A DNA stretch of 64,000 bases from Cyclobacteriaceae bacterium (GTDB taxonomy: Bacteria; Bacteroidota; Bacteroidia; Cytophagales; Cyclobacteriaceae), in the NCBI GenBank assembly GCA_019638355.1, contig JAHBTY010000001.1, forward strand, positions 992,001 through 1,056,000, given 5' to 3'. The notes beneath the pieces are model-generated. The model was given only the letters and a program-made list of their open reading frames with translations. It searched no databases and was not told the origin of the DNA. Shown here one piece after another: positions 1-64,000 of the stretch. Each line of letters opens with the position of its first letter. Position 1 is the first letter of the stretch. A program made the position numbers and the translations under genes.

Positions 1-1109
1 ATGTCATTAGCCACTTCCCGTCTAACCACTTGTAAGAACCAATCGGTCACATAATTCAGGTATTCGCGATGTTCGAGTTTTTCTATTGTTAAATATTCGA
101 TGAACGTTGCCAGCCCCTCTTCCCACCTGGGGGATGGAGCTTTAAGATCAACATTCCACAAATGTGAAATTTCATGATACGCTTGATGTATCTCCGTGGA
201 ATCTTTAAAAGCGGATGCTGATTGAAGTATGGATGACACATCAGCCTGCGAGCCGTAGCCATCCGGTATTTCTATAATTGAAAACCCTTTAAAGTTGTTA
301 AGGGGGCCCCACCAATTTGTATACAACCTTATGGTTTTTTGAAGAGCTTCCAGGACCTTCTTAGCGCCTAAGGAATCTTGCTTGAAGTAATAAACGGTTA
401 ATCCATTGGCGGCTACCTTACCATACTTTGCAATGGCGATATCCATGCGCCATGCCCCTTTCACATTTTTAAATTCGAATGTGGTTTGACCATTCACTGA
501 ATTGGTAGAAACAAGCGCACCACCATTTACTGCTACCAACGAATCGGGAATTGTAACGCTGACGCGATAATCAAAATTTGCTTTTGGAAATTGCTTATTG
601 ATCTTATTTGATGGATAGCCCAGCTCAGGATACGCCATGCAATCAGGCCGCAGGATAGTAAAGTTTGGATCAATTTTATCTCTAACATAATTCCACCCGA
701 CCTCCGTGTATCCATGTAATGTTCCATCATACTCCATTTCCAGTGTAATGGATTGGTTGGGCAGTAAGGGCTTCTTCAGTCCAACACTAATGAAATTCGA
801 TTGCAACCTTACCTGATCTTCGAAGCTTCTAATGTTTTGTGCGAAGGACAAAGAAGTTCCATCTGATTTGACATCTCTTACTGTTAGCAGCCTATACAAA
901 ACAAACGGCAATTTTCTCACTTTTGCATTCGAGTTGTTCGTTACTTCAACTTTACAGGTTGCTTGCAACGATTCATTTGCAAAATCAAAATCTACTTCAC
1001 ATTCATATTTATTAATCGCCAATAATGTGTTGTGTATGTGGTTGGTTTGAGCATTTGCCTTGAGTGACCCTACAAATACACTTAAGATGACAACTATTTT
1101 TATATCCAT
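1..1109 (-). CDS. M1-family-like metallopeptidase, 3' end outside window
   Basis: The frame is open from an ATG at 1109 to the window edge (369 codons), so the C-terminus is missing. The first 20 residues form a signal peptide ending in ANAQ, so the protein is exported. The middle is a beta-rich region as in the N-terminal domain of M1 aminopeptidases. H312-E313-I-S-H316 is the gluzincin zinc motif and is followed by W-E-E-G-L-A, which carries the third zinc ligand as in M1 enzymes. The spacing between motif and Glu (about 14 residues) is shorter than the usual 18. Peptide hydrolysis in the periplasm or at the surface is inferred from the family. It lies 11 nt upstream of the hydrolase gene only in coordinate terms: that gene is transcribed toward this one and could be cotranscribed. 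Confidence 0.75.
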   Translation of the reverse strand, partial: MDIKIVVILSVFVGSLKANAQTNHIHNTLLAINKYECEVDFDFANESLQATCKVEVTNNSNAKVRKLPFVLYRLLTVRDVKSDGTSLSFAQNIRSFEDQVRLQSNFISVGLKKPLLPNQSITLEMEYDGTLHGYTEVGWNYVRDKIDPNFTILRPDCMAYPELGYPSNKINKQFPKANFDYRVSVTIPDSLVAVNGGALVSTNSVNGQTTFEFKNVKGAWRMDIAIAKYGKVAANGLTVYYFKQDSLGAKKVLEALQKTIRLYTNWWGPLNNFKGFSIIEIPDGYGSQADVSSILQSASAFKDSTEIHQAYHEISHLWNVDLKAPSPRWEEGLATFIEYLTIEKLEHREYLNYVTDWFLQVVRREVAND

Positions 1110-1120
1110 AATTTGCTTAG

Positions 1121-1990
1121 TCAGGTTATCCTTTCCTTTATCATTTGCGTAAAATCTTTTGTTCTTTCAAGCTCTGGGAAATGACCACATTCCTCAAATT
1201 CAATAATCTCACAATTTTCGACATGAGTTTTTAGTGACTTTTTATCTGTCATTCGATGAGTAAAGTCCATTCCTCCCCATACCAACGTGGTTGGTATCTT
1301 TTGCAAGCTAAGTGGTGTGTTGTAGTCTTTTTTCAATCCGTGCACTAATGAGGATAAGCAAAAACATCCTCCTTTTGTTAAAGATGTAATAGCGGTCTTT
1401 GAATATTCAAATCGATCAACGGAATTTTTAGGTAAGGCATATTTGTACCAATTGCTGACCAGTTGTTTCACAAAAATGGCATTGGTTAATTGACCAACAA
1501 CTGGTACTTTAAGCAAAGCAGGGATAGACTTTTCCGACCACTGTATCATTGCCTGAAAAGATGGAGTTTGTGCTAAGAAAATGTGCTTAATCCTTTCCGG
1601 ATAATCACTTGCAGCTTGCAGAGCATAAAATCCATTTGAGCATGAAAAGATCAGTGTAGCTTTCCGGATATTGAGTGAATCCATCAATTGAACCAGAAGG
1701 TTAGAACCGCTTTTAAATGTATAATCATACTTTGAATCGGGATACGAAAAACCAAGTCCGGGATATTCAAAACAAATTACACGGTAGTTCTCTGATAATT
1801 TTTTGACAAGGGACAATTGATGCTCAATAACATTGGGCCCGTCTGGCACATTGATCAATACAGGTTTATTTCCCTTCGTATCAAGTACCCTGATTTTTCC
1901 ATAGTCTGTATCCAAATAGAAATAGCCATCATCAAGTTGCAACGGGGCCCTCCACCTGAAACGCATATTGTCTATAAAGTTGCCTTTCAT
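1121..1990 (-). CDS. alpha/beta hydrolase
   Basis: This 289-residue protein has the alpha/beta-hydrolase order. An oxyanion region (NVPDGPN) is followed by a nucleophile elbow F-S-C-S-N-G around residue 115. An acidic residue in GGMDFTHR and the catalytic histidine in CGHFPELE near the C-terminus complete the triad. The elbow is S-x-S-x-G rather than the textbook G-x-S-x-G. There is no signal peptide, so it is probably cytoplasmic. The substrate cannot be told from sequence. It follows two DUF4386 genes on the same strand with about 30 nt between, so an operon is possible. Confidence 0.8.
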   Translation of the reverse strand: MKGNFIDNMRFRWRAPLQLDDGYFYLDTDYGKIRVLDTKGNKPVLINVPDGPNVIEHQLSLVKKLSENYRVICFEYPGLGFSYPDSKYDYTFKSGSNLLVQLMDSLNIRKATLIFSCSNGFYALQAASDYPERIKHIFLAQTPSFQAMIQWSEKSIPALLKVPVVGQLTNAIFVKQLVSNWYKYALPKNSVDRFEYSKTAITSLTKGGCFCLSSLVHGLKKDYNTPLSLQKIPTTLVWGGMDFTHRMTDKKSLKTHVENCEIIEFEECGHFPELERTKDFTQMIKERIT

Positions 1991-2020
1991 TTTAGATTTG
2001 AATCTTTAGTTTTAACAGCG

Positions 2021-2722
2021 TTACTCTAATGCAACAGCTTTCTGATCTCGAATACCTTTTATCAGGAGCCAAAGCATTAATACCAATTCACCGAACATGG
2101 CAGGCATACCAACCGTAAATACGATGTCTCTGTATTCAGGAAGTACAATGCCGACAAAACTTAGCAGGACATAAACAATTCCATTTAAGATTAGCCAAAT
2201 GCCAAAAAAACGAGGAATGAAAACAGACTGATAAACCAGTATAGCTAATGGAAAGAGCCAAAGACCATAAAATAATACTAATGCTAAAACACTATACTCA
2301 TTAATTTTAAGGAACGTCATGGCGAGATCTTGGCGTTGCCCCAATTCAAACGACTTTAGAATTTCTCCTTTTAGCGTGATGACAGCTGCGATACTAAGTC
2401 CAGCATTAACAAATGCCACCGGTACTTGCACCAATACAGAGGCCAATAAAAGTTTCGCGTACCGTTCATTGACTGTCCTAAACAGCTGATAAAAGACCCA
2501 CACCAACAATACCCATATTGTATTTGTTATTAGTCCTGAAAAAATGCCAGTTCTAAACAAGGTTTCATACTTCAGAATATTTTGAGCAGAAGCTACACTA
2601 TCACCACTTACAAATATTTTGGGTGATACATAGAACATGTCGTAAAAGCCTGAAACGATCCAAAGTAGAAATAACAGACCGGCAAGTCTTGCAGTTGTTT
2701 TGAGATCTGGATTAGTATTCAT
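2021..2722 (-). CDS. DUF4386 family membrane protein
   Basis: The 233-residue product is mostly hydrophobic, with about six predicted membrane segments. It opens with the charged start LKTTARLAGLLFLLW that is typical of DUF4386 proteins. The conserved pattern S-V-F-I-P-R-F-F-G-I-W-L-I-L-N-G in the second half is also family-like. DUF4386 has no established function. It lies 12 nt downstream of a second DUF4386 gene, with which it shares layout (tandem paralogues, clearly diverged), and both are probably transcribed together. Confidence 0.8.
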   Translation of the reverse strand: MNTNPDLKTTARLAGLLFLLWIVSGFYDMFYVSPKIFVSGDSVASAQNILKYETLFRTGIFSGLITNTIWVLLVWVFYQLFRTVNERYAKLLLASVLVQVPVAFVNAGLSIAAVITLKGEILKSFELGQRQDLAMTFLKINEYSVLALVLFYGLWLFPLAILVYQSVFIPRFFGIWLILNGIVYVLLSFVGIVLPEYRDIVFTVGMPAMFGELVLMLWLLIKGIRDQKAVALE

Positions 2723-2734
2723 AGCGTTGAGAGT

Positions 2735-3481
2735 TTATGGATTAATCTGATTACCGTGAGTGGTATATTTACTCCACTCGTTCTCATTCACACCTTTAAA
2801 TAATAGGCTTAGTGATAATGATATTTCGCCAATAAAGACTGGGAGAACGATGACCATAAAGACCATTCCAGAAAACTGAGGAGCCATGATTAAGATGACG
2901 CTATTGATGAGATAGCCCGCTCCGCTAATGATATATAATATACCAACGAACTTTGGAAGGTAGACTGACTTATAAATTAAGTAACCCGTTAACAAAAAGT
3001 AAGGAGCAAACATGAGCAGGGCAATGCCAAAACCAAACACGTGACTTTTTGTGCTCAGGCTTATCATTGCACTAAGCTGTTCAGGCGTGAATGCTTGCAG
3101 GTAAGATGATGCGCCAATCGGGAATATGGCTTCAATAAGCTGAACAATGTACACGGTCTGAATAGTGACACCCGCCAGGTTAAAGAAAGCAGCCAATATC
3201 GCCAGGTCTTTGTTAACCAGTTGGGTAAGCCGATACATGATGAGGACAAGTCCAATGCTAATAATGGAAGACAAAAACTCAGCAACGATACCCAACCGCC
3301 ATAAAAATTCATTTTGCTTGAGGCTGGCCATGGTAGCCATGGAATCTCCGGGAACCAGGATGCTGTCTCTCACGATCATTTCATAAAAGATACCCAGCGC
3401 TATAATCAGGAGATACAATATGCCGCCAATCCTGGCATAGGTTTGTGGTGACGTTTCGTTGTTGTGGGTTATTGGAGTCAT
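2735..3481 (-). CDS. DUF4386 family membrane protein
   Basis: This 248-residue polytopic membrane protein is a paralogue of the next gene downstream. It has the same opening (SPQTYARIGGILYLL), the same loop with V-P-G-D-S before the second helix, and the same S-V-Y-L-P-K-F-V-G-I-L motif in the C-terminal half. Function is unknown for the family. It is separated by 20 nt from the ABC permease and PadR genes upstream, so PadR could control this whole minus-strand cluster. Confidence 0.8.
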   Translation of the reverse strand: MTPITHNNETSPQTYARIGGILYLLIIALGIFYEMIVRDSILVPGDSMATMASLKQNEFLWRLGIVAEFLSSIISIGLVLIMYRLTQLVNKDLAILAAFFNLAGVTIQTVYIVQLIEAIFPIGASSYLQAFTPEQLSAMISLSTKSHVFGFGIALLMFAPYFLLTGYLIYKSVYLPKFVGILYIISGAGYLINSVILIMAPQFSGMVFMVIVLPVFIGEISLSLSLLFKGVNENEWSKYTTHGNQINP

Positions 3482-3500
3482 AGTCTTTTCTCTAAAACAT

Positions 3501-6110
3501 TTATTCAGTTTTTAAACCCTCTACCGGATTAGTTTTAAACACCTTTATTATTTGTGTTGCCACTGTTGCGATCACCACAGCAACCAAAAGTGAAGCTGCC
3601 ATCGTCACTACCCAAATGGTAACAGGCATGTGATAATCATAGGCAAAGTCAAGTACCGACTTTATGAAAATAAAACTAAGTGGTACACTAACGAATAATG
3701 ATACAATAATCAAAACATAGTATTGTTTGAAGATGTTGTTGCTGATGTTTTTATAGTCAGCTCCAAGAATTTTTCGTATGCTAAACTCCTTAACTCTGCC
3801 AGAAATGTTAATCGCCACTAATCCATACAATCCCAGCATGGCGAGAATAACCGCTACCGATGCAAACACCCTCCACACATGCCCGTGTATGCCCATTTGT
3901 TCGTAATAATTTCCCCAGACATCTTCCTGATAACCGCCATTAAATGGAATTTCAGGGTAGAGTGTTGCCCATGCCTTTTTTAAATCTTCGAATGCAGATT
4001 GTTCTTGCTCGCGGTTGACTTTTAATGCAAGAAATCTGAAATCCTTTTTATCGGCCACGGTAAAAAATGTGGGTCTGAGCAAGGAGAAAAAACTATAGCT
4101 ATGAAAATCTTTTGCTACGCCAACCACCTCATAGGTAATACTGTCAATTCTGAATTGCTGACCGATCGGATTAACCCAACTCAGGTTTTTAGCCATCGTT
4201 TCATTCACTACCACAGCATTTTTATCGCTGCCATCGAAGTCTTTGAATGCCCTCCCGCTCACCAACTCAATTCCCATGGTATTGAAATAGGTTGGGCCTA
4301 CCGACAAACGGTCTGCCTCAAAATCTTTATCAGGGAAATGCAAAATTGTTGTTTGATGATTTTTGCCGATGTGCTGAACCGAACCTGAAATGGAAAGGAT
4401 TTTCGGATTGCGTTGCATGACATCATTTAATTGCTGATAGACCGATTCATTTTCAACCGCTGTGTAAATCACATCACGGTTGCTATAACCCCAGCTCCTC
4501 TTGGCGAGGTAATCGCCATTCATGGTAAACACGATGGCGCTTGTGATAAACATACACGCCAACACAAGTTGAAAGCCCAGAAAGATTTTAGTGACAGGAT
4601 TTTTCTGACCAAACCTGACTGAGCCTTTCAGAATAGTAACTGTTTGAAACCGGGAAATATAAATAGCGGGATAGATGCCGGATGCGAGTGCGGTGATCAG
4701 CATGATAATTGGCAAGTACATCCACAAGCGCGGGTCATTGAGACTGAACTCCATACTAAAATCCCACAGTCCTTCGAACCACGGAATAACTACGAGCCAG
4801 CCCAGAAGAATTCCGACCAGCATGGCAAAAAAGGTGACGACTATATTTTCAGACAAGAACTGTACAATCACCAGCCTTCGTGTTGCCCCTATGGTTTTGC
4901 GCACACCCAACTCCTTCAATCTCTTTACTGAGGTTGAAATGGCTATGTTGATATAATTGAAGCAGGCCAGTAATAACATTAACGTGCAAACCCCGGTGAG
5001 AAATTTGATAGATGTTATATTACTGTGTGTGCCTTCGCGGAAAACATCTTCACGAATTTCGTCTGTCTTTATATGGAGTGTAGCCAGCGGTTCAAATTGA
5101 AAAGAAGCAATAGCCCAGTCTTTTTCAACCACTTCGTTTTGTGTACGTCTGTATTTTTCCATTCCCGCCTCCACAATTTTTATGTCTGATGGCTGTGCTA
5201 CCTGAACAAAAGTGGCTTGGTGGAAGGCCGACCAATCGTGCGAATCGAAACCGGGTTGAGCCGTTCGGAGATTTTCGAAATTGATAAGGAAATGGAAATC
5301 AAAACTTCGTGAAGATGGAAATTTTTTGGCAACGCCTGTTATCTTAAACTCTTTACCATTCTCTGCGCTGAATTTCACAAGGATGCTTTGGCCAATGGGG
5401 TTTTCATCACCAAAATATTTTTCAGCCATCGGTTCACTGATCACTATACTATTCACATCGGAAAGTGAAGTAGATACACCCCACTTCAGTGGGAAAGTAA
5501 ACATATCGAGGAAAGTAGGGTCGACAAACCGGATGCGTTCATTGAAAATGTTATCTCCATGTTTAACAATAACATTCCGGTCTTCTACTCTACAAACGTT
5601 TATCACTTGCGGAAAATCCTGTTTCAATAGTTCTCCCAATGGCCTGGGTGACTGCCCGTATTGCCGCAACGCACCTTCTCGCGAAGCAGTAAATGTAGAG
5701 AGGAACACCACATTCTTATTTTCATGAAATTGATCGCGCTTGAACGTATAAACTACAAATGCGTAGAAAAAAATACTGAAGCCAATAGCAGCCGCTAACC
5801 CGAAAATATTGATGAATGAATTGACCGGACTCTTCAATAGGCCGCGAACAGAAATTTTAAAGTAATTTTTGAACATACTGAATTGGATTAATTGATTCAC
5901 AAACTCAAAGTTTCTGATCAGGTTGGGACGAAGTAGTTTGATGATCTCCCAGGTATAGATTCGTTTTGCCTTGCGAACTGAAAAGCGTTCTGCATTCTCA
6001 TGAAAAATTTCTTCTATGTCGCCTTCAATCTCTTCCAGGTATTCTTCTTTCAGGAAGAACCGGAGAAACTTTAAGGGCCATTTTGGTGGATGTAATGCTT
6101 GTGGTTTCAT
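3501..6110 (-). CDS. FtsX/MacB-type ABC transporter permease with N-terminal prefix domain
   Basis: The product has 869 residues. Residues 1-70 match the permease-prefix region (PPKWPLKFLRFFLKEEYLEEIEGD), which occurs only on permeases paired with PadR regulators. Two MacB periplasmic-core plus FtsX units follow: membrane segments near residue 100, a long extracytoplasmic part, then three helices with the RLKELGVRKTIGA motif, and the same again ending in the RVKEFSIRKILGA motif. Such proteins act in the inner membrane with a separate ATPase, which is not encoded next to it. The start codon overlaps the PadR stop (TAATG), showing translational coupling. It was probably acquired and kept as a regulator-permease pair. 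Confidence 0.88.
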   Translation of the reverse strand: MKPQALHPPKWPLKFLRFFLKEEYLEEIEGDIEEIFHENAERFSVRKAKRIYTWEIIKLLRPNLIRNFEFVNQLIQFSMFKNYFKISVRGLLKSPVNSFINIFGLAAAIGFSIFFYAFVVYTFKRDQFHENKNVVFLSTFTASREGALRQYGQSPRPLGELLKQDFPQVINVCRVEDRNVIVKHGDNIFNERIRFVDPTFLDMFTFPLKWGVSTSLSDVNSIVISEPMAEKYFGDENPIGQSILVKFSAENGKEFKITGVAKKFPSSRSFDFHFLINFENLRTAQPGFDSHDWSAFHQATFVQVAQPSDIKIVEAGMEKYRRTQNEVVEKDWAIASFQFEPLATLHIKTDEIREDVFREGTHSNITSIKFLTGVCTLMLLLACFNYINIAISTSVKRLKELGVRKTIGATRRLVIVQFLSENIVVTFFAMLVGILLGWLVVIPWFEGLWDFSMEFSLNDPRLWMYLPIIMLITALASGIYPAIYISRFQTVTILKGSVRFGQKNPVTKIFLGFQLVLACMFITSAIVFTMNGDYLAKRSWGYSNRDVIYTAVENESVYQQLNDVMQRNPKILSISGSVQHIGKNHQTTILHFPDKDFEADRLSVGPTYFNTMGIELVSGRAFKDFDGSDKNAVVVNETMAKNLSWVNPIGQQFRIDSITYEVVGVAKDFHSYSFFSLLRPTFFTVADKKDFRFLALKVNREQEQSAFEDLKKAWATLYPEIPFNGGYQEDVWGNYYEQMGIHGHVWRVFASVAVILAMLGLYGLVAINISGRVKEFSIRKILGADYKNISNNIFKQYYVLIIVSLFVSVPLSFIFIKSVLDFAYDYHMPVTIWVVTMAASLLVAVVIATVATQIIKVFKTNPVEGLKTE

Positions 6111-6448
6111 TAGATGGCCTTAAGTTCAAACGCAAGTTTGGGTATGGCACTCCAGAGTTGGGTACGTATATCCTTCATATCTTCGAGTACCTTTCTACCA
6201 TGAGATGTTGTTGCATAAATGCGCTTACGCTTTCCTCCACGCTTGGCAGTAGCTTCACCGAATTGTGAGGTGAGAAATCCTTTGTCCTCCATTCGTTTCA
6301 ATGCTGATTGTATTGAACCTACACTAAGCCTTTCTTTCAGTCTTGATTCCAGCTCGCGCTTGATCTCAACACCATACGCATCTTGCTGAAGTGCTGCTAC
6401 CGTGAGGAGCACCAATTCTTCAAATTCACCAAGTTTGGTTTTCTTCAT
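6110..6448 (-). CDS. PadR family transcriptional regulator
   Basis: This is a 112-residue winged-helix protein. The N-terminus (LGEFEELVLLTVAAL..AYGVEIKRELE) and the VGSIQSALKRMEDKGFL recognition segment are diagnostic for PadR. The wing GGKRKRIYATT and the C-terminal helix follow. It sits immediately upstream of, and overlaps by one base, the large permease gene. PadR members of this type usually repress the linked transporter and themselves. The operator-like repeats at 6458-6505, within 60 nt upstream of its start, fit autoregulation. Confidence 0.9.
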   Translation of the reverse strand: MKKTKLGEFEELVLLTVAALQQDAYGVEIKRELESRLKERLSVGSIQSALKRMEDKGFLTSQFGEATAKRGGKRKRIYATTSHGRKVLEDMKDIRTQLWSAIPKLAFELKAI

Positions 6449-6451
6449 ACT

Positions 6452-6508
6452 ATATTATTCGTAATTGCAGTAAATATAGTTACAATATTTCATTCGCAAT
6501 TGCAGTTT
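6452..6508 (-). promoter_or_regulatory. Putative PadR operator/promoter, copy 1
   Basis: Two direct repeats are seen on the plus strand: TTCGTAATTGCAG (6458-6470) and TTCGCAATTGCAG (6493-6505), 35 nt apart. Both are centred on the near-palindrome G(T/C)AATTGC. The block is directly upstream of the PadR start at 6448. A second diverged copy lies at 7683-7745. A role as a PadR binding site is inferred from position and repetition. Confidence 0.5.
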
Positions 6509-6679
6509 ATTTTTAAAAACAATGAAATTGATTTAATTATGAGGTTTCTTAAGTTAATATTTTAGGCTTATCTGGTAAAACCAACGGCAACTCACGCGCA
6601 AAGTAGGGTGGGAAAGTGAAAAACAAATTCACTGCTAACAAGGGCATGCTTGGGTCAAAACGATAATAAAATTTCACCT

Positions 6680-7654
6680 TTACTGTTTCACCGATCTGAA
6701 CACCCCGCCTTTGGCGGTGCCAGCAAAGGCCCGACCATGGTGATCGATCGCAATTGACCTTACGTCAGAGAACATCAAGTTTGCGTTAGATTGTGCCCAG
6801 GTTAGACCATTATTCACGGATAGAAATACGCCCTCAAAAAATGTACCCACTAAAAGCCAGTCAGGGTTAGTTGCTATGATAACAGAGACAGCAGTAGCGA
6901 TCTGGTTAGAGTTAGGGGCATTCCATTTCCGACCATAATCAGTTGAGATGTAAATACCTGTTAATGTTCCTGCAAGCATGTGTCCTGATGAGTTGATTGC
7001 AATAGAATTCACCCTTTTATCAGTTAACCCCATACTGGATTGAGTCCACGTGAGCCCTTTATCGGTGGAGCGAAAAACACCTTGAGAATAAGTTCCTACA
7101 AACACATGACCCAAATGATCTAAAGCTATGGAACAGACAGAAGTACTTGTAGTTCTAATGTTTCCCAAAGTCCAATTCGACCCGCCATCTGTTGAACGGT
7201 AAATGCCATTACTTGTTCCCGCGAATATCACACCTGAAATGTCAAACGCAATGCAGTTAACAAACTCGTTTCTTAGGCCTATTGGGGCCCAACTGCGTCC
7301 TTCATTGCTTGAACGGTAGATGCCTGCGCTTGTTCCTGCATATATATGATTCATAGAGTCAATAGCAAGGGAGCTAACAGAAGTGTTTGTCAAACCGGTA
7401 TTCATTTCTAACCAAGTTGACCCATAATCCTCTGACCGAAATACTCCCCCGCCTCCTGTGCCGGCAAATACATGACCCGCAGAATTAATAGCTAGGGACT
7501 TAACATACATATTGGTCAACCCATTGTTTGACTGAATCCAAATCAATGCGCTATCCCTGCATTGAGGGGCTATCAACATTGGTACAGAGATAAGGAAAAT
7601 CAATAAAACGCGGACCCGTAGGACTCTGCTTCTGGATTTATGTGTCGTATCCAT
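6680..7654 (-). CDS. BNR/Ycf48-like beta-propeller repeat protein
   Basis: The 324-residue product starts with a basic and then hydrophobic segment (residues 8-30), probably a signal peptide or anchor with a Cys soon after. It then has about seven repeats of roughly 42 residues. Each repeat carries a variant of V-x-S-I-A-I-D-x-x-G-H-x-F-A-G-T-x-x-G-x-F-R-S followed by an Asp-box-like S-T-D-x-G-x-x-W. This is the pattern of sialidase/photosynthesis-stability-factor-like propellers, which serve as extracellular binding scaffolds. No enzymatic residues can be named. The gene sits between the two copies of the operator-like element, breaking what may once have been a continuous regulator-permease locus. 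Confidence 0.75.
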   Translation of the reverse strand: MDTTHKSRSRVLRVRVLLIFLISVPMLIAPQCRDSALIWIQSNNGLTNMYVKSLAINSAGHVFAGTGGGGVFRSEDYGSTWLEMNTGLTNTSVSSLAIDSMNHIYAGTSAGIYRSSNEGRSWAPIGLRNEFVNCIAFDISGVIFAGTSNGIYRSTDGGSNWTLGNIRTTSTSVCSIALDHLGHVFVGTYSQGVFRSTDKGLTWTQSSMGLTDKRVNSIAINSSGHMLAGTLTGIYISTDYGRKWNAPNSNQIATAVSVIIATNPDWLLVGTFFEGVFLSVNNGLTWAQSNANLMFSDVRSIAIDHHGRAFAGTAKGGVFRSVKQ

Positions 7655-7682
7655 TTACGACTTGTTCTATTACAAGTTTGAA

Positions 7683-7745
7683 TATTATTCGTAATTGCAG
7701 TAAAAATAGTTGCATTATTTTTTTCCAATTGCAGTTTTTTATTTA
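7683..7745 (-). promoter_or_regulatory. Putative PadR operator/promoter, copy 2
   Basis: TTCGTAATTGCAG at 7688-7700 is identical to the first half-site of copy 1. TTTCCAATTGCAG at 7722-7734 is a diverged second half-site with almost the same spacing (34 nt). Similarity to 6452-6508 extends through the spacer and beyond. It lies 30-90 nt upstream of the BNR-repeat gene, suggesting that gene shares the PadR control. Confidence 0.45.
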
Positions 7746-7766
7746 AATAATGAAATAAGGCTATTT

Positions 7767-10178
7767 TTACTCATTTCTGAGCCACTTTGTTGGGTTGGAA
7801 GTGGCCACCTTGATCGTCTGCGACCAAACAATTAATAATCCCAAACCAAAGATTGGCGCTATTGCCATACCAACAATTAATGGTGAGATATGAATCTTAT
7901 AGGCAAAGCCTTCCAGAAATGCTTGCCCTGCAAAATAACTTACCGGTACTCCAATAAGAATGGAAATGCCTATCAATGCCATGAAAGATTTACTCAGCAA
8001 CAACACAACATCCATTACTGATGCGCCCATCACCTTGCGAATGCCCACTTCCTTCACACGCACCTGTGCAGCATACATAGCCATACCCAACATGCCCAGG
8101 CAAGAAAGTGAAATGATTAAGAATGTGATGTATCCCAATATCACCAGCACATCGCTCATACCCGACTGCCTGTAGGCATCGTCAATTTCATCTTCCATCA
8201 TGGCATATTCCATAGGATGAACAGGATCAAACTCTTTCCAAACTGAATTCATGGATTGAATGATTGATTCCTTTTGTGAGGGTTGAATATGAGCACTCAG
8301 GTAATTAATAGCATTAGTATTATACCGTAATGCCAGAGGCCCAATTTTATTATTCATGGGGCGAAAGTGAAAATCCTTCACAACACCAATTACGCGTAAC
8401 AAAAGTGTATCACCTGCATAAATGGTCTCTCCAATTGCATCAAGTGGTTGTTCAAATCCAAGTTGTTCTATTGCGGTCTCGTTAAGAATAACTTCTCGCT
8501 CTCGTCCGGTTTGATCTTCTTCGCGAAAATTTTGACCCGCCAAAAATATAAGTGACAGGTTATTTATGTAATGATTATCAACCATAAAATGACGAATGAC
8601 CATTGCCTTATCGCCCTTGCTCCGTTTATAATCATCTGAGCCATCGGCAAAGGTTCCCAACTTATGAGATACGCCTCCCACCCGAACCACTCCTGGGATT
8701 TGTTCAATTTCATTCGCGATCTTTTCAAATGAAATCCCTTTTAGACTAAGGTTCAGGTTATTCTTTTGTTGAATGCCATAATCAGAAGAGACCATATAGT
8801 CTATTTGCTGATAAACAACCGATACGACAATCACAAAAATGACTGTAAGTGTAAACTGTACCACCATCAGCATCTTTCGAAAGGTAAGCCTGGAGTAGAC
8901 TTTTAAATTCTGCACATCCTTTAATACTTTCGATGGTTTGAATGCAGAAAGATAGATAGCCGGTAAAACACCAGCCAAGATGCCTACAATCACTGCAAAA
9001 AAAGCAAATGCCACATACAACGAAACGTTTTCAGTTAATGAAATGAAAAAGTCCTCCTGTAACGATAAGTGAAGGAATGCGTTCTTTAAAAATTGTAATA
9101 GAATATAAGAGAAGGCCAACGCTATCATTGAAAATACAACAGCCTCCCCGATAAATTGAAAAAACACCTGATATCGGTTAGCTCCTACTACTTTGCGCAC
9201 ACCTATTTCACGAGCGCGGGACAATGATTTTGCAATGGTTAGATTGGTGAAATTGAAAATGGACATCAGTAATACTACAACTCCTAACACACTGAGAAAG
9301 ATAAGGAAGAAAGCGGGCAACCCGCGACCCATTTGGCCTGACAGCTCAGGGCCAGGAGTTATTTTATCTAATGGTTGTACATAAAATGAATACGAAATTT
9401 GCTTTCCATCCGATTGCAACCCTACACAATACTTTTTGTTGATTTCAGAAAGTGCCTTTTCAGCTTCCACAAGTTCTTGCCCTTCTTTCAACTTTATGTA
9501 AACGTAGTTATTATAATAGGCGCTCCAATTATCAACCGTACTGCTCATTACTTTACTTTTCTCCAAACTTTGAAGTGCTTCTGTTGAACATAAGACTTCA
9601 AAATCAAAATGTGTTTTTCCAGGCAACTCATTTAGTACTCCGGTAACTGTGAAATTCCCAAGCTTTCCGATGGTAAGAGTTTGCCCTATAGGATCGGTGG
9701 TACCAAATATTTTTTCAGCACTTTGTTGGGTGAGAATCAAACTATTTGGCCCTTGTAAAGCTGTTGTGGAACTCCCTTGCTCAAGCGGAAAATTGAACAC
9801 TTCGAGAAAAGAAGGATCAACAAACAATCCTCGTACAGGTACTGTAATATCTTTATAATTCACGTCACCATATAATTCACTGTTAATACGTACTGTGTTT
9901 TCCGCAAATGAATAACCATTTTTCAAAACCTCGCCCAGTGGTAGTGGTGTCGAAGCAAAATCAATATTACCCCAATCAGGGTGGAGTAGTTGAGTATTGA
10001 TTCTGTAAACCCTCTCAGAGTCTTTATGAAAATTATCAAACGAAAGTTGGTCTTGTACAATCATAATGATGAGCATTCCCAAAGACATGCTCACTGAAAG
10101 ACCGATCAGATTGATGAGTGAGAAGCTTTTGTTTCGGAAGAAGTTCCTTAACGAGGTAATAAATATGTTACGGAGCAT
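7767..10178 (-). CDS. FtsX/MacB-type ABC transporter permease
   Basis: This 803-residue permease lacks the N-terminal prefix of the 3.5-6.1 kb paralogue but shares the rest. It has an N-terminal helix (SFSLINLIGLSVSMSLGMLIIM), a MacB-like periplasmic core and an FtsX domain with the REIGVRKVVGANRYQV motif. A second core and a second FtsX domain with RVKEVGIRKVMGAS follow, and the protein ends in TNPTKWLRNE. No ATPase gene is adjacent. Substrate is unknown; the family exports or extracts small molecules, peptides or lipoproteins. The BNR gene follows it after a 112-nt gap holding the second operator-like copy. Confidence 0.88.
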   Translation of the reverse strand: MLRNIFITSLRNFFRNKSFSLINLIGLSVSMSLGMLIIMIVQDQLSFDNFHKDSERVYRINTQLLHPDWGNIDFASTPLPLGEVLKNGYSFAENTVRINSELYGDVNYKDITVPVRGLFVDPSFLEVFNFPLEQGSSTTALQGPNSLILTQQSAEKIFGTTDPIGQTLTIGKLGNFTVTGVLNELPGKTHFDFEVLCSTEALQSLEKSKVMSSTVDNWSAYYNNYVYIKLKEGQELVEAEKALSEINKKYCVGLQSDGKQISYSFYVQPLDKITPGPELSGQMGRGLPAFFLIFLSVLGVVVLLMSIFNFTNLTIAKSLSRAREIGVRKVVGANRYQVFFQFIGEAVVFSMIALAFSYILLQFLKNAFLHLSLQEDFFISLTENVSLYVAFAFFAVIVGILAGVLPAIYLSAFKPSKVLKDVQNLKVYSRLTFRKMLMVVQFTLTVIFVIVVSVVYQQIDYMVSSDYGIQQKNNLNLSLKGISFEKIANEIEQIPGVVRVGGVSHKLGTFADGSDDYKRSKGDKAMVIRHFMVDNHYINNLSLIFLAGQNFREEDQTGREREVILNETAIEQLGFEQPLDAIGETIYAGDTLLLRVIGVVKDFHFRPMNNKIGPLALRYNTNAINYLSAHIQPSQKESIIQSMNSVWKEFDPVHPMEYAMMEDEIDDAYRQSGMSDVLVILGYITFLIISLSCLGMLGMAMYAAQVRVKEVGIRKVMGASVMDVVLLLSKSFMALIGISILIGVPVSYFAGQAFLEGFAYKIHISPLIVGMAIAPIFGLGLLIVWSQTIKVATSNPTKWLRNE

Positions 10179-10491
10179 ACGGTTAGATTTTAAAGTGCTT
10201 AAAGCCTATATGCCAAATTCAGTCCATTTAATAAACAGCGATATTATAAAGATTCTGAATGCTGGTCTGTACGGAATTGATGAAAATCATTCCATTTACG
10301 AACATCTAATAGCCATCAACGCCAAGAGTCACAGCTCCTAAAACATATATAATAAAAACACCTACACCTATAAAAAGATGTTAGTATGATGGAAGAGGAT
10401 TGGCCTTAGGGTCGTCAATCTATCCGAATACTAAAGCAAGCAAATAAGCATCAAACCGCAATCAATACTTTTGACGTAGGGTCTCATTGGA
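10179..10491. other. Intergenic region, 313 bp
   Basis: This stretch lies between two minus-strand genes. It must contain the promoter of the permease gene ending upstream at 10178. A plus-strand open frame enters it from the permease but has no coding character. I see no repeat or clear terminator. Confidence 0.4.
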
Positions 10492-11484
10492 CTAATCTGC
10501 CCAGAATGGGCTGATTGGTCGCCATGAAAAATCGGTGGTATCAAAAGCTTTCATGGTCTTTTCGTAGACCACCCCAAGGTTACTACTATCAAGGGTTTCT
10601 TCAACAGTCATTTTGAACGGATTCAAAACATCTTTTAAGTTATGGCCCTTAGGACCACCACTGATTGGCACATAGTGTGGAGTCGCTTCTGGATTATTCA
10701 GCCTTTGGTTTTCTTGCCAGTCTGCCCATATTTTATCTACATAGCAGTGATGCAGGAAGAATACAGGATCGTTCGGTGATGACATGGGCATCATTGAACC
10801 GCCAACCCACAGATGAACGCGGTTGTGAAGTTGCGACCCCTCTGTTTTAACCCGATAGTCTCCACGTTTAGTAATCCATCCTTCAAGTCTGTTACGGAAG
10901 CCAATGGTGAAAGGACTATTATTTGAATTGGGCACATCATAGAATGCCTCACTCATTGCCAAGCGAAGATCCTCTTCATGGGGAAGTGTGTCGATGGAAA
11001 TATTTCCAGCTTTGAATCTCCCTAAACTACGTCTGAGTTCAGGGCCCGCCTCATCCATTACGATATTCCAGTTACCGTTAGAATACGAGAATGCGCCAGT
11101 TTCCACGATATTAGTGTTAGACGGATTTCCGTCCCCACCCATGAAATCCTTATCCCATATGGGAGCAGATTTAGGGTCTGGAAGTTTTGAGTCGGCCACC
11201 CAATCCCAGTAAGGTATTGTAATGGATTTGTCAATTTGCTGAAGATCGTTTTCCACGGCTTTCAAAAATGCTCGATGCCATGGCAAGAAAGCAGGACCTC
11301 GGTGGGCGCCATTTCTGTAATTGGGATCATTAGGCTCATAAGGAAACACTGTTGGAATCATAACGTGATGATGCCAGTGTACATAGTTGTCGTACTTGCC
11401 CTGCTTTTTTAACTCGATCAAAGCATTTACAAAAGTCTTTTTCTCATCATCAGTGAGGGATACTACGTTTTTTCTAACATTCAT
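10492..11484 (-). CDS. Tyrosinase family copper oxidase
   Basis: This 330-residue protein carries both type-3 copper sites. CuA histidines are in YVHWHHHVMI, RNGAHRGPAFLPWHRAFL. CuB histidines are in HNRVHLWVGG and the signature DPVFFLHHCYVDKIWADWQ. The family oxidises phenols to quinones using a dicopper centre. No signal peptide is visible (it starts MNVRKNVVSLTDDEK), so it may be cytoplasmic or matured otherwise. It is a stand-alone gene with about 300 bp and 145 bp of non-coding DNA on its sides. Whether it is monophenolase or only diphenolase cannot be told. Confidence 0.9.
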   Translation of the reverse strand: MNVRKNVVSLTDDEKKTFVNALIELKKQGKYDNYVHWHHHVMIPTVFPYEPNDPNYRNGAHRGPAFLPWHRAFLKAVENDLQQIDKSITIPYWDWVADSKLPDPKSAPIWDKDFMGGDGNPSNTNIVETGAFSYSNGNWNIVMDEAGPELRRSLGRFKAGNISIDTLPHEEDLRLAMSEAFYDVPNSNNSPFTIGFRNRLEGWITKRGDYRVKTEGSQLHNRVHLWVGGSMMPMSSPNDPVFFLHHCYVDKIWADWQENQRLNNPEATPHYVPISGGPKGHNLKDVLNPFKMTVEETLDSSNLGVVYEKTMKAFDTTDFSWRPISPFWAD

Positions 11485-11629
11485 TGTCTTGGGAAATTGC
11501 TTCTAAAGATAACAAAACTAGGCATAATTAGGCTTTGTTCCGGCTAACATTGTTATTGGCAGAGTGTGATAACTCGATTATGGTGGAGAGCTAGATAAAT
11601 CAAAATAAATGGGGCGGAGTTGTGCGCTA

Positions 11630-12073
11630 TCAAATCTTTTTCTTTTTGTCTTCAATGTGTTTTCTGTTACCAATGTCGTAAGCAAGTTTCATATATTTTT
11701 TTACTTCGGAATTAATGTCAGCTTTGTCATAGACTTTTAAATGATGTATGAAAAATCTGTCTTCTAAGTTATCAATTCGAAGAAAGCAAGAGTTGTCGTT
11801 ATATGGTTTTGTAAATACAAAATGCACATCCATAAAATCCTTGCCTAACTTATTTATTGCACAGAAACGCATTTTTGTCAGCAATGCAACTCGTGTCTTT
11901 ACAGGATGAAGTTCAAAATCCCCAATTTTTCTGTATTCGGCAAGGAAGCAATTAAACAGGTCAATTGCTTTTTCTGTTTTTCCTTTAAGAAAATTATCAA
12001 CGGTGTAACTGCCACAAGAATGGGATTGATTTTTATTGTAGAATTTATGTTTGCATTTCGGACAGGTCCACAT
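11630..12073 (-). CDS. Zinc-ribbon DUF5655 domain protein
   Basis: I take the start at 12073 because the protein then begins MWTCPKCKHKFYNKNQSHSC, a zinc-ribbon-like head common on such proteins. An upstream ATG at 12148 would add 25 unconserved-looking residues. The remainder (about 125 residues) has the DUF5655 pattern: HPVKTRVALLTKMRFCAIN, then a region with FIHHLKVYDKADINSEVKKY. DUF5655 has no known biochemical role. The gene is alone on the minus strand near the left edge of the probable mobile element. Confidence 0.65.
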   Translation of the reverse strand: MWTCPKCKHKFYNKNQSHSCGSYTVDNFLKGKTEKAIDLFNCFLAEYRKIGDFELHPVKTRVALLTKMRFCAINKLGKDFMDVHFVFTKPYNDNSCFLRIDNLEDRFFIHHLKVYDKADINSEVKKYMKLAYDIGNRKHIEDKKKKI

Positions 12074-12237
12074 AGTTTTAAATTGCACTGTTTGACGTCC
12101 GTTACGGTTCGTTAATGAGGATTCCGACAATATTTCTAATATAAGCAATTGAACATATTTCTTCTGTATAAGTGATGCAAAAAAAGAATTATACTGCTAA
12201 TGGCTTCATGGGGTATCCTTGTTAATACCACCGTCAC

Positions 12238-12272
12238 AAAAAAAACCCGCCTTATCCAGACGGGTCTTTTAA
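12238..12272 (-). terminator. Intrinsic terminator of the tra operon
   Basis: Read on the minus strand, ACCCG and CGGGT arms enclose a 10-nt loop and are followed by an eight-T run. It lies about 20 nt past the stop at 12289 of the last gene of the conjugation operon. Confidence 0.75.
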
Positions 12273-12288
12273 ATCAAGTGAAAGAAAT

Positions 12289-13080
12289 TTATACCCCAAT
12301 CCCCTTCCTCTTCGACTTCCTTTTCCCCTCACTTTCTTCTTCGGAATCCTGCTTCACTGTTTCTTTTTTCTCTTTGGATTTATCCTCGCCTGACTTCTCT
12401 TTCTTCTCGATACCTTGGAATTGCTTTTCCATTTTTACATTGTAGAGATCCAGGTTTTTGTATTGCGGATTGGCAGCTATGTACATTTTATCTTCTCCGC
12501 CTTCTCGAGCAAAGGTGACCTGAGTGAGGTTTCCTTTTTCCAGGGACTTCATCAGTTTTGTTTTCTCTTCGGCATTCAGTTGCTCCTTGATGGGGTATTT
12601 GGCCATGACCATGTCAAGGTCGTAACCATAACCGGCATGGTATTGCTTTACTTTAAAATTATCGTTCTTGTCCTTCTCCTGGAAATCAAGTTGCAGCCAT
12701 GCGTTATAGGGTTGACCTTCTTTATTGTTAAGGTCTTTATTGACTGCGCGACCGCTCAAAAGATTGTAAGCCTCTTTAGCGGTGACTCCAGCGTTTTTCG
12801 TGATATAAAAAGTCTGAGTCACATCCTTTGAAGGGTCGTCATTTTTCAGGGTAGCCTGATACCGGTTGAAAAAATACATATCAGTCTGATCGGACTTTCT
12901 AAAATCAAGTGAATAATTCACTTTCTCTTTAGTGTCACCCTTGTTGAATTCTCCAACCATACTTAGCTTAAACTCTGCCGGTTGCTCCTTGATCTTATTC
13001 TCAAGATCAGCATTCAGTTTCTCGCCAAAGCCCAAATACTTCAGGCCCTCTTTCAAAAATTCAAGATTCTTGACATTCAT
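12289..13080 (-). CDS. Conjugative-element protein of unknown function (DUF3945-like relatives)
   Basis: A start at 13080 (MNVKNLEFLKEGLKYLGFG) is preferred; an ATG at 13128 would add 16 residues. The roughly 263-residue product is soluble and has a distinctive pattern: KVNYSLDFRKSDQTDMYFFNRYQATL, GVTAKEAYNLLSGRAVNKDL, and AANPQYKNLDLY. I recall this pattern from proteins encoded on Bacteroidota conjugative transposons. The last 50 residues are a highly charged Lys/Glu tail (KKEKSGEDKSKEKKETVKQD). There are no membrane segments. It is the last gene of the tra operon, next to traN. No biochemical function can be assigned. Confidence 0.6.
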   Translation of the reverse strand: MNVKNLEFLKEGLKYLGFGEKLNADLENKIKEQPAEFKLSMVGEFNKGDTKEKVNYSLDFRKSDQTDMYFFNRYQATLKNDDPSKDVTQTFYITKNAGVTAKEAYNLLSGRAVNKDLNNKEGQPYNAWLQLDFQEKDKNDNFKVKQYHAGYGYDLDMVMAKYPIKEQLNAEEKTKLMKSLEKGNLTQVTFAREGGEDKMYIAANPQYKNLDLYNVKMEKQFQGIEKKEKSGEDKSKEKKETVKQDSEEESEGKRKSKRKGIGV

Positions 13081-13142
13081 AAATGTGTTGTTTAATAGTT
13101 TGTAATATTCATGTTGATCGGACAGCATCGCATATGCATTGG

Positions 13143-13985
13143 CTATTTGATCAGCTTTGCATTCACAATGGTCTTGTTCCGGATGGATAGCTCCAGGTTC
13201 CTTCCACCGTTCTTTTCAAACATTTCAATGTGGAGGCGCTTGGCATCCGGAATGGTAAATTTCTCCAGCGCGTAAACAATATCCTGCACGGTGTTTGAGG
13301 CTATGTGTTGATCATCACCATACACGTACACCGGCTTCATGTCCACTTCCTGCGAGGCGGTGCGTTTTACCTTTGCCTTGTCCTGCACAAAGAATCTCAG
13401 GAAGTCAATGTCGTAATTGATGTTCGATGAGTTACTGATCCGGAAGTGATAAAAGATAATATTGTCCCGGATGTAAATCCCGTTCAATGAAAGACCGATC
13501 TTGTGATTGCTTTCACCGATGAACCGGATGCTGCGCTTTATATTCACAATTTGTGAGGCATACTTCTCCAGTTCGGATTCTGTCATCATGGACTGGAAGA
13601 TCAGTTTTTGCAGATCGTCATCCGCACCGTCATCGTCACCGATATTCACCACCTGTGTTACGGGTTCTTTCGAATAGTTCACTGTGAAATGATGTATCCT
13701 ACCATCAGCTGTAATTACCGTCAGGTTAGTCTGTGTAAATCCGGGCCTGGCTGCCTTGAGTTGAAGAACATTTTCTACCCCCTTAGCCTTTTGTGCCAAC
13801 AAATCCCGGCTTCCTCGGTCAACCGATTTGATGATTGCAGGAAATACGAGAGAGGATGTTTTATTAAATGTCACCTCTATTGATTGCACATGATTATTTG
13901 GTTGTGCTTCGACCTCGATGGTGCATAGTGCTAGTATGCTTCCCATGAGCCATTCGATACAGCCATGTCTTAAAAAGTAAAACAT
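13143..13985 (-). CDS. traN: Conjugative transposon protein TraN (DUF4138)
   Basis: This 280-residue protein has an N-terminal signal (MFYFLRHGCIEWLMGSILAL.. ending VEAQ), then a beta-rich body as in VirB9-like TraN proteins. The C-terminal part, with IGLSLNGIYIRDNIIFYHFRISNSSN, FLRFFVQDKAKVKRTASQEVDMKPVYVYG and HIEMFEKNGGRNLELSI, is the DUF4138/TraN signature. In the type IV secretion machine TraN sits at the outer membrane core with TraM and TraO. A TraO gene is not seen nearby. It is preceded by a 420-bp gap that encodes two small peptides. Confidence 0.88.
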   Translation of the reverse strand: MFYFLRHGCIEWLMGSILALCTIEVEAQPNNHVQSIEVTFNKTSSLVFPAIIKSVDRGSRDLLAQKAKGVENVLQLKAARPGFTQTNLTVITADGRIHHFTVNYSKEPVTQVVNIGDDDGADDDLQKLIFQSMMTESELEKYASQIVNIKRSIRFIGESNHKIGLSLNGIYIRDNIIFYHFRISNSSNINYDIDFLRFFVQDKAKVKRTASQEVDMKPVYVYGDDQHIASNTVQDIVYALEKFTIPDAKRLHIEMFEKNGGRNLELSIRNKTIVNAKLIK

Positions 13986-14029
13986 ATGTGATTTTTGTTT
14001 TGATTTAATGATTGAATTAAATGTTTAAA

Positions 14030-14054
14030 TGTGGGCGACTTAATCGCCCCACAT
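14030..14054. other. Hairpin in traM-traN gap
   Basis: GTGGGCGA and TCGCCC(C)AC arms with a CTTAA-type loop form an 8-bp stem between the small-peptide gene (stop at 14066) and traN. No T-run follows, so it may be an RNA stability or attenuation element rather than a terminator. Confidence 0.4.
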
Positions 14055-14065
14055 CCATTGCCTTG

Positions 14066-14140
14066 TCAGAGCAATAGCAGGAGTAATACCGGCCATGCAT
14101 GTGTCACAAAGGCAGCAATAGCGCCAAACAGTAAACCCAT
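14066..14140 (-). CDS. Small hydrophobic peptide, 24 aa
   Basis: An ATG at 14140 opens a 24-codon frame that reads MGLLFGAIAAFVTHAWPVLL and then four more leucines. It is a single membrane-spanning helix. It lies in the tra operon, in the same direction as its neighbours, between traM and traN. No homologue is known to me. Support is the clean hydrophobic composition and operon position only; it could be chance. Confidence 0.35.
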   Translation of the reverse strand: MGLLFGAIAAFVTHAWPVLLLLLL

Positions 14141-14270
14141 AACTTTGGTGTTTAATAGTTAAAAAAATTTCCAATACTCCCTATCGAGGGATCAAAAAAT
14201 CACCCGTGTGATAAGTAGCTACAGTCATCAACAGGTGCAGAGGTTCCGGAACCCCGTGTCGTTGCAAATC

Positions 14271-14390
14271 CTATTGAAAGGTCACGACACCGACCTTTTC
14301 ATCACTAACAACAGTCCGGGATTGTGCATCAGCTTTTTCTAACATCAGCAATAGCAATCCCCATAAAATGATCCTTACAAAAAGGTTCAT
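14271..14390 (-). CDS. Small exported peptide, 39 aa
   Basis: An ATG at 14390 lies 18 nt after the traM stop. The peptide reads MNLFVRIILWGLLLLMLEKA then DAQ, a convincing signal peptide with a cleavage site after DAQ. About 15 mature residues (S-R-T-V-V-S-D-E-K-V-G..) remain. A secreted micropeptide or a decayed traN-like leader is possible: the real TraN also begins with a signal and an AQ site. It has no recognised family. Confidence 0.4.
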   Translation of the reverse strand: MNLFVRIILWGLLLLMLEKADAQSRTVVSDEKVGVVTFQ

Positions 14391-14407
14391 AATTGAATTG
14401 TTTATGG

Positions 14408-15748
14408 TTAAAAAGTAGTGTTGCTTGCAGGGTTGGTGTCCATCAGGAACACTTGGTAGCCGGCCTTCACTGTTACTTTGATCAGCTTCGCCTTCTTACT
14501 GAACAGTCCTTTGGCCGCTTCCACACCGGCCGCAGCAGCCTGTGCCCCGATGGAAGGATCTAGTGACATTAATTGAATATTCTGCAAGGCATCATCCGAG
14601 GCCTGCTTGGCAGCATCACGCGTAATTGCTCCGGGAATGTAAATCCCGGGGAGTCCGTCCAGATCATAAACTTCTAATGACACAGGTAATAACGAATTTC
14701 CTGTTCTGATTGAGCTGACTTCTACGGTCAATCTTTCACCGTTGATAGCGCATACACCGTAAATGAATTGATCTTTCGGAATGAGTCTCCCTTTGATGTG
14801 AATATCATTAAGGAGTCGCATTTTGACGGTTGACCCCGCAACTAACTCCTGCATATCATGAATGACTGCTTCAATTGCATTGCCCACCTCGTTTGCTTGT
14901 TGTGTTTCATCGTCCAATCCAAAGAAACCATTCTGACCCAGGTTACGTATTGATAACGTTTCAAATATGGAAGCACTATCAATAGATTCGTGAGAACCAT
15001 TCTCATTCGAATCAAACAAAGAAATATTCTCATCATTCTTTGCGAGTTCAACAGGAAAGGTATTTGACTTGATTTTTGTATTTACCGCTTCCAGCTTTTG
15101 CTTCACCCGATCTGGATGCTGGATGTCCAGTATCTTTTCCAGAACGCCTTCAATCTGCTCCATTTCAGGATCAGATCCCTGACCGTCTTGCATAAGTTGC
15201 ATCATCTTCTCCAACCTGTCTACGTCTGCTGTGAACTGTGGGTCTGATGCTTGCTCAGGAAGTAGAGTCGTATTATTTTTTGGATCAGTTGGTCTTTCAG
15301 TGGTGCGATTTATTTCTTTATACAATTCATTCAGCTTTTGTGTAACGCGTTCTTCATTGGGATCGCTTACTTGTCTTTCCTTTTGCCGGAAAGAATTGAT
15401 CAGTTTGCTCTCTTTTTCCGCGGGCGACTTCTTTTCCGGTTGTTGATCCTGTGTCTGGAATGCGATCAGGTCAAAATACGGATCGCTCTCTCGTGCCTCC
15501 TCATATTTAGCTGAATCTCTTTCGGCCATTTCATACAAGGCAAGTTTATCCCATATCTCCATCTCTCCGAAATGTGCATCGGGCAGCGATAAATTAAGAC
15601 CGGTATGGGATACGGTGTGAGCATGGGCCGAGGTACCTTGTCCGCCACCCAAGGCCCAAAAGATCATCGTAACGAAGGGAAGCACTAACAGGGGCAATAC
15701 CATGAAGAATTTTCTCTTCTGCAGGAATTTTTCTGAATGTGGTTTCAT
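14408..15748 (-). CDS. traM: Conjugative transposon protein TraM
   Basis: The 446-residue product has a cytoplasmic start (KPHSEKFLQKRKFFM), one membrane helix (VLPLLVLPFVTMIFWALGGG), and a long low-complexity charged linker. The globular C-terminus contains AGSTVKMRLLNDIHIKGRLIPKDQFIYG and the motif GNSLLPVSLEVYDLDGLPGIYIPG. That is the TraM C-terminal domain, the VirB10-like channel component bridging the two membranes. Neighbours are the TraK/L-like genes upstream and TraN downstream, the normal order in these elements. Confidence 0.88.
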   Translation of the reverse strand: MKPHSEKFLQKRKFFMVLPLLVLPFVTMIFWALGGGQGTSAHAHTVSHTGLNLSLPDAHFGEMEIWDKLALYEMAERDSAKYEEARESDPYFDLIAFQTQDQQPEKKSPAEKESKLINSFRQKERQVSDPNEERVTQKLNELYKEINRTTERPTDPKNNTTLLPEQASDPQFTADVDRLEKMMQLMQDGQGSDPEMEQIEGVLEKILDIQHPDRVKQKLEAVNTKIKSNTFPVELAKNDENISLFDSNENGSHESIDSASIFETLSIRNLGQNGFFGLDDETQQANEVGNAIEAVIHDMQELVAGSTVKMRLLNDIHIKGRLIPKDQFIYGVCAINGERLTVEVSSIRTGNSLLPVSLEVYDLDGLPGIYIPGAITRDAAKQASDDALQNIQLMSLDPSIGAQAAAAGVEAAKGLFSKKAKLIKVTVKAGYQVFLMDTNPASNTTF

Positions 15749-15784
15749 ACTCTTAATTGTTTTAAGTTTTATGTAGATAAATTT

Positions 15785-16279
15785 TTATGGTCTCAAACTT
15801 TTCTTTTGGTGTGGAATGAAATGAAGTTCTTTCTCATATACTGCAAGTTGCTCACGTGTTACCAACTCCCAGCCCCTGGATTTCTCATATCGATTTTCCG
15901 AATAATCCGGATCACGATTGAGGTACACCTGTCCGTCTTTATCGACTGCGAGGTAGAAGGCTTCAAAGTCCCCATCAATCTCGCCTTTCATTTTGCCTAT
16001 TGGCGTTAAGGTTGTTGTATCGGTTTGTTGCATCTGGATATCGTGAGGCAAAGTGATTTTGTCGAATGTCAGCGGATTTGCAGGAACACCATAAATGGCA
16101 TTGAGTACCATTGCGCCACTAAGGCAGGCGATCATCACGCCAGCCACAGCCAGAATTATTTTCTTTTTACTCTGAGGGAATGCGTTGAACGTTGTGTTCA
16201 GGTAATCGATACGCTGTATTACCAGCTGTTGCATGGATGGAAGCGATCTTTTTATTTTCTTTTTCATATTCGACTTCAT
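15785..16279 (-). CDS. Small bitopic tra-operon protein (TraL position)
   Basis: This 164-residue protein has a basic N-terminus and one membrane helix (KKIILAVAGVMIACLSGAMVL, residues about 40-60). A roughly 100-residue periplasmic tail contains DGDFEAFYLAVDKDGQVYLNRDPDY. It overlaps traK by 4 nt (ATGA), so it is translationally coupled. Between TraK and TraM the expected gene is TraL. The product is longer than a typical TraL and I cannot confirm homology. A structural part in the secretion apparatus is inferred from position only. Confidence 0.55.
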   Translation of the reverse strand: MKSNMKKKIKRSLPSMQQLVIQRIDYLNTTFNAFPQSKKKIILAVAGVMIACLSGAMVLNAIYGVPANPLTFDKITLPHDIQMQQTDTTTLTPIGKMKGEIDGDFEAFYLAVDKDGQVYLNRDPDYSENRYEKSRGWELVTREQLAVYEKELHFIPHQKKSLRP

Positions 16280-16902
16280 CGGTTCTCTGTTTTAATGTCT
16301 TGATTTTCCAACGTGTTCCATTTTTCGATCAGGAATCCGTGCGGATTGTTATCGGAGCGCGATACGTTTCGCAGATATCCTTCTGTGACAAGGCTTCTCG
16401 TCACAATAGAAGTGGTGCGGATAAGACGCTGTCTTGCAAAGCAGCGGAAGTAGAATGGATATTGGTTTATATCAATGCGAATACTGTCAATATCAATCTC
16501 CTGCGAAATGTTTCCTGAGATCACATTAGAATAGTATCGGTTCTCTTTCAGGTTATCGTACTGCTTCTTAGCCGAAGCATCTGCCAAATACAATGCTTTG
16601 GTAATGTTCGCCTGAATGACTTTGTCATCGGGGTCAAGGGTAAAGAAGTGATGGTGGAAGGACCGCACGTGATCGCGTGCTTCCACAGGAATATTGTCCT
16701 TGCGTTCGGCCGACCAAGCCTCCAGGGCTTTACCGTTGGAGAGAATGTATATCCGCTCTTGCGATTCGTTGATCAGTTGAAAGCTCTTGTAGAGTGTAAA
16801 GCAAACCGCGAAAACACAACCTGCTATAAGCACCAGCGAGAACAACCGGATGTGTTTGAATGCCGTGTCGATATTTCTTAATTGTTGAAACATATTCATC
16901 AT
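16276..16902 (-). CDS. traK: Conjugative transposon protein TraK
   Basis: The 208-residue product has one N-terminal membrane helix (HIRLFSLVLIAGCVFAVCFTL). A VirB8-like periplasmic domain follows, with the TraK pattern ARDHVRSFHHHFFTLDPDDK, KALYLADASAKKQYDNLKE and FYSNVISGNI-like spacing. TraK is an inner-membrane assembly factor of the type IV secretion system. It overlaps traJ by 4 nt and the next gene by 4 nt, typical of a tightly coupled operon. Confidence 0.88.
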   Translation of the reverse strand: MMNMFQQLRNIDTAFKHIRLFSLVLIAGCVFAVCFTLYKSFQLINESQERIYILSNGKALEAWSAERKDNIPVEARDHVRSFHHHFFTLDPDDKVIQANITKALYLADASAKKQYDNLKENRYYSNVISGNISQEIDIDSIRIDINQYPFYFRCFARQRLIRTTSIVTRSLVTEGYLRNVSRSDNNPHGFLIEKWNTLENQDIKTENR

Positions 16903-18077
16903 GATTTACCCGAAAGTTTATCGTGCATATAGCCTTCGTTAGTTTTCATAGCTGAAATACTTTGAGAAGAACCAGCGTGACTTAAGTGAGATGACTGACT
17001 TATCGAACTGACTGCTGCTCCAGCGCCTGCGGTGGCCGCTGAAACGGTTGTTCGCGCTCCTCCCGTAAAGACATTGGAAGCTTTGTGAAGCAGCGTATAT
17101 CCGCCTCCGGCATGAACGATGTAGTTAGCGACACTCGGCACGGTAAAGTATCCCACAATGCCAATGACCAGGAAGATGAGATAAGCGGTGTCCGTTGTGC
17201 TGAAAAATGTATCGCCATATCGGATCACCTGCTGGATATCGACCTTCAGCATGTTCTCCTGTATCTTACCAATGATTGCTCCGAATATATTAGCAACGGG
17301 TAGCCAGAGAAACACACTGATGTACCGTGCCATCCAAACGGTGAGTGTGTGTTGAAAGCCATCGAAGACTGCAAAACCAAAAACCAACGGCCCAAGGATG
17401 GCGAGCACGATCAGGTAAAACGTCCGGAGCGTGTTGATGCAAAGAGCTGCGGCTTCATACAGAATATGCAAAATTTCCGACATCCATTGTTTAATGGAAT
17501 TGCGAAAGTTATAGGCAGCTTTGGCCATGCCGAATTTGATATCATTGCCGATGCCATCGAGTACGCCTTCGCCTGTTCCATTGGGATGGGTGTAACGATA
17601 CCACTTGTCGTAATCTCCTTCTCCTCCGGGCCCTACATACATTTGCCAGGAAGGAGTTTTCTTAATTGCTTCTTCTTTCAGCTTCAGCAAGTAGGCAATA
17701 GCATTGTTTGATCCGGTGACCATCGCTGCTGTACCCGTAACGGTCGGCTTCAACACGCCATTCATCAAGGCGATTACCCAGGGAAATATCATAATACAGA
17801 AGCCGAGCGCAAATGGACGAAGCAATGGATAGAAGTCGATAGGCTCTGCATTGGCCAAATGTCTCCACACCCTCGATGCGATATACCACAGCGCTGCAAA
17901 GGCGGCCAGCCCTCGTCCAACCCCGATCAGTTTACTGCACAAAGGCAGCATTTCCGCATATAGCTGATCCAGCACACTTTGCAGGCTGTGGATTTCTCCT
18001 GCGAAACCCTGGGCGTACATGACTCCCGGAAAAAATGCCGGAGGAAGAAATATCAATATAATCTTAATGGTTTTCAT
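16899..18077 (-). CDS. traJ: Conjugative transposon protein TraJ (VirB6-like)
   Basis: The product has 392 residues, a signal-like N-terminus (IILIFLPPAFFPGVMYAQGF) and several membrane segments. One follows ELLPLCSKLIGVGRGLAAFAALWYIA-type text, others are at LRPFALGFCIMIFPWVI, YLIVLAILGPLVFGFAVF and IFLVIGIVGYFTVPSVANYIV. This is the TraJ pattern. It forms the inner-membrane pore of the secretion channel. The C-terminal 60 residues are small and polar (Ala/Ser/Gly-rich). Two TraI-like proteins are encoded immediately upstream. Confidence 0.88.
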   Translation of the reverse strand: MKTIKIILIFLPPAFFPGVMYAQGFAGEIHSLQSVLDQLYAEMLPLCSKLIGVGRGLAAFAALWYIASRVWRHLANAEPIDFYPLLRPFALGFCIMIFPWVIALMNGVLKPTVTGTAAMVTGSNNAIAYLLKLKEEAIKKTPSWQMYVGPGGEGDYDKWYRYTHPNGTGEGVLDGIGNDIKFGMAKAAYNFRNSIKQWMSEILHILYEAAALCINTLRTFYLIVLAILGPLVFGFAVFDGFQHTLTVWMARYISVFLWLPVANIFGAIIGKIQENMLKVDIQQVIRYGDTFFSTTDTAYLIFLVIGIVGYFTVPSVANYIVHAGGGYTLLHKASNVFTGGARTTVSAATAGAGAAVSSISQSSHLSHAGSSQSISAMKTNEGYMHDKLSGKS

Positions 18078-18086
18078 CGCTTTACT

Positions 18087-18716
18087 TTAGTTGACGCCAT
18101 AGAGCTTCCGCATGGTTTCCACGTCACTGCGCGAGTGTGCCCGTTGGATGGCCAACAGTTGCGTGTTGTTGTTGAAGGATCTCAAAAAGATGAGTTTGTC
18201 CTCCATGTCAAAGAATATCCTGTCGATGGCCTGCATGCGCTCATCGTCACTCATGCTAAGTTTAGTAGCCGTGATGATCATCATTAGCTCATCAATATTT
18301 CGAAGGGAAGCATCGAACAGGAACTTGTAGACGTTAGCCAAATATTCGATCTCCTCCAATTTGAAGTTGGGATCTTGACGAAAACGATTATAGGCGCGTT
18401 GATATTCCTTCAGCAACATCTTTTGGTATTCGATGATAAAGGGAATGCGCTTGTAATTTCGTATAGATGGATTAACGGCCATCAATCCGTCAATGAATAA
18501 CTGGTGGATTGTGTAGTTTCCCTGCGCAATGTTCTTGATTGTGGTGTAGCCCTTGTCGAGTATCTTGTAACCGCGATACATGTTATCCAATATCTCTTCG
18601 AGTTGGCGAAGTTTTTCCCAGTTCAGTAATAGTTGTTGAGCTTCTTGTGACTGCGCGTAGACCGGCCTCAGACCCAACACAACAAAAAGTAATCCCGTAA
18701 GCAAAATTCGTTTCAT
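18087..18716 (-). CDS. TraI-like exported conjugation protein (annotated TerB-like in relatives), paralogue 3
   Basis: Start chosen at 18716 (MKRILLTGLLFVVLGLRPVYAQ), which gives a clean signal peptide. The frame is open further upstream but would overlap the previous gene by 68 bp. The mature part is all-helical, with DERMQAIDRIFFDMEDKLIFLRSF and RSDVETMRKLYG near its end. Both segments are shared with the gene at 18727 and, more weakly, with 19795. Proteins like this are labelled TerB-family tellurite resistance but are most likely VirB5-like components of the transfer machine. No tellurite context is present. Confidence 0.65.
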   Translation of the reverse strand: MKRILLTGLLFVVLGLRPVYAQSQEAQQLLLNWEKLRQLEEILDNMYRGYKILDKGYTTIKNIAQGNYTIHQLFIDGLMAVNPSIRNYKRIPFIIEYQKMLLKEYQRAYNRFRQDPNFKLEEIEYLANVYKFLFDASLRNIDELMMIITATKLSMSDDERMQAIDRIFFDMEDKLIFLRSFNNNTQLLAIQRAHSRSDVETMRKLYGVN

Positions 18717-18726
18717 AGCCATTTCG

Positions 18727-19368
18727 TCAAATTGTTTCGTATTGTTTGTGCATCCTTTCAACAGAACGTGTTTCGCGTTCTCGCTCCCGGGCAATCAGTC
18801 TCACATCGCTATCGAAGGACTGCACGAAAGCATGTTTGTCCAGCATGTCGTCATATAACCTGTCGATGCGCACTAACCGCTCATCATCTTTCATCTCCGT
18901 CTCGTTCGACCGGATAATTGTCAGCAGTTCAGAGATTGAAGCATCACACAGGAACAGCATGTTGGAATACACAGCTGCCACATACCGGATTTCTTCGGGC
19001 GTAAAGTATTCGTTGTTCTTGCAGAAATTATTCACCCGTTTTATATTCTGGATGATGTAAACCTGAAAGGCTATGATATCGGCCACCTTGGCTGTATTCT
19101 TAATGTGTGGGTTGACATTTTTAAGCGATCCAAAGAAGTCACGGTGTAAATTGAAATCACCGTTCTTGATGTTGTGAATGGTGGTAAGTCCTTTGTCTGC
19201 TATCTCGTAGCCTTTTTTCAGGTAACCGAGATAGACCCTTAGCAAAGCAATCTGCTTAACGAGGTATTTCTTCTGCGTCTTCTTTTGCTTGAACCATTCG
19301 TCCCAGGTTTGCGCTGGTGAGGTTGTACTTAATAATATTCCTGTTACTATGACGAATAAAAATTTCAT
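18727..19368 (-). CDS. TraI-like exported conjugation protein (annotated TerB-like in relatives), paralogue 2
   Basis: The 213-residue product has a signal peptide (MKFLFVIVTGILLSTTSPAQ) and a helical body. It contains LGYLKKGYEIADKGLTTIHNIKNGDFNLHRDFF-type text, shared with the neighbour at 18087 (YKILDKGYTTIKNIAQGNYTIH). The C-terminal DERLVRIDRLYDDMLDKHAF and RSVERMHKQYE segments are also shared. It and its neighbour are about 30-40 percent alike by eye, a tandem duplication. Role in the transfer apparatus is inferred from operon position. Confidence 0.65.
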   Translation of the reverse strand: MKFLFVIVTGILLSTTSPAQTWDEWFKQKKTQKKYLVKQIALLRVYLGYLKKGYEIADKGLTTIHNIKNGDFNLHRDFFGSLKNVNPHIKNTAKVADIIAFQVYIIQNIKRVNNFCKNNEYFTPEEIRYVAAVYSNMLFLCDASISELLTIIRSNETEMKDDERLVRIDRLYDDMLDKHAFVQSFDSDVRLIARERERETRSVERMHKQYETI

Positions 19369-19378
19369 AATTCAGTAT

Positions 19379-19786
19379 TTAAAGTTTCAGACTTCTTTTT
19401 CGCGGGCCGACCAGTGAATTAATGTTCTCCCGAGTTGGCAGATCTTCGTTACTTTTCAGGCGGGTTTCGAAAGTTCTGACAGGATTAAAGGAACGGTCGA
19501 CCACATACTTTGCGTCCACTTTATCAATTCCAAAACCATGACCTTTATCGTATCGCACCTTGAAATCACATTGCACATACGGACTATCTTCATCCTTCCA
19601 GAGTGAATACGTTGTGAGATAAAATGAAGGAATGTGAGTTTCGCCCTGAAGTATTTCCATGAGATGCTGATGCAGCGACTCTCTCAGCTTACCGGGAAAC
19701 GAGGAATTACAAAGGAAGTGACCGTCAAACCCCTTCTCATTCAACAGCTTTTCCAGTTCATCGATATGTAAACCAAGTCTTCGCAT
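19379..19786 (-). CDS. Unknown tra-operon protein
   Basis: This 135-residue soluble protein has no signal or membrane helix. The start MRRLGLHIDELEKLLNEKGFDGHF is followed by YLTTYSLWKDEDSPYVQCDF, KVRYDKGHGFGIDKVDAKYV and TRENINSLVGPRKRSLKL. I recall no family with confidence. The last segment (LPTRENINSLVGPRKRSL) resembles the tails of DUF3945-type cargo proteins, so a link to them is possible. It lies between TraI-like genes with 10-nt gaps, so it is surely cotranscribed. Confidence 0.55.
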   Translation of the reverse strand: MRRLGLHIDELEKLLNEKGFDGHFLCNSSFPGKLRESLHQHLMEILQGETHIPSFYLTTYSLWKDEDSPYVQCDFKVRYDKGHGFGIDKVDAKYVVDRSFNPVRTFETRLKSNEDLPTRENINSLVGPRKRSLKL

Positions 19787-19794
19787 ACTATACT

Positions 19795-20493
19795 TTATTC
19801 CAGCCCGTAAAATTTTTTTACTACCAACACTTCATGTTCATCCTTGGCCCGGTTCATACTCAGTTGAATATTCTGGTTGTTGAACTGTTTGAGATCAGCA
19901 TAGTTTTGTTCAATCTGGTCACCGGCTTTATCGATAATTTCCAGGCGCTTTGCATCGGTCATCTGTGTTTTGAAGGAATTGATCACTAAAAGAATTTGGT
20001 CGAGGTTGTACACACTCTCATTCAGTATCCCGGTGTACACACGATACATGTAGTCGATCTCTGATCTGGTGAAGTGCTTATCCTGGTTGACCATGTGCCA
20101 GGTGAACCTGTACTCTTCAATGATCTGCTGTTGACGTTGAAGGATCATTTTGATCCTCTTATAAGTGGCGATAGTGTTCCTAACCTTCCAAAGTTCATCG
20201 TAGTACTTTTTGTATAACTGCCGCTGGCGTTCGGTCCATTGAGCAATCTCATTGAGCTTGAGTTTGGAAAGTTTGTTTTCCAACACCTTAGCTGCGTTCT
20301 GCAGCGCAATGGTTTTATTCTGAAGCCTCTGGATCATCAGATCAACGGCTTTGATTACTTTCTTCACACCTTCCTGAATGATCTTAGCAATAGGAATGGC
20401 GGCATGGCTATCCTGAATGGGAGTGACTGTTAATGTTATCATTCCTATAAGCAGGATAAAAATTGTTTTTCTTATTCGATTCATAGAAATCAT
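19795..20493 (-). CDS. Conjugal transfer protein TraI-like (DUF4141-like), paralogue 1
   Basis: Start taken at 20493 (or 20484) because the longer frame overlaps the TraG gene. The exported product has a signal (RIRKTIFILLIGMITLTVTP) and a long helical body with coiled-coil character. It ends ... DAKRLEIIDKAGDQIEQNYADL .. VVKKFYGLE, which matches the C-termini of the two TerB-like neighbours. Position directly after TraG corresponds to traI of CTnDOT-type elements. A pilus-tip/VirB5-like role is plausible but unproven. Confidence 0.68.
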   Translation of the reverse strand: MISMNRIRKTIFILLIGMITLTVTPIQDSHAAIPIAKIIQEGVKKVIKAVDLMIQRLQNKTIALQNAAKVLENKLSKLKLNEIAQWTERQRQLYKKYYDELWKVRNTIATYKRIKMILQRQQQIIEEYRFTWHMVNQDKHFTRSEIDYMYRVYTGILNESVYNLDQILLVINSFKTQMTDAKRLEIIDKAGDQIEQNYADLKQFNNQNIQLSMNRAKDEHEVLVVKKFYGLE

Positions 20494-20497
20494 CGGT

Positions 20498-22975
20498 TTA
20501 AGCTTTTCCGTTGCGTATGTCATTGGCCAGTTCAGCGATTCCTTTTTTTATATCACCGTTCCATTTTTTTGCATACGCCTGCACTTTAATTTTTTCTGAT
20601 TCCTCCGTAGTGTATGCCAGGTATTCTTCGAGAGAAACTTCGGTGGCGTATACTTTGGACAGCATTCCTCCCAGGCTGATAAATACTTCTTTATATTTCC
20701 GGGAAGGATCATTGGCTTTATTAATGGAGAGAACAAGGGCTTTCTCTTTCTCGGTGAGCCCGAGCAGTTGTTGTATCAGGTCGAACTTGTTCTGGTACTT
20801 GCTCTGGTCAAGCAAAATCTTGCAGTCTGAATTGTTGATGATCGCCTGCTTGACGATGGGCGAACTAATAATGTCCTCCACTTCCTGTGTAACCACAATA
20901 GCTTCTCCGTAAAACTTGCGGACTGTCTTGAATAAGTATTTGATGTATTCCGCCATACCTTCCTTGGCAATGGCTTTCCAAGCTTCTTCAATCAGGATCA
21001 TCTTGCGCACGCCCTTCAACTTGCGCATTTTGGAAATGAACACCTCCATGATGATGATGGTGACGACCGGGAACAGGATCGGATGGTCTTTGATGTTGTC
21101 CAGTTCAAAGACAATGAAACGTTCTTTGAGCAGTTCCAGATTCTCCGTGGCGTTCAGCAGATAGTCAAATTCACCGCCTTTGTAATATGGACGCAACACG
21201 TAGAGGAAGTTTTCTACATCGAAGTCTTTCTCCTTCACTCGATCTTCCTTCAGGATGCCGACAAATTCATCACGGAGGAAGTCATAAAAAGTATTAAAAC
21301 AAGGGAAGAGTTTTTTATCTGTCTCCAACTTCTCATAGTACAACTTCAGCGCAATGGACAAGGCCACATATTCTGAACGGTTGAAGGTTTCATCATCCTT
21401 CTTCCACAAAGCCAGCAACAGGGTCTTTATGCTTTCCTTTTTCTCGGTATCCAACACGTCTCCTTGTCCGATGTAGAATGGATTAAACCGAATGGGGTTA
21501 GCCTCATCATAGGTGAAGTAATATCCATTTACCAAATCACATAGTCCTTTGTAGGAATGACCTACATCCACCAGCACGATATGTGTGCCCTGCTCGTAGT
21601 AAGATCGTACCATGTGATTAGTGAAAAATGACTTCCCGCTGCCGGAAGGACCGAGAATGAATTTATTTCGATTGGTGCAGATGCCTTTTTTGACTGGCTC
21701 GTCTGAAATGTCGACATGAACAGGCTTGCCAGTCAGCCTGTCGCCAAGTCGTATGCCCACAGGACTAACAGAAGACTGGTAGCTCGTTTCCAGATTCAGA
21801 AAACAAGTAGCTTGTTCTGCGAACGTATCAAAGGTATCGTTCATCGGAAAGTCAGCTTCATTACCCGGAAGCCCTGCCCAGAAAATCTGTGGTGCTCCAT
21901 CGGTTTCCTGCCTCGCGATAGCATCCATCTGAGCAAGTGCCGATGAAACTTGCGTTTTAAGTTCTTTCAGTTCTGTTTTATTGTCTGTCCAAAGCAAGAT
22001 GTTGTAATGGGCCTTGACTGGTAGCCGTTGTGACGAAATAGCCTCATTCAAAAAATCATTCGTTGCATCACGACTGATGGCATTTTCACGGGAGTATGTA
22101 GCCAGCGATTGTAACCTGAGTCGTTTACTTTCTAGCTGTTTAATAGTCTTGTGTGCATCCTCGATGAAGATGTATTGGTTATAGATATGATCACAGGATA
22201 GCAGTTGACCTAAGGGTGAGGCAAATCCAACACTGAACTTGGTCTTGTCGGTGGAGTATTTATCATAGTTGATGCGTGATCCGCACAAAGCCGGAAGGTC
22301 TTCCACATCCGACAATGAATACAGTTGACAATGCAGATCGCCAACTTTCAGACCATCCTTGAAGTGGATGTCCTTGATCATGGGTTGATCTGTTTCCGAA
22401 AGCAAATAGCAGTAGCGTTCCAATAAACCGGGTTTCCTGTTATCACCTACTAATTCATCGTCCGTTATTCTGGTCAGCTTTACAAATCCACTGTCTTTGA
22501 GTATCCGTTCAAACTGTCCTGCACCATCCAGGAACTCCTGCATGCGCTGTGGATTTAGCGGGCCTTCGGGTACAATGCTCCTGCGGATCAGGTTGGAGAA
22601 AACAGAGTTGGATGGTTTTCGATTTGCTGGTTTTCGGGTAAGCATGATATAGCACTTGTGATCGAGGTAAGGGCGTTCATTAAAAAACTGTTCGCTTGAT
22701 CTCGACAGGAATGAATTTTCCTTTCCTTCAAATTCGGGTTGATGTTTCCTCGAAAGAAACCAATCCTGCTTATGGAACACAGTATTGTTGGGAAGCACTT
22801 TGATGGCTTTAACCAACACCTGATGAAAGGCTTCGTACTCCTGATCAGATAAGGTGAAAATCTCCGGAAGAGTGGCTTCAAAAGCCAGCGTTACATCGCC
22901 CTGCTTCGACAGGATGCAGTCGTGTTCTACTTTGTAGATCGGGAATACTTTATGAAATGCAATCTCCTGTGCCAT
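20498..22975 (-). CDS. traG: TraG family conjugative transposon ATPase (VirB4-like)
   Basis: The 825-residue product is the large ATPase of the secretion system. The N-terminal half (residues 1-400) is the TraG leader with AFHKVFPIYKVEHDCILSKQ and the long VirB4-type domain. The Walker A motif is GPSGSGKS in KFILGPSGSGKSFFTNHMV, and the Walker B motif is KMILIEEAWKAI. The sequence TVRKFYGEAIVVTQEVEDI follows, as in all TraG proteins. It hydrolyses ATP to power assembly and substrate transport at the inner membrane. This is the strongest marker that the operon is a T4SS. It is 3 nt from traF. Confidence 0.93.
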   Translation of the reverse strand: MAQEIAFHKVFPIYKVEHDCILSKQGDVTLAFEATLPEIFTLSDQEYEAFHQVLVKAIKVLPNNTVFHKQDWFLSRKHQPEFEGKENSFLSRSSEQFFNERPYLDHKCYIMLTRKPANRKPSNSVFSNLIRRSIVPEGPLNPQRMQEFLDGAGQFERILKDSGFVKLTRITDDELVGDNRKPGLLERYCYLLSETDQPMIKDIHFKDGLKVGDLHCQLYSLSDVEDLPALCGSRINYDKYSTDKTKFSVGFASPLGQLLSCDHIYNQYIFIEDAHKTIKQLESKRLRLQSLATYSRENAISRDATNDFLNEAISSQRLPVKAHYNILLWTDNKTELKELKTQVSSALAQMDAIARQETDGAPQIFWAGLPGNEADFPMNDTFDTFAEQATCFLNLETSYQSSVSPVGIRLGDRLTGKPVHVDISDEPVKKGICTNRNKFILGPSGSGKSFFTNHMVRSYYEQGTHIVLVDVGHSYKGLCDLVNGYYFTYDEANPIRFNPFYIGQGDVLDTEKKESIKTLLLALWKKDDETFNRSEYVALSIALKLYYEKLETDKKLFPCFNTFYDFLRDEFVGILKEDRVKEKDFDVENFLYVLRPYYKGGEFDYLLNATENLELLKERFIVFELDNIKDHPILFPVVTIIIMEVFISKMRKLKGVRKMILIEEAWKAIAKEGMAEYIKYLFKTVRKFYGEAIVVTQEVEDIISSPIVKQAIINNSDCKILLDQSKYQNKFDLIQQLLGLTEKEKALVLSINKANDPSRKYKEVFISLGGMLSKVYATEVSLEEYLAYTTEESEKIKVQAYAKKWNGDIKKGIAELANDIRNGKA

Positions 22976-22978
22976 AAG

Positions 22979-23299
22979 TTAGTTCTTGAGTTGAATGCAA
23001 ACTTTTCGGGAGGTTGACTTGATAAAATCAGGGAGCCTTCGCTTTGCCATTTTCTTCAGGAGGCCGTGCTGACCATACTTGTCGCTCATCCGGTAAACGG
23101 TCATGAACAAGAGCACACCGAGCGTCAGCGTAAGTGCGAGACAAACGAACATGTTCACCCCGATGATGTAGAGCACCGCAAACAATATCAACAGGCCGAT
23201 GAGTCCGATCGCGAGGTATGCGATATACTGCGCCTTGAGGCCTTTGAACTCAATCGGCTTGTTGATACCCTTGTTGATTTTGTAAACGCTGGATGCCAT
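22979..23299 (-). CDS. traF: Conjugative transposon protein TraF (DUF4133)
   Basis: The real start is 23299 (MASSVYKINKGINKPIEFKG), whose ATG overlaps the TraE stop as TGATG. An upstream in-frame ATG at 23353 would reach into traE. The 106-residue protein has two adjacent membrane helices (YIAYLAIGLIGLLILFAVLY and CLALTLTLGVLLFMTVYRMS) and a basic tail, the VirB3-like DUF4133 pattern. It acts with TraG at the inner membrane. Confidence 0.88.
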   Translation of the reverse strand: MASSVYKINKGINKPIEFKGLKAQYIAYLAIGLIGLLILFAVLYIIGVNMFVCLALTLTLGVLLFMTVYRMSDKYGQHGLLKKMAKRRLPDFIKSTSRKVCIQLKN

Positions 23300-23628
23300 C
23301 AGATTCCAAAGAATGATCGTAACACAGTGGCCACAATGACCAGGAACACACAACTGCCAAACCAGGCGGCAGCAACCTTGCCGGTATCGGGATCACCGCT
23401 GTTCCATTTCTGATAAACCTTTACAGCTCCTACGAGCCCAAGGATGGCCCCGATGGCATACATGAGATTGGTGCCGGTAGCGAAATAACTCCGCACGCGC
23501 ATGGTAGCTTCGTTGATACCGGCATTACCGTCCTGCGCTTCAGCCAGCGCATAGGTAATCAGGTACACGATCAAGGCAAGACCGAGTGCTTTACCTTTTT
23601 GAATGGTGAATTGAACTGCTCTTTTCAT
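23299..23628 (-). CDS. traE: Conjugative transposon protein TraE (DUF4134)
   Basis: This 109-residue pilin-like protein has a signal peptide and two membrane helices, with QDGNAGINEATMRVRSYFAT and NLMYAIGAILGLVGAVKVYQ. KWNSGDPDTGKVAAAWFGSC follows. This is the DUF4134 family, the VirB2-like subunit of Bacteroidota conjugation systems. It is placed first of the classic tra genes, after one unknown gene. Confidence 0.9.
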   Translation of the reverse strand: MKRAVQFTIQKGKALGLALIVYLITYALAEAQDGNAGINEATMRVRSYFATGTNLMYAIGAILGLVGAVKVYQKWNSGDPDTGKVAAAWFGSCVFLVIVATVLRSFFGI

Positions 23629-23650
23629 AGGATTTAATTTTGTTTGATGG

Positions 23651-24244
23651 TTATTGATTATTTACTCCGGTGTTTTCCTGCTGTGGCCACCACGTTTTGA
23701 CTTCACTTAGTTCGATTTGAAATTCACAATGCTCCTTGCAGGAATTGTAAATGAATGCCGTGACCTCAGGCTCATGCGTAGTATGAAACAGTTCAGGATA
23801 ATTCGATAGTAGAGTGCGAAAGAGTTCAGCACACTCAGCCTTACTGCCGACAGCGACAATTTCTGTGAGCGTATTGATTTCTTCGAGAAGGGTTGAGACA
23901 GATTTAAGCATGGCTTCCTCTGCTTCATTTGTTTCCGCTTCCGTAATTGGTTCCTCCGGTTCCTGTGCAGTAGCTACACTCAAACTTTCTGTTTCACTTT
24001 TTTCTTCACGTGGAACATTTTCTGATTGACGTCTACCATATTTCACTGAGCCCATGAGTTCAATAGATTCATTTGAATCAGTTTGATTCTCTCGCTCGTG
24101 GGTGTTCGTGAGATTTAGTTTCTTTTGTTTGAAAATGTTAGTGATCTCGTTGCTGTATAGTAGCAGTGCAGTGATAGCGTAGTAGCCACCGATAAGAAAG
24201 GCGATAGTTGAAATGAACTCCTGCCAGGAAATGGATTCGAGCAT
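23651..24244 (-). CDS. Unknown bitopic protein at start of the tra operon
   Basis: The 197-residue product has one N-terminal membrane helix (FISTIAFLIGGYYAITALLLY), a Glu/Ser/Thr-rich linker of about 60 residues, and a small helical C-terminal domain. The latter contains AECAELFRTLLSNYPELFHTTHEPEVTAFIYNSCKEHCEF. Its place matches the accessory gene often found between TraD and TraE. I do not recognise a family. It is 22 nt upstream of traE and is the first gene after the divergent promoter region. Confidence 0.55.
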   Translation of the reverse strand: MLESISWQEFISTIAFLIGGYYAITALLLYSNEITNIFKQKKLNLTNTHERENQTDSNESIELMGSVKYGRRQSENVPREEKSETESLSVATAQEPEEPITEAETNEAEEAMLKSVSTLLEEINTLTEIVAVGSKAECAELFRTLLSNYPELFHTTHEPEVTAFIYNSCKEHCEFQIELSEVKTWWPQQENTGVNNQ

Positions 24245-24387
24245 AGCTTCCGTGATTGATTACGGAGGCTAAGGTGTGTGTCAGAAAAATCTAATATTCA
24301 CAAGTTGGTACCAAGGTGGGTGATTTTTTTCCGTAACGGCAAAAAACCCTTGCTTATGAGCAATACAATTATAAACACAATAATAGA
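24245..24387. promoter_or_regulatory. Divergent promoter region between tra operon and ubiquitin-like operon
   Basis: This 143-bp region separates two operons running apart. On the plus strand TTGC (24350s) and TATAAA, about 16 nt apart, precede the Ubl start by roughly 20 nt and could be its promoter. A hairpin with TCCGT/ACGGA arms (24247-24268) lies beside the tra start. Placing both operons on one region suggests coordinated or opposed control, but no operator can be named. Confidence 0.35.
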
Positions 24388-24630
24388 ATGGAAAATAAAC
24401 CCGAAAAATTCGTGTTCTTCATCGGAAAGGTGAAGCATGAAACTGACAAAGCCGAGCTTACCCCTCGCGAAATTCTGACACAGTTCGCCCAAGTTTCCCC
24501 CGACAATTTCACTCTTGCTCTTAAAAATCAGGGCAATTTTGATGAGTTGACGAACTTAGACGTTCCAATTCAAATGAAGGATGGAATGCATTTTGTCCTT
24601 TTTGACAAGACGCCAACCACTGTATCATGA
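24388..24630 (+). CDS. Ubiquitin-like protein (multiubiquitin-domain-like, single copy)
   Basis: This 80-residue small protein has a beta-grasp-like pattern. FVFFIGKVKHETDKAELTPR resembles strands 1-2 and the start of the helix. LTPREILTQFAQVSPDNFTL is the helix, and FDELTNLDVPIQMKDGMHFV the late strands, as in Multiubiquitin (PF14452) proteins. The spacing and its operon with E2, E1 and JAB genes support the call. Two oddities: there is only one Ubl unit, where relatives often have two or three, and the C-terminus is ..FDKTPTTVS with no glycine tail. It overlaps the E2 gene by 4 nt (ATGA). It is inferred to be the modifier of the conjugation pathway. Confidence 0.72.
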   Translation: MENKPEKFVFFIGKVKHETDKAELTPREILTQFAQVSPDNFTLALKNQGNFDELTNLDVPIQMKDGMHFVLFDKTPTTVS

Positions 24631-25001
24631 ATTACGGGATTGAGAGGCTCCATGCAGATTTAAAACTGCTCGGTTATGACCCTGTAGCTATCAAGGATAG
24701 CTCAGGGTTAAATTATGCAATGATTGGTGGGTTCATTATTCCGGCTGGAAAGTTTGAAGGCAGGGTAATTGATTTAGCTATACCGGCCCCTCCTGACTAT
24801 GGTCGAATTGTAGGCTCATCAATGCACATTAAATCGAATCCAATTCTGGTTGACTACCAGAATGTTCCGAGTGTAAGAAATGTGATTGCGAGTAACCTGG
24901 GTTCCGAATGGAGATATTGGAGCTTTGCTTTCAAGTTTCTGCCTGCAAATCCCACAGAATATTTAATGAGTCAAATTATAACCATTCTAAAAAATGTATA
25001 A
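24627..25001 (+). CDS. E2-like protein (Prok-E2_E family)
   Basis: The 124-residue product begins NYGIERLHADLKLLGYDPVAIKD. It continues with MIGGFIIPAGKFEGRVIDLAIPAPPDYGRIVGSSMHI and W-R-Y-W-S-F-A-F-K-F, which fits the short Prok-E2_E type encoded next to multiubiquitin and ThiF genes. There is not a single cysteine in the protein, so it cannot form a Cys-thioester like canonical E2s. Aspartate, serine or tyrosine residues in the region after IPAPPDYG are candidates for any alternative acyl carrier, or the protein is structural. Its last 8 nt overlap the E1 gene start, indicating tight stoichiometric coupling. Confidence 0.75.
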   Translation: MNYGIERLHADLKLLGYDPVAIKDSSGLNYAMIGGFIIPAGKFEGRVIDLAIPAPPDYGRIVGSSMHIKSNPILVDYQNVPSVRNVIASNLGSEWRYWSFAFKFLPANPTEYLMSQIITILKNV

Positions 25002-26364
25002 TGAGTTTGCAGTTTCGATTCCAGACTATCTTAACAAAGTTTTACTTGACCACCTCATTAGAGATGACGGCCAGGAGGATTTGTGCTTTGCCTTGTACGC
25101 TCCATCATTAGGTTCAAACAGAAGGGCAGTCTTGATTAACGAAATTATTTTGCCGCAGGAACCTGATAGACAAGTGCATGGTAATGTGAGCTTTAATGAG
25201 GTATACTTTAAAGGAGTTTGTGCCCTTGCAATGTCGAAAGGAATGGGACTATGTTTTCTTCATTCACATCCATTTCCCGGTTGGCAGTCAATGAGTGATG
25301 ATGATATCAAAGCCGAAACAAAAATGGCCCCCACCGTAGAGAGCCTGACTAATCTTCCGCTTGTCGGCCTTACTACCGGCAGCGATGGAACCTGGAGTGC
25401 AAGAGTTTGGGAGTATTCACCTAATAACGATTTGACTATGCAATGGGTGGCCTTGGTCAAATCAGTTGGCGTGTTAATGAGAATTAGTTACAACGATCGA
25501 CTGCTTCCTCCAACTCGATACCGTGAACAATTCAAGAGAACGAGAACTGTTTATGGTGTTCAAGATCATCAAACAATTTCGAGATTAACTGTAGGGATAG
25601 TTGGTCTTGGCAGCGTAGGAAGTTTGGTGGCGGAGATGCTTGCACGTATGGGCATTCGCAAGTTTGTGCTTATAGATTTTGATATTATTAAAGAGCATAA
25701 TCTTGACCGCCAATCAGGTTCCAGCACTCAAGACGTTGGCAAGTTTAAGATTGCCGTTGCAGAGGAACTCATTAGAAGATCAGCAACGTGTGAAAATGTT
25801 TCTATTGAGGCCATAAATTCAAGCATTGCTTTAGACATGGGTTATCGAAAAGCTTTGGATTGCGATGTCTTGTTTTCATGTGTTGACAGGCCGCTACCCA
25901 GGTACATACTTAATCACATTGCTTACTCACATCTTATTCCGGTAATTGATGGAGGTATAAAAGTGCGATTCGAAAAGTCCGAATTTGAAACTGCTGAATG
26001 GCAGCTGCAAACAGTTACAGTCGGCAAACCCTGCTTACAGTGCCTTGGTATTTATCAGCCATCAGAAGTTGATTTGGAAAGAAATGGTAAGCTGGATGAT
26101 CCAAGCTATATGGCAGGTTTAGACAATGACCACCATCTTAAAACCAATGAAAATATATTTCCATTCAGTGCGAACCTTGCGTCAATGGAAATATTCCACC
26201 TAATAGCATTATGTACCCAAATTGGTGGCGCTGAATTTAACATTCAACGGTACAGGTTAGTGCATGGAATCATTAGTAATTATCACAATGACCACTGTGA
26301 TCCAAATTGCGCATTCGTTAACAGCACGGCTACTGGAGATCATCACTTTTCACCACTGCAATAG
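24994..26364 (+). CDS. JAB (JAMM) protease fused to ThiF-type E1 enzyme
   Basis: The 456-residue product has two domains. Residues 20-140 are a JAMM metalloprotease: E50, H90-S-H92-P and S99-x-x-D give the E..HxHP..SxxD zinc motif, intact. Residues 185-456 are a ThiF/E1 adenylation domain. It has GLGSVGS (205-211), the nucleotide-binding VLIDFDIIKEHNLDRQ (D228, D230, R239) and the SCVDRPLPR segment. It also has C347-x-x-C350 and C435-x3-C439, a structural zinc pair. The fusion implies that Ubl processing (JAB) and activation (E1) are carried by one protein. A catalytic cysteine for thioester transfer is not obvious; C266, C290, C296 and C407 are candidates. Confidence 0.85.
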   Translation: MYNEFAVSIPDYLNKVLLDHLIRDDGQEDLCFALYAPSLGSNRRAVLINEIILPQEPDRQVHGNVSFNEVYFKGVCALAMSKGMGLCFLHSHPFPGWQSMSDDDIKAETKMAPTVESLTNLPLVGLTTGSDGTWSARVWEYSPNNDLTMQWVALVKSVGVLMRISYNDRLLPPTRYREQFKRTRTVYGVQDHQTISRLTVGIVGLGSVGSLVAEMLARMGIRKFVLIDFDIIKEHNLDRQSGSSTQDVGKFKIAVAEELIRRSATCENVSIEAINSSIALDMGYRKALDCDVLFSCVDRPLPRYILNHIAYSHLIPVIDGGIKVRFEKSEFETAEWQLQTVTVGKPCLQCLGIYQPSEVDLERNGKLDDPSYMAGLDNDHHLKTNENIFPFSANLASMEIFHLIALCTQIGGAEFNIQRYRLVHGIISNYHNDHCDPNCAFVNSTATGDHHFSPLQ

Positions 26365-26595
26365 TTGCAAACACAAAATACCGTGATTTTGGCTGTTTAC
26401 TCATCTTTTTCGTAGATTTCAATGGTTTCCTTGAAGAGCCCAACTGGAAGCCATCGAAACCTTGCATAGAGAGAAAATTGTGCAATAGTTTGCCCCAAAG
26501 GCATATTATCAATTATTTTTTTGATGGATGGCAAAAAGTCTCTTTTCGTCAGCTATCTATTTATAAATAACATTAAAAAAGAACCATATGCTCAA

Positions 26596-27144
26596 ATGAA
26601 TCCACAATTACTCTCAATCTTAGATGCTCAAGATTGGCCATCAATAATCCTGAAACTATACGCACATTCCATCTTCAGATTGAAATGGTTTGGTATTAAA
26701 TCCGATGCCAGATTACAAGGAAGACAGTACAAGGACTTTGCCCATGAAGCCGTTACTCTGGTCTATGAGGGAAAACGGGTTTGGGATCCCAATAAGGAAC
26801 CTGATATTGTTAAATATTTGAAATCTGTAATCAACAGTTTAATCTCGAACCTATTAAAATCTGAAGAATACAAAAGTGCGACTGGTGCTAACCTCACCGA
26901 TGAAATGAATGACGCTATGCTGTTTGATAATATGTTGGAGATGAGATTCCTGAATAAAGACATAATTGAGCAAATTGAGGATACGCTGTTAGAAGATGCT
27001 GATATGTGGTTAGTATTTACTGACCTCGCTAAAGGAATGACTCCACAGGATATTTCGGAAAAATACTCCGATATGGACATCGACAAGGTCAGAAATATCC
27101 AGAAGCGAATAAAAAGACACATTAGGAATATTAAGAACCTATAA
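26596..27144 (+). CDS. Sigma-70-like protein of the ubiquitin-like operon
   Basis: Start set at 26596 (MNPQLLSILDAQDW); the frame is open to an ATG at 26521 but the extra residues look unconserved. The 182-residue product carries a sigma region 2-like part (FAHEAVTLVYEGKRVWDPNK.. YLKSVINSLISNLL). A C-terminal region 4-like helix-turn-helix follows (VFTDLAKGMTPQDISEKYSD..KVRNIQKRIKRHIRNI). It begins 156-230 bp after E1, so it may have its own promoter. It is 0-1 nt from the ImmA/IrrE gene, so the two are coupled. It may transcribe the operon or another locus; not testable here. Confidence 0.6.
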   Translation: MNPQLLSILDAQDWPSIILKLYAHSIFRLKWFGIKSDARLQGRQYKDFAHEAVTLVYEGKRVWDPNKEPDIVKYLKSVINSLISNLLKSEEYKSATGANLTDEMNDAMLFDNMLEMRFLNKDIIEQIEDTLLEDADMWLVFTDLAKGMTPQDISEKYSDMDIDKVRNIQKRIKRHIRNIKNL

Positions 27145-28359
27145 ATGAATTTAGATATGAACAAGCACGACAACAAGGACGACCAAGAAAGCCTATTGAG
27201 CCTGTTTTTATCCACGTCTCAAGAAATTGATGAGAGTATTGATAAGGCAAAGGAAATCATTATACAGGAAAGCTTAGACCCGGACAAACTACAAAGGGAA
27301 GGGATGAGTTTTATTACATCCATCCAGCAAAGAGTTCGTCCAAGACCCCTTTTAACTATTGATGATCTTGTTAAGAAACTTACTAAGCTTGGCTTCCCCA
27401 AAACCTTTTTGGAGAAAAAGATTGTTCCATCAGCAAAGGCAGTTGACTGGAGAAAACAAAACTATCCTTCAGAGATTGATGCCATTGCTGCATTTGTATC
27501 TGCAATATTTGGATTACAGGAAAGAAATTTGTGGACTACGGATAGGATTGCATTAGCTGAATCACCTGCCTGGTTGGGAAGATTCAAGTCGCCAGCAAAT
27601 GCCAACGTAAGCCAGATTGCAGCGTATTCATACTACGCGCACTACCTAGCTAAACTTGTAGTTAAAGCGTGTAAGGTTGACAAGGACGAGCAACTTCCAG
27701 GCGATAGCGATGAGTTTAAAGTTAATTACCTAAACAAATACAAGAAGTTTGATTTAGAATCCTTGCTAAACTACGCCTGGGAACTTGGTTTCTGTGTACT
27801 TCCCCTTAATGACCCAGGAGTATTCCACGGTGCTTGCTGGAATATAGATGGAAGAAAAGTAATTGTACTAAAACAGTCAACGAAGTACCATGCGCGATGG
27901 ATTTTTGATTTGCTACATGAGTTGTATCATGCATTAGCTCACCTGGATGAGGCAAATGCGTCTGTTATTGAGTCTGAGGAGCTTAATCCATTCTTAGATC
28001 ATCAATCAGAAGAAGAAAGAGAAGCTAACACTTTTTCACGTTATGTGCTTTTTGGAAATCGTTCAGAGGAAATTGTTGAACATTGTGTTAGGCTTGCACA
28101 CGGAAGAGTAGAAAATCTTAAATCAGCAGTTAGCAATATTGCAAGGTCGGAAAATTTGCGCCCAGACATCCTGGCAAATCTTGTTGCTTACAGACTTTCA
28201 TTAAGTAATCAGAATTGGTGGGGTGCAGCAACATCATTTCAAATTGCCGAACCAGATCCATTTACAGTAGCGAGTAGCATACTCGTTAAAAACATTTCAA
28301 TTGAGGGCTTAAATACAATGGATCAAAGCCTACTTAAAATAGCCCTTTCAAATAATTGA
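27145..28359 (+). CDS. ImmA/IrrE-type metallopeptidase
   Basis: The 404-residue product has H258-E259-L-Y-H262 within LLHELYHALAHLDE, the COG2856/DUF955 zinc motif, preceded by RWIFDLL. The N-terminal 250 residues are helical, with no recognisable DNA-binding domain visible. The C-terminal 100 residues (EEREANTFSRYVLFG, the third-ligand E within SEEEREA) complete the active site. Members of this family cleave XRE or sigma-type repressors in a regulated way. It directly follows the sigma-like gene with no gap, so that protein is an obvious candidate substrate. This is an inference from adjacency. Confidence 0.78.
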   Translation: MNLDMNKHDNKDDQESLLSLFLSTSQEIDESIDKAKEIIIQESLDPDKLQREGMSFITSIQQRVRPRPLLTIDDLVKKLTKLGFPKTFLEKKIVPSAKAVDWRKQNYPSEIDAIAAFVSAIFGLQERNLWTTDRIALAESPAWLGRFKSPANANVSQIAAYSYYAHYLAKLVVKACKVDKDEQLPGDSDEFKVNYLNKYKKFDLESLLNYAWELGFCVLPLNDPGVFHGACWNIDGRKVIVLKQSTKYHARWIFDLLHELYHALAHLDEANASVIESEELNPFLDHQSEEEREANTFSRYVLFGNRSEEIVEHCVRLAHGRVENLKSAVSNIARSENLRPDILANLVAYRLSLSNQNWWGAATSFQIAEPDPFTVASSILVKNISIEGLNTMDQSLLKIALSNN

Positions 28360-28364
28360 CAATT

Positions 28365-28970
28365 ATGGAAAAAAAATTTAGACGAATTGTCCCGGACAAT
28401 GTGAGAGTCGAAGACTTGAAACCTGTTAACATAGCTTGCGGGTCAACAAAATGCAATGAAGGCCTTCATTGTTTTAGCTTGAAGAAATCAGCCTTAAGGA
28501 AACATAATAGCGAACGAGTATGCCATGAGTGTGGGGCTGATTTAATTGAATGGGATAGAGTTCATAAGAATAACATTAAGGACTCCAGATTCATTTTCAA
28601 GTCAATGAAAAATGAATTGATAAGGCATGTTTTCTGGCACACTGAAATAGAGGAAGCTGCAATCACTCACGCTCAGAATCGCGGAAAGGTTGAATTGCGA
28701 TCAAAGGCTTCCAAGCTTATCAAAAGCAGAATTGGTAAGCACACATTTATGGACGGAAGGCAGACACCTTTGGCCGGAAAGGAAATAATAAATTATGCAC
28801 AGCACGCCACAGCAACATGTTGCCGTAAGTGCCTTGAGGCTTGGCATAACATTCCTCAAAACAGAATACTGAGCAGTGAACAAATTGAGTTTTGTACGAA
28901 CCTGGTTATGTTATACATAACCGAACGGGTACCCGATTTAAAGGATGAAGGAGTAGAAGTTGTAAAGTAA
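28365..28970 (+). CDS. Zinc-ribbon protein with DUF4186-like domain
   Basis: An ATG at 28365 is preferred over a TTG at 28356 that would overlap the previous stop. The 201-residue protein has an N-terminal zinc ribbon: one Cys pair (CGSTKC) and a second (CHECG) about 40 residues later. It also carries a C-terminal DUF4186-like domain containing DGRQTP, AQHATATCCRKCL and W-H-N-I-P. The function of DUF4186 is not known. The strictly kept H-A-T-A-T-C-C-R and W-H-x-I-P residues suggest metal binding. It sits between the peptidase and the radical SAM enzyme and is probably a functional partner of the latter. Confidence 0.7.
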   Translation: MEKKFRRIVPDNVRVEDLKPVNIACGSTKCNEGLHCFSLKKSALRKHNSERVCHECGADLIEWDRVHKNNIKDSRFIFKSMKNELIRHVFWHTEIEEAAITHAQNRGKVELRSKASKLIKSRIGKHTFMDGRQTPLAGKEIINYAQHATATCCRKCLEAWHNIPQNRILSSEQIEFCTNLVMLYITERVPDLKDEGVEVVK

Positions 28971-28982
28971 TGCCTTAAAGCA

Positions 28983-29981
28983 GTGAGCAATATTAACACA
29001 GAAGAGGTTTCAGCCAGACTTCGATTAAAAGGTATCGATGTCTCACGGAAGGCAATATCGATTACAAATTTTAACGGCTCGAATCAAGAGAAAGACTTTC
29101 AGGAGCCAGCGAATTGTAATGGTTATGGCAGGGTACGCCATTTTAAATTAAGTGCCAGTGATGGTTGGCCTCAAAATCCATTACCGATTCTTCCCGCTGC
29201 CAAAGCTCTTGGCCTAAAGCCGGATTCACAGATACGTGCACAGGTTTTCCAGAATTCAATTTGTAATTGGAGATGTTGGTATTGTTTCGTGGATTTTAGT
29301 TTACTAAAGGGGGATGAAAAGCACTCCTCTTTCTTAACGGCTGATGAACTGATTGAATTGTACCTTAGGGAGGAGGCACCTCCACCAATGATTGACCTTT
29401 CAGGAGGGCAACCCGACTTAACACCCGAGTGGGTGCCTTGGGTTATGGAGAGTCTATCTAACAAAGGACTGCGGGATAAGGTTTACCTATGGTCTGATGA
29501 CAATTTAAGTAATGATTATTTATGGAAGTACTTAACCAAAGAGCAGATTGACTTAATGTTGAATTATAAAATGTACTCAAGAGTCTCCTGCTTTAAAGGA
29601 ATTGATGAAGAGTCCTTTTCAATTAATACCAAAGCTTCTCCTGAACTTTTTCGGAATCAGTTTAAACTGTGTAAACGATTAATACAAACAGGGTTTGATT
29701 TATACGGGTACATTACACTCACAGCCTCCACCAAGACCGATTTCAGGTCTGTTGTTCCACGATTCTTAGATGAATTGCAAACTGAAAGCGAAATGTTTCC
29801 ATTGAGGATCGTTCCGCTGGAGGTTAAGAAATACAGCCCAATGACGAAAAGAGTCGATTCAGTATTTCAAGACATGATAGATGGTCAGTACATCGCAATA
29901 AAGATTTGGGAGGAGGAAATGGCCAGACGATTCACCAAAGAACAATTAAATGTTCCGATAACGGAAGTGAAATATAAATAG
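28983..29981 (+). CDS. Radical SAM enzyme
   Basis: The start is a GTG at 28983; an in-frame TAA just upstream excludes a longer ATG start. The 332-residue protein has the cluster motif C94-N-W-R-C98-W-Y-C101 (CxxxCxxC). D-L-S-G-G-Q-P-D-L (the GGE-like SAM loop) lies about 40 residues later. Further down, the barrel pattern LYGYITLTASTKTDF appears. There is no SPASM-type C-terminal cysteine cluster, so it is not an obvious peptide maturase. It follows the DUF4186-like gene after 12 nt. Its substrate is unknown; acting on a protein or nucleotide linked to the ubiquitin-like system is conjecture. Confidence 0.85.
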   Translation: MSNINTEEVSARLRLKGIDVSRKAISITNFNGSNQEKDFQEPANCNGYGRVRHFKLSASDGWPQNPLPILPAAKALGLKPDSQIRAQVFQNSICNWRCWYCFVDFSLLKGDEKHSSFLTADELIELYLREEAPPPMIDLSGGQPDLTPEWVPWVMESLSNKGLRDKVYLWSDDNLSNDYLWKYLTKEQIDLMLNYKMYSRVSCFKGIDEESFSINTKASPELFRNQFKLCKRLIQTGFDLYGYITLTASTKTDFRSVVPRFLDELQTESEMFPLRIVPLEVKKYSPMTKRVDSVFQDMIDGQYIAIKIWEEEMARRFTKEQLNVPITEVKYK

Positions 29982-30008
29982 ATGTTTTTCAGATGAATGG
30001 TAAGTTCA
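29982..30008. other. Cargo/receptor junction
   Basis: Only 27 bp separate the stop of the radical SAM gene from the stop of the truncated receptor on the other strand. The two genes converge here, and the receptor ends prematurely, so this is a likely insertion or deletion breakpoint. Confidence 0.5.
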
Positions 30009-30524
30009 TTACTCTTTTACGAGCACGTTCACACCCGCCATCGGTGTTTGGGTGGAGGCTTCGGTTACCGTTCCGGTTATTTGAATCAACGCACGATGCA
30101 CAATATTGCCATTCGTACCTTCATGAACCGAGGACCGTTCTTTGCTGCCCTCTCCGTTAGCCTTCTTTAATGTAATGGCCGCTTCCTTCTCATGCACCTT
30201 GTACGATATTTTGCGCGGTGCCAGCAACTCATCCAACGCTTCGCGTAGTGTGCGCTTGTCAATTTTGAGTGACACGTTCGGTTCATCCTGCAACTGGCTG
30301 ATGCTATAAGCGAATTTTACTTTCGCAATAGCTTCAATTTCATGCAAGGCTTTTTCAAAAGGCAAATCGGTAATGCTGATGGATACTTCCGTGTCCAACA
30401 GTTGTGCGTAGTTTGTGTGGGCTAGTGTAACTCCGCATAGGGTGATGGCTATTATTCCCTGCACCGCGCATATTTTCATAACCTTCCAAAGTTTTGCGGT
30501 AAAACTTTTTTTCATAACTTTCAT
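30009..30524 (-). pseudogene. Truncated SusC/RagA-type TonB-dependent receptor
   Basis: The 171-residue frame has a signal and the secretin/TonB N-terminal (STN) domain (LLDTEVSISITDLPFEKALHEI .. ALDELLAPRKISYKVHEKE). The first strand of the carboxypeptidase-D-like regulatory domain follows (IQITGTVTEASTQTPMAGVNVLVKE), and then a stop. A normal protein of this type continues for about 900 residues with GxTT..., plug and barrel, so about 85 percent is missing. It lies downstream of an intact sigma and FecR gene in the expected order. The remaining part was probably lost when the neighbouring cargo inserted. Confidence 0.85.
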
Positions 30525-30701
30525 TGTTTTGTTCTGGTTTCGTTACTGAAATAAGACAAAGCAACCTCGCATCAACCCCGGCAAGGGTTGTGTCACAGCA
30601 GAGGGCAATAAGCAGGAGTGGTCGAATCACTCCTGTTTTATTTTAGGTGGAATCGAAAAGTGGGGGGAGACTCAGTTTCATAGTTAATCAGGTTTAGGTT
30701 C

Positions 30702-31673
30702 TTACTTACATCCCGTACCGGTAATCGTTACGGTATTTTCTTTGATGGAGTAGGTTACATCCAGCACCTCGGTAATCAACTGCAATGATTTTTCCAGCGA
30801 TTGATCGGTGAAGTCCGCAGTAATCTGGCAGTCGCGTATGTGCTTGTCAGATAGTTTTACGGATACATTGAACTTGCTTTCTATCCGTTTGATCACGTCA
30901 TCCATCCTGTTATTTGTGAATTGCATGTTGTAGTCTGTATTCTCAGTGATGGAGGCAATCTCTTGCTCGTTAGTTGAAAGTTTCTCAAACTCTCCGTTGC
31001 TTTTGTAGATCACTTTTTCCTGTGGCAATACGTCAATCCCTTCGGTGTTTGCCGAAGAGGAGAGGTTTACTTTTCCGGAGAGTACGGTCAATTCTATTTG
31101 CTCCGGGTTTGTTTTGATGCTAAAACTTGTACCCAGCACTTTTACTTTTACATCGCCACACTGCACAATGAAAGGATGACTGGCGTCTTTCACTACTTCG
31201 AATAGCGCCTCGCCTTCAAACGTGGCATAACGCGCGCCATCACTTTGTTTCTCGTAGTACATCACTTTACTTTCGTCATGCATCCACACCAACGACCCAT
31301 CATTGAGTATGATTTTTTCTACGCCATTTTTTGATACTACTTCAAGTCGGTTTTCAGGTGTTGCCGTGAAGTACCACACCGTGTATGACACGAGTGAAAC
31401 GATAACCAGCGATGCTGCTACCCGCAACATCCAACGGTCAAGGCCCACTTTTCGCTTCGGGCGCAAGGCCACAACATCATCAACTGTGGCCTGGCTACTG
31501 GTGAGTTTCTGAAATATCCGGGCTTCATCCTCATCACTCAATTCCAGGTCGGTGTTATCTTCGGTCTTCATCACATCGAGCCAGGCTTCTATTTTTTTTC
31601 GTTCCTGTTCGGAGACTTGCCCCGTAACATAACGCTCCATCAATTGGTCAAAATCTGATTTTTGCATGGGCAA
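30702..31673 (-). CDS. FecR family anti-sigma factor
   Basis: The 323-residue product has an N-terminal cytoplasmic region, one membrane helix (WMLRVAASLVIVSLVSYTVWYF) and a FecR core (NGVEKIILNDGSLVWMHDESK, FEGEALFEVVKDASHPFIVQ, KVLGTSFSIKTNPE). It ends with a DUF4974 domain (MQFTNNRMDDVIKRIESKFN, CQITADFTDQSLEKSL, TITGTGCK). It senses the periplasmic signal of the TonB receptor and controls the ECF sigma factor upstream. With its receptor truncated, this relay is probably non-functional or takes another input. Confidence 0.9.
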   Translation of the reverse strand: MPMQKSDFDQLMERYVTGQVSEQERKKIEAWLDVMKTEDNTDLELSDEDEARIFQKLTSSQATVDDVVALRPKRKVGLDRWMLRVAASLVIVSLVSYTVWYFTATPENRLEVVSKNGVEKIILNDGSLVWMHDESKVMYYEKQSDGARYATFEGEALFEVVKDASHPFIVQCGDVKVKVLGTSFSIKTNPEQIELTVLSGKVNLSSSANTEGIDVLPQEKVIYKSNGEFEKLSTNEQEIASITENTDYNMQFTNNRMDDVIKRIESKFNVSVKLSDKHIRDCQITADFTDQSLEKSLQLITEVLDVTYSIKENTVTITGTGCK

Positions 31674-31801
31674 CCGTGGTTTTATAACGTATCTACTAAT
31701 TTAAGCAAGGGTTTGCCTCTTTACATTAAAAAGTGACGGTATCTGAGCCTTTACGTATTTCTAGTGAAAGCTTAAAAAATGGGCTAAATAAAGGGATCTA
31801 T

Positions 31802-32347
31802 CTATTCTGCCGCTTTGTAAATCTTATCGTATGACGCACGAAGGTGATTGAAGGCCCTGAATATATAGAGTTCGGCAGTTCGTTTGTTGATATTCATGCG
31901 GCTGGCAATCTCCCCATTGGATAAGTTTTCTATGATGCGCAACCTGATGGCCTCCTGGCATCGCTCTGGAAGGCCATCGAGATTTTGAAGAAGTCTTGCA
32001 TGCACCGCTTCCGGGTCATGGCGCTGTTCGGCCTCCAGCATGTCGTACTCTGTTTCAAATGCCGTGTAGTGTTCAATAAATTTCCGCTTCACATCACGGT
32101 GGCTGAAAGAGCGGATAATCATGTACCGTATGGAGTTGAACAAATAGTGCCTGAGTGAAGTAATGTTTAGCGACTCTCTTCTTGACAGGAGCGACTCAAA
32201 AACATCGTGCACCATTTCTTCACAGTCTTCTTTTGCTTGTACGCTCTTTCGCGCATAGCGGTATAGGTCTTTGGCATAGCGGTGATAGATCACCTCAAAC
32301 GCCCGCTGATCGCCCAGTTTGAACAGGTCCACCAGTTCCGTATCCAT
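31802..32347 (-). CDS. RNA polymerase ECF sigma factor
   Basis: Start taken at 32347 (MDTELVDLFKLGDQRAFEVIYHRYAKDLYRY), which gives the standard FecI-type length (181 residues). The upstream frame is the reverse of the hairpin/leader region. Region 2 includes CEEMVHDVFESLLSRRE, and region 4 (LPERCQEAIRLRIIENLSNGEIASRMNINKRTAELYIFRAF) is complete. It would transcribe the SusC-type operon, activated by FecR. A 5' leader with a terminator-like hairpin precedes it, so attenuation is possible. Confidence 0.9.
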   Translation of the reverse strand: MDTELVDLFKLGDQRAFEVIYHRYAKDLYRYARKSVQAKEDCEEMVHDVFESLLSRRESLNITSLRHYLFNSIRYMIIRSFSHRDVKRKFIEHYTAFETEYDMLEAEQRHDPEAVHARLLQNLDGLPERCQEAIRLRIIENLSNGEIASRMNINKRTAELYIFRAFNHLRASYDKIYKAAE

Positions 32348-32387
32348 ATGGTTGTGATACGGGTTCACGACTTGGAAAAAGTTGGGT

Positions 32388-32431
32388 GAAAACAAAAGTC
32401 CATGCGCTGGAAGGCGAAACCAGGCATGGAC
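32388..32431 (-). terminator. Intrinsic-terminator-like hairpin in the sigma leader
   Basis: On the minus strand, arms of 8 bp (GTCCATGC/GCATGGAC, 32398-32405 with 32424-32431) and 4 bp (CTGG/CCAG) enclose a 9-nt loop. A TTTTGTTTT run follows. It lies 40 nt upstream of the sigma factor start. It may end the structured RNA or attenuate the sigma gene. Confidence 0.6.
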
Positions 32432-32434
32432 CAT

Positions 32435-32782
32435 GTGGGCTCCTTATAAATTCTTTTTACCAGGAGGTACGCAACAAATATACGAAAACACCCGCGCAAG
32501 GCGAGTGTTGAACCGGGCGAGATTGAAATAAGTGCGGGGCTTTGCTTACCGTCATTACTGAGGCCTGAGAAAATGCCCGGGTACGCCAATAAGCAGGGAG
32601 CACCCGCACTTAATGCGGTGAATATCTTGGAGGTTTGTCCCATATCCCATTTTCTTCTGTTTCTCAGGCATCAGTAAATGAGACGGGCCTTACGGTGGGG
32701 CAAATACAAAGATATGGTTTAAAACATAATTAGCAACGAATTTGACGTAAACCTTACCAACTATGAGCCGCAGATTCACTTC
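32435..32782. other. 348-bp gap with structured-RNA candidate
   Basis: The gap lies between the sigma leader and the XRE gene. No ORF is convincing; a minus-strand open frame (32365-32643) is a by-product. It holds two interleaved inverted repeats (10+6 bp: 32529-32538 with 32603-32612 and 32543-32548 with 32590-32595; 18 bp with one mismatch: 32555-32572 with 32660-32677). A small hairpin is at 32487-32509. A TATCTTTG box at 32707-32714 could start a roughly 210-310-nt minus-strand RNA. See findings. Confidence 0.45.
32475..32482 (-). promoter_or_regulatory. Candidate Bacteroidota -7 box (TATATTTG)
   Basis: Read on the minus strand the site is TATATTTG, an exact match to the TAnnTTTG element. 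It is about 130 nt upstream of the sigma factor start. A TTGCG about 14 nt upstream is a weak -33 candidate, overlapping a hairpin. Confidence 0.4.
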
Positions 32783-33271
32783 GTGAAAAAACGCGACATT
32801 GAATTTGAAAAGGCGGTAGGCATAAAAATTCGGGAATTCCGGGAAAGGCTTGGGTGGTCTCAAAAACACCTTGCTGACATTGCAAACATAGAACAGAACC
32901 AAGTACAAAGAATTGAAAATGCTAAGAACACGACCACTCTTGCCATACTTACCGCTATCGCGAAAGCTTTAGGAAAGCAGCCATTTGAATTATTGCGAAC
33001 TGATTACCAAGTACGAGTAAACACAAATTTTGACACACCTGCTCGAAAGAAATCTCCGGAAACCACAAAGCATATCCATGAGATTGTCAAATCATCATTT
33101 CTGAATTCACCAAGGTCAGTCAATGACATTGTAAAGTATTGCAAAGAGCGTTTCAATGTTAAGATCCCAAGTTCAGCAACATCCGCGGTATTGAAAAACT
33201 TAGTCGATGATAAGGTATTGAAAAGGATATCTGCGAAAATAAAAGGCAGGTTTCTTTACCAGAAAAAGTAG
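32783..33271 (+). CDS. XRE-family helix-turn-helix regulator
   Basis: A GTG start at 32783 gives 162 residues; the frame is open back to 32723 without an ATG. The N-terminal 70 residues are an HTH_3 domain (IREFRERLGWSQKHLADIANIEQNQVQRIENAKNTT). A C-terminal region (DIVKYCKERFNVKIPSSATSAVLKNLVDDKVLKRI) may be a second winged-helix-like part. It is transcribed toward, and ends 6 nt before, the MNT-HEPN gene on the other strand. It could control the AbiE/MNT-HEPN cluster, but no operator evidence links them. Confidence 0.8.
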   Translation: MKKRDIEFEKAVGIKIREFRERLGWSQKHLADIANIEQNQVQRIENAKNTTTLAILTAIAKALGKQPFELLRTDYQVRVNTNFDTPARKKSPETTKHIHEIVKSSFLNSPRSVNDIVKYCKERFNVKIPSSATSAVLKNLVDDKVLKRISAKIKGRFLYQKK

Positions 33272-33277
33272 CTCATG

Positions 33278-34132
33278 CTATTTTATAGAGTTGATTTTTT
33301 GAGAGCAAACTCCCTCTACAATCGATTTCATTTTTTCCATTCTTTTAACTAGGACGAGAACTTCATCCTTTGATATAACATAGTCATCTTTGTAGCGCGC
33401 ATCGACATAACCTCTTTTCAAAAGATCAAATAGATGCTTTTCAGACTTGTTATTTTCAGGAAAGAGAAGGAACAGTTCTTCTGAAATATTCTTTGTTTGT
33501 TTTTTTAATTTGCCAAGATTGTGGGTCTTAGGTTTGTAACCTGTAAAAACCAATAAAGTTGTGTAGTAGTAAGATTCAGCTGCTTGGTGAAGTATAAATG
33601 CACATACATTGTATTCTTCCTTCGAAATATAGCCATCAATTCCGCTGATGAATCCGTTCGCCCGTTTGAACCACTTTTCAAAATATTGTTGTGATATTTC
33701 TTTGGCTTCTTGGGCAGTTAAGACACGAGCCTCAACAAAATTCACCTTACCGGAATCAAAAAGGAGAATTCCTTCCTTCACAATATCGGCAAAGAAATAC
33801 TGGCCCCAGGCAAGCCCCTCGTTAATGTAGTCAATCTCGTGTATCTCAAGGTTTACCGGTGGGTTGAAATGATCAACCCTATCCATAATCTTGCTTTCCT
33901 GCACGTAAGTCTTCTCGGGATTGTCCTTGGTCACCACTAAGAAATCATAGTCGCTGATATACTCGTGGATGATACCGTCTTTGGTTTGGTAGCGGTGCTC
34001 CACCTGCGTGCCCTTTGCGTGGCTGCCAAACAAAATAATTTTCTCAGGACTCACTACCTCCTGGATAATGTCCACAATACGCCTGATCTCGTATTGCTTG
34101 TTTTCGGAAAGATGGGTAAGGGAGGTTTTCAT
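33278..34132 (-). CDS. MNT-HEPN fusion: nucleotidyltransferase plus HEPN domain
   Basis: Residues 1-130 form a minimal nucleotidyltransferase. G-S-H-A-K-G and S-D-Y-D give the GSxxxG and DxD catalytic motifs, with a third acidic residue in NLEIHEID. Residues 140-270 are a HEPN domain (YFEKWFKRANGFI..CAFILHQAAESYYYTTLLVF, RGYVDARYKDDY). HEPN-MNT pairs are toxin-antitoxin modules in which the MNT enzyme nucleotidylates and neutralises the HEPN RNase. Here both are in one polypeptide. It is 3 nt from the AbiEii gene, so it belongs to that operon. Confidence 0.8.
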   Translation of the reverse strand: MKTSLTHLSENKQYEIRRIVDIIQEVVSPEKIILFGSHAKGTQVEHRYQTKDGIIHEYISDYDFLVVTKDNPEKTYVQESKIMDRVDHFNPPVNLEIHEIDYINEGLAWGQYFFADIVKEGILLFDSGKVNFVEARVLTAQEAKEISQQYFEKWFKRANGFISGIDGYISKEEYNVCAFILHQAAESYYYTTLLVFTGYKPKTHNLGKLKKQTKNISEELFLLFPENNKSEKHLFDLLKRGYVDARYKDDYVISKDEVLVLVKRMEKMKSIVEGVCSQKINSIK

Positions 34133-34135
34133 ACG

Positions 34136-34936
34136 CTAAAACTTAAAATTTCTTTTCGATTCTCTGAATACATCATCAAATTTCGGCAGTTCGTCCATTT
34201 GGTTTTCCAATTTCCTTTCCCAGTCTTTTTTAAAGTTCTTTTCCTTGGCCAATACTTTTTCTTCCAACTTCGTAGGATCGTGCTTTTTGTTGGTGGCTTT
34301 TCGCTCAAACTCGCCACGGCAGTCTTTGGGTTTAAGTCCATCGTGCTCGGTCAGGTACCAGAAGTCGTAAAGATCTCTTGGCTCGGTACGCCCCATCAAG
34401 GCGGCCATTTTTTCTATCAACACTTCCGGAAGCGAATAGCACTGTAACAAAAAAGAATCCGGGGGCAAGTCGGAGTACGTGATAATCAAAGGCTTTGTTT
34501 CGATTTCAAATTCCAGTATTTCTCCGCGTGTGATATCGATCTTGATATCGCGACTGTCGATATTTGCCTGAAGCGGCCCTACATAATTTACGTAAAACAC
34601 AAGGCTTCCGCTTTCGTGCTCCACATGTTCTTTGAATTTCAGCGAAATGTTGGCTTCCTGTTTCACGAACGCATATATCTTTTCGAATTCTTTGAGCAAT
34701 TCCTGGTTGGTAATTTTTTCATCTATAAGGGTGAAGTCAAGGTCTTCCGAGAACCTGTAGTCTTCAAAGTAAATTTTCTTCAATACGGTGCCGCCCTTAA
34801 ACACAAGGCTCTTGAAAAGTAATTCATTCTTTGAGATACCATAGAGAACCCACGATAGAACATAATCCTTTTCTAACTGCGTATCTTTCAGTTTGTATTT
34901 GGCCGCTGCCGCGCTTACTTCTTTTGGCTTTATCAT
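34136..34936 (-). CDS. AbiEii toxin-like nucleotidyltransferase
   Basis: Start at 34936 (MIKPKEVSAAAAKYKL) follows the AbiEi stop by one base; a longer frame begins at 34960. The 266-residue protein has the AbiEii/AbiGii features. F-K-G-G-T-V-L-K-K (the GG..T motif) and F-S-E-D-L-D-F-T-L (the DxD motif) are both intact. EKMAALMGRTEPRDLYDFWY follows in the C-terminal half. It is the toxin of type IV toxin-antitoxin and phage-abortive systems, modifying nucleotides or tRNA. Its antitoxin gene AbiEi lies directly upstream. Confidence 0.88.
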   Translation of the reverse strand: MIKPKEVSAAAAKYKLKDTQLEKDYVLSWVLYGISKNELLFKSLVFKGGTVLKKIYFEDYRFSEDLDFTLIDEKITNQELLKEFEKIYAFVKQEANISLKFKEHVEHESGSLVFYVNYVGPLQANIDSRDIKIDITRGEILEFEIETKPLIITYSDLPPDSFLLQCYSLPEVLIEKMAALMGRTEPRDLYDFWYLTEHDGLKPKDCRGEFERKATNKKHDPTKLEEKVLAKEKNFKKDWERKLENQMDELPKFDDVFRESKRNFKF

Positions 34937-34937
34937 G

Positions 34938-35783
34938 TCAACTAAATATGGGTGATACAATATCAGAAAGTTCCATGTTTTGCCGTACGTACCAGGTGCC
35001 GTTCATCTTTCCTTTTTTCTCGTACGAAGGTTCCAGCAAAATGTAAGAGGGCGTTATCATGGCATGGAGCTTACCCGATATAGAATTGTTGATTTTGAGT
35101 AACTCCAGCAGGAATCCGAGCCGTTTAATTACCGATTGAGCCTTAAATCGTTCGCAATAATTCAGAAGTTTCTGGTAATCAATTTTTTCCCGCGACTTAT
35201 AAAGCGCCTTGGCAATTTCACTAATACCACCCGCATAGTCAGGTTTATAAAGGCAATCGATGAAGGTCTTTTCAAGATCGGAACAGGCAGCCTTGTTGAA
35301 ACTATCCACCCACAACTCGGTTGCTCCGAAGTAATGGTTAGGGTTATGGTAGATGAACTGAAACTTGTGCCCTTTTATTTTTACGGATGACGGTTTGATC
35401 TGCCTGTTCACTACAACTTGTTGTCTGAACGAAGGCTGCGTGATAAGACTGTGAAGTTCCAGCGCACTGTAATAGCCGATATAATACCCGGCATTTCCGG
35501 CAAGATATTTCACTACCAGGTGCGTGTTTGGAAAATAGGTATTAGGGTCCTGATCATACGGAATAATCCAATAGACTCCCTCTTTGAGTCTTAGCAAGAG
35601 CCCGCGTTTAACCATGCCGCTAAGCAGTTTTTTGGTTGCCTCTCGGGTTGAACTTTTAAGCACCTCGGCAGCTTCCTGAAGGGTAAATGCCGGCCGGCCA
35701 GCGTCATTAAAATGCCGTAGGAGTACCGACCCCTGGGTAAGCAGTGTTTTCGTTTGAATATTTGCCGGGTTGCTATATTTCAT
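34938..35783 (-). CDS. AbiEi antitoxin-like regulator
   Basis: The 281-residue protein has an N-terminal winged-helix domain (FTLQEAAEVLKSSTREATKKLLSGMVKRGLLLRLKEG). A larger C-terminal domain contains YPNTHLV-like text and IDCLYKPDYAGGISEIAKAL, as in AbiEi. AbiEi represses its own promoter and counters AbiEii. It precedes the toxin gene in one operon, and two 40-bp repeats in its promoter region are candidate operators. Confidence 0.88.
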   Translation of the reverse strand: MKYSNPANIQTKTLLTQGSVLLRHFNDAGRPAFTLQEAAEVLKSSTREATKKLLSGMVKRGLLLRLKEGVYWIIPYDQDPNTYFPNTHLVVKYLAGNAGYYIGYYSALELHSLITQPSFRQQVVVNRQIKPSSVKIKGHKFQFIYHNPNHYFGATELWVDSFNKAACSDLEKTFIDCLYKPDYAGGISEIAKALYKSREKIDYQKLLNYCERFKAQSVIKRLGFLLELLKINNSISGKLHAMITPSYILLEPSYEKKGKMNGTWYVRQNMELSDIVSPIFS

Positions 35784-35788
35784 ATATT

Positions 35789-35890
35789 AATAGGGACTTT
35801 TTAGGTCTCTAAACGGATACGAAATATAATTAAAGAATATTTTGTATCCAAATAGGGACTCAATAGATCTCTGAGCGGATATGAAATATA
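35789..35890 (-). repeat. Two 40-bp direct repeats upstream of abiEi (candidate operator)
   Basis: Copies at 35789-35828 and 35851-35890 match at 33 of 40 positions, period 62 bp. Shared core: AATAGGGACT, then TAG(G/A)TCTCT, then CGGATA(C/T)GAAATATA. The first copy begins 5 nt from the abiEi start codon. AbiEi proteins are known to bind repeats at their promoter, so an autorepression role is a reasonable inference. Confidence 0.6.
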
Positions 35891-35972
35891 GTAAAACTGA
35901 AATAACCCAGTTATCAGGTAGATAGTGGATTTTAGTAGTCGCGATATGCACCGGAAAAACTAAATTCAAGAT

Positions 35973-36224
35973 ATGAACACGATAATAATACTCGGTATTG
36001 TCTGCCTGTTCCTGTCTATCGCGATGTACATCGTTGTAGCCAGGCGGAAATTCTACCGCAGAAATCAAAGCGGCATTGAAACGTTCCGGACATTTACAAG
36101 TTCAGTACTCACTCCTCTGGGTGAAAGGATTCTTAAACTCGTAAGTTTTATATTGTTCATCGCTGGCCTCTTCTTGTTTGTTGTCTGGTATTTTGCCAAT
36201 CCGCAACTGTTATTACTTCTTTGA
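35973..36224 (+). CDS. Small two-helix membrane protein
   Basis: The 83-residue frame has two clear membrane segments: TIIILGIVCLFLSIAMYIVV and LKLVSFILFIAGLFLFVVWYF. A short basic loop separates them. It has an ATG start and lies between the AbiE promoter region and a SANT-like gene. No family is recognised. Opposing frames on the other strand (35787-36068, 36065-36292) lack such organisation. Confidence 0.45.
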   Translation: MNTIIILGIVCLFLSIAMYIVVARRKFYRRNQSGIETFRTFTSSVLTPLGERILKLVSFILFIAGLFLFVVWYFANPQLLLLL

Positions 36225-36297
36225 AATCTGCCCCCGAAAAACGGAGGCATCACAGAACATTTTCCTATATTAGAATTCCAAGTAAAACACATCCCAC

Positions 36298-36504
36298 ATG
36301 GCTAAGACTCCTAAGAATCACGGTAAAGAATGGACATCAACAGATAAAAAGCAGTTCAATCAATTGGTAAAAGGAAATACCCCAACAGGCCTCATTGCTC
36401 ATAAGTTAGGGCGGACTGAAAATTCCGTAAGACTGTTCGCAAGTAACAACAGCATCTCACTGAAACCAACAAACCAATCTCCCTACAACAGGAAGAAAAA
36501 GTGA
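36298..36504 (+). CDS. Small SANT/Myb-like DNA-binding protein
   Basis: The 68-residue protein has a helix-turn-helix (KEWTSTDKKQFNQLVKGNTPTGLIAHKLGRTENSVRLFASNN) of the SANT-like type common in Bacteroidota. The recognition helix N-S-V-R-L-F-A-S-N-N is intact, and the tail is basic. It precedes the helicase gene by 54 nt and may regulate it. Confidence 0.65.
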   Translation: MAKTPKNHGKEWTSTDKKQFNQLVKGNTPTGLIAHKLGRTENSVRLFASNNSISLKPTNQSPYNRKKK

Positions 36505-36558
36505 AATTGAACCAATTCATTAGCGGATAATGCCCGCGTTACTTTTTACCGACTGTAC

Positions 36559-39543
36559 ATGTCAGCAAATAATTTTATTAAATATTGGCGGAATACTCTT
36601 GCCGATGCAGCAAGGATTGAGATTAAGTTGGAAGGAAAAGCACTCTTTCTAAAGAACTGCACAGTGGATGTAGAGTCCGGTCAGGTGGCCATTCAACAGG
36701 CGAACCAACTTATTGATCGGGAAGAGCAGCGAATCAATTACGAAAAAGGAATCGAAAACAGAGAGCATGAAGACTGGCAATCACTCGATGAAGTACAAAT
36801 TCTTATTTCATCTTTTCTTGTCAGCCCAATTCCCGAATACATCAAAATCGTAGGTGAAGAGGGCCCATTCTATCCTTTTTGGATTAAAGCGATATTAAAC
36901 CGGCAAGGAAATCTCCGTCCTGATGACGATACCTTTCCCTATATTCCTCGGGTGCACCTTGAGCCGCAGATAAATGAAAAGGTAAATTTTATTTTTTCAG
37001 ATGTCGATACCATCGATAAGGTGTATGCCGATGCATTTACAGAAAAGAGTTGGCCGCAATATTGGGATTATCTAAAATCAATTTTTAAGGAATCCACCGG
37101 ACAGCCGCTTGAAAGTTACAAGCCAGAAAATTTCCTGGTCTCGCAGGAAAATACAATTGTTATTAACAACATCATCAGGAACCCTGCTGATGGCATCATT
37201 CAATTGTATGATTTCCTACTTAAAAGCGAAAAGACTCCTCGTTTATTACACAATATCTGTAGTCGGCAAGAAGAGCCATTGAAACCACTTCTTTCAATCG
37301 AAGATTTTGAAGCCGCATCGCTAAATCATTTGGGCCAAATGGGACATGAACACCCTTTGTCGGTTTCGCAACGAAGAAGTTTGTATCACTTCAATACATT
37401 AAAGGATGGCAGCATTCTGGCCGTGAATGGACCACCCGGAACAGGCAAAACCACCCTGCTTCAAAGCATTGTTGCCAATGAAGTGGTGTTAAGCGCAATA
37501 GAGGGCGACAGGCCAAGAATCATAGTAGCCTGTTCAACAAATAACCAGGCCGTAACCAACATTATCGACAGCTTTCGTAATGTAAAAGCGCGACAAGGAA
37601 TTCTCTATAAAAGATGGATACCAGAGATTACCAGTTTTGGCCTTTATCTTCCGAGCAAATCAAAGAATATCGATCCAAAGGTCATTTACTATAAGGGACT
37701 TTTTGATGAAGGGATTCATAAGAAGATCGAGAATCATGCATTTGTTGACGAAGCAAGGAAAGTTTATTGTCAGAATTTCTTCGAGCACACAGGTTTGGCA
37801 AGTACGGTCAATGAAATCGTTGAATACTTGCAGGATGAACTCAAGCAGCGCAATGGCAATTTAATTCATGGTGTGGAACTTTGGCGAAAGTTTAAAAGCA
37901 TACCGAATCAGATCAGACTGCTCGGGGCGGATAATAGTAATCTTTTTTCCGGTGGTACGCTGAATATTTCTGCACTCAGTGGAATTGAAGATAATCTGCT
38001 TGAATTGGAAAAGAAGTTTAGCAGTTACCTCGATACGGAATCCATCTGGATAAAGATGTTCTCCTTTTTCAAGTTCGTTAAGGAAAAACGGGCTACAAGA
38101 CTGAAGCAAATATTCAGAGAATGCCTGGTTGACTATGCAGTCATCAACTTTTACAGAATAGATTCTTTTCACCAATTCTTTGACCAACGACTCAGCCTGG
38201 TAAAATCAATCAGACAAACCAGTAATGCCTGGACAGATTGGAAAAAGCAACATTCGATATCTGGCGATCCTCCAAATGATGAGGCAGGCTTTAAGAAAGA
38301 GAAAAGTCTGTTCTTCTACGATGAACTTGAGGTAAGTTTAAAAAACGAAATGTTCTATTTGGCAACGCATTACTGGGAAGGACGTTGGATACTTGAAACA
38401 GAAAGAGTACTGGCGGAGGAGAGGCTTTTTAAAAACGGGCAAGTAGATTCGCTCATGAGGTTTCAACGACTCGCAATGCTCACACCGTGTTTTGTATCCA
38501 CATTCTACATGGCTCCCAAGTTTTTTACATACTCAAAATTTGTAAAGAAGCTATTGACCCGGAATGTTTTTGAGGCACCACCGTTGCTTGAAAGCATTGA
38601 TTTGTTAATAGTCGATGAAGCCGGTCAGGTATCGCCTGAAGTTGGGGCGGCTACTTTTGCACTGGCAAAGCGAGCCATCGTAGTGGGCGACACCAAGCAA
38701 ATAGAGCCAGTATGGAGTGTACCTCAAAAAATAGATCATGCAAATCTTCACCGGTACGAATTGGTTTCCACTAAGGAGGATTTCATCAAGATCGATGAAT
38801 TGCAGAGCAAAGGATTTTTGGGGAGTTCCGGAAGCGTCATGATGCTGGCTCAAAAATCATCTTGTTACAGGGTTAATTCCCGGACGGAACGAGGTCTCCT
38901 GTTGACTGAACATCGCAGGTGCTTCGATGAGATCATTGAATATTGTAACAAACTGGCGTACGATGGACTGCTGGAACCCATGAAGGGGAAGGCACGTGAT
39001 GTTCTTTTCGAGCCAATGAAATTTATCCCAGTGGATGGGGAGTCATTCAAGGATGGCTCCAGCAGAACCAATAGTCTTGAGGCGATTGAAATTGCAAAAT
39101 GGTTACAACTCAATAGCAATAGAATAGTGAACAACCACCAAGATCGCGAAAATGCGGAGGCTTTGAGGGAGAATAGAAAACCAAAAATTGTAACGCTTTC
39201 AGAAATAGTTGGAATCATAACTCCATTCAAGGGCCAGAAGTTGATGATAAAATCTGCTCTCAAAAAGAATAGCATTGATACCAGCGGACTTACCATTGGT
39301 ACGGTGCATGCCTTGCAGGGAGCTGAGCGCCCAATAATTTTGTTTTCGTCTGTCTATGGGAAGAATAACATGGGCGGAGGTTATTTCTTTGACAAGGGTG
39401 TAAACATGCTTAATGTTGCCGTATCGCGGGCGAAGGAGAATTTCATTGTCTTTGGATGTCCGGAAGTCTTTCAAGGTAGCAATGGCACCCCGTCATCGTT
39501 ATTGTATAAGCATATTGAAAGGGTGGAAAACATTTTGGTCTAA
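36559..39543 (+). CDS. SF1 (Dna2/NAM7-type) helicase or nucleic-acid ATPase
   Basis: The 994-residue protein has a non-helicase N-terminus of about 270 residues. Walker A GPPGTGKTTLLQS (from residue 291) and an insertion follow. The helicase motifs are LLIVDEAGQVSPE (motif II, near residue 684), VVGDTKQIEPVW (motif III), LLTEHRRCF (motif IV), IGTVHALQGAERP (motif V) and LNVAVSRAKENF (motif VI). All catalytic residues are intact. It unwinds or translocates on nucleic acid with ATP. With the PUA-like protein just downstream it resembles a two-gene defence module, but this exact pair is not one I can name. Confidence 0.85.
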   Translation: MSANNFIKYWRNTLADAARIEIKLEGKALFLKNCTVDVESGQVAIQQANQLIDREEQRINYEKGIENREHEDWQSLDEVQILISSFLVSPIPEYIKIVGEEGPFYPFWIKAILNRQGNLRPDDDTFPYIPRVHLEPQINEKVNFIFSDVDTIDKVYADAFTEKSWPQYWDYLKSIFKESTGQPLESYKPENFLVSQENTIVINNIIRNPADGIIQLYDFLLKSEKTPRLLHNICSRQEEPLKPLLSIEDFEAASLNHLGQMGHEHPLSVSQRRSLYHFNTLKDGSILAVNGPPGTGKTTLLQSIVANEVVLSAIEGDRPRIIVACSTNNQAVTNIIDSFRNVKARQGILYKRWIPEITSFGLYLPSKSKNIDPKVIYYKGLFDEGIHKKIENHAFVDEARKVYCQNFFEHTGLASTVNEIVEYLQDELKQRNGNLIHGVELWRKFKSIPNQIRLLGADNSNLFSGGTLNISALSGIEDNLLELEKKFSSYLDTESIWIKMFSFFKFVKEKRATRLKQIFRECLVDYAVINFYRIDSFHQFFDQRLSLVKSIRQTSNAWTDWKKQHSISGDPPNDEAGFKKEKSLFFYDELEVSLKNEMFYLATHYWEGRWILETERVLAEERLFKNGQVDSLMRFQRLAMLTPCFVSTFYMAPKFFTYSKFVKKLLTRNVFEAPPLLESIDLLIVDEAGQVSPEVGAATFALAKRAIVVGDTKQIEPVWSVPQKIDHANLHRYELVSTKEDFIKIDELQSKGFLGSSGSVMMLAQKSSCYRVNSRTERGLLLTEHRRCFDEIIEYCNKLAYDGLLEPMKGKARDVLFEPMKFIPVDGESFKDGSSRTNSLEAIEIAKWLQLNSNRIVNNHQDRENAEALRENRKPKIVTLSEIVGIITPFKGQKLMIKSALKKNSIDTSGLTIGTVHALQGAERPIILFSSVYGKNNMGGGYFFDKGVNMLNVAVSRAKENFIVFGCPEVFQGSNGTPSSLLYKHIERVENILV

Positions 39544-39569
39544 CGGCAGGACATTAACTATGAACGACT

Positions 39570-40001
39570 ATGGCTATCTATGGAGCAGGATCTAATTGGA
39601 GTGGCGATGAGATGAAGGAAAGTTTTTTCGAGGAAGGAAGATTTATCATTGGCTGGAATGATGCGAGCGCTAAGGACTTATATGAAGCGGTTTCGTTACT
39701 TAAGGTTGGCGATATACTGTATCTAAAGGCAAACCAACCCGGTTCACGAACCATTCGGGTAAAGGGGGTGGGCGTTGTTGAAAAAAGCTTCATACAATCC
39801 TTGATCGATGAGGGGCTTTCTCATGAGGTTATTTCCAATTGGAGTAACTTCTACATTCGGATAAAGTGGGTGGTGCGTGACGAATTTTTTATTGAAATTC
39901 CTGAAGACGAGGGGAAACTCACAAACATCAGGGCGGCTACTTTCTACGAAGAAAATCTTCCATTTGTTCAAACAAGAATTCTTGAGAAGTTGTTCCGCTA
40001 A
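39570..40001 (+). CDS. Small PUA/EVE-like domain protein
   Basis: The 143-residue product begins MAIYGAGSNWSGDEMKESF. FEEGRFIIGWNDASAKDLYEAV, VGDILYLKANQ and IRVKGVGVVEKSF follow. The alternation of G-D-I-L-Y-L-K and V-K-G-V-G-V is like PUA/EVE-type domains (as in McrB-linked N-terminal domains), which bind modified bases. It is 26 nt after the helicase stop, so it is probably translated from the same transcript. It could recognise modified DNA or RNA for the helicase. Confidence 0.55.
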   Translation: MAIYGAGSNWSGDEMKESFFEEGRFIIGWNDASAKDLYEAVSLLKVGDILYLKANQPGSRTIRVKGVGVVEKSFIQSLIDEGLSHEVISNWSNFYIRIKWVVRDEFFIEIPEDEGKLTNIRAATFYEENLPFVQTRILEKLFR

Positions 40002-40238
40002 CTTTTTTGCAATCTGGTCAATACTACTCTCAACTTTTTTTGTGGTTAAGTATTTCTGAATTTTTTAAAAGAAATTCAAACTGCGGACTATGTATTGACT
40101 GCGCCCCGGTCACTTTGTAATTGTTATAACCCATAGCAAACATTCAGGACCGGATACTTCGGAGGCATCCGATGAGAATTTCTTCATACGTTTAGGTTAA
40201 GGAAATAGTCCGGTGCCTGTTTGTTGTAGTTTGGGTAC
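40002..40238. other. Intergenic region with local inverted repeats
   Basis: A 237-bp stretch downstream of the PUA-like gene. CGGATAC (40151-40157) and GCATCCG (40165-40171) form a 7-bp stem with one mismatch. ACCGGA (40149-40154) can alternatively pair with TCCGGT (40209-40214). It lies right upstream of a small plus-strand gene. A promoter or attenuation role is possible. Confidence 0.3.
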
Positions 40239-40553
40239 ATGAAACGCCTTTCTACCAACATGATCGATCCCGAAAAGCTGCCTAAACTAATCGAACGAAT
40301 GCAACACCTTGTTACGTACCTAAATGAAAGAAACGATCTGGCCGTTCATCAACAACTAAATCAATCCTTCTATATGCAGAAGATAGAAGAATTAAAAATG
40401 CTCACAACAAAGTTTGATGAAATCAAAAAAAGTCTTGATACCCTGGCGAGCGGGATCGAAGAGAAATACAACTTATGCTTTGAGCAATGGCGTAAGGATG
40501 CGCGCTGGCTAAACTCATATAAATTGAATAAAAGGAGAAAATCAATTCTTTAA
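40239..40553 (+). CDS. Unknown helical protein
   Basis: The 104-residue product is almost all helix: LPKLIERMQHLVTYLNERNDLAVHQQLNQSF, then KIEELKMLTTKFDEIKKSLDTLASGIEEKYN, consistent with a coiled coil, and a basic tail. Helical coiled coils of this kind can be partners of the neighbouring mobile-element genes. It overlaps the converging 40550-41725 gene by 4 nt at the stop codons. No family recognised. Confidence 0.45.
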   Translation: MKRLSTNMIDPEKLPKLIERMQHLVTYLNERNDLAVHQQLNQSFYMQKIEELKMLTTKFDEIKKSLDTLASGIEEKYNLCFEQWRKDARWLNSYKLNKRRKSIL

Positions 40554-41725
40554 GCCCTATCAATATATTGGATCATAGAAACGAGCATGTTTCTCACAGA
40601 CTCTTTTGTGCCGGCTTCTGTGCTGTAAAATTTTGACCTAAAGCTGCCATAAGAGATCGTTTCGGAACGTTTTGTTATTACGTATTTCACAAGAAAGTGA
40701 AGCACCTGGCTTAAATTGTTGTTGATGATAAATTTTGTTTCCATGAAAATCCTGAGCAGGTAAGCCAGTTGTGAAACGGAAGCCTCAAATTTGAGTTTGA
40801 AACCTGGCAGAAACGAGTCTGGCGATCTGTCAGATGAACTATTGCTTAGTTGTTGCAGTCTTTCCTGGTAGTCAATTTCTTCTGCAATGTAAATGTTCAG
40901 TTGATCCTTCAGAGGACTGCCGTTCTGGTTATACCGTATTCCCGGTTTCACTTGCGATTGATTGATCTTCTTCAAAACAAAAGACAAGGTCTCGATCTTT
41001 TCCGCCCGGGTTTCTGATTGATCAAGCAGAGAAGAAATATAGTGAGCATGATAGGTGAGCACTTTCACAGAGTTATAATTCAGGTAGTACATCACTTGCC
41101 GAAGTTCATCATCCCAATCCTGAATTTCGCTTTCTCTTTCAATTAACCGGAATAACTCCTTTTGCACTTCCTTTGCGTACATTACTTTCCGATAGGTAAT
41201 TCCCTGATCCAGTTTGCTGTCCACAACTTTTTTAAGTATGTGCAGCAAGAGGTCAATCAAGCGTTGGTCTGTTTGCTTTGCACCAAAAGCTTTTTGAATC
41301 CTTCTGATATTGGTTCTTGCATCCTTTCGGGCCATATCGATGTACCCCTCAGGTGCCTTAGCATCCTGATCAAAATATTTCGCAAAGTGCCGCTCAACGA
41401 ACAAGAGGAGTTCTTCCAATCCTGCATAGAACACTTCGTAGAACATTTTACGCTTCTGATCCGCTGGACTTTCAGTGTGGATGAACAATGCCGCTTTATC
41501 CATCAACCGGATCAGTGCTTGTTGGTGGTATTGAATGTACCGTTCCAGGTGGCGCTCATCTTCGAAACTGAATACTTCGTGAACGAATGTTTGCTTTATT
41601 CTTTCGATCTCGTTTCCCACAGCATCCTTCAGGACATTATGTTGCTTCTCATCACGGATTGTTTGATCTCCGGACGAAATGAGTTTTTCCAACTCCTGCA
41701 ATTCATATCTGACACCTGGGTGCAT
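40550..41725 (-). CDS. RteC-like protein
   Basis: The 391-residue protein is all-helical and soluble. The C-terminus (FEASVSQLAYLLRIFMETKFI .. LVKYVITKRSETISYGSFRSKFYS .. VRNMLVSMIQYID) matches the layout I associate with RteC-type regulators of Bacteroidota conjugative transposons. RteC proteins activate excision genes by DNA binding. The N-terminal 250 residues are not clearly alike. This match is from memory of the family pattern and is moderate at best. Its position inside an integrated element fits. Confidence 0.45.
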   Translation of the reverse strand: MHPGVRYELQELEKLISSGDQTIRDEKQHNVLKDAVGNEIERIKQTFVHEVFSFEDERHLERYIQYHQQALIRLMDKAALFIHTESPADQKRKMFYEVFYAGLEELLLFVERHFAKYFDQDAKAPEGYIDMARKDARTNIRRIQKAFGAKQTDQRLIDLLLHILKKVVDSKLDQGITYRKVMYAKEVQKELFRLIERESEIQDWDDELRQVMYYLNYNSVKVLTYHAHYISSLLDQSETRAEKIETLSFVLKKINQSQVKPGIRYNQNGSPLKDQLNIYIAEEIDYQERLQQLSNSSSDRSPDSFLPGFKLKFEASVSQLAYLLRIFMETKFIINNNLSQVLHFLVKYVITKRSETISYGSFRSKFYSTEAGTKESVRNMLVSMIQYIDRA

Positions 41726-41802
41726 GGCCTGTAAGACCGGTTGGATGAGCCGGTAATTTTAATCATATTGATACTTTATATCCTTTGCGTTAGTTTAGTA
41801 CT

Positions 41803-42360
41803 TTATAAACTTGAACACCCGTTTCCAACAGCCCTGTACTTATTTTTTTTCTGGGCGATAAATGCCACATCAAGCGAGTGTTCAATTGAACGCAACGCTG
41901 TTTGCTTGTCCTGAATCTTGTAAAGAGTCGCAGTAAAATTACACCTTAACAATTGAGGGTTATTTACTTCAATTTGGATATGATATTTTTTCTCAAGCAT
42001 TTTGATTACTTCGTTCATTCCTGTGTCATTAAATTGCGCTCCAACCGGATTTCTAAACCAGGTTTGCCTGAGCAGTAGAAAGAAAAGAACTATAAGAGCG
42101 ACAACGATGCAAACGTAGAAGATGGAGAGAATTCGCTTTTTCCTTCGGGATCGCTGTTGAATGCGTTGCCGGATTTTCTCAAAACCATTTTCATCTTGCT
42201 CTGTGTCCGAAGGTAATGGAGAATTTTCCCAAAGCAATTTGATATCCTCGAACTCTTCCCGGTTGGCTTCGCTTTTAGCGATCCATTCATCCAATTCCTG
42301 TTTTTCGCTTTGGCTGGCTTCTCCAGACAGGAATCTGTAAATAAGTGCTACTCTGTCCAT
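41803..42360 (-). CDS. Mini anti-sigma factor (FecR-like, lacking FecR core)
   Basis: The 185-residue protein has an N-terminal region of the FecR/DUF4880-like type (RVALIYRFLSGEASQSEKQELDEWI.. FEDIKLLWENS), a membrane helix (ILSIFYVCIVVALIVLFFLLL) and a C-terminal DUF4974-like part (NEVIKMLEKKYHIQIEV .. NFTATLYKIQDKQTALRSIEHSLDVAF). The roughly 100-residue FecR beta-domain normally between helix and DUF4974 is absent. It pairs with the ECF sigma gene upstream. No TonB receptor is next to it. Confidence 0.7.
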   Translation of the reverse strand: MDRVALIYRFLSGEASQSEKQELDEWIAKSEANREEFEDIKLLWENSPLPSDTEQDENGFEKIRQRIQQRSRRKKRILSIFYVCIVVALIVLFFLLLRQTWFRNPVGAQFNDTGMNEVIKMLEKKYHIQIEVNNPQLLRCNFTATLYKIQDKQTALRSIEHSLDVAFIAQKKNKYRAVGNGCSSL

Positions 42361-42428
42361 AGTGATGGCTCTCTATATTATTTACTCTGAGATCAGACCC
42401 GATTTCCTATGCTCCGGCTACAATATTT

Positions 42429-42989
42429 TTAGGGTTTGGCCTGCAGGCGCCTGCGGAGCCGTTTTTTTGCGCTCGTCAGGCTCCTTTCTACGGCCTTTAT
42501 GCCCACACCAAGCCGAGCCGAGATTTCTTCATTATCCAATTCGTCCTCAATTTTCATCATCAGGCATTCGCGTTCTCTCTTGGGGAACCGTGCTATTATG
42601 CCGAGGATTTCCTGCGTTACCTCAATCTGGATGATCCTTGATTCTATTGAGTCTTGCGCCAGGTCATAGGTATGGCCGTTTACAAATCGTATTTTCTTTT
42701 TGCTGAGTTGTACATTTTCATTGTAGTAGGTTATGGATTTGTTTCTCACAATCCTTACCAGATAATGCTGAATGGATCGTTCATGATAGTTGCCAAGTTC
42801 TTTGGCATTTTGCCAGACATAAGCAAAAGTTTCCTGCACAATATCTTTAGATGCCTCTTTATCATGAGTTAGATTAAATGCAATTCGCACAAGGCTGTTG
42901 TAATACTGATCGCACAAAATCTTAACAGCTCTCCTGGGGTAGGAAAGCAATAATTTCCGAATCTCATGATTATTAACATGACCAGGCAT
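42429..42989 (-). CDS. RNA polymerase ECF sigma factor
   Basis: The 186-residue FecI-like sigma factor has a complete region 2 (LVRIAFNLTHDKEASKDIVQETFAYVWQNAKEL). Region 4 is also complete (IIARFPKRERECLMMKIEDELDNEEISARLGVGIKAVERSLTSAKKRLRR). It lies upstream of the mini anti-sigma factor with a 68-bp gap. Position inside the mobile element implies that it may drive element genes. Confidence 0.87.
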   Translation of the reverse strand: MPGHVNNHEIRKLLLSYPRRAVKILCDQYYNSLVRIAFNLTHDKEASKDIVQETFAYVWQNAKELGNYHERSIQHYLVRIVRNKSITYYNENVQLSKKKIRFVNGHTYDLAQDSIESRIIQIEVTQEILGIIARFPKRERECLMMKIEDELDNEEISARLGVGIKAVERSLTSAKKRLRRRLQAKP

Positions 42990-43171
42990 CTTGCAAATGA
43001 TTTCTCATAGATGATTTTTGGCTAATAGCAATCACCGCAGGGCAACCGTTGGTACTTAACCACCTCGTTAATCCATTAAAAAAGACTGTGCTATTAAAAA
43101 TTATCTAAATAGCCTCCCTTAATTTAAGGGTTACCACAGCAAAAATGAAACTTTCTTGGCTAGTACCCGAA

Positions 43172-43194
43172 TAAAAAAGGGGCCAGACCCCCTT
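43172..43194 (-). terminator. Intrinsic terminator
   Basis: On the minus strand AAGGGG..CCCCTT arms with a 6-nt loop are followed by a run of T. It lies 10 nt beyond the stop of the 43204-43590 gene, and would also block reading into the sigma gene's upstream region. Confidence 0.65.
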
Positions 43195-43203
43195 CAGTTT
43201 GTA

Positions 43204-43590
43204 TTAGTAGGAAAAACCAATCTCTTCGTCTATAACCTTGACAGTATAGTTTCGCCCTACTAATTCCTTTTTGGAATAATCGTCCCATTTGTGGCAACCA
43301 GATTCAATCGCCATCATATACTTTATGTGGAGTTGATCTTCATCCTCATAGTAAAACCGAATATCGAGGTATGTGCCGAAGTCATGAGGACAACGAACAA
43401 CTTTGAAAAAAGATCCTTCCGGATTATTTCCAAATGCGCGTTTCAATTGATCAATATACACACGGATTTCAATGCGAGCGTTGTGCAGATAGTCGTTCGT
43501 TCCAACCTGTGCGCAAGGTTCATCACATGGTGTAGTTTGTGAAAGATAGATGTAGTCTAACATAGCTGTACTGTTTTGGTTGAACATCAT
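43204..43590 (-). CDS. Unknown mobile-element protein
   Basis: The 128-residue protein is acidic and soluble. It has two Cys in TTPCDEPCAQVG and a pattern ARIEIRVYIDQLKRAFGNNPEGSFFKVVRCPHDFGTYLDIRFYYEDEDQ. No membrane or DNA-binding segment is seen. I associate such small proteins with accessory regions of Bacteroidota mobile elements but cannot name a family. A terminator follows it, so it is a single-gene unit. Confidence 0.5.
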   Translation of the reverse strand: MMFNQNSTAMLDYIYLSQTTPCDEPCAQVGTNDYLHNARIEIRVYIDQLKRAFGNNPEGSFFKVVRCPHDFGTYLDIRFYYEDEDQLHIKYMMAIESGCHKWDDYSKKELVGRNYTVKVIDEEIGFSY

Positions 43591-43616
43591 TTTTTGTGCT
43601 CAACCAAACCGGGCTT

Positions 43617-43737
43617 TTCCGGAACGGCTATCGCGGGTGGACTAATTGAAGAAGCCAAGAGGAATCGGAATAAATGGGAAGGTAGGCCGTAGGCAGGTGC
43701 CCGTTTATGCCGAAGTCTCTTGGCGGAGTTCCGGAAC
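43617..43737. other. Long imperfect hairpin, about 120 nt
   Basis: Nested arms: CCGGAAC (43619-43625) with GTTCCGG (43728-43734); CCAAGAG (43655-43661) with CTCTTGG (43717-43723). A 13-bp arm of CGGAATAAATGGG (43666-43678) pairs with CCCGTTTATGCCG (43700-43712), having one mismatch and one wobble. Inner loops are 4+4 nt, and the tip loop is 21 nt. It lies in the gap between two unknown minus-strand genes and is not explained by either. Confidence 0.6.
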
Positions 43738-43790
43738 AAGGCCGAACTTTGCCTAAAAAAATGAAGGAACTTAAATTGACTGCTGTCGGA

Positions 43791-44498
43791 TCAACCCTTG
43801 AAAGACTTTAACCACATCTCGATTTGCTCGACTAATGACTTTGGATCTTGATTAGGGTATTTCTGTTCAATGTATTGCTCAAAGGTCATTTTGGTTTTTA
43901 GATCTGTCCATTCCTTTACCGTTAGCCTAAGCAGGGGCCACTTCTTTTGCTCGAACATAAACCCATACAGAGGGATATAAGGAGGCGCATAATGAAATGA
44001 GTTATCAATTAGTTTGCTATAGAGATCCGGCTTCAGTGCAAGCTTTAAATCCTGAACGATATCAAATAGTATTTTCCCTTTGCTTCCATTTGTGATCGCG
44101 TTGGCTAGTGCGGGCATTCCTTCATCATTAAAGAAGGTGAGCAAATAATCGCGGAACCCGTCCTCTGATATATCGCATAGATCACGGCAGTAGAACCAAT
44201 ACAATTTCTTGAAGCGTTCTAAGGAAAAACCATCTATCGATTTGTCAATTACAAAATCAATCAATTCATTCTCCAGCGCAATTGCGTTCTCAATAGCAGG
44301 GCTATTCTTCTTTCCAGCAGCAAGGAGCAGATACTTAGGTTTGGAAAACAATTCAAAATAGTAACTCTTGAAGAATATTGATTTGCGATCAAACGTCACT
44401 TGAACGTAGAGCGGATGAGTGACTTTACCATGAAAAGAAACAGTTTTGAGACGCTCGTTAAGGTAGGTCTTGTATGTAACCTTGTATGTTCGAGTCAT
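43791..44498 (-). CDS. Unknown mobile-element protein
   Basis: The 235-residue product begins RTYKVTYKTYLNERLKTVSF and VQVTFDRKSIFFKSYYFELF, a pattern suggesting an N-terminal beta-rich domain like phage-integrase arm-binding domains. IAPPYIPLYGFMF-like and LLRLTVKEWTDLKTKMTFEQY text follow in the C-terminal half. No recombinase catalytic residues are present. It lies upstream of the long hairpin and before the recombinase module. Function is unknown. Confidence 0.5.
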   Translation of the reverse strand: MTRTYKVTYKTYLNERLKTVSFHGKVTHPLYVQVTFDRKSIFFKSYYFELFSKPKYLLLAAGKKNSPAIENAIALENELIDFVIDKSIDGFSLERFKKLYWFYCRDLCDISEDGFRDYLLTFFNDEGMPALANAITNGSKGKILFDIVQDLKLALKPDLYSKLIDNSFHYAPPYIPLYGFMFEQKKWPLLRLTVKEWTDLKTKMTFEQYIEQKYPNQDPKSLVEQIEMWLKSFKG

Positions 44499-44701
44499 TT
44501 TTGTTCAGTTCAGTGTTTTGTCAATCACATGAGTATAAATTAGTTCATTCGGCAGCGTAGGATGATCAGTATAGAAAATTATCTTGCTAAATTATTAAAA
44601 GTTTTGCTAAATACTATGTTATCAAAACATATTTTTTTATATTAGCGTTACAGTGGTACCCTGTGCTGTGATCTCATGCGTGGGAGTTATGGAGGTGCCA
44701 A

Positions 44702-44857
44702 ATGGAGAAATTAAAGCCGGAGAAAGTAGTGGAAATCCTCAAAGCCAAAGGTGTGAGTGTGACTGTAGAACAGGCCGCTTCAATTCTCGAATTTCTTCGG
44801 AAGATGGCCAGCATTGTTGTGAGCCAATATTTAAAAACGGGAAACAATAAAAGGTAG
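44702..44857 (+). CDS. Small conserved protein upstream of recombinase, 51 aa
   Basis: An ATG at 44702 opens MEKLKPEKVVEILKAKGVSV, TVEQAASILEFLRKMAS, IVVSQYLKTGNNKR, then TAG at 44857. This is the small protein I recall as the usual companion directly upstream of Bacteroidota serine recombinases (the M-E-K-L-K-P-E..V-E-I-L-K and I-L-E-F-L-R-K-x-A-S-I patterns). It is missing from a simple longest-ORF view because another frame is longer. The recombinase starts 30 nt downstream. Role unknown, possibly a regulator or accessory factor. Confidence 0.7.
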   Translation: MEKLKPEKVVEILKAKGVSVTVEQAASILEFLRKMASIVVSQYLKTGNNKR

Positions 44858-44887
44858 TCAGAATTTGGTAACCTAAATCTTCTTTGT

Positions 44888-46492
44888 ATGAAAACAGCGG
44901 ACTTATACATCAGGGTAAGTACAGATGAGCAAGCAGACAAGGGCTATTCCCAGAGGAGCCAGGAAGAACTTCTCCGAAGGTATTGTGACATCAACAAGGT
45001 AAGTATCCGGAAAGTTATTTTTGAAGACCACTCCGCTAAAACGTTCAATCGTCCTGAATGGCAGAAATATCTTCAGGATTTGCGGAAGCATAAAAGTCAA
45101 ACCGATTTGGTGCTGTTTCTCAAGTGGGATAGGTTCAGTCGAAATGCGGGAGATGCTTACCAAATGATTAACATCCTTAGAAAACTCGGAGTTGAACCTC
45201 AAGCCATTGAACAACCACTTGATCTGTCCATTCCGGAAAACAAGATGATGCTCGCTTTCTATTTAGCCGCGCCTGAAGTGGAGAATGACAGGCGCGCTTT
45301 AAATGTGATTCATGGCATGAGAAGAGCACGAAAAGAGGGGCGATATATGGGATTGGCTCCTATTGGTTACATCAATAAAACTGATGAAGGTGGCAAAAAG
45401 CTTATCTCCCCCAAATACCCTGATGCGGATGTTATTCGATGGTCGTTTGAAAAGATAGCTGAAGGTATATATAACACAGAGCAGGTTTATAAGACCGCGA
45501 AAGAAAAGGGATTTAAAGGCACCAAAAGCCTTTTCTGGTTTGTGATAAGGAATCCAGTTTATTGTGGAAAAATATTTATCCCTAAATACAAAGACGAAGA
45601 GAGTCGGTTTGTAAAAGGACAGCACGAGCCCATTATTACAGAGGCGTTGTATTATCAAGTACAAGACGTTTTGGATGGTAGAAAGAGAGGACAGTATCGG
45701 CTAAAGGTGGCTTCGAATGCTACGATGCCGCTGCGCGGCTTTCTCATTTGCCCACACTGCGGTAAACTACTGACTGGGAGTGCTTCAAAGGGGCGGTACA
45801 AATACTATTCATATTATCATTGCTTTGATGGGTGTACGTGTAGGTTCAAAGCCGACTACGTGAATAATCTCTTTGAGTATGAATTGAAGAAATATATTCC
45901 TCGAACTGAGATGGCAGAAGTCTACAAGATAACTTTGGCTGAAGCATGGAATGATCAGACAAATCATTTACAGAATGATAGGAAACAAGTGCTGGCGCAA
46001 ATCAAAGACTTAGAAGAAAAGTTGTCCTACATCAGGGATTTGCTTTCTTCAAAACAACTCGACCCTGAAGATTTCAGGGAGATGAAATCGGAGTATTCCA
46101 GTAAACTTGAAAAGCTGGAGGTTAAACTCAGCGCGTGTGATGATAACCAAGTCAGCATTGACCAGTTATTAAATCGCGGGTTGGACAATCTGTTAAAGTT
46201 AGACTACATCTATGAAACCGGAGACATCGAAAAGAAGCGGGAGGTGATTGGTTCGATGTACCCCGAAAAATTGACTTTTGACGGATTCGTACTTCGAACC
46301 ACCCGGGTCAATGAGGCTGTGCGTTTTATTTACATGATGAACAACGAGTTAGGAGTAAATAAAAACAGGACAAACGGAAAAAAATCCAATTTGTCCTGTC
46401 AAGTCGGGATGGCGGGATTCGAACCCACGGCCTCTTCGTCCCGAACGAAGCGCGCTACCGGGCTGCGCTACATCCCGAGGAAACAAAGTTAG
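44888..46492 (+). CDS. Site-specific serine recombinase (large), C-terminus read into tRNA
   Basis: The 534-residue frame has a resolvase domain with the catalytic Ser at position 11 ([15 protein letters not shown]) and D-R-F-S-R-N in [12 protein letters not shown] recombinase domain follows ([10 protein letters not shown].. [15 protein letters not shown]). Then come a zinc ribbon (C-P-H-C-G-K and C-F-D-G-C-T-C) and a coiled coil ([17 protein letters not shown] .. LEKLEVKL). The last 30 residues, from about [11 protein letters not shown], are the antisense reading of tRNA-Pro (46404-46477). The native C-terminus was therefore probably replaced at integration and the protein ended near residue 500. 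It catalyses integration and excision of the element. Confidence 0.9.
46404..46477 (-). tRNA. tRNA-Pro(CGG)
   Basis: A 74-nt cloverleaf: acceptor CGGGATG/CATCCCG, D stem GCGC/GCGC, anticodon stem CTTCG/CGAAG with loop TTCGGGA (anticodon CGG), T stem GTGGG/CCCGC with loop TTCGAAT, discriminator A. No CCA is encoded. Its 3' end abuts the recombinase, marking an integration site. Confidence 0.93.
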
Positions 46493-46576
46493 CACGGATT
46501 CTGGAAACGCGTTTAAATAAATTATTTTTGAATTGGATTCCATAAAGTTTTAATTTCTCATCTTACCAAAAACATT

Positions 46577-46984
46577 ATGACAAAGATAAAGTCATCCCGA
46601 AGGAAATTTTTAGCAAGCGCCTCTTTGCTATCTTTGGCACCTGCAATAAATGCAATTCCCATGGATCAGGAAAAAAATGTGCTGGTGCACCATGTGTTCT
46701 TCTGGCTGAAGAATCCGAATTCGAAAGAAGACCTGGCTAAGCTAGTGGCCGGTGTAAAGTCGCTCGCCAAAATTGAAACCATTCAATATATACACGTAGG
46801 AGTTCCGGCCAGTACCGAAAAACGCGATGTGGTTGACAACAGCTATGCTGTATCAGAACTGATGTTCTTTAAAGATCTGGCCGGGCAGAAAACCTACCAG
46901 GATCATCCTATCCACCAGAAATTTATTGCTGAGTGTTCGCACTTATGGGAAAAGGTTGTGGTGTATGATACAATCAATGCCTGA
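46577..46984 (+). CDS. Dabb-domain protein with Tat-like signal
   Basis: The 135-residue product starts SRRKFLASASLLSLAPAINA, a twin-arginine-like signal. The mature part (NVLVHHVFFWLKNPNSKEDLAKLVAGVKSL .. SYAVSELMFFKDLAGQKTYQDHP) is the stress-responsive alpha-beta barrel (Dabb). Members bind small molecules; the ligand is unknown. It ends directly at the stop of the converging response regulator gene. Confidence 0.8.
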   Translation: MTKIKSSRRKFLASASLLSLAPAINAIPMDQEKNVLVHHVFFWLKNPNSKEDLAKLVAGVKSLAKIETIQYIHVGVPASTEKRDVVDNSYAVSELMFFKDLAGQKTYQDHPIHQKFIAECSHLWEKVVVYDTINA

Positions 46985-47734
46985 TTAACCGAGCCATTGT
47001 TTAAAAGCTGTTACTTTTTCACGGCTCATTTCCAACTCGTGCGTATAAGGTGCTTTTAATTGTACGCTTAATCCTTTGTGAGTGGTTCTTACCCGTGCTA
47101 TGCTTTTTATGTGAACCAAATGCTGCCGGTTTACCCGGAAAAAAAGTGTAGGGTCAAGCAAGGATTCGAGTTCGTCCATGGTATGATGGTCGCTGAGTAA
47201 TTTTTCTCCTGTAACAGTGTGGATAAAGATTAACTCTTCTTTACTGAAGAAGGCGATCTCAGGCACGGTTATGGGCACCAGGTTATTTCGTTGTAACGAA
47301 AGGAATCGCTCTTTGTATTTGCGTGGTTCTTTGTTAAGGTGGTGTAACAAATTTAGCAACGATTCGGCATGTGGGGCTGTTGAGTTTTTTTTGAATTTAA
47401 TCAACCCGCGCTCTAATTCTTTTTCGTCAATGGGCTTTAGCAAATAGTCAATGCTATTGAGTTTAAAAGCCCGTATGGCATACGCATTATAAGCAGTTGT
47501 AAAAATAATGGGGCATGTAATTTGGAGTTTTTCAAACACCTCAAAACTCACGCCATCGGCCAATTGAATATCGGCCAGAATAAGATCGGGCTGTGGGTTT
47601 GTTGCAAACCAATACCGCGCCTGTTCTACACTTGCTAAGGTTGCCGTAATTTGTGCGGCAGGTTCAAGCCGGATTAACATTGTTTGAAGGTCTTTCGCTA
47701 CCAGCGGTTCGTCTTCAATAATCAGGATAGTCAT
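46985..47734 (-). CDS. LytTR-family response regulator
   Basis: The 249-residue protein has an N-terminal receiver domain: D8/D9 region LIIEDEPLVAKDLQTML, the phospho-acceptor Asp in LILADIQL, and T and K in FTTAYNAYAIRAFKLNSIDYLLKP. A C-terminal LytTR DNA-binding domain follows (FLSLQRNNLVPITVPEIAFFSKEELIFIHT .. HHTMDELESLLD .. FRVNRQHLVHIKSI). It overlaps the histidine-kinase gene by 4 nt, so they form one two-component pair. Confidence 0.92.
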   Translation of the reverse strand: MTILIIEDEPLVAKDLQTMLIRLEPAAQITATLASVEQARYWFATNPQPDLILADIQLADGVSFEVFEKLQITCPIIFTTAYNAYAIRAFKLNSIDYLLKPIDEKELERGLIKFKKNSTAPHAESLLNLLHHLNKEPRKYKERFLSLQRNNLVPITVPEIAFFSKEELIFIHTVTGEKLLSDHHTMDELESLLDPTLFFRVNRQHLVHIKSIARVRTTHKGLSVQLKAPYTHELEMSREKVTAFKQWLG

Positions 47735-48750
47735 AACAACGGTACTTTAACGGTAAAATCTTTTTCGGTTGCCACTACTTCTACGTTCTTTCCGGTAAGA
47801 TAGCGATACAACTTGCTTAAATTGTCAAGTCCCTGGCCGTTGGAATCTTCCACACGCCTTCGTATTTGCAGGTTATTATGTACAATTAAAAAATCATTTT
47901 CAGAATAAATTTTAATTCTTAACGGTCGCTTTATTTCAATCACGTTATGCTTGAAGGCATTTTCGAGCAGCACTTGTAACGTAACCGGAACCAATTGTTT
48001 ATCCAGGTCTTCGTTTTTAACGGAAACATCCAACTCAAGCGCATGTTCAAAACGGGTTTGAGCCAGAAAAATATAGTTTTGAATAAAGTCTAACTCCGTT
48101 TGCAATGCTACCAGGTTATGTTCTTTATGTTGCAGCACGTACCGATATACTTTCGAAAGATGTTGTAAAAACCGCGAGGCGAGTTGTTGATTTTCTAAAA
48201 TCAAACTGTGCAACGATGCCAGCACATTAAATAAAAAATGCGGGTTAAGTTGATTTTTCAAATTATCGAATTGTACCTGTGCTTTTTCTTTTTCAAGCCG
48301 TTCGGCTTTTAATAGTTCTTCTTTCCATTTACTTATGAAGTATTGAGTAAAAAAAACAAGGTTTATGCCGGCCGGCAATAGCGCGTAAACTACCCACGTT
48401 GTTGCTAAAAAAAGTTTATCCAGGGGTAAAGGAAAGTGAGGCTCGCCAAAATAATAGATTAAGGCCCGAATACTTAAGCCAAAGATTACGCCTATACCAA
48501 GTTGTAGCACAATGCGTACCACCAGATTTCGTTCGTAGGGGTAGTATCGGTTTAAACTTAAATCAATTAATCGTAACGATTCCCAGATAAACAGGATACC
48601 GGCCAAAACAATAACAAGATTCAAAGGCCATGAGAAACTAAATTCTGGAAACTTAAAATAACGGATAAGTGCGAGTATGGTACTAATGCCCAGGATAACT
48701 CCGTAAATATTGCGCAGTTGACGAATGCTCTTATATCCGAAAAGTTTCAT
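47731..48750 (-). CDS. LytS-type sensor histidine kinase
   Basis: The 339-residue product has several membrane segments in residues 1-170. The conserved histidine motif is QLNPHFLFNVLASLHSLIL and the N box is VTLQVLLENAFKHNVI. A degenerate G box lies in NGQGLDNLSKLYRYL. This is the short LytS/YehU class that phosphorylates LytTR regulators. Input signal unknown. The gene follows the ABC export genes by about 200 bp. Confidence 0.88.
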   Translation of the reverse strand: MKLFGYKSIRQLRNIYGVILGISTILALIRYFKFPEFSFSWPLNLVIVLAGILFIWESLRLIDLSLNRYYPYERNLVVRIVLQLGIGVIFGLSIRALIYYFGEPHFPLPLDKLFLATTWVVYALLPAGINLVFFTQYFISKWKEELLKAERLEKEKAQVQFDNLKNQLNPHFLFNVLASLHSLILENQQLASRFLQHLSKVYRYVLQHKEHNLVALQTELDFIQNYIFLAQTRFEHALELDVSVKNEDLDKQLVPVTLQVLLENAFKHNVIEIKRPLRIKIYSENDFLIVHNNLQIRRRVEDSNGQGLDNLSKLYRYLTGKNVEVVATEKDFTVKVPLL

Positions 48751-48955
48751 TTACACCTTGTGCTTATGCTGGTTTTTTGATACTGTTCTTTTTTTCTTTA
48801 GTTCTTCCTGCTGCACAAGAAACCAATTATGTTGTGCCACCTGAAACAATAAAACATATTGCAGGTGCGTGGATTGTGAGTTTGCGGAGGTCATACCTGT
48901 ATAGAATTTGAAATGAAGACATCCAATAAACATTTTACCCCTATTTATTAATAGG

Positions 48956-49630
48956 TTAGGCAAGTATTTTTCCATCACTCATTTCTACTACCCGATCTGT
49001 TCTTCGGGCAAATTCTTCATCGTGTGTTACGGCTATAATGGTTTGTTTGTGTACCGTGGTTAGCTCTCTGAAAATATCAAAAACGATATTGGAGTTGTGC
49101 GAATCCAGATTGCCCGTGGGTTCATCACCCATCAGAATATCCGGGTTGTTAATTAATGCCCGTGCAATGGCAACACGTTGTTGCTGGCCACCCGATAACT
49201 TATTGGTTTTTTTTCGGGCATGTTCGGCCATACCCAACAAGTGCAACTTTTCAATAGCACGGTGTTCAATTTCGGCTGTTGTTAAATCGCCCAGCTTCAG
49301 GGCCGGTATCATTACATTTTGCAATACCGTAAACTCGGGCAGCAAATAGTGAAATTGAAATACAAAGCCAATGTGCCGGTTTCGGAATTTAGCCAGTTCG
49401 TTTTGCGACTTGCCGGTTAACAATTCGCCTGCAATTTGTAAGCGCCCTTCGTAATCGGTATCCATGGTTGAAAGCACATACATTAAGGTTGACTTTCCGC
49501 AGCCTGATTTTCCAACTAATGAAAGAAACTGACCCCGCTCTACATTTAACTCAATATTTTTTAATACCTGAAATTTTTCAGGATCGTAAAAATACTTGGT
49601 TATACCCTGTGCCTGTAATACTGTGCTCAT
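48956..49630 (-). CDS. LolD-like ABC transporter ATPase
   Basis: The 224-residue ATPase has Walker [11 protein letters not shown], signature [15 protein letters not shown], Walker [14 protein letters not shown] and the switch histidine in [10 protein letters not shown]. The MacB/LolD type is supported by the linked permease and adaptor. The gene overlaps the permease start by 4 nt. It energises export of lipoproteins or small molecules, depending on the permease. Confidence 0.9.
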
Positions 49631-50895
49631 TGGCCACGTAAAATTTCAATAGGATCAACCTTGGCCGCTTTGCGCGAAGGCATGTAACCAGCAATAGCTG
49701 TAGTAGTAATACCAAATACAATTCCTGTCAGGTAATATTTCGGGTTAAAGTTTACCGGAAAATGATCCAGGCTGATTACATCGCCACCATCAAAAGGTGC
49801 TTGTGCAATTAATGATGACAATGTAAACCCTACTAACAGGCCGAGTAATCCACCCAACAACCCAATTACCAGCGATTGAATCATAAAAATGCTTCTAACA
49901 TCTTTACCGGCAAAACCCATTGCTTTTAAAATGGCTATATCTTTCATTTTGTTATAGATGGTCATGTTTAAAATATTATAAATACCAAACCCGGCCACTA
50001 TCAGTAGCGTAAAGCTAACGGCATACGTAATAATGTTACGAATGGTAACTCCGGTTATAAAGGTAGCGTTGGCTGTTTCCCAATCTTCGGCTTTGTAGGT
50101 AAAGTTTTTCTGCAATTCAGTCGCCACAATTTTGGCTTGATGTCGATCGTTTAGTTTAATGTTTATGTCGGTAATGAAAGATTTATCTTGTTGTAGAATA
50201 GTTTGTACCATGCTCATGTTTGCATAACTTCTTACGTTATCTACCGCACCAATACCGATTTGGAAAATCCCTACTATTTTAAGCGTTCGGGTAAATCCTT
50301 GCGGTGTGGTAATCACTACGCGATCGCCCTTTTTTACATTTAGTTTTCGGGCAAGCCCACTGCCAATAATTATACCTTCATGAAATGCCAGTAAGTCTTC
50401 CAGGCGGCCATCTTTCATTTTGGCTTTAAGGTCAAATAATTTATCCTCTTCCAGAATTTCAACGCCTTGTATTTGTCCGTTTAGTTGTGTGGGGCCATAG
50501 TTAAAAAATACCTGCGAGGTTATCATTGGGGCAACCCCTTGTATGCGTGAATCTTGCCGCAATATTTCAATCATGCGGGCAGCACCACGCAATTTGGCTG
50601 TTTCATTTTTTGGTTTTTGATTATGTACTAAATTAATGCCGGTTGGATTTACAACTTCCAGAATACTGGGGCGAGCTTCGGTAATGTCATGATAAATGTG
50701 AATGTCGGGTGAAGAGGTCATGGTTATTTCCTCTGTAAAGTCATTTAGGCCAGTCATTAGTCCAACCAGCGCAATGAACATTCCGATGCCAAATGTTACC
50801 CCCAGCATGGCAATAATGGTTTGTTTGGGCTTGCTAAACAAATGCACGCGTGCAATGGTAAACGAGAGTGTTAGCGATGAAAGTCGGGCACTCAT
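49627..50895 (-). CDS. LolC/E- or MacB-like ABC transporter permease
   Basis: The 422-residue permease has an N-terminal helix region (KQTIIAMLGVTFGIGMFIALVGLMTGL), a large periplasmic domain and three C-terminal FtsX helices. The latter include NILNMTIYNKMKDIAILKAMGFAGKDVRSIFM, and the protein ends [11 protein letters not shown], typical of this family. It works with the ATPase downstream and the periplasmic adaptor upstream. Its substrate is not recorded in the sequence. Confidence 0.9.
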   Translation of the reverse strand: MSARLSSLTLSFTIARVHLFSKPKQTIIAMLGVTFGIGMFIALVGLMTGLNDFTEEITMTSSPDIHIYHDITEARPSILEVVNPTGINLVHNQKPKNETAKLRGAARMIEILRQDSRIQGVAPMITSQVFFNYGPTQLNGQIQGVEILEEDKLFDLKAKMKDGRLEDLLAFHEGIIIGSGLARKLNVKKGDRVVITTPQGFTRTLKIVGIFQIGIGAVDNVRSYANMSMVQTILQQDKSFITDINIKLNDRHQAKIVATELQKNFTYKAEDWETANATFITGVTIRNIITYAVSFTLLIVAGFGIYNILNMTIYNKMKDIAILKAMGFAGKDVRSIFMIQSLVIGLLGGLLGLLVGFTLSSLIAQAPFDGGDVISLDHFPVNFNPKYYLTGIVFGITTTAIAGYMPSRKAAKVDPIEILRGQ

Positions 50896-50897
50896 AA

Positions 50898-51977
50898 TTA
50901 GTTTATCAGAATACTTTCCTGAGTAATACCTGAAGTTATTTCAACTTCATCCAGGGTTTCAATGCCACGTATAATTTTTATTTTTTGTTTTTTGTTATCT
51001 TGTAGAATCCAAAGCGAATCGCCTGGCAGTAATAATTGTTTGGGAATAACCAATGCCGTTTCCTTTTGTTGAACCATTATGTTTACTTCGGTCGCCATAC
51101 CTGAAATGAGCTCGGATAAATTTTCTTCAAACGCAACATCTACCCGAAGTGATTGCTGGCGTGTATCTACCAGCGGATAAACTTTTGTAATCTTTCCTTT
51201 CACAATTTTATCCGAAAGAGCATCAATTTTAATGAGCGCTGGTTGCCCGACTTTAACGCGCTGTACATCCAATTCATCTATCGTAAGTTTCAGGTAAAAG
51301 GCAGCCGGCTTGCCTATCACGGCTACAGCTTCGCTTCTGCGAAGCAACTCACCCTGCTCTTTCATTATTTTTAGTACAACACCATCAATATCGCTGCGCA
51401 CGGTATAGTTACCTGATTCTTCTTCAGCAATCTGCAATTGGTTGTATGCATTTTTTGCATTTGTTTCCAAGTCGGTTTGTGCCTTGGTTAATCTGCTTTT
51501 AGCGGCCTCAAAATCGTTGCGCGAATTTTTATATTGCAACTCGGCACGATCGAATTCTACCCGTGTGGTGGCGTTAGCTTTCAACAGGTTGCTGAATCGA
51601 ACCAGGTTTACCGAATCGAGTTGCATTTTGGACTGGGCGCTTTGAACAAAGGCAGTTAGTTCAGACAATACTGGAATTTTGTTACGCAAGGCTTGTTGAT
51701 AGGTTTCGAGCGCCTGATGGTACCGGGCCGAAGATGCAATACTTTTTATTTTAAGTATGGCATCCCCTTTTTTAACCGCTTCCCCTTCGCGCACCAAAAC
51801 CTCGGCTAATGTCCCGTCTGCTTGCGAATACACCTGATATTCCTGATCGGAAACCACGAATCCGGATGCATACACAGCTTCCATTAATGGCTTAACCTGT
51901 GGTTTTACCACATTGTGGCTTTTATTACAACCCCACACCAGCACACTTACTAAAACAATGCGTACAGTCATACACAA
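50898..51977 (-). CDS. HlyD/MFP-type periplasmic adaptor lipoprotein
   Basis: The 359-residue protein has a lipoprotein-type start (LVSVLVWGCNKSH, Cys about 17). Lipoyl-like halves follow (AVKKGDAILKIKSIASSARYHQALE .. VLKIMKEQGELLRRSEAVAVIG), with a coiled-coil hairpin (SAQSKMQLDSVNLVRFSNLLKANATTRVEF) between them. A C-terminal beta-barrel contains PLVDTRQQSLRVDVAFEE. It links the inner-membrane permease to an outer-membrane channel. No channel gene is nearby. Confidence 0.88.
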   Translation of the reverse strand: MCMTVRIVLVSVLVWGCNKSHNVVKPQVKPLMEAVYASGFVVSDQEYQVYSQADGTLAEVLVREGEAVKKGDAILKIKSIASSARYHQALETYQQALRNKIPVLSELTAFVQSAQSKMQLDSVNLVRFSNLLKANATTRVEFDRAELQYKNSRNDFEAAKSRLTKAQTDLETNAKNAYNQLQIAEEESGNYTVRSDIDGVVLKIMKEQGELLRRSEAVAVIGKPAAFYLKLTIDELDVQRVKVGQPALIKIDALSDKIVKGKITKVYPLVDTRQQSLRVDVAFEENLSELISGMATEVNIMVQQKETALVIPKQLLLPGDSLWILQDNKKQKIKIIRGIETLDEVEITSGITQESILIN

Positions 51978-52108
51978 AAATTTACTACAAGGTACGCCCG
52001 GCCGGCTTAAATTGTTCTTGATTTCTGTGCAAAGTGTAAGCTACACCAAGTAAAGTGTTGTTTACATTATTTTAAGTGGGCTTGATGCACCCAGCCAAGG
52101 CACTAAAG

Positions 52109-52846
52109 TTAGAGTGTTATTTCTTGTACTTGCGACTCGCGCACATAAACGTATTGATCGGCCCAAACAACTTTTAACCACACATCTTCTTTATTTTTAA
52201 CGCGAACTTTATTACCCTCTTTTAGCAATCCAACAGCAGAAGCACCTGCCGAAGGCCCACTCATAACAAGTGTGTTGGCACCGGTAATTATTACAGTTGG
52301 GTCAGGTTGAGAAAAGTTTACAAACAACCCCAAAAATACAAGGGCAACCAGTGTTAATACCGGGGCTACCATCGGTTTGTTACCTTTTTTGTGTTGATAC
52401 AGGGCAACAGCCATAACTAAAATAATGAATGAAGCAATGGCACCGGTCATGTGCAGCCGATATCGATTTATTATTTCGCGCACCTGATTTATTTGAGTGT
52501 TTTCATAACCTGACAACCCATTTTTAGCAGCCAGTTCGTCCATTTTGATTAGTGTTTGAGCATCGCCACTCGCCAGATAGTATAAGTTTAGGTAGTACAG
52601 CGCCAGGCCTGGTTTATTTAACCCCTCTTGAATGAAGGCCATTCTTAAAAACATAGCAGGCGAGTATTGGCCGGCTTTGTGAATACGGTTATACAACTCG
52701 AACGATTGAGTAAATTGTTTTTTAGCATACAAAGAATCAGCCTGCTGGAGTAAGCTGGCAGGTGTTTGGGTGTAGCCACAAACCACAGTCATAATCAACA
52801 CCACAATGCCAAGAATTTTTAAAAAGCCGGTTTGTATATTTTTCAT
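52109..52846 (-). CDS. BatE-like TPR plus SH3-domain protein
   Basis: The 245-residue protein has a signal peptide and TPR-like repeats (ADSLYAKKQFTQSFELYNRIHKAGQYSPAMFLRMAFIQEGLNKPGLALYYL). Two membrane helices follow (GAIASFIILVMAVALYQ and VLTLVALVFLGLFVNFSQ), then a C-terminal SH3b region (IITGANTLVMSGPSAGASAVGLLKEGNKVRVKNKEDVWLKVV). This resembles BatE of Bat operons, though no other Bat genes are next to it. Structural or cell-envelope role inferred. Confidence 0.65.
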   Translation of the reverse strand: MKNIQTGFLKILGIVVLIMTVVCGYTQTPASLLQQADSLYAKKQFTQSFELYNRIHKAGQYSPAMFLRMAFIQEGLNKPGLALYYLNLYYLASGDAQTLIKMDELAAKNGLSGYENTQINQVREIINRYRLHMTGAIASFIILVMAVALYQHKKGNKPMVAPVLTLVALVFLGLFVNFSQPDPTVIITGANTLVMSGPSAGASAVGLLKEGNKVRVKNKEDVWLKVVWADQYVYVRESQVQEITL

Positions 52847-52911
52847 ATCCTGTTACCTTTGTGCCCTCAATTACGGAAGCGCCTCAAAAATAGGTAAAAA
52901 ACGTAAGGTTC

Positions 52912-52984
52912 GATCTCGTAGCTCAGTCGGTAGAGCAATACACTTTTAATGTATGGGTCCTGGGTTCGAGTCCCAGCGGGATCA
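52912..52984 (+). tRNA. tRNA-Lys(TTT)
   Basis: A 73-nt cloverleaf: acceptor GATCTCG/CGGGATC, anticodon stem ATACA/TGTAT with loop CTTTTAA (anticodon TTT), T loop TTCGAGT, discriminator A, no encoded CCA. A terminator follows at 52990-53022. Confidence 0.93.
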
Positions 52985-52989
52985 CAACA

Positions 52990-53022
52990 AAAAAGCCTCA
53001 GAATTTATTTCGAGGCTTTTTT
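52990..53022 (+). terminator. Intrinsic terminator after tRNA-Lys
   Basis: AAAAGCCTC and GAGGCTTTT arms enclose a 13-nt loop, followed by further T residues. It is positioned directly after the tRNA-Lys. Confidence 0.8.
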
Positions 53023-53115
53023 AGTGGGTGAATGATTTGCGAACACCGGATGTTAGATTTCCAAACACATAAAATACGATTTCACAAATCAGTGGTTACT
53101 ATAAAGCATTCTTTA

Positions 53116-53490
53116 TCAGGTAATCGCTTTACTCTGTTTAAGATGGTAATAGTAGGAAATTCCACCCACTAAAAAGAAAACCGGAAAGAGTAGCACATCT
53201 GTTACCGGTGAGCCAATGGCCAGCAGGGAATAAACGGCTGCTGCCAGATCAAAAACAAGTCCGGCATAAGCCCAGTCTTTTACACGACCAAGGCCTGGAA
53301 TTAATATGGCAATGCTTCCAATTGCTTTACCAATTCCTATAAACCGGATAAAATATTCGGGGTAGCCCAACTGGCCGTGAATAAAATCCAACGAGTTTTG
53401 ATCCACTATAATGTTTGGTATAGCTGAGAGTAACATGAACCCTGCAAAAAGGACGGTGCTTACCCAATAGATGATTTTGTCTTTTTTCAT
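53116..53490 (-). CDS. DoxX-like membrane protein
   Basis: The 124-residue protein has four membrane helices, with IIYWVSTVLFAGFMLLSAIP, PEYFIRFIGIGKAIGSIAIL, KDWAYAGLVFDLAAAVYSLL and LFPVFFLVGGISYYYHL. The G-I-G-K-A-I-G-S segment is characteristic of DoxX-like proteins. It is the last gene of an ArsR/SRPBCC/DUF1801 cluster. Function in membrane redox or quinone chemistry is inferred from family. Confidence 0.8.
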   Translation of the reverse strand: MKKDKIIYWVSTVLFAGFMLLSAIPNIIVDQNSLDFIHGQLGYPEYFIRFIGIGKAIGSIAILIPGLGRVKDWAYAGLVFDLAAAVYSLLAIGSPVTDVLLFPVFFLVGGISYYYHLKQSKAIT

Positions 53491-53543
53491 TTGTAGAGGT
53501 TTGTAAATGGAAGATAGAGTTTTTGGTTGAAATTGTACAAGTC

Positions 53544-53948
53544 TTATTTCAACCGGATCAACTTACCTTTTCGTTTTACAATGTTTTTATAATCCCATTG
53601 AATGGCTCTTGCTTTGGTAAGCCAGCGTTTCAGGTCTTTCAAATTGATTTCATCAACCGAAGTAAATAAGATGGATGCATCTTTAAACTTTTTACCTACT
53701 TGATTTAAACCTTCTTCTTCAAAATCGGCACCACTCCAAAACATCAGGCGAACACCAGCCTTCAGTTTATCGTAGCCGGTTATCGGGTTGCCATTTAAAA
53801 ACCAAACCGGGTGTGCATGCCAGATTTTGTTTTCGGCTTCCGGCAGGTGCTTGGAAATTTCGTGCGCCAACACTTCACAAATGGCTTTGTCATTAGCTTC
53901 TTTAGAAGCATTGTATTCCAGAATCTCTTGTGCAATTTTAGTAGCCAT
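53544..53948 (-). CDS. DUF1801 domain protein
   Basis: The 134-residue protein has the DUF1801 pattern: an N-terminal helix, AHEISKHLPEAENKIWHAHPVWFLNGNPITGYDKLKAG, and LMFWSGADFEEEGL. Family members are small ligand-binding proteins of unknown exact role. It is 4 nt from the SRPBCC gene upstream and in the same operon. Confidence 0.78.
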   Translation of the reverse strand: MATKIAQEILEYNASKEANDKAICEVLAHEISKHLPEAENKIWHAHPVWFLNGNPITGYDKLKAGVRLMFWSGADFEEEGLNQVGKKFKDASILFTSVDEINLKDLKRWLTKARAIQWDYKNIVKRKGKLIRLK

Positions 53949-53952
53949 ATTG

Positions 53953-54456
53953 TTATCTTTTAAGCGTAGGCAATAAACTTTCCAATTGATTCAAGCCCAT
54001 GGTAAAACCTTCCTTGAATCCCATCGCCATTATTTTCTCAAGTGTTTCCAAGGTATCAACGGTTATCGTAATGTTTACTACAGTGCCGCTTTTGGAATTG
54101 CTGAAAATATTTTCCCAATGCATTCTCGAAAAATCGGGGTTGAGTGTTCCGGCTTCATCGCAAAAGGCATCCAACCCACTATATCTTTTTTCGGTTTCAA
54201 CTTTTACGTAGTCAAAACGGCACCAATGCGTTTCGTTTTCAGGACTAATCATGGAGTATAGCCACGCGCCACCAGCCCGTAGCTCCAACGATTTGGTTTT
54301 GTTACGATAAGGAAGTGGCGCCCACCATTGGTCTAACAGTTCGGCAGTAGTCCAGGCTTTCCATACAAGGGGTACTTCAGCAGCAAACTCACGTTTTACA
54401 TGAATGGTTCGGGTTTCTTTGTTTACGGTAAAGTCGAATAGCAGGTTTGTGTTCAT
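53953..54456 (-). CDS. SRPBCC/AHSA1-type protein
   Basis: The 167-residue protein has the AHSA1 fold signature: [76 protein letters not shown]. Such genes are very often paired with an ArsR-family regulator, as here. It overlaps the ArsR gene by 4 nt (ATGA). The ligand is unknown. Confidence 0.86.
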
Positions 54457-54773
54457 TTCTTTGGTTTTTTTAGGGTGGATAATAATGTATCTAATTGTGT
54501 GAAGCGCTTTTCCCAGATTTTACGAAACTGGTCAAGCCATTTATCAATTTCTTTCATTTTATTGATTTCAAGTTGGTAATAAATCTCGCGACCGCGTTGT
54601 TCTGGTTTTACCAATTCGCATTCGGTAAGAATGCGTAAATGTTTGGATACCGCTTGCCGCGATGTATCAAAATGCTCTGCAATGGCATTGGGCGTCATGG
54701 CCTGCAAAGCAATAAGAGCAATAATAGCGCGCCTCGATGGGTCGGCTATGGCTTGAAAAATATCTCTGCGCAT
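54453..54773 (-). CDS. ArsR-family transcriptional regulator
   Basis: Start set at 54773 ([24 protein letters not shown]), typical for this class; the upstream ATG at 54821 is unlikely. The winged helix [44 protein letters not shown] is complete, without the metal-binding Cys of ArsR proper. It likely represses this operon. Its target is the SRPBCC-DUF1801-DoxX set. Confidence 0.88.
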
Positions 54774-54940
54774 GGTGTTGATTCGTTTTAAGAAACCGTT
54801 CGGTTGCAAATATATGTGCAACCAATTGATTTCGCAATAGTGACTGGCATTTTATTTAAAAAGTTTCAGGCAGGTTTGCCAAACGGTTGTTGCTACTCGT
54901 TTTAAAATTTCTACTTTAGTAAACACTAACCTTTACTACT

Positions 54941-55882
54941 ATGCAGTCGCGCAGACATTTTGTAAAAACACTGGCCGCAGGAGCGTTGTACGTTCCAGCG
55001 CTTAATCTTCTATCTTGTAAGCCTGAAAAGAAAGAAGCGTTGAGTTCAGGCCTTAACATATCGCTTGCACAATGGTCGTTACACCGCGCCTTTGAAAAAG
55101 CTGAATTAAATCCAGCCGACTTTGCTGCAATTGCACGCCAGTATAACATTAGCGCAGTTGAATATGTAAACGGTTTTTATCGAGATAAGGCAACCGATGA
55201 AAAATTCTGGAACGATATGAAGCACAAAGCTGATAATGAAGGTGTAAAAAGTCTTTTGATCATGATTGATGAAGAAGGTGATTTGGGAAATCCGGATGCA
55301 GCCACGCGTACAACAGCCATCGAGAACCATTATAAATGGTTGAATGCGGCTAACTTATTGGGTTGCCATTCTGTTCGCGTAAATGCATTTGGCGAAGGCA
55401 CCCGCGAAGAAGTGCAGAAAGCAATGATTGATTCGATGCAACGGTTGGGAGAATATGCTGCGCCCCTTAATCTGAACGTGTTGATTGAGAATCATGGTTT
55501 ATTCAGTAGCGATGGTAAATGGGTAGCGGAAGTAATCAAGCAATCGGGTAAACCTAATTGTGGTACCTTACCGGATTTTGGAAATTGGTGCCTGAGTGCC
55601 AAGTGGGGAACAACCCAGATTGAATGTGCCAAGGTATATGATCGCTATCAGGGTGTAGCCGATTTGCTGCCTTATGCGAAAGGCGTGAGTGCAAAGTCGT
55701 ATGCATTTGATGCTGATGGAAATGAAACGCGGATTGATTATCTGCGCTTGTTAAAGTTGGTGAAGGATTCTGGGTTTGATGGGTACGTAGGTATTGAGTT
55801 TGAAGGTTTTGATATGGCTGAACCGGATGGAATCCTGGCAACGCAGAAATTATTGGAGCGTTGCTGGGGACAATTGTCATAG
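54941..55882 (+). CDS. Sugar phosphate isomerase/epimerase family protein (exported)
   Basis: The 313-residue TIM-barrel protein has a Tat-like, lipoprotein-type start (SRRHFVKTLAAGALYVPALNLLSC). The barrel strands SVRVNAFGEG, NVLIENHGLFSS, LPDFGNWC and GYVGIEFEGFD match AP endonuclease 2-like isomerases, with metal-binding Glu, Asp and His residues at strand ends. It probably acts on a sugar in the periplasm. It converges with the Gfo/Idh gene downstream, stop to stop. Confidence 0.85.
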   Translation: MQSRRHFVKTLAAGALYVPALNLLSCKPEKKEALSSGLNISLAQWSLHRAFEKAELNPADFAAIARQYNISAVEYVNGFYRDKATDEKFWNDMKHKADNEGVKSLLIMIDEEGDLGNPDAATRTTAIENHYKWLNAANLLGCHSVRVNAFGEGTREEVQKAMIDSMQRLGEYAAPLNLNVLIENHGLFSSDGKWVAEVIKQSGKPNCGTLPDFGNWCLSAKWGTTQIECAKVYDRYQGVADLLPYAKGVSAKSYAFDADGNETRIDYLRLLKLVKDSGFDGYVGIEFEGFDMAEPDGILATQKLLERCWGQLS

Positions 55883-55883
55883 C

Positions 55884-56981
55884 TCAAAGTTTCAACTCAA
55901 TGCGCTTCCCGGTTTTAACGGCCAGGTAAATGGCATCAATTATTTTCATATCCTTCAAGCCTTCTTCACCATCTACTGGCACTTCTGGTTTTTTATTATC
56001 GAAAATGATCTGAGCCATTTCATCCATTTGCGTGGTTTGATGGGTAACATGCGGTAAGGTAAGTACACCGCGGTGTGTACGACCTTGTATAGGCCCGTAT
56101 CCTGTTGAAGGTTGTAATTCGGCAAATCCTTTTTCACCGTTCAAAAAGAATTTATCTAAGTTATTCATGCTGTAGGTTGAAAGACAAGAGGCCACTGCAC
56201 CACTGGCAAAGCCTAATTGAAACTGAATGGTTTCGTCCACACCTTCTTTAAATTTTTGTGGATCGGTTTTGGTTTCCTGTGCTGTAACCCAAACAGGTTC
56301 CTCACCCAACATGTACCGCGAACCATTGATTGAATAAATCCCAATGTCCATCATGGCGCCACCGCCTGCAAGATTTTTTGTGAGTCGCCACTGGCCGGGA
56401 TCCCCAATTCGAAAACCACTTAACCCTTGAAAGAACAATGGCCTCCCGAACTCACCCGCTTTGCGCATTCGCACTACTTCTAATGTGTTTGCTTCAAAGT
56501 GCATCCTATACCCAATTAACAGTTTTACATTCGCTTGCTTACAGGCATTCACCATCTCGAGGGCTTCTATCGCATTCAATGCCATAGGTTTTTCACAAAT
56601 AACATGTTTGCCGGCCTGGGCTACACGCAAAGCCTGATTGTGATGCAAGGCGTTGGGCGTAATAATGTACACCGCATCAATATCCGGATTGTTCTTTATC
56701 TGATCGAAGTTTTCGTAGTTGTAACAATTCTTATCAGCAATACCATATTTGGCTTGCCAGGTTTTTATTTTGGATGGCGTGCCGCTAATCACTCCGGTAA
56801 GTTTTGCACGTTTGCAACTTAACATAGCTTCGGCTACACGTGTGCCGTAACTGCCCAAGCCCATAATGGCAACTTTTAGTACGGGGCCTTGCGGGATTGT
56901 TTCGGGATACGACCAACCGGCAAGTGTGGGTAGCGCAACCGCTGCTGAAAGTTGTTGCAAAAATTGTCTGCGTGATTTCAT
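55884..56981 (-). CDS. Gfo/Idh/MocA family oxidoreductase (exported)
   Basis: The 365-residue protein has a Tat-like signal (SRRQFLQQLSAAVALPTLAG), then a Rossmann NAD(P)-binding segment (KVAIMGLGSYGTRVAEAML). The EKP motif lies in HVICEKPMALNAIEAL, and a C-terminal substrate domain contains GGGAMMDIGIYSING. It oxidises sugars or inositol-like compounds. Convergent with the isomerase gene. Confidence 0.88.
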   Translation of the reverse strand: MKSRRQFLQQLSAAVALPTLAGWSYPETIPQGPVLKVAIMGLGSYGTRVAEAMLSCKRAKLTGVISGTPSKIKTWQAKYGIADKNCYNYENFDQIKNNPDIDAVYIITPNALHHNQALRVAQAGKHVICEKPMALNAIEALEMVNACKQANVKLLIGYRMHFEANTLEVVRMRKAGEFGRPLFFQGLSGFRIGDPGQWRLTKNLAGGGAMMDIGIYSINGSRYMLGEEPVWVTAQETKTDPQKFKEGVDETIQFQLGFASGAVASCLSTYSMNNLDKFFLNGEKGFAELQPSTGYGPIQGRTHRGVLTLPHVTHQTTQMDEMAQIIFDNKKPEVPVDGEEGLKDMKIIDAIYLAVKTGKRIELKL

Positions 56982-57163
56982 TTTGAATGCTGCTTTAAGA
57001 CTAAAGTAAGGTACAGTTTATCTTCAAATATTACAATCCATTTTAGTTGAAAATGACAGATTTCAACAATTACTTACCCAGCCACATGGATTGATTGATA
57101 ATTTTTTGTGCATTAATCTGTATCTTTTTAGCGTAACCCCATTCTTGATATAGCAGTTAGAAA

Positions 57164-57733
57164 ATGGTAGATACAAAGAGTTTAAGCAGGAAGCCAGATA
57201 TTGAACAGGAAGCGGTACTTATTCGCAAGGCCGTGAATGATCCTGAACAATTCAGGCCACTGTACAACAAGTACTTTAAAGAAATATTCCGGTATGTTTT
57301 TAAACGCGTGGGTGATAAAGAACTTACGGCCGATCTTACCCAGCAGGTCTTTTTAAGTGCACTCACCAATTTGGCTAAATATCAATTCAGAGGGGCCCCA
57401 TTTGCATCCTGGCTTTACAGAATTGCTTCCAACCAGTGCATGGATTACTTCCGCAAGAGTAAACGTGTTAGGCATGTAGTAATTGAAGAGTCGGCATTGG
57501 TTAACCTGGTGGATGAACTAACATCCGATCAAACAATTGAAGAATGGCATCAGCGGCTTCCTCAAATTCTTGAATTATTAACGGAAGCTGAATTGCAACT
57601 TATTGAATTACGGTTTTTTGAAGCGCGACCTTTTAAAGAAATAGCTGAGATATTGGAATTAACAGAGAATAACGCCAAGGTGCGTACATACCGGGTTCTT
57701 GATAAAATGAAAAAATTATTTGTGCAGCGATGA
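57164..57733 (+). CDS. RNA polymerase ECF sigma factor
   Basis: The 189-residue protein has region 2 (YNKYFKEIFRYVFKRVGDKELTADLTQQVFLSALTNLAKYQF, FASWLYRIASNQCMDYFRKSKR) and region 4 (LTEAELQLIELRFFEARPFKEIAEILELTENNAKVRTYRVLDKMKKLF). It overlaps the TonB gene by 4 nt and heads an operon of envelope genes. It may be controlled by the downstream membrane protein acting as anti-sigma. Confidence 0.9.
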   Translation: MVDTKSLSRKPDIEQEAVLIRKAVNDPEQFRPLYNKYFKEIFRYVFKRVGDKELTADLTQQVFLSALTNLAKYQFRGAPFASWLYRIASNQCMDYFRKSKRVRHVVIEESALVNLVDELTSDQTIEEWHQRLPQILELLTEAELQLIELRFFEARPFKEIAEILELTENNAKVRTYRVLDKMKKLFVQR

Positions 57734-58413
57734 AACGGAGGATACAAATTATGAAACAAACTTTAACGGATGATGAAATTGAAGTCTATCAAAACTTTGA
57801 TTCGATTATCAAACAGGCTCGCACCCATTCCGGCAAATGGGTTTATTATGCTGGTGGTGCTTTTGTTGTGGCAGTTCTGATTGTTTCGCTTTGGTGGAAG
57901 AACAAACCCGAAACTGTATCGGAAAGTGTAAAGATTGAGCAGGAGTTTATACCGAACATGCCGGAAGTAAGTAAGCCCGAGCCGACCATTTTAGTTGATT
58001 CGATGCAGGCTGTTGTTATGGAAACGCCACCTTTACCAAAGAAGAAAGTTAGGAAGCCAGAAGTAAAAACTTCTAATGAAGAGAAACCAAAGTCGGTAGG
58101 TTATAAGCAAGCCGAGCCGGCCGGTGGTTATGAAAAATTATATGCTTATTTTAAGCAAGAGCTTCAGTATCCGGAAAGTGCACTTCGCGATTCAATACAA
58201 GGAGTAGTGGTAATTGATTTTGTGATTAATGTATCGGGTAAACCGGAACAGATACAAGTTCAACAATCGCTTGAAAAAGCATGTGATACCGAAGCGATTC
58301 GCGTTATAGAAAATATGCAACCATGGTTGCCGGCTTCTTTTAATGGCAAACCGGTTCCTGCACGCGTGTCGGTTCCACTTACATTCCAGTTACTTAAACG
58401 TAAACAAGAATGA
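57730..58413 (+). CDS. TonB-like energy transducer, possible anti-sigma
   Basis: The 227-residue product has a cytoplasmic 35-residue N-terminus (as in anti-sigma factors), one membrane helix (WVYYAGGAFVVAVLIVSLWW), a Pro/Glu/Lys-rich periplasmic linker, and a TonB C-terminal domain (YPESALRDSIQGVVVIDFVINVSGKPEQIQVQQS .. PWLPASFNGKPVPARVSVPLTFQL). Location next to a sigma gene suggests a dual anti-sigma/TonB protein. It overlaps the next gene by 4 nt. Confidence 0.8.
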   Translation: MKRRIQIMKQTLTDDEIEVYQNFDSIIKQARTHSGKWVYYAGGAFVVAVLIVSLWWKNKPETVSESVKIEQEFIPNMPEVSKPEPTILVDSMQAVVMETPPLPKKKVRKPEVKTSNEEKPKSVGYKQAEPAGGYEKLYAYFKQELQYPESALRDSIQGVVVIDFVINVSGKPEQIQVQQSLEKACDTEAIRVIENMQPWLPASFNGKPVPARVSVPLTFQLLKRKQE

Positions 58414-60794
58414 GACACGCAATTATCTTCAGTTTGTTGTTTGGGAGTGTTGCACTTCATGCACAACAGTTTAAGCAACTTACCAAAATCAAACTAAGTG
58501 AAAAGCTGGAAGTAAGCCAGGCAGCCTGGGTAAGCTTAAACAGCGACACACTACTGGATGTTGTAGTAACCGGTAAGAATCAAGCCGGTGATGTTAAGAT
58601 TATCACACTCGAAAATGAAGCAGGGGTGAATCTATTTGAACGATTATCATTGAATGCGGGAATTTCCGAAGGGAGATTTCTTTTAACAGATGTTAATAAC
58701 GATAACCAGATAGACCTGCTTGCAGCAACGGGCAATAAAGTGAAAAGCTTTCTGAGTCGAGGCGATTTCACTTTTACAACATCTGAGATAAATCTGCCAA
58801 CTCAAATTCTAAATGCAATAACCGGTGATTTGAATCGCGATGGGGTGCTGGAGTTGATCACATTTGAAATTGTTTTGAATGAACCGCACATACGCATTTA
58901 TGAACGCGTGGCTGGGCAGTTTAAGTTGCGATCGGATACTACCGGTATTTCCGTTACCGACTTCAAATTATTTGATTTGAATCAGGACAATTTTACAGAT
59001 ATTATAGTATCAGGCACTAACTCTGATGGTCAACCGGTTCTGCAGCAATGGAAAAATAAAGGTCGGTTTCAGTTTACAAAAACCTCGCTTGAGTCGCCCG
59101 TAAACGGAAAGTTATCACTACTTGATTTTAATGCTGATGGGTTCTTCGATTTATGGGCTATTGGCTTTAATGAATCAGGAAATTCGATCTATGTTAAATG
59201 GTTGAACCAAGCGGGTGAATTGAAATTCGACACGGAAGCTGGGAGTATCATACCGGTACAATTATTTAGTGGAAATTCCGATGCCGATGGGTTAACCGAT
59301 CAATGGATTTTTGGAAACCTGAACAATAAGAAGATTAATCACATTCTAACGGCAACAGATACAATTAAACTGGATACGGCCGGTGTGGTATTCATACAGC
59401 CGGGTGATTTTGACCGCGATGGTAATCTGGATTTTTTGCAAGTACTGGATTCTGCTGATGGAACCTGGCTTAAAGTTTTTAGAAATACGCTGGAAGCAAA
59501 AGACACACGCCCTACAGGCTCTTCGTTTTCATTTGCCATTTCTACCTTCAACCGAACCTTCATTTATTGGGCACCTGCCAGGGATGCGAGTACAGCAACT
59601 GCTTCACTTACTTACGATGTGTGGTTGGGAACAAATTCTGAGACGCTTATATCTCCATCTTTTAGTCGAAATCACGGTAGAAGGACAATTGTTGAACATG
59701 GAAATGTTTATACCAACAACCACAAAATAATTGAGGGCCTTACTGATAATCGTTACTATTACCTGGTACAAACAGTGGACAATGCATTTAACGGAAGTTA
59801 TGACGTTTGCACAGGAGGTGTACTTCCGTGTTTTGACTTAACGCGCGAAACGGTACAAGCTTGTAAGGGAAATGAAGTTGAATTAAAAAGCGAAGGTGTA
59901 GCCTATTGGTTTTCACTTTCGCGAGGCTTTCTTGGTGTATCTGATACCTACTCGTATGTTCCCATTGAATCAGATACAGTTTTTTCATTTATTCCACAAG
60001 GCACCGATTGTTCAAAGCACAAGGCATGGCTAATCAATGTAAACGATGGCAATCAATCAGAAAACAAAACCATCTATGCTTGTGCGGGCAGCACAATTAA
60101 ACTTGGTATTGCACCAGGTTGGAATTCGATCAGGTGGTCAACTAATCCAATTATTGCTGACCAGGATTCTATCTCGGTGTTGATAACACAACCCCAGCTT
60201 ATTCAGGTGCAAGCAAGTGCGGGAGGCTGTCAATTAAATAATTCATTTGATATCAAGTTGAGTAAACCGGAACTGAGTATGAATACAACACAATTTAATA
60301 TTCAGCGAGGCGAATCCGTTCAGTTCAATGTTTCTACAAATGCCGAGCTTATTCAATGGACCCCACCAACAGGATTATCGGATGTTACAATTCCGAATCC
60401 AATGGCAAGTCCGGCCCAATCCACGCAGTATTTTATTGAAGTTATGGATTCGATTGGCTGCAAAAACACGGGAAGCATTTTTGTGGAAGTACAACAAACC
60501 GGATTTATACCTGATTTATTTACGCCCAACAGCGATGGTAATAACGATGTATTGATAGTTTACGGATTAACACAAGCATCGTCTTTCCGATTTAGAATTT
60601 TTAATCGCGAGGGAGCAGTAGTTTATCAAACCGATAATCTTTCGGAAGCAATTGCATCGGGCTGGAACGGAAGCACCAATGGAAATGCACAACCAACGGG
60701 CATGTACTTTTGGCGAGTAGAGGGGATACTGCCAAATGGTGAATTGGTACTGTTGAATGGCAATAAAAGTGGTTCAGTTTTTTTAATGCGATAA
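58410..60794 (+). CDS. Secreted FG-GAP-repeat protein with T9SS type B sorting domain
   Basis: The 794-residue protein has a signal peptide (AIIFSLLFGSVALHAQQ). It then has FG-GAP/VCBS-like repeats: LTDVNNDNQIDLLAATGN, FDLNQDNFTDIIVSGTNSDGQP, LLDFNADGFFDLWAIG, GDFDRDGNLDFLQV. A gliding-motility-associated C-terminal domain follows: GFIPDLFTPNSDGNNDVLIVYGL, FNREGAVVYQTDN, AQPTGMYFWRVEG. The type B sorting signal sends it through the type IX system for surface attachment. The PorP/SprF-like partner follows. Confidence 0.87.
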   Translation: MRHAIIFSLLFGSVALHAQQFKQLTKIKLSEKLEVSQAAWVSLNSDTLLDVVVTGKNQAGDVKIITLENEAGVNLFERLSLNAGISEGRFLLTDVNNDNQIDLLAATGNKVKSFLSRGDFTFTTSEINLPTQILNAITGDLNRDGVLELITFEIVLNEPHIRIYERVAGQFKLRSDTTGISVTDFKLFDLNQDNFTDIIVSGTNSDGQPVLQQWKNKGRFQFTKTSLESPVNGKLSLLDFNADGFFDLWAIGFNESGNSIYVKWLNQAGELKFDTEAGSIIPVQLFSGNSDADGLTDQWIFGNLNNKKINHILTATDTIKLDTAGVVFIQPGDFDRDGNLDFLQVLDSADGTWLKVFRNTLEAKDTRPTGSSFSFAISTFNRTFIYWAPARDASTATASLTYDVWLGTNSETLISPSFSRNHGRRTIVEHGNVYTNNHKIIEGLTDNRYYYLVQTVDNAFNGSYDVCTGGVLPCFDLTRETVQACKGNEVELKSEGVAYWFSLSRGFLGVSDTYSYVPIESDTVFSFIPQGTDCSKHKAWLINVNDGNQSENKTIYACAGSTIKLGIAPGWNSIRWSTNPIIADQDSISVLITQPQLIQVQASAGGCQLNNSFDIKLSKPELSMNTTQFNIQRGESVQFNVSTNAELIQWTPPTGLSDVTIPNPMASPAQSTQYFIEVMDSIGCKNTGSIFVEVQQTGFIPDLFTPNSDGNNDVLIVYGLTQASSFRFRIFNREGAVVYQTDNLSEAIASGWNGSTNGNAQPTGMYFWRVEGILPNGELVLLNGNKSGSVFLMR

Positions 60795-60798
60795 CTGC

Positions 60799-62328
60799 GT
60801 GATCCGGATTGTTGCCTTCCTGCTTCTTTTTTCTATTGTCGAAAAAGCCGCTGCACAATACTTTCAGTATTCGCAATATAATTTTACAGGCTTACGAGTA
60901 AACCCGGCACTGGCTGGTAATACAAACTATGCAGTGGCAACATTCTTGCATCGAACACAAAATACAGGCAGCGATTTTAACATTCAAAGTGATTTCCTTT
61001 CGGGCTCTTACCCATTACTAAACCCCAGTACCGGTAAACCGTGGTCGGGCTTCGGAATTTTACTTCATAGTGATCGTACAGCCGGAGTGTTTCAGGTACA
61101 GGAAGCAGCGTTGAGTTATGCGGTACACCTTTCGGTTGGTCACCTTCAAACACTTTCGTTCGGAACATCCGTTTTATTTCAGAGCAGATCGGTAAAACTG
61201 GATGGATTTACAACAGGCTCACAATATGTTCCGGATCGTGGATTTGATCGATTTGCTTTTTCTGGAGAAAACTTTTCACAATTCAGAGGAAGTCATGTAA
61301 CCTTTAACATGGGCCTTCAATGGCAACAACTCAATCGAAAAGGTTTGCCTATACACTACATCGGTATTTCCATTTTTGATCTTAACAAACCGGTTAGTTC
61401 ATTTACTGATGTTCAGTACCAAACACCCATTACGATGGTGGCTAATGCAGGTTTCAAATTATATTCGGTTGAAAATCTGAGTATTTTTCCGGAGGGACTT
61501 ATTACACTTTCGGCCGGTAATGTTTCAGCAAATATTGGGGCTCGCGTTCAGTGGGAGTTGAATGGTGATCCGCGCACGATTGGCGATCGGGTTGATGTGA
61601 TTACAAAAGTGGTTCCGGGCCGTTCTGGGATTATAGGTGTTCAGCTGCATCGCGAAACAATTTCAGTAGGAGCTACTTATGATTTTCCGGTGTTCGGTAA
61701 CAATCCTTCCAATCAGGGAGCACTGGAAATAGGACTTCAGATTCGTAAGCCGGTAAAAACGCGGTATCAGAAAATGCGCGAAAAGAGATTAGAAGAAATT
61801 GCAAAGAAAAAAGCAGCCGTGAAGCAGCCTGTTGTAAAATCAAACATTACGGTAGCAGATTCAATCAAAGCTGTTGTTCCTCCGGTTGATTCAACCAAAC
61901 AATCAACTGCAGGAATGGATTCAATAACGCAGCTTACACCTAAACCTGCGGTTAATGTTGGTCCTTTTGCACAACAGCCCATGGTGGTTGAACGGAAAGT
62001 ACTCCACTTCAATTTTGAATTTAATTCGGCTGATCTGGATGAGGAGGCGGAAGACTTTTTAAAAAATCTTGCTCGTACCCTGCAGCAAAACGAATCATTA
62101 AATCTTATAATTGAGGGCCATACCGATAATATCGGCAGCGATAAGTTTAACCTGCGATTATCGCAAAGACGCGCGGATGCTGTGAAGCATGAACTGATAA
62201 AAGCAGGCATAAATCCTAATCGCATAAAAAGCGAAGGAAAAGGAATGCGCGAGCCGCTCAATGAAAATCTAACGGATGCACAGCGTGCCGATAATCGCAG
62301 GGTAGTATTAACGTTGGTGCAAGAGTAA
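60799..62328 (+). CDS. PorP/SprF-family outer-membrane protein fused to OmpA domain
   Basis: GTG start at 60799, 4 nt after the previous stop. The 509-residue protein has a signal (IRIVAFLLLFSIVEKAAAQ) and a PorP/SprF barrel of about 300 residues (YFQYSQYNFTGLRVNPALAGN, WSGFGILLHSDRTAGVF). A Lys/Pro/Thr linker leads to an OmpA C-terminal domain (LHFNFEFNSADLDEEAEDFLK, IIEGHTDNIGSDKFNLRLSQRRADAVKHEL, RADNRRVVLTLV). The last part binds peptidoglycan. PorP/SprF proteins serve as outer-membrane partners of type B cargo, so this and the previous gene act together. Confidence 0.88.
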   Translation: MIRIVAFLLLFSIVEKAAAQYFQYSQYNFTGLRVNPALAGNTNYAVATFLHRTQNTGSDFNIQSDFLSGSYPLLNPSTGKPWSGFGILLHSDRTAGVFQVQEAALSYAVHLSVGHLQTLSFGTSVLFQSRSVKLDGFTTGSQYVPDRGFDRFAFSGENFSQFRGSHVTFNMGLQWQQLNRKGLPIHYIGISIFDLNKPVSSFTDVQYQTPITMVANAGFKLYSVENLSIFPEGLITLSAGNVSANIGARVQWELNGDPRTIGDRVDVITKVVPGRSGIIGVQLHRETISVGATYDFPVFGNNPSNQGALEIGLQIRKPVKTRYQKMREKRLEEIAKKKAAVKQPVVKSNITVADSIKAVVPPVDSTKQSTAGMDSITQLTPKPAVNVGPFAQQPMVVERKVLHFNFEFNSADLDEEAEDFLKNLARTLQQNESLNLIIEGHTDNIGSDKFNLRLSQRRADAVKHELIKAGINPNRIKSEGKGMREPLNENLTDAQRADNRRVVLTLVQE

Positions 62329-62332
62329 ACTT

Positions 62333-62590
62333 TTACTCCTTAAATCGCAATTTGAAATACAATAGCGATGAAGCCAGCACTAATGTAAGCAGGTTGGCTA
62401 CTATTACCGGTATATCGCGAATGACGATTCCGTAGATTAACCATAACAATACACCAAAGCAGAAGAAGGAAAACATGCCTAATGAAAGATCTTTGGCTGA
62501 GCCACTCTTCCAGGTTTTAATTACTTGCGGCAAAAAAGCGATAGTCGTGCATGATCCCGCAGCCAACCCAAGTACTTGAATGATGTTCAT
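62333..62590 (-). CDS. SemiSWEET-type sugar transporter
   Basis: The 85-residue protein has three membrane helices with the PQ-loop-type motif (FLPQVIKTWKSGSAKDLSLGM). It ends FKLRFKE. SemiSWEETs form dimers that allow passive sugar movement. It is on the strand opposite the PorP gene, with the stops 5 nt apart. Confidence 0.88.
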   Translation of the reverse strand: MNIIQVLGLAAGSCTTIAFLPQVIKTWKSGSAKDLSLGMFSFFCFGVLLWLIYGIVIRDIPVIVANLLTLVLASSLLYFKLRFKE

Positions 62591-62747
62591 AATTTTATTT
62601 TCAATGCAAAGATACGGCTTGCTATTGAGGTTGGTTGCGTACGTGTAAGATTATCCGCTACAGAACTCAGTTCAATCGTTTGCTGAGATTTTTAGTGTTA
62701 AACCAAGCGCCCTCTATCCGTTAAGCGCTTGGTAATCTGCGTTAACA

Positions 62748-64000
62748 TTAATAATCATCCGTTAAGGCAAACGTATTTTTTCGTTGCATCCATTTGCCTT
62801 GCGTAAAATCCGGAAACTCCACACTTTCTCCGCCTAATTGTATGGAAGATTCTGAAAGGGGAGTAATGGCGCTCCACGTTACCGCATCATATACATCTTG
62901 CGGGGTGTTGGTTTTTCGTTTTACTGATTCAATAAAGGCATGCAACACAAACCAATCCATACCCCCGTGCCCGGCACCGCTGGCATCGTTGCCATATTTT
63001 TTCCAGAGCGGGTGATCGTATTTTTCCAACCACGCTTTTGCATCTTCCCATTGATGGGGTTTGGGACTTTGTCCTTCTATATAAATAGATTTATTCACAT
63101 CCATCCAAATACCCTTTGTGCCTTGCACACGGAACCCCAAAGAATAGGGGCGAGGCAAATTTGTATCGTGTTGAAGCAGTATAGTTTCTTTGTTGGTTGT
63201 ACTGATCATGGTAGTAACCACATCGCCCAATTTGAAATTTACTTTTGCATTGGGATGCTCGGCCCCACCCAGTTTTACTACATGCTCGTGCAAACCTTTT
63301 GCTTTTGTAGAATACGAAACCAATTGCGTAAAGCGATTGCCGCGGTTGATATCAATCATCATCGCCACCGGCCCAATGCCATGTGTTGGATACAAGTCGC
63401 CATCGCGGTAAACTGAATGGTTGGTACGCCATTGCGCTTCTGAAAACCCTTTTTCGCCAAACTCAGCACCACCACCGTATGGATTTTTGCCATCATTAAA
63501 TTTTACTTCGCGTAAATCGTGCTGATAGCCACCTTGAAGATGAACCAACTCACCAAATACATTTTGGCGCACCATATTTAATACGGCCATTACATCGCGT
63601 CTGTAACAAACGTTCTCCAACATCATTAACGGCATGCCTGTGCGCTCGCTGGTGTGTACCAGTTGCCAGCATTCTTCCACGGTCATTCCGGTAATTACTT
63701 CGCATCCTACATATTTTTTTGCATTCATGGCATCTAAGCACATTACGGTATGCCATTCCCACGGAGTGGAAATAATAACTGCATCAATGTCTTTATTCTC
63801 CAATAGTTTTTTGTATCCATGTGGTCCATCCATAATAACCTGCGGTTTCGGTTTACCCGATTTAGTAACCAATGCAAGGCTCATATCAATCATACGCTGT
63901 TGCACATCGCAAATGGCAACTACTTCGGTATCGGTACGCTTCAACGCCAACTCCAGATGATTTTGCCCACGCAAACCCACACCAATAAACCCTACTTTTA
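62748..64000 (-). CDS. Gfo/Idh/MocA family oxidoreductase, 5' end outside window
   Basis: The frame reads through the window edge: the sequence before the first internal start reads K-V-G-F-I-G-V-G-L-R-G-Q. So the true start lies beyond 64000, and the GTG at 63980 is not the start. It has the Rossmann motif (VGLRGQNHLELAL, EVVAICDVQ), a region with STPWEWHTVMCLDAMNAKKYVGCEVITG, and a C-terminal domain with RVQGTKGIWMDVNKS and GHGGMDWFVLHAFIE. The motif GHGGMDWF is common in glycoside-hydrolase-109-like (NAD-dependent) enzymes. An oxidoreductase or glycosidase of this type is plausible. Confidence 0.85.
   Translation of the reverse strand, partial: KVGFIGVGLRGQNHLELALKRTDTEVVAICDVQQRMIDMSLALVTKSGKPKPQVIMDGPHGYKKLLENKDIDAVIISTPWEWHTVMCLDAMNAKKYVGCEVITGMTVEECWQLVHTSERTGMPLMMLENVCYRRDVMAVLNMVRQNVFGELVHLQGGYQHDLREVKFNDGKNPYGGGAEFGEKGFSEAQWRTNHSVYRDGDLYPTHGIGPVAMMIDINRGNRFTQLVSYSTKAKGLHEHVVKLGGAEHPNAKVNFKLGDVVTTMISTTNKETILLQHDTNLPRPYSLGFRVQGTKGIWMDVNKSIYIEGQSPKPHQWEDAKAWLEKYDHPLWKKYGNDASGAGHGGMDWFVLHAFIESVKRKTNTPQDVYDAVTWSAITPLSESSIQLGGESVEFPDFTQGKWMQRKNTFALTDDY

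Follow-up and report, generated by a model that had tools for sequence, protein, structure and literature searches.

Ubiquitin-like operons and immune controllers

BIL operons (BilABCD) carry an E2 with a catalytic cysteine and a separate JAB protein, and Bub operons perform conjugation through serine/oxyester chemistry. To our knowledge, it is an open question how bacteria silence toxic immune operons until infection or damage. A further class of ubiquitin-like (Ubl) operons, class 6e, was predicted in 2006 (Iyer, Burroughs, Aravind; PMC1779556) and, according to its class description, combines tandem Ubl repeats, an inactive E2/RWD-like protein, a JAB domain fused to E1, a metal-binding protein Y, and mobile elements, with one solo-Ubl case in the class table. 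Concerning regulation, DNA damage controls immune operons, Bub included, via CapW, CapH+CapP, and CapK+CapS, all of which are described as working through repressors in PMC13373217, where phage protection by Bub is given as not demonstrated.

The locus studied here lies in a 64,000-nt stretch of a Cyclobacteriaceae genome (the window). It resembles class 6e in its Ubl, its inactive E2/RWD-like protein, its JAB–E1 fusion, and its mobile surroundings, but carries one 80-aa Ubl domain in place of tandem repeats, shows no profile match to protein Y among its seven genes, and contains genes for a sigma-like protein and for an ImmA/IrrE protease, whereas the class description in PMC1779556 mentions neither a sigma nor an IrrE controller. 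DUF6527, carried by relatives, may represent protein Y. The Bub operons presented in PMC13373217 likewise pair ubiquitin-like conjugation genes with a neighbouring controller, the CapP-type protease being one such controller, but a sigma-based controller is absent from the description of Bub there.

Gene content of the locus

The seven plus-strand genes of the original prediction were all present at 24388..29981, with an overlap of 4 nt between the Ubl and E2 genes and of 8 nt between the E2 and E1 genes. The proposed spacing of 0-12 nt among the last four genes held as regards short gaps but not as regards its minimum, as genes 5 and 6 overlap by 4 nt with the listed TTG start. The features are as follows:

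24338..24361, +, two-box site GGCAAAAA-N13-AGC resembling a promoter, 50 nt 5' of the Ubl start (exact match; top window position of the profile)
24388..24630, +, gene 1, single-domain Ubl, 80 aa, C-terminus -TVS (ORF and alignment; no family match)
24627..25001, +, gene 2, E2/RWD-like protein with zero cysteines (sub-threshold PF14462 match; alignment)
24994..26364, +, gene 3, JAB (HxHP..S..D) fused to a ThiF/E1-type adenylation domain (ThiF 3.7e-31; alignment)
26530..26553, +, second GGCAAAAA-N13-AGC site, 66 nt 5' of the sigma-like gene (block also conserved in the intergenic region of the sister contig)
26596..27144, +, gene 4, sigma-like protein, 182 aa from ATG 26596 (weak profile and PDB matches; start kept in sister contig L029)
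27145..28359, +, gene 5, fusion of a triad small domain and an ImmA/IrrE protease, HELYH (part-wise comparisons; PF06114)
28356..28970, +, gene 6, DUF4186 protein with a Cys-containing N-terminal part (PF13811, 1.9e-24)
28983..29981, +, gene 7, radical SAM (rSAM) protein, CX3CX2C at C94/C98/C101 (sub-threshold Radical_SAM profile match)
30009..30524, -, ORF, probably a gene fragment (sub-threshold match to STN, TonB-receptor N-terminal)

The likely start of the sigma-like gene is ATG 26596, which sister contig L029 of the same genus also keeps, within a longer ORF from TTG 26521. With this start, genes 3 and 4 are separated by 231 nt, and the seven genes therefore represent at least two candidate transcription units. 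A consensus promoter and terminator scan returned fewer promoter-like sites than shuffled sequences and about equal numbers of terminator-like sites. The predicted setting of the locus, in an integrated element next to abortive-infection genes, was confirmed by AbiEi/AbiEii, HEPN-nucleotidyltransferase, and CTn-type tra genes nearby.

The Ubl operon

The families proposed for genes 1–3 were upheld in part: ThiF and the JAB part were recovered in gene 3, the E2 fell just under the cut-off for Prok-E2_E (PF14462, 22.9 bits, cut-off 25), and the Ubl matched neither Multiubiquitin nor any other profile, with zero Pfam, NCBIfam, or PADLOC matches at E <= 1. The Ubl resembled Ubl ORFs from four other loci, one of which, L028, is annotated as multiubiquitin (E 7.7e-4), and its -TVS terminus is without Gly-Gly. 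The JAB motif HSHP..S..D and the E1 motif GxGxxG of gene 3 were read by eye in the alignment, in which the E2 is without any cysteine and the Ser of its WxxxS motif is invariant (7/7 aligned sequences), features at most compatible with Bub-type serine/oxyester chemistry. Membership in BIL was ruled out by the cysteine-less E2 and the JAB–E1 fusion. Judged by sequence comparison, genes 1–3 are a class-6e ubiquitin-like conjugation/deconjugation operon. A scan of the genome contigs with the single E1 protein retrieved zero relatives.

A truncated rSAM operon and a fusion protease

The last genes of the locus have counterparts in a separate conserved operon, XRE/ImmA–DUF4186–rSAM–MTase–ASCH–kinase. 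Its rSAM gene was found in 80 loci from many phyla, with Ubl or sigma genes near the sister copy only, and all five rSAM partners were present in 47/58 loci with enough flank. The window copy keeps the ImmA part, DUF4186, and rSAM alone; no profile match to the MTase, ASCH, and kinase expected 3' of rSAM was obtained among 385 window ORFs, and a search of the same genome with one MTase relative gave no match, an empty answer that carries little weight. Genes 6–7 and the protease part of gene 5 are thus read, by homology, as a truncated copy of this operon.

Gene 5 itself, which exceeded the cut-off for Peptidase_M78 (PF06114), is a fusion by sequence comparison. Residues 140-404 matched four ImmA/IrrE proteins of rSAM operons at 2e-98 to 2e-61, and residues 1-110 correspond to the small domain of the triad described below (best match 1.5e-5, to a triad small protein), indicating a protease part that comes from the rSAM operon and whose XRE part was apparently replaced by the sigma/small module. 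CapP identity of this protease was rejected, its match to PADLOC capP being only E 0.0012, which points to another subfamily.

The seven genes had originally been proposed as one system. An integrated defence system, with DUF4186 and rSAM acting alongside the Ubl pathway, e.g., by making a modified substrate or effector, agrees with the identical gene order of the sister contig (67-80% identity), the close spacing of genes 4–7, and the two-box site common to both units. However, DUF4186/rSAM lay near E1 in only 1/29 loci with an E1 match, some of which are short contigs, and in 1/80 rSAM loci, the same sister contig in each case, such that the Ubl + rSAM neighbourhood is seen in two genomes of one genus; the 231-nt gap 3' of E1 and the missing downstream partners of rSAM also argue against a single system, a reading that is rejected on the neighbourhood counts and that we regard as very unlikely. 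The last four genes, which were to be taken as a chance neighbourhood if E1 homologues never lay near them elsewhere, divide accordingly: the sigma/ImmA part does recur there, but DUF4186/rSAM, genes of a separate operon, do not beyond the sister contig. The locus consists of three modules (Ubl operon, sigma-like and protease switch, and rSAM operon remnant), not one machine.

The sigma–small–protease triad

A recurrent Bacteroidota triad, comprising a diverged sigma-like protein, a small protein, and a CapP-type ImmA/IrrE protease, was identified, and its first two components are represented in the locus by gene 4 and by the beginning of gene 5. The triad of Pontibacter actiniarum is a clean example made up of just three genes. 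Triads adjoin Ubl/E1 operons, CBASS, E2-E1-JAB genes, PsyrT, and TnsB, and a description of the triad was not found in the open-access literature searched. Sigma relatives (E <= 0.001) occurred in 8 of 146 relatives' genomes; in seven, window included, the sigma-like gene adjoins an E1-family gene (diverged in G139, E 2.4e-4), and in the eighth it adjoins a CBASS cyclase. In the phylum sample, the sigma-like gene was detected in 23/395 genomes (E <= 1e-6), and of the 22 non-window loci, 18 had an adjacent small-protein match (E <= 0.1), 15 had an ImmA match near the sigma-like gene, and 12 were without a verified immune partner. One locus, L097, was classed as Ubl-type from ORF reading alone. 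E1-E2, Cyclase, JAB, and caspase are among the PADLOC families matched by at least two of the 144 inner neighbours, and no PADLOC family was matched by more than one of 128 outer neighbours. Viral contigs contained zero relatives of the L031 sigma-like protein.

All triad proteases tested matched PADLOC capP (7/7, 3e-56 to 1e-66), and the small proteins matched capH weakly in 2/5 tested; CapH identity of the small protein is unsupported, and its profile comparison (hhalign) with four HTH partner proteins failed. The triad relatives resemble CapH+CapP in placing a CapP-type protease beside immune operons but have a sigma-like gene and a non-HTH small protein instead of the HTH repressor CapH. 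The suggestion that sigma plus protease may provide a trigger proved a good reading, since both recur beside Ubl/E1 operons.

Sigma identity and the two-box site

From its sequence matches, gene 4 encodes a diverged sigma-like protein with predicted sigma activity. In the assessment of sigma-70 family membership (regions 2 and 4), its best PDB sequence match, a weak one, was sigma-H (3mzy, E 0.0015), and sigma TIGR02985 was likewise matched weakly (E 0.0055). Comparison with the window's own ECF sigma (hhalign) gave a probability of 1%, the AlphaFold model was unusable (pLDDT 49), a sub-threshold DUF433 match (0.022) was observed, and scans of genes 4–5 against Pfam, NCBIfam, and PADLOC returned no HTH-named family.

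Within the window, GGCAAAAA-N13-AGC is matched exactly at two positions only, one preceding the Ubl gene and the other preceding the sigma-like gene, against an expectation of 0.09; the 4.49-Mb genome holds nine, two at this locus, vs 5 for the reversed-pattern control. The consensus was first spotted by eye on loci including the window. A window-free profile was built from 16 of the 28 near-sigma matches lying neither in the window nor in L029; the other 12 were omitted (seven belonging to main triad loci and five to weak-sigma loci). It supports the first site (24338, the top window position, score 19.1, next 10.0) and hardly the second (26530, ranked lower than 12th), and the first site was outscored in one or more of 60 simulated windows. 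At threshold, 14/29 scanned non-window, non-sister loci had no site within 400 nt of the sigma gene. Across loci, the two boxes show a preferred 13-nt spacing and divergent sites form inverted repeats.

These inverted repeats are operator-like, and gene 4 might be a repressor or antirepressor rather than a sigma factor, with the protease removing gene 4 or its partner to cause derepression, as in CapH+CapP. The weak sigma similarity of gene 4 and the HTH+ImmA pairs that take its place in further Ubl loci (L032, L042, and L026) are consistent with this explanation, which nevertheless appears rather unlikely, given the promoter-like two boxes with their preferred spacing and the sigma factor as best PDB match.

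An exact-site search of 295 genomes revealed no new triad; 29/30 fetched sites were inside ORFs, and the lone intergenic site belonged to an already known triad.

Proposed working of the locus

Taken together, it seems fairly probable that the locus is composite, with a protease-gated sigma switch driving the Ubl operon and the adjoining rSAM remnant, presumably in defence. Gene 4 and the N-terminal part of gene 5 would supply the sigma-like factor and the small domain of a mobile module for immune control, which in other loci also includes a CapP-type ImmA/IrrE protease. In unstressed cells, the small domain would block the activity of the sigma-like factor. On a signal of damage, which the examples of CapP and PprI/IrrE suggest is probably ssDNA, the protease would become active and cut the small domain, and the freed sigma-like factor would recruit RNA polymerase to the two-box promoters of the Ubl operon and of its own gene. 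Alternatively, three functionally unconnected mobile cassettes may have gathered by chance in a conjugative element, as the conjugative-transposon and AbiE surroundings and the separate occurrence of the modules in other genomes could suggest; the fusion of the small domain to an rSAM-type protease, the identical order in the sister contig, and the same site before both units make such an assembly quite unlikely.

More tentatively, and somewhat short of an even chance, the triad may constitute a fourth bacterial immune-controller family, one based on positive control. In such a family, Ubl, CBASS, and other immune operons would be turned on at a dedicated two-box promoter by the joint action of a dedicated sigma factor, a small inhibitory protein, and an ImmA/IrrE protease activated by damage; in the window, the triad would have captured two operons at once, and the DUF4186–rSAM operon taken over would be an undescribed many-phylum system. 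If true, a sigma-based, protease-gated switch would follow a different logic from repressor control, and the short promoter code might reveal which operons it controls. The proposed switch also gives a concrete way of testing which signals set off ubiquitin-like operons, Bub for instance.

The six-gene rSAM operon

The six-gene rSAM operon is a widespread, uncharacterised gene set, and its broad conservation makes a function worth seeking. Viral contigs and phage records contained no rSAM relatives. Gene 7 scored 25.7 bits against Radical_SAM, under the cut-off of 29.5. In the PADLOC comparison of the Aulosira operon copy, the rSAM core resembled prokaryotic viperins (pVip, 3.9e-5) and the kinase resembled VakA (1.2e-5), both weakly, but the window copy is without the kinase. 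A viperin-like antiviral nucleotide enzyme was rejected (20.6 bits vs the NCBIfam viperin cut-off of 180). In the model-based fold search with the rSAM protein, QueE and SuiB were closest by E-value, with the viperin-like entries among the matches listed at TM <= 0.54.

Gene content of the locus and its sister contig

The seven genes claimed in the original prediction are all present at the locus, and comprise a ubiquitin-like (Ubl) operon (module A), a sigma-like gene (module B) and the remnant of a radical SAM (rSAM) operon (module C), with gene 5 joining the latter two:

24388 to 29981, plus strand: genes 1-7, encoding Ubl, E2-like, JAB-E1, sigma-like (gene 4), ImmA/IrrE protease fusion (gene 5), DUF4186 and rSAM proteins

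Of the families proposed for genes 1-3, Pfam recovered ThiF and, though sub-threshold, Prok-E2_E; the Ubl gave no Pfam match. Peptidase_M78, DUF4186 and sub-threshold Radical_SAM matches were also detected, and gene 4 showed sub-threshold Pfam matches only and a weak NCBIfam sigma match. The same order was found on a sister contig of the same genus (L029; contig C53 of genome G011), taken as the same as L122 (JAAFHY010000146.1, Cytophagales MAG) since the gene positions agree, which runs from the end of E2 through E1, sigma, ImmA, DUF4186 and rSAM to the start of one further gene matching the methyltransferase-like profile. Identities between window and sister were 70% (E1), 74% (sigma), 67% (ImmA), 80% (DUF4186) and 78% (rSAM), and in both a long gap separates E1 from the sigma-like gene (231 and 237 nt, respectively). 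On the opposite strand of the window, an ORF that is probably a gene fragment ends 27 nt past the rSAM stop codon; its match to STN (TonB-receptor N-terminal) is sub-threshold. Minus-strand CTnDOT-type conjugation genes (TraM, TraJ, TraG P-loop, DUF4138; 12000-24244) end just before the Ubl operon, with a tyrosinase-domain gene to their left (10492-11484); past the module's right edge lie genes for the type IV toxin-antitoxin pair AbiEi/AbiEii and for a HEPN-nucleotidyltransferase protein (33278-35783).

A separate rSAM operon and the gene 5 fusion

Relatives of the rSAM gene were found in seven plasmid records, all with an adjoining DUF4186 relative. The gene order in the five plasmids opened was a ~146-aa protein, XRE-ImmA, DUF4186, rSAM, a ~430-aa methyltransferase-like protein, ASCH and a P-loop kinase; family names were derived from a Pfam run on the Aulosira copy, in which the first protein is DUF6932 and the methyltransferase match is weak, and the Roseovarius copy has no gene annotated in the methyltransferase place. 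A scan of genome contigs with the rSAM alignment, in which 80 of 90 loci were kept, revealed ImmA in 70, DUF4186 in 71, methyltransferase-like in 64, ASCH in 71 and kinase in 73, with all five partners in 47 of the 58 loci having enough flank and none of them at one (L201). Sigma, small-protein and E1 matches occurred in one of the 80 (L122), and these neighbourhood counts speak against the earlier proposal that DUF4186 and rSAM are part of the Ubl system. The rSAM is rare in the Bacteroidota sample (4/395 genomes, window counted), and one of the 80 loci comes from an archaeal MAG, possibly through a binning error. The predicted structure of the window rSAM protein (pLDDT 96.5, 60 sequences) had QueE, SuiB and SkfB as best PDB matches by E-value, whereas viperin-like entries reached a TM of 0.54 at most among the listed fold matches, pointing to a distinct rSAM family, product unassigned. 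Of the operon's genes, the methyltransferase, ASCH and kinase are missing from the window copy, with no profile match at E <= 0.05 among the 385 window ORFs; a whole-genome search for the methyltransferase, using one relative as query and thus weak as an empty answer, also gave no match. In one rSAM operon, a dCTP deaminase/dUTPase-like gene (by eye) lies between DUF4186 and rSAM (L120:9021-9755).

Gene 5 combines two sources. Residues 140-404 matched the XRE-ImmA proteins of four rSAM operons (E 2e-98 to 2e-61) against a best of 1.5e-3 for triad (sigma-like, small protein, protease) proteases, while residues 1-110 matched triad small proteins (best 1.5e-5, Pontibacter Ubl triad) and rSAM-operon proteins no better than 0.037. 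These split matches indicate that the DNA-binding front of the rSAM-operon regulator has been exchanged for sigma plus small domain. Nothing else points as strongly to the sigma-like and small parts being, together, the counterpart of an HTH in transcription control.

The sigma-small-ImmA triad

Sigma-like relatives (E <= 0.001) were found in 8/146 relatives' genomes. In seven of these, window counted, the gene adjoins an E1-family gene, following it in the window and G011 and divergent from it in G027, G054, G077, G089 and G139 (whose E1 is diverged, E 2.4e-4 to the window E1); the eighth, G020, has it at the head of a CBASS-type operon (cyclase 4.7e-153). The usual order 3' of the sigma-like gene in these genomes is a small protein (~95-145 aa) and an ImmA/IrrE protease, with no ImmA match beside the gene in G077. 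A profile of eight sigma-like sequences matched 23/395 phylum genomes at E <= 1e-6, and inspection of all 22 non-window loci revealed a small-protein match in 18 (E <= 0.1; E <= 0.01 in 16 of them) and an ImmA match near the sigma-like gene in 15. Profile-supported partners beside the sigma-like gene were E1-type (L088, L093, L095, L099, L100), CBASS cyclase (L090, L092, L094), PsyrT (L098) and TnsB (L091), so that 10/22 loci have an immune/TnsB-type partner; no such partner was verified in the remaining 12, among them the loci with the weakest sigma matches. By eye, the L095 and L100 partners are E2-E1-JAB proteins next to a metallo-beta-lactamase-like one, and L108 resembles an ordinary FecI/FecR sigma pair; L097 is classed as Ubl-like from ORF reading only. 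A Pontibacter plasmid carries a clean divergent triad, in which both the sigma-like and the small protein have the annotation hypothetical.

All seven triad proteases tested matched capP, the PADLOC model of protease CapP, across nearly the whole model. E1-E2, Cyclase, JAB and caspase are among the PADLOC families matched by at least two of 144 inner neighbour ORFs, and no family was matched by more than one of 128 outer ORFs, which still gave single restriction-modification, AbiE and other defence matches. In L091 (3465-9805), the triad and a Tn7-like tns set (TnsB 5.5e-28; other tns genes by eye) are divergent, and control of transposition is possible there; in L098 (7986-11884), the gene that immediately follows the triad is PsyrT-like (1010 bits).

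CapP is ssDNA-activated and cuts the HTH repressor CapH (PMC13373217), and ssDNA is sensed by PprI/IrrE (PMC10904395). Because the triad proteases are CapP-like, the simplest transfer from that system would make the small protein an inhibitor and protease substrate and the sigma-like protein an activator; the main rival is that gene 4 acts as a repressor. HELYH and one downstream Glu are intact in the window hybrid, a predicted protease. Neither the sigma-small-ImmA controller nor the six-gene rSAM operon was found described among the titles and abstract openings listed from open-access literature, preprints excluded, or in the portions available of PMC13373217, PMC1779556, PMC10853773 and PMC9679502, the last of which lists DUF4186 and ASCH in a Tolypothrix island and gives the operon no function there; the novelty of both is provisional.

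A two-box site upstream of the triad

Comparison of upstream regions by eye uncovered a pattern of two boxes, GGCAAAAA-N13-AGCAT(A), that precedes the sigma gene and, where the locus is divergent, the partner operon as well, in many cases forming an inverted repeat. Spacing counts near sigma genes had maxima at 13 (25) and 12 (18), with 0-9 at other spacings from 8 to 19; part of the spacing-12 count is probably an A-run slipped by one. The exact core, GGCAAAAA-N13-AGC, occurs twice in the window (0.09 expected; two reached in 1/100 shuffles):

24338, correct strand: exact core 50 nt before the Ubl start
26530, correct strand: exact core 66 nt before the sigma start

The 4.49-Mb genome has nine exact cores, two of them these, 2.2 kb apart, and five occurrences of a reversed-pattern control. 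Because the pattern was chosen after inspection, a profile was built from other loci (16 sites from ten loci, hand-picked out of 28 matches). Site 24338 was its top window position (19.1; next 10.0), beaten by at least one of 60 simulated windows (mean maximum 12.5, highest 19.9). Site 26530 was absent from the profile's top 12 window positions, and is supported by the exact core and by a block that stayed conserved in the sister gap while the rest of that gap diverged. Looser scoring gave 18 matches in the window. Of the 29 loci scanned besides the window and L029, 14 had no site up to 400 nt from the sigma gene (L030, L038, L089, L091, L092, L099, L100, L101, L103, L105-L109), although L092 and L099 carry similar sequences by eye. 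An exact-site search of 295 class genomes gave 38 sites in 35 genomes (reversed-pattern sum, 19); 29 of 30 fetched sites lay inside ORFs, the single intergenic one being the known G503 triad.

The Ubl operon and its other regulators

E1 relatives were found in 14/146 relatives' genomes (E <= 1e-15) and 27 plasmid records. Alignment revealed an intact JAB metal motif in the window E1, zero cysteines in the window E2, an invariant Ser in WxxxS (7/7 E2 sequences) and a window Ubl C-terminus of -TVS. In the scheme of Iyer et al. 2006 (PMC1779556), module A is class 6e, for which addiction or protection against invaders was speculated; unlike that class, the window operon lacks the metal-binding protein and carries one Ubl domain. 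Bub, as named in PMC13373217, is the nearest modern label, to which module A is not assigned.

Other Ubl loci have an HTH+ImmA pair or fusion in the same position (L032, L042, and plasmids such as L019 and L026). Nine of the 12 E1 plasmid loci opened have a gene annotated as ImmA or HigA-type close to the Ubl operon, and two have an annotated sigma factor, kinship to the gene 4 family not implied; among four HigA-type genes, the one inspected (L019) has an HExxH motif. By eye, two adjacent divergent HTH+ImmA-type pairs precede one Ubl-E1 operon (L042:5919-8286), and the Ubl-E1-DUF6527-like loci L035, L036 and L037 have another divergent set, a larger sigma-like protein with a ~280-aa Panacea-like protein, joined in two of them by a caspase-like protein. 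In a Rhodococcus plasmid (L017:3918-6421), a DarT-family ADP-ribosyltransferase and an ADP-ribosylglycohydrolase adjoin a Ubl operon with a HigA-type regulator.
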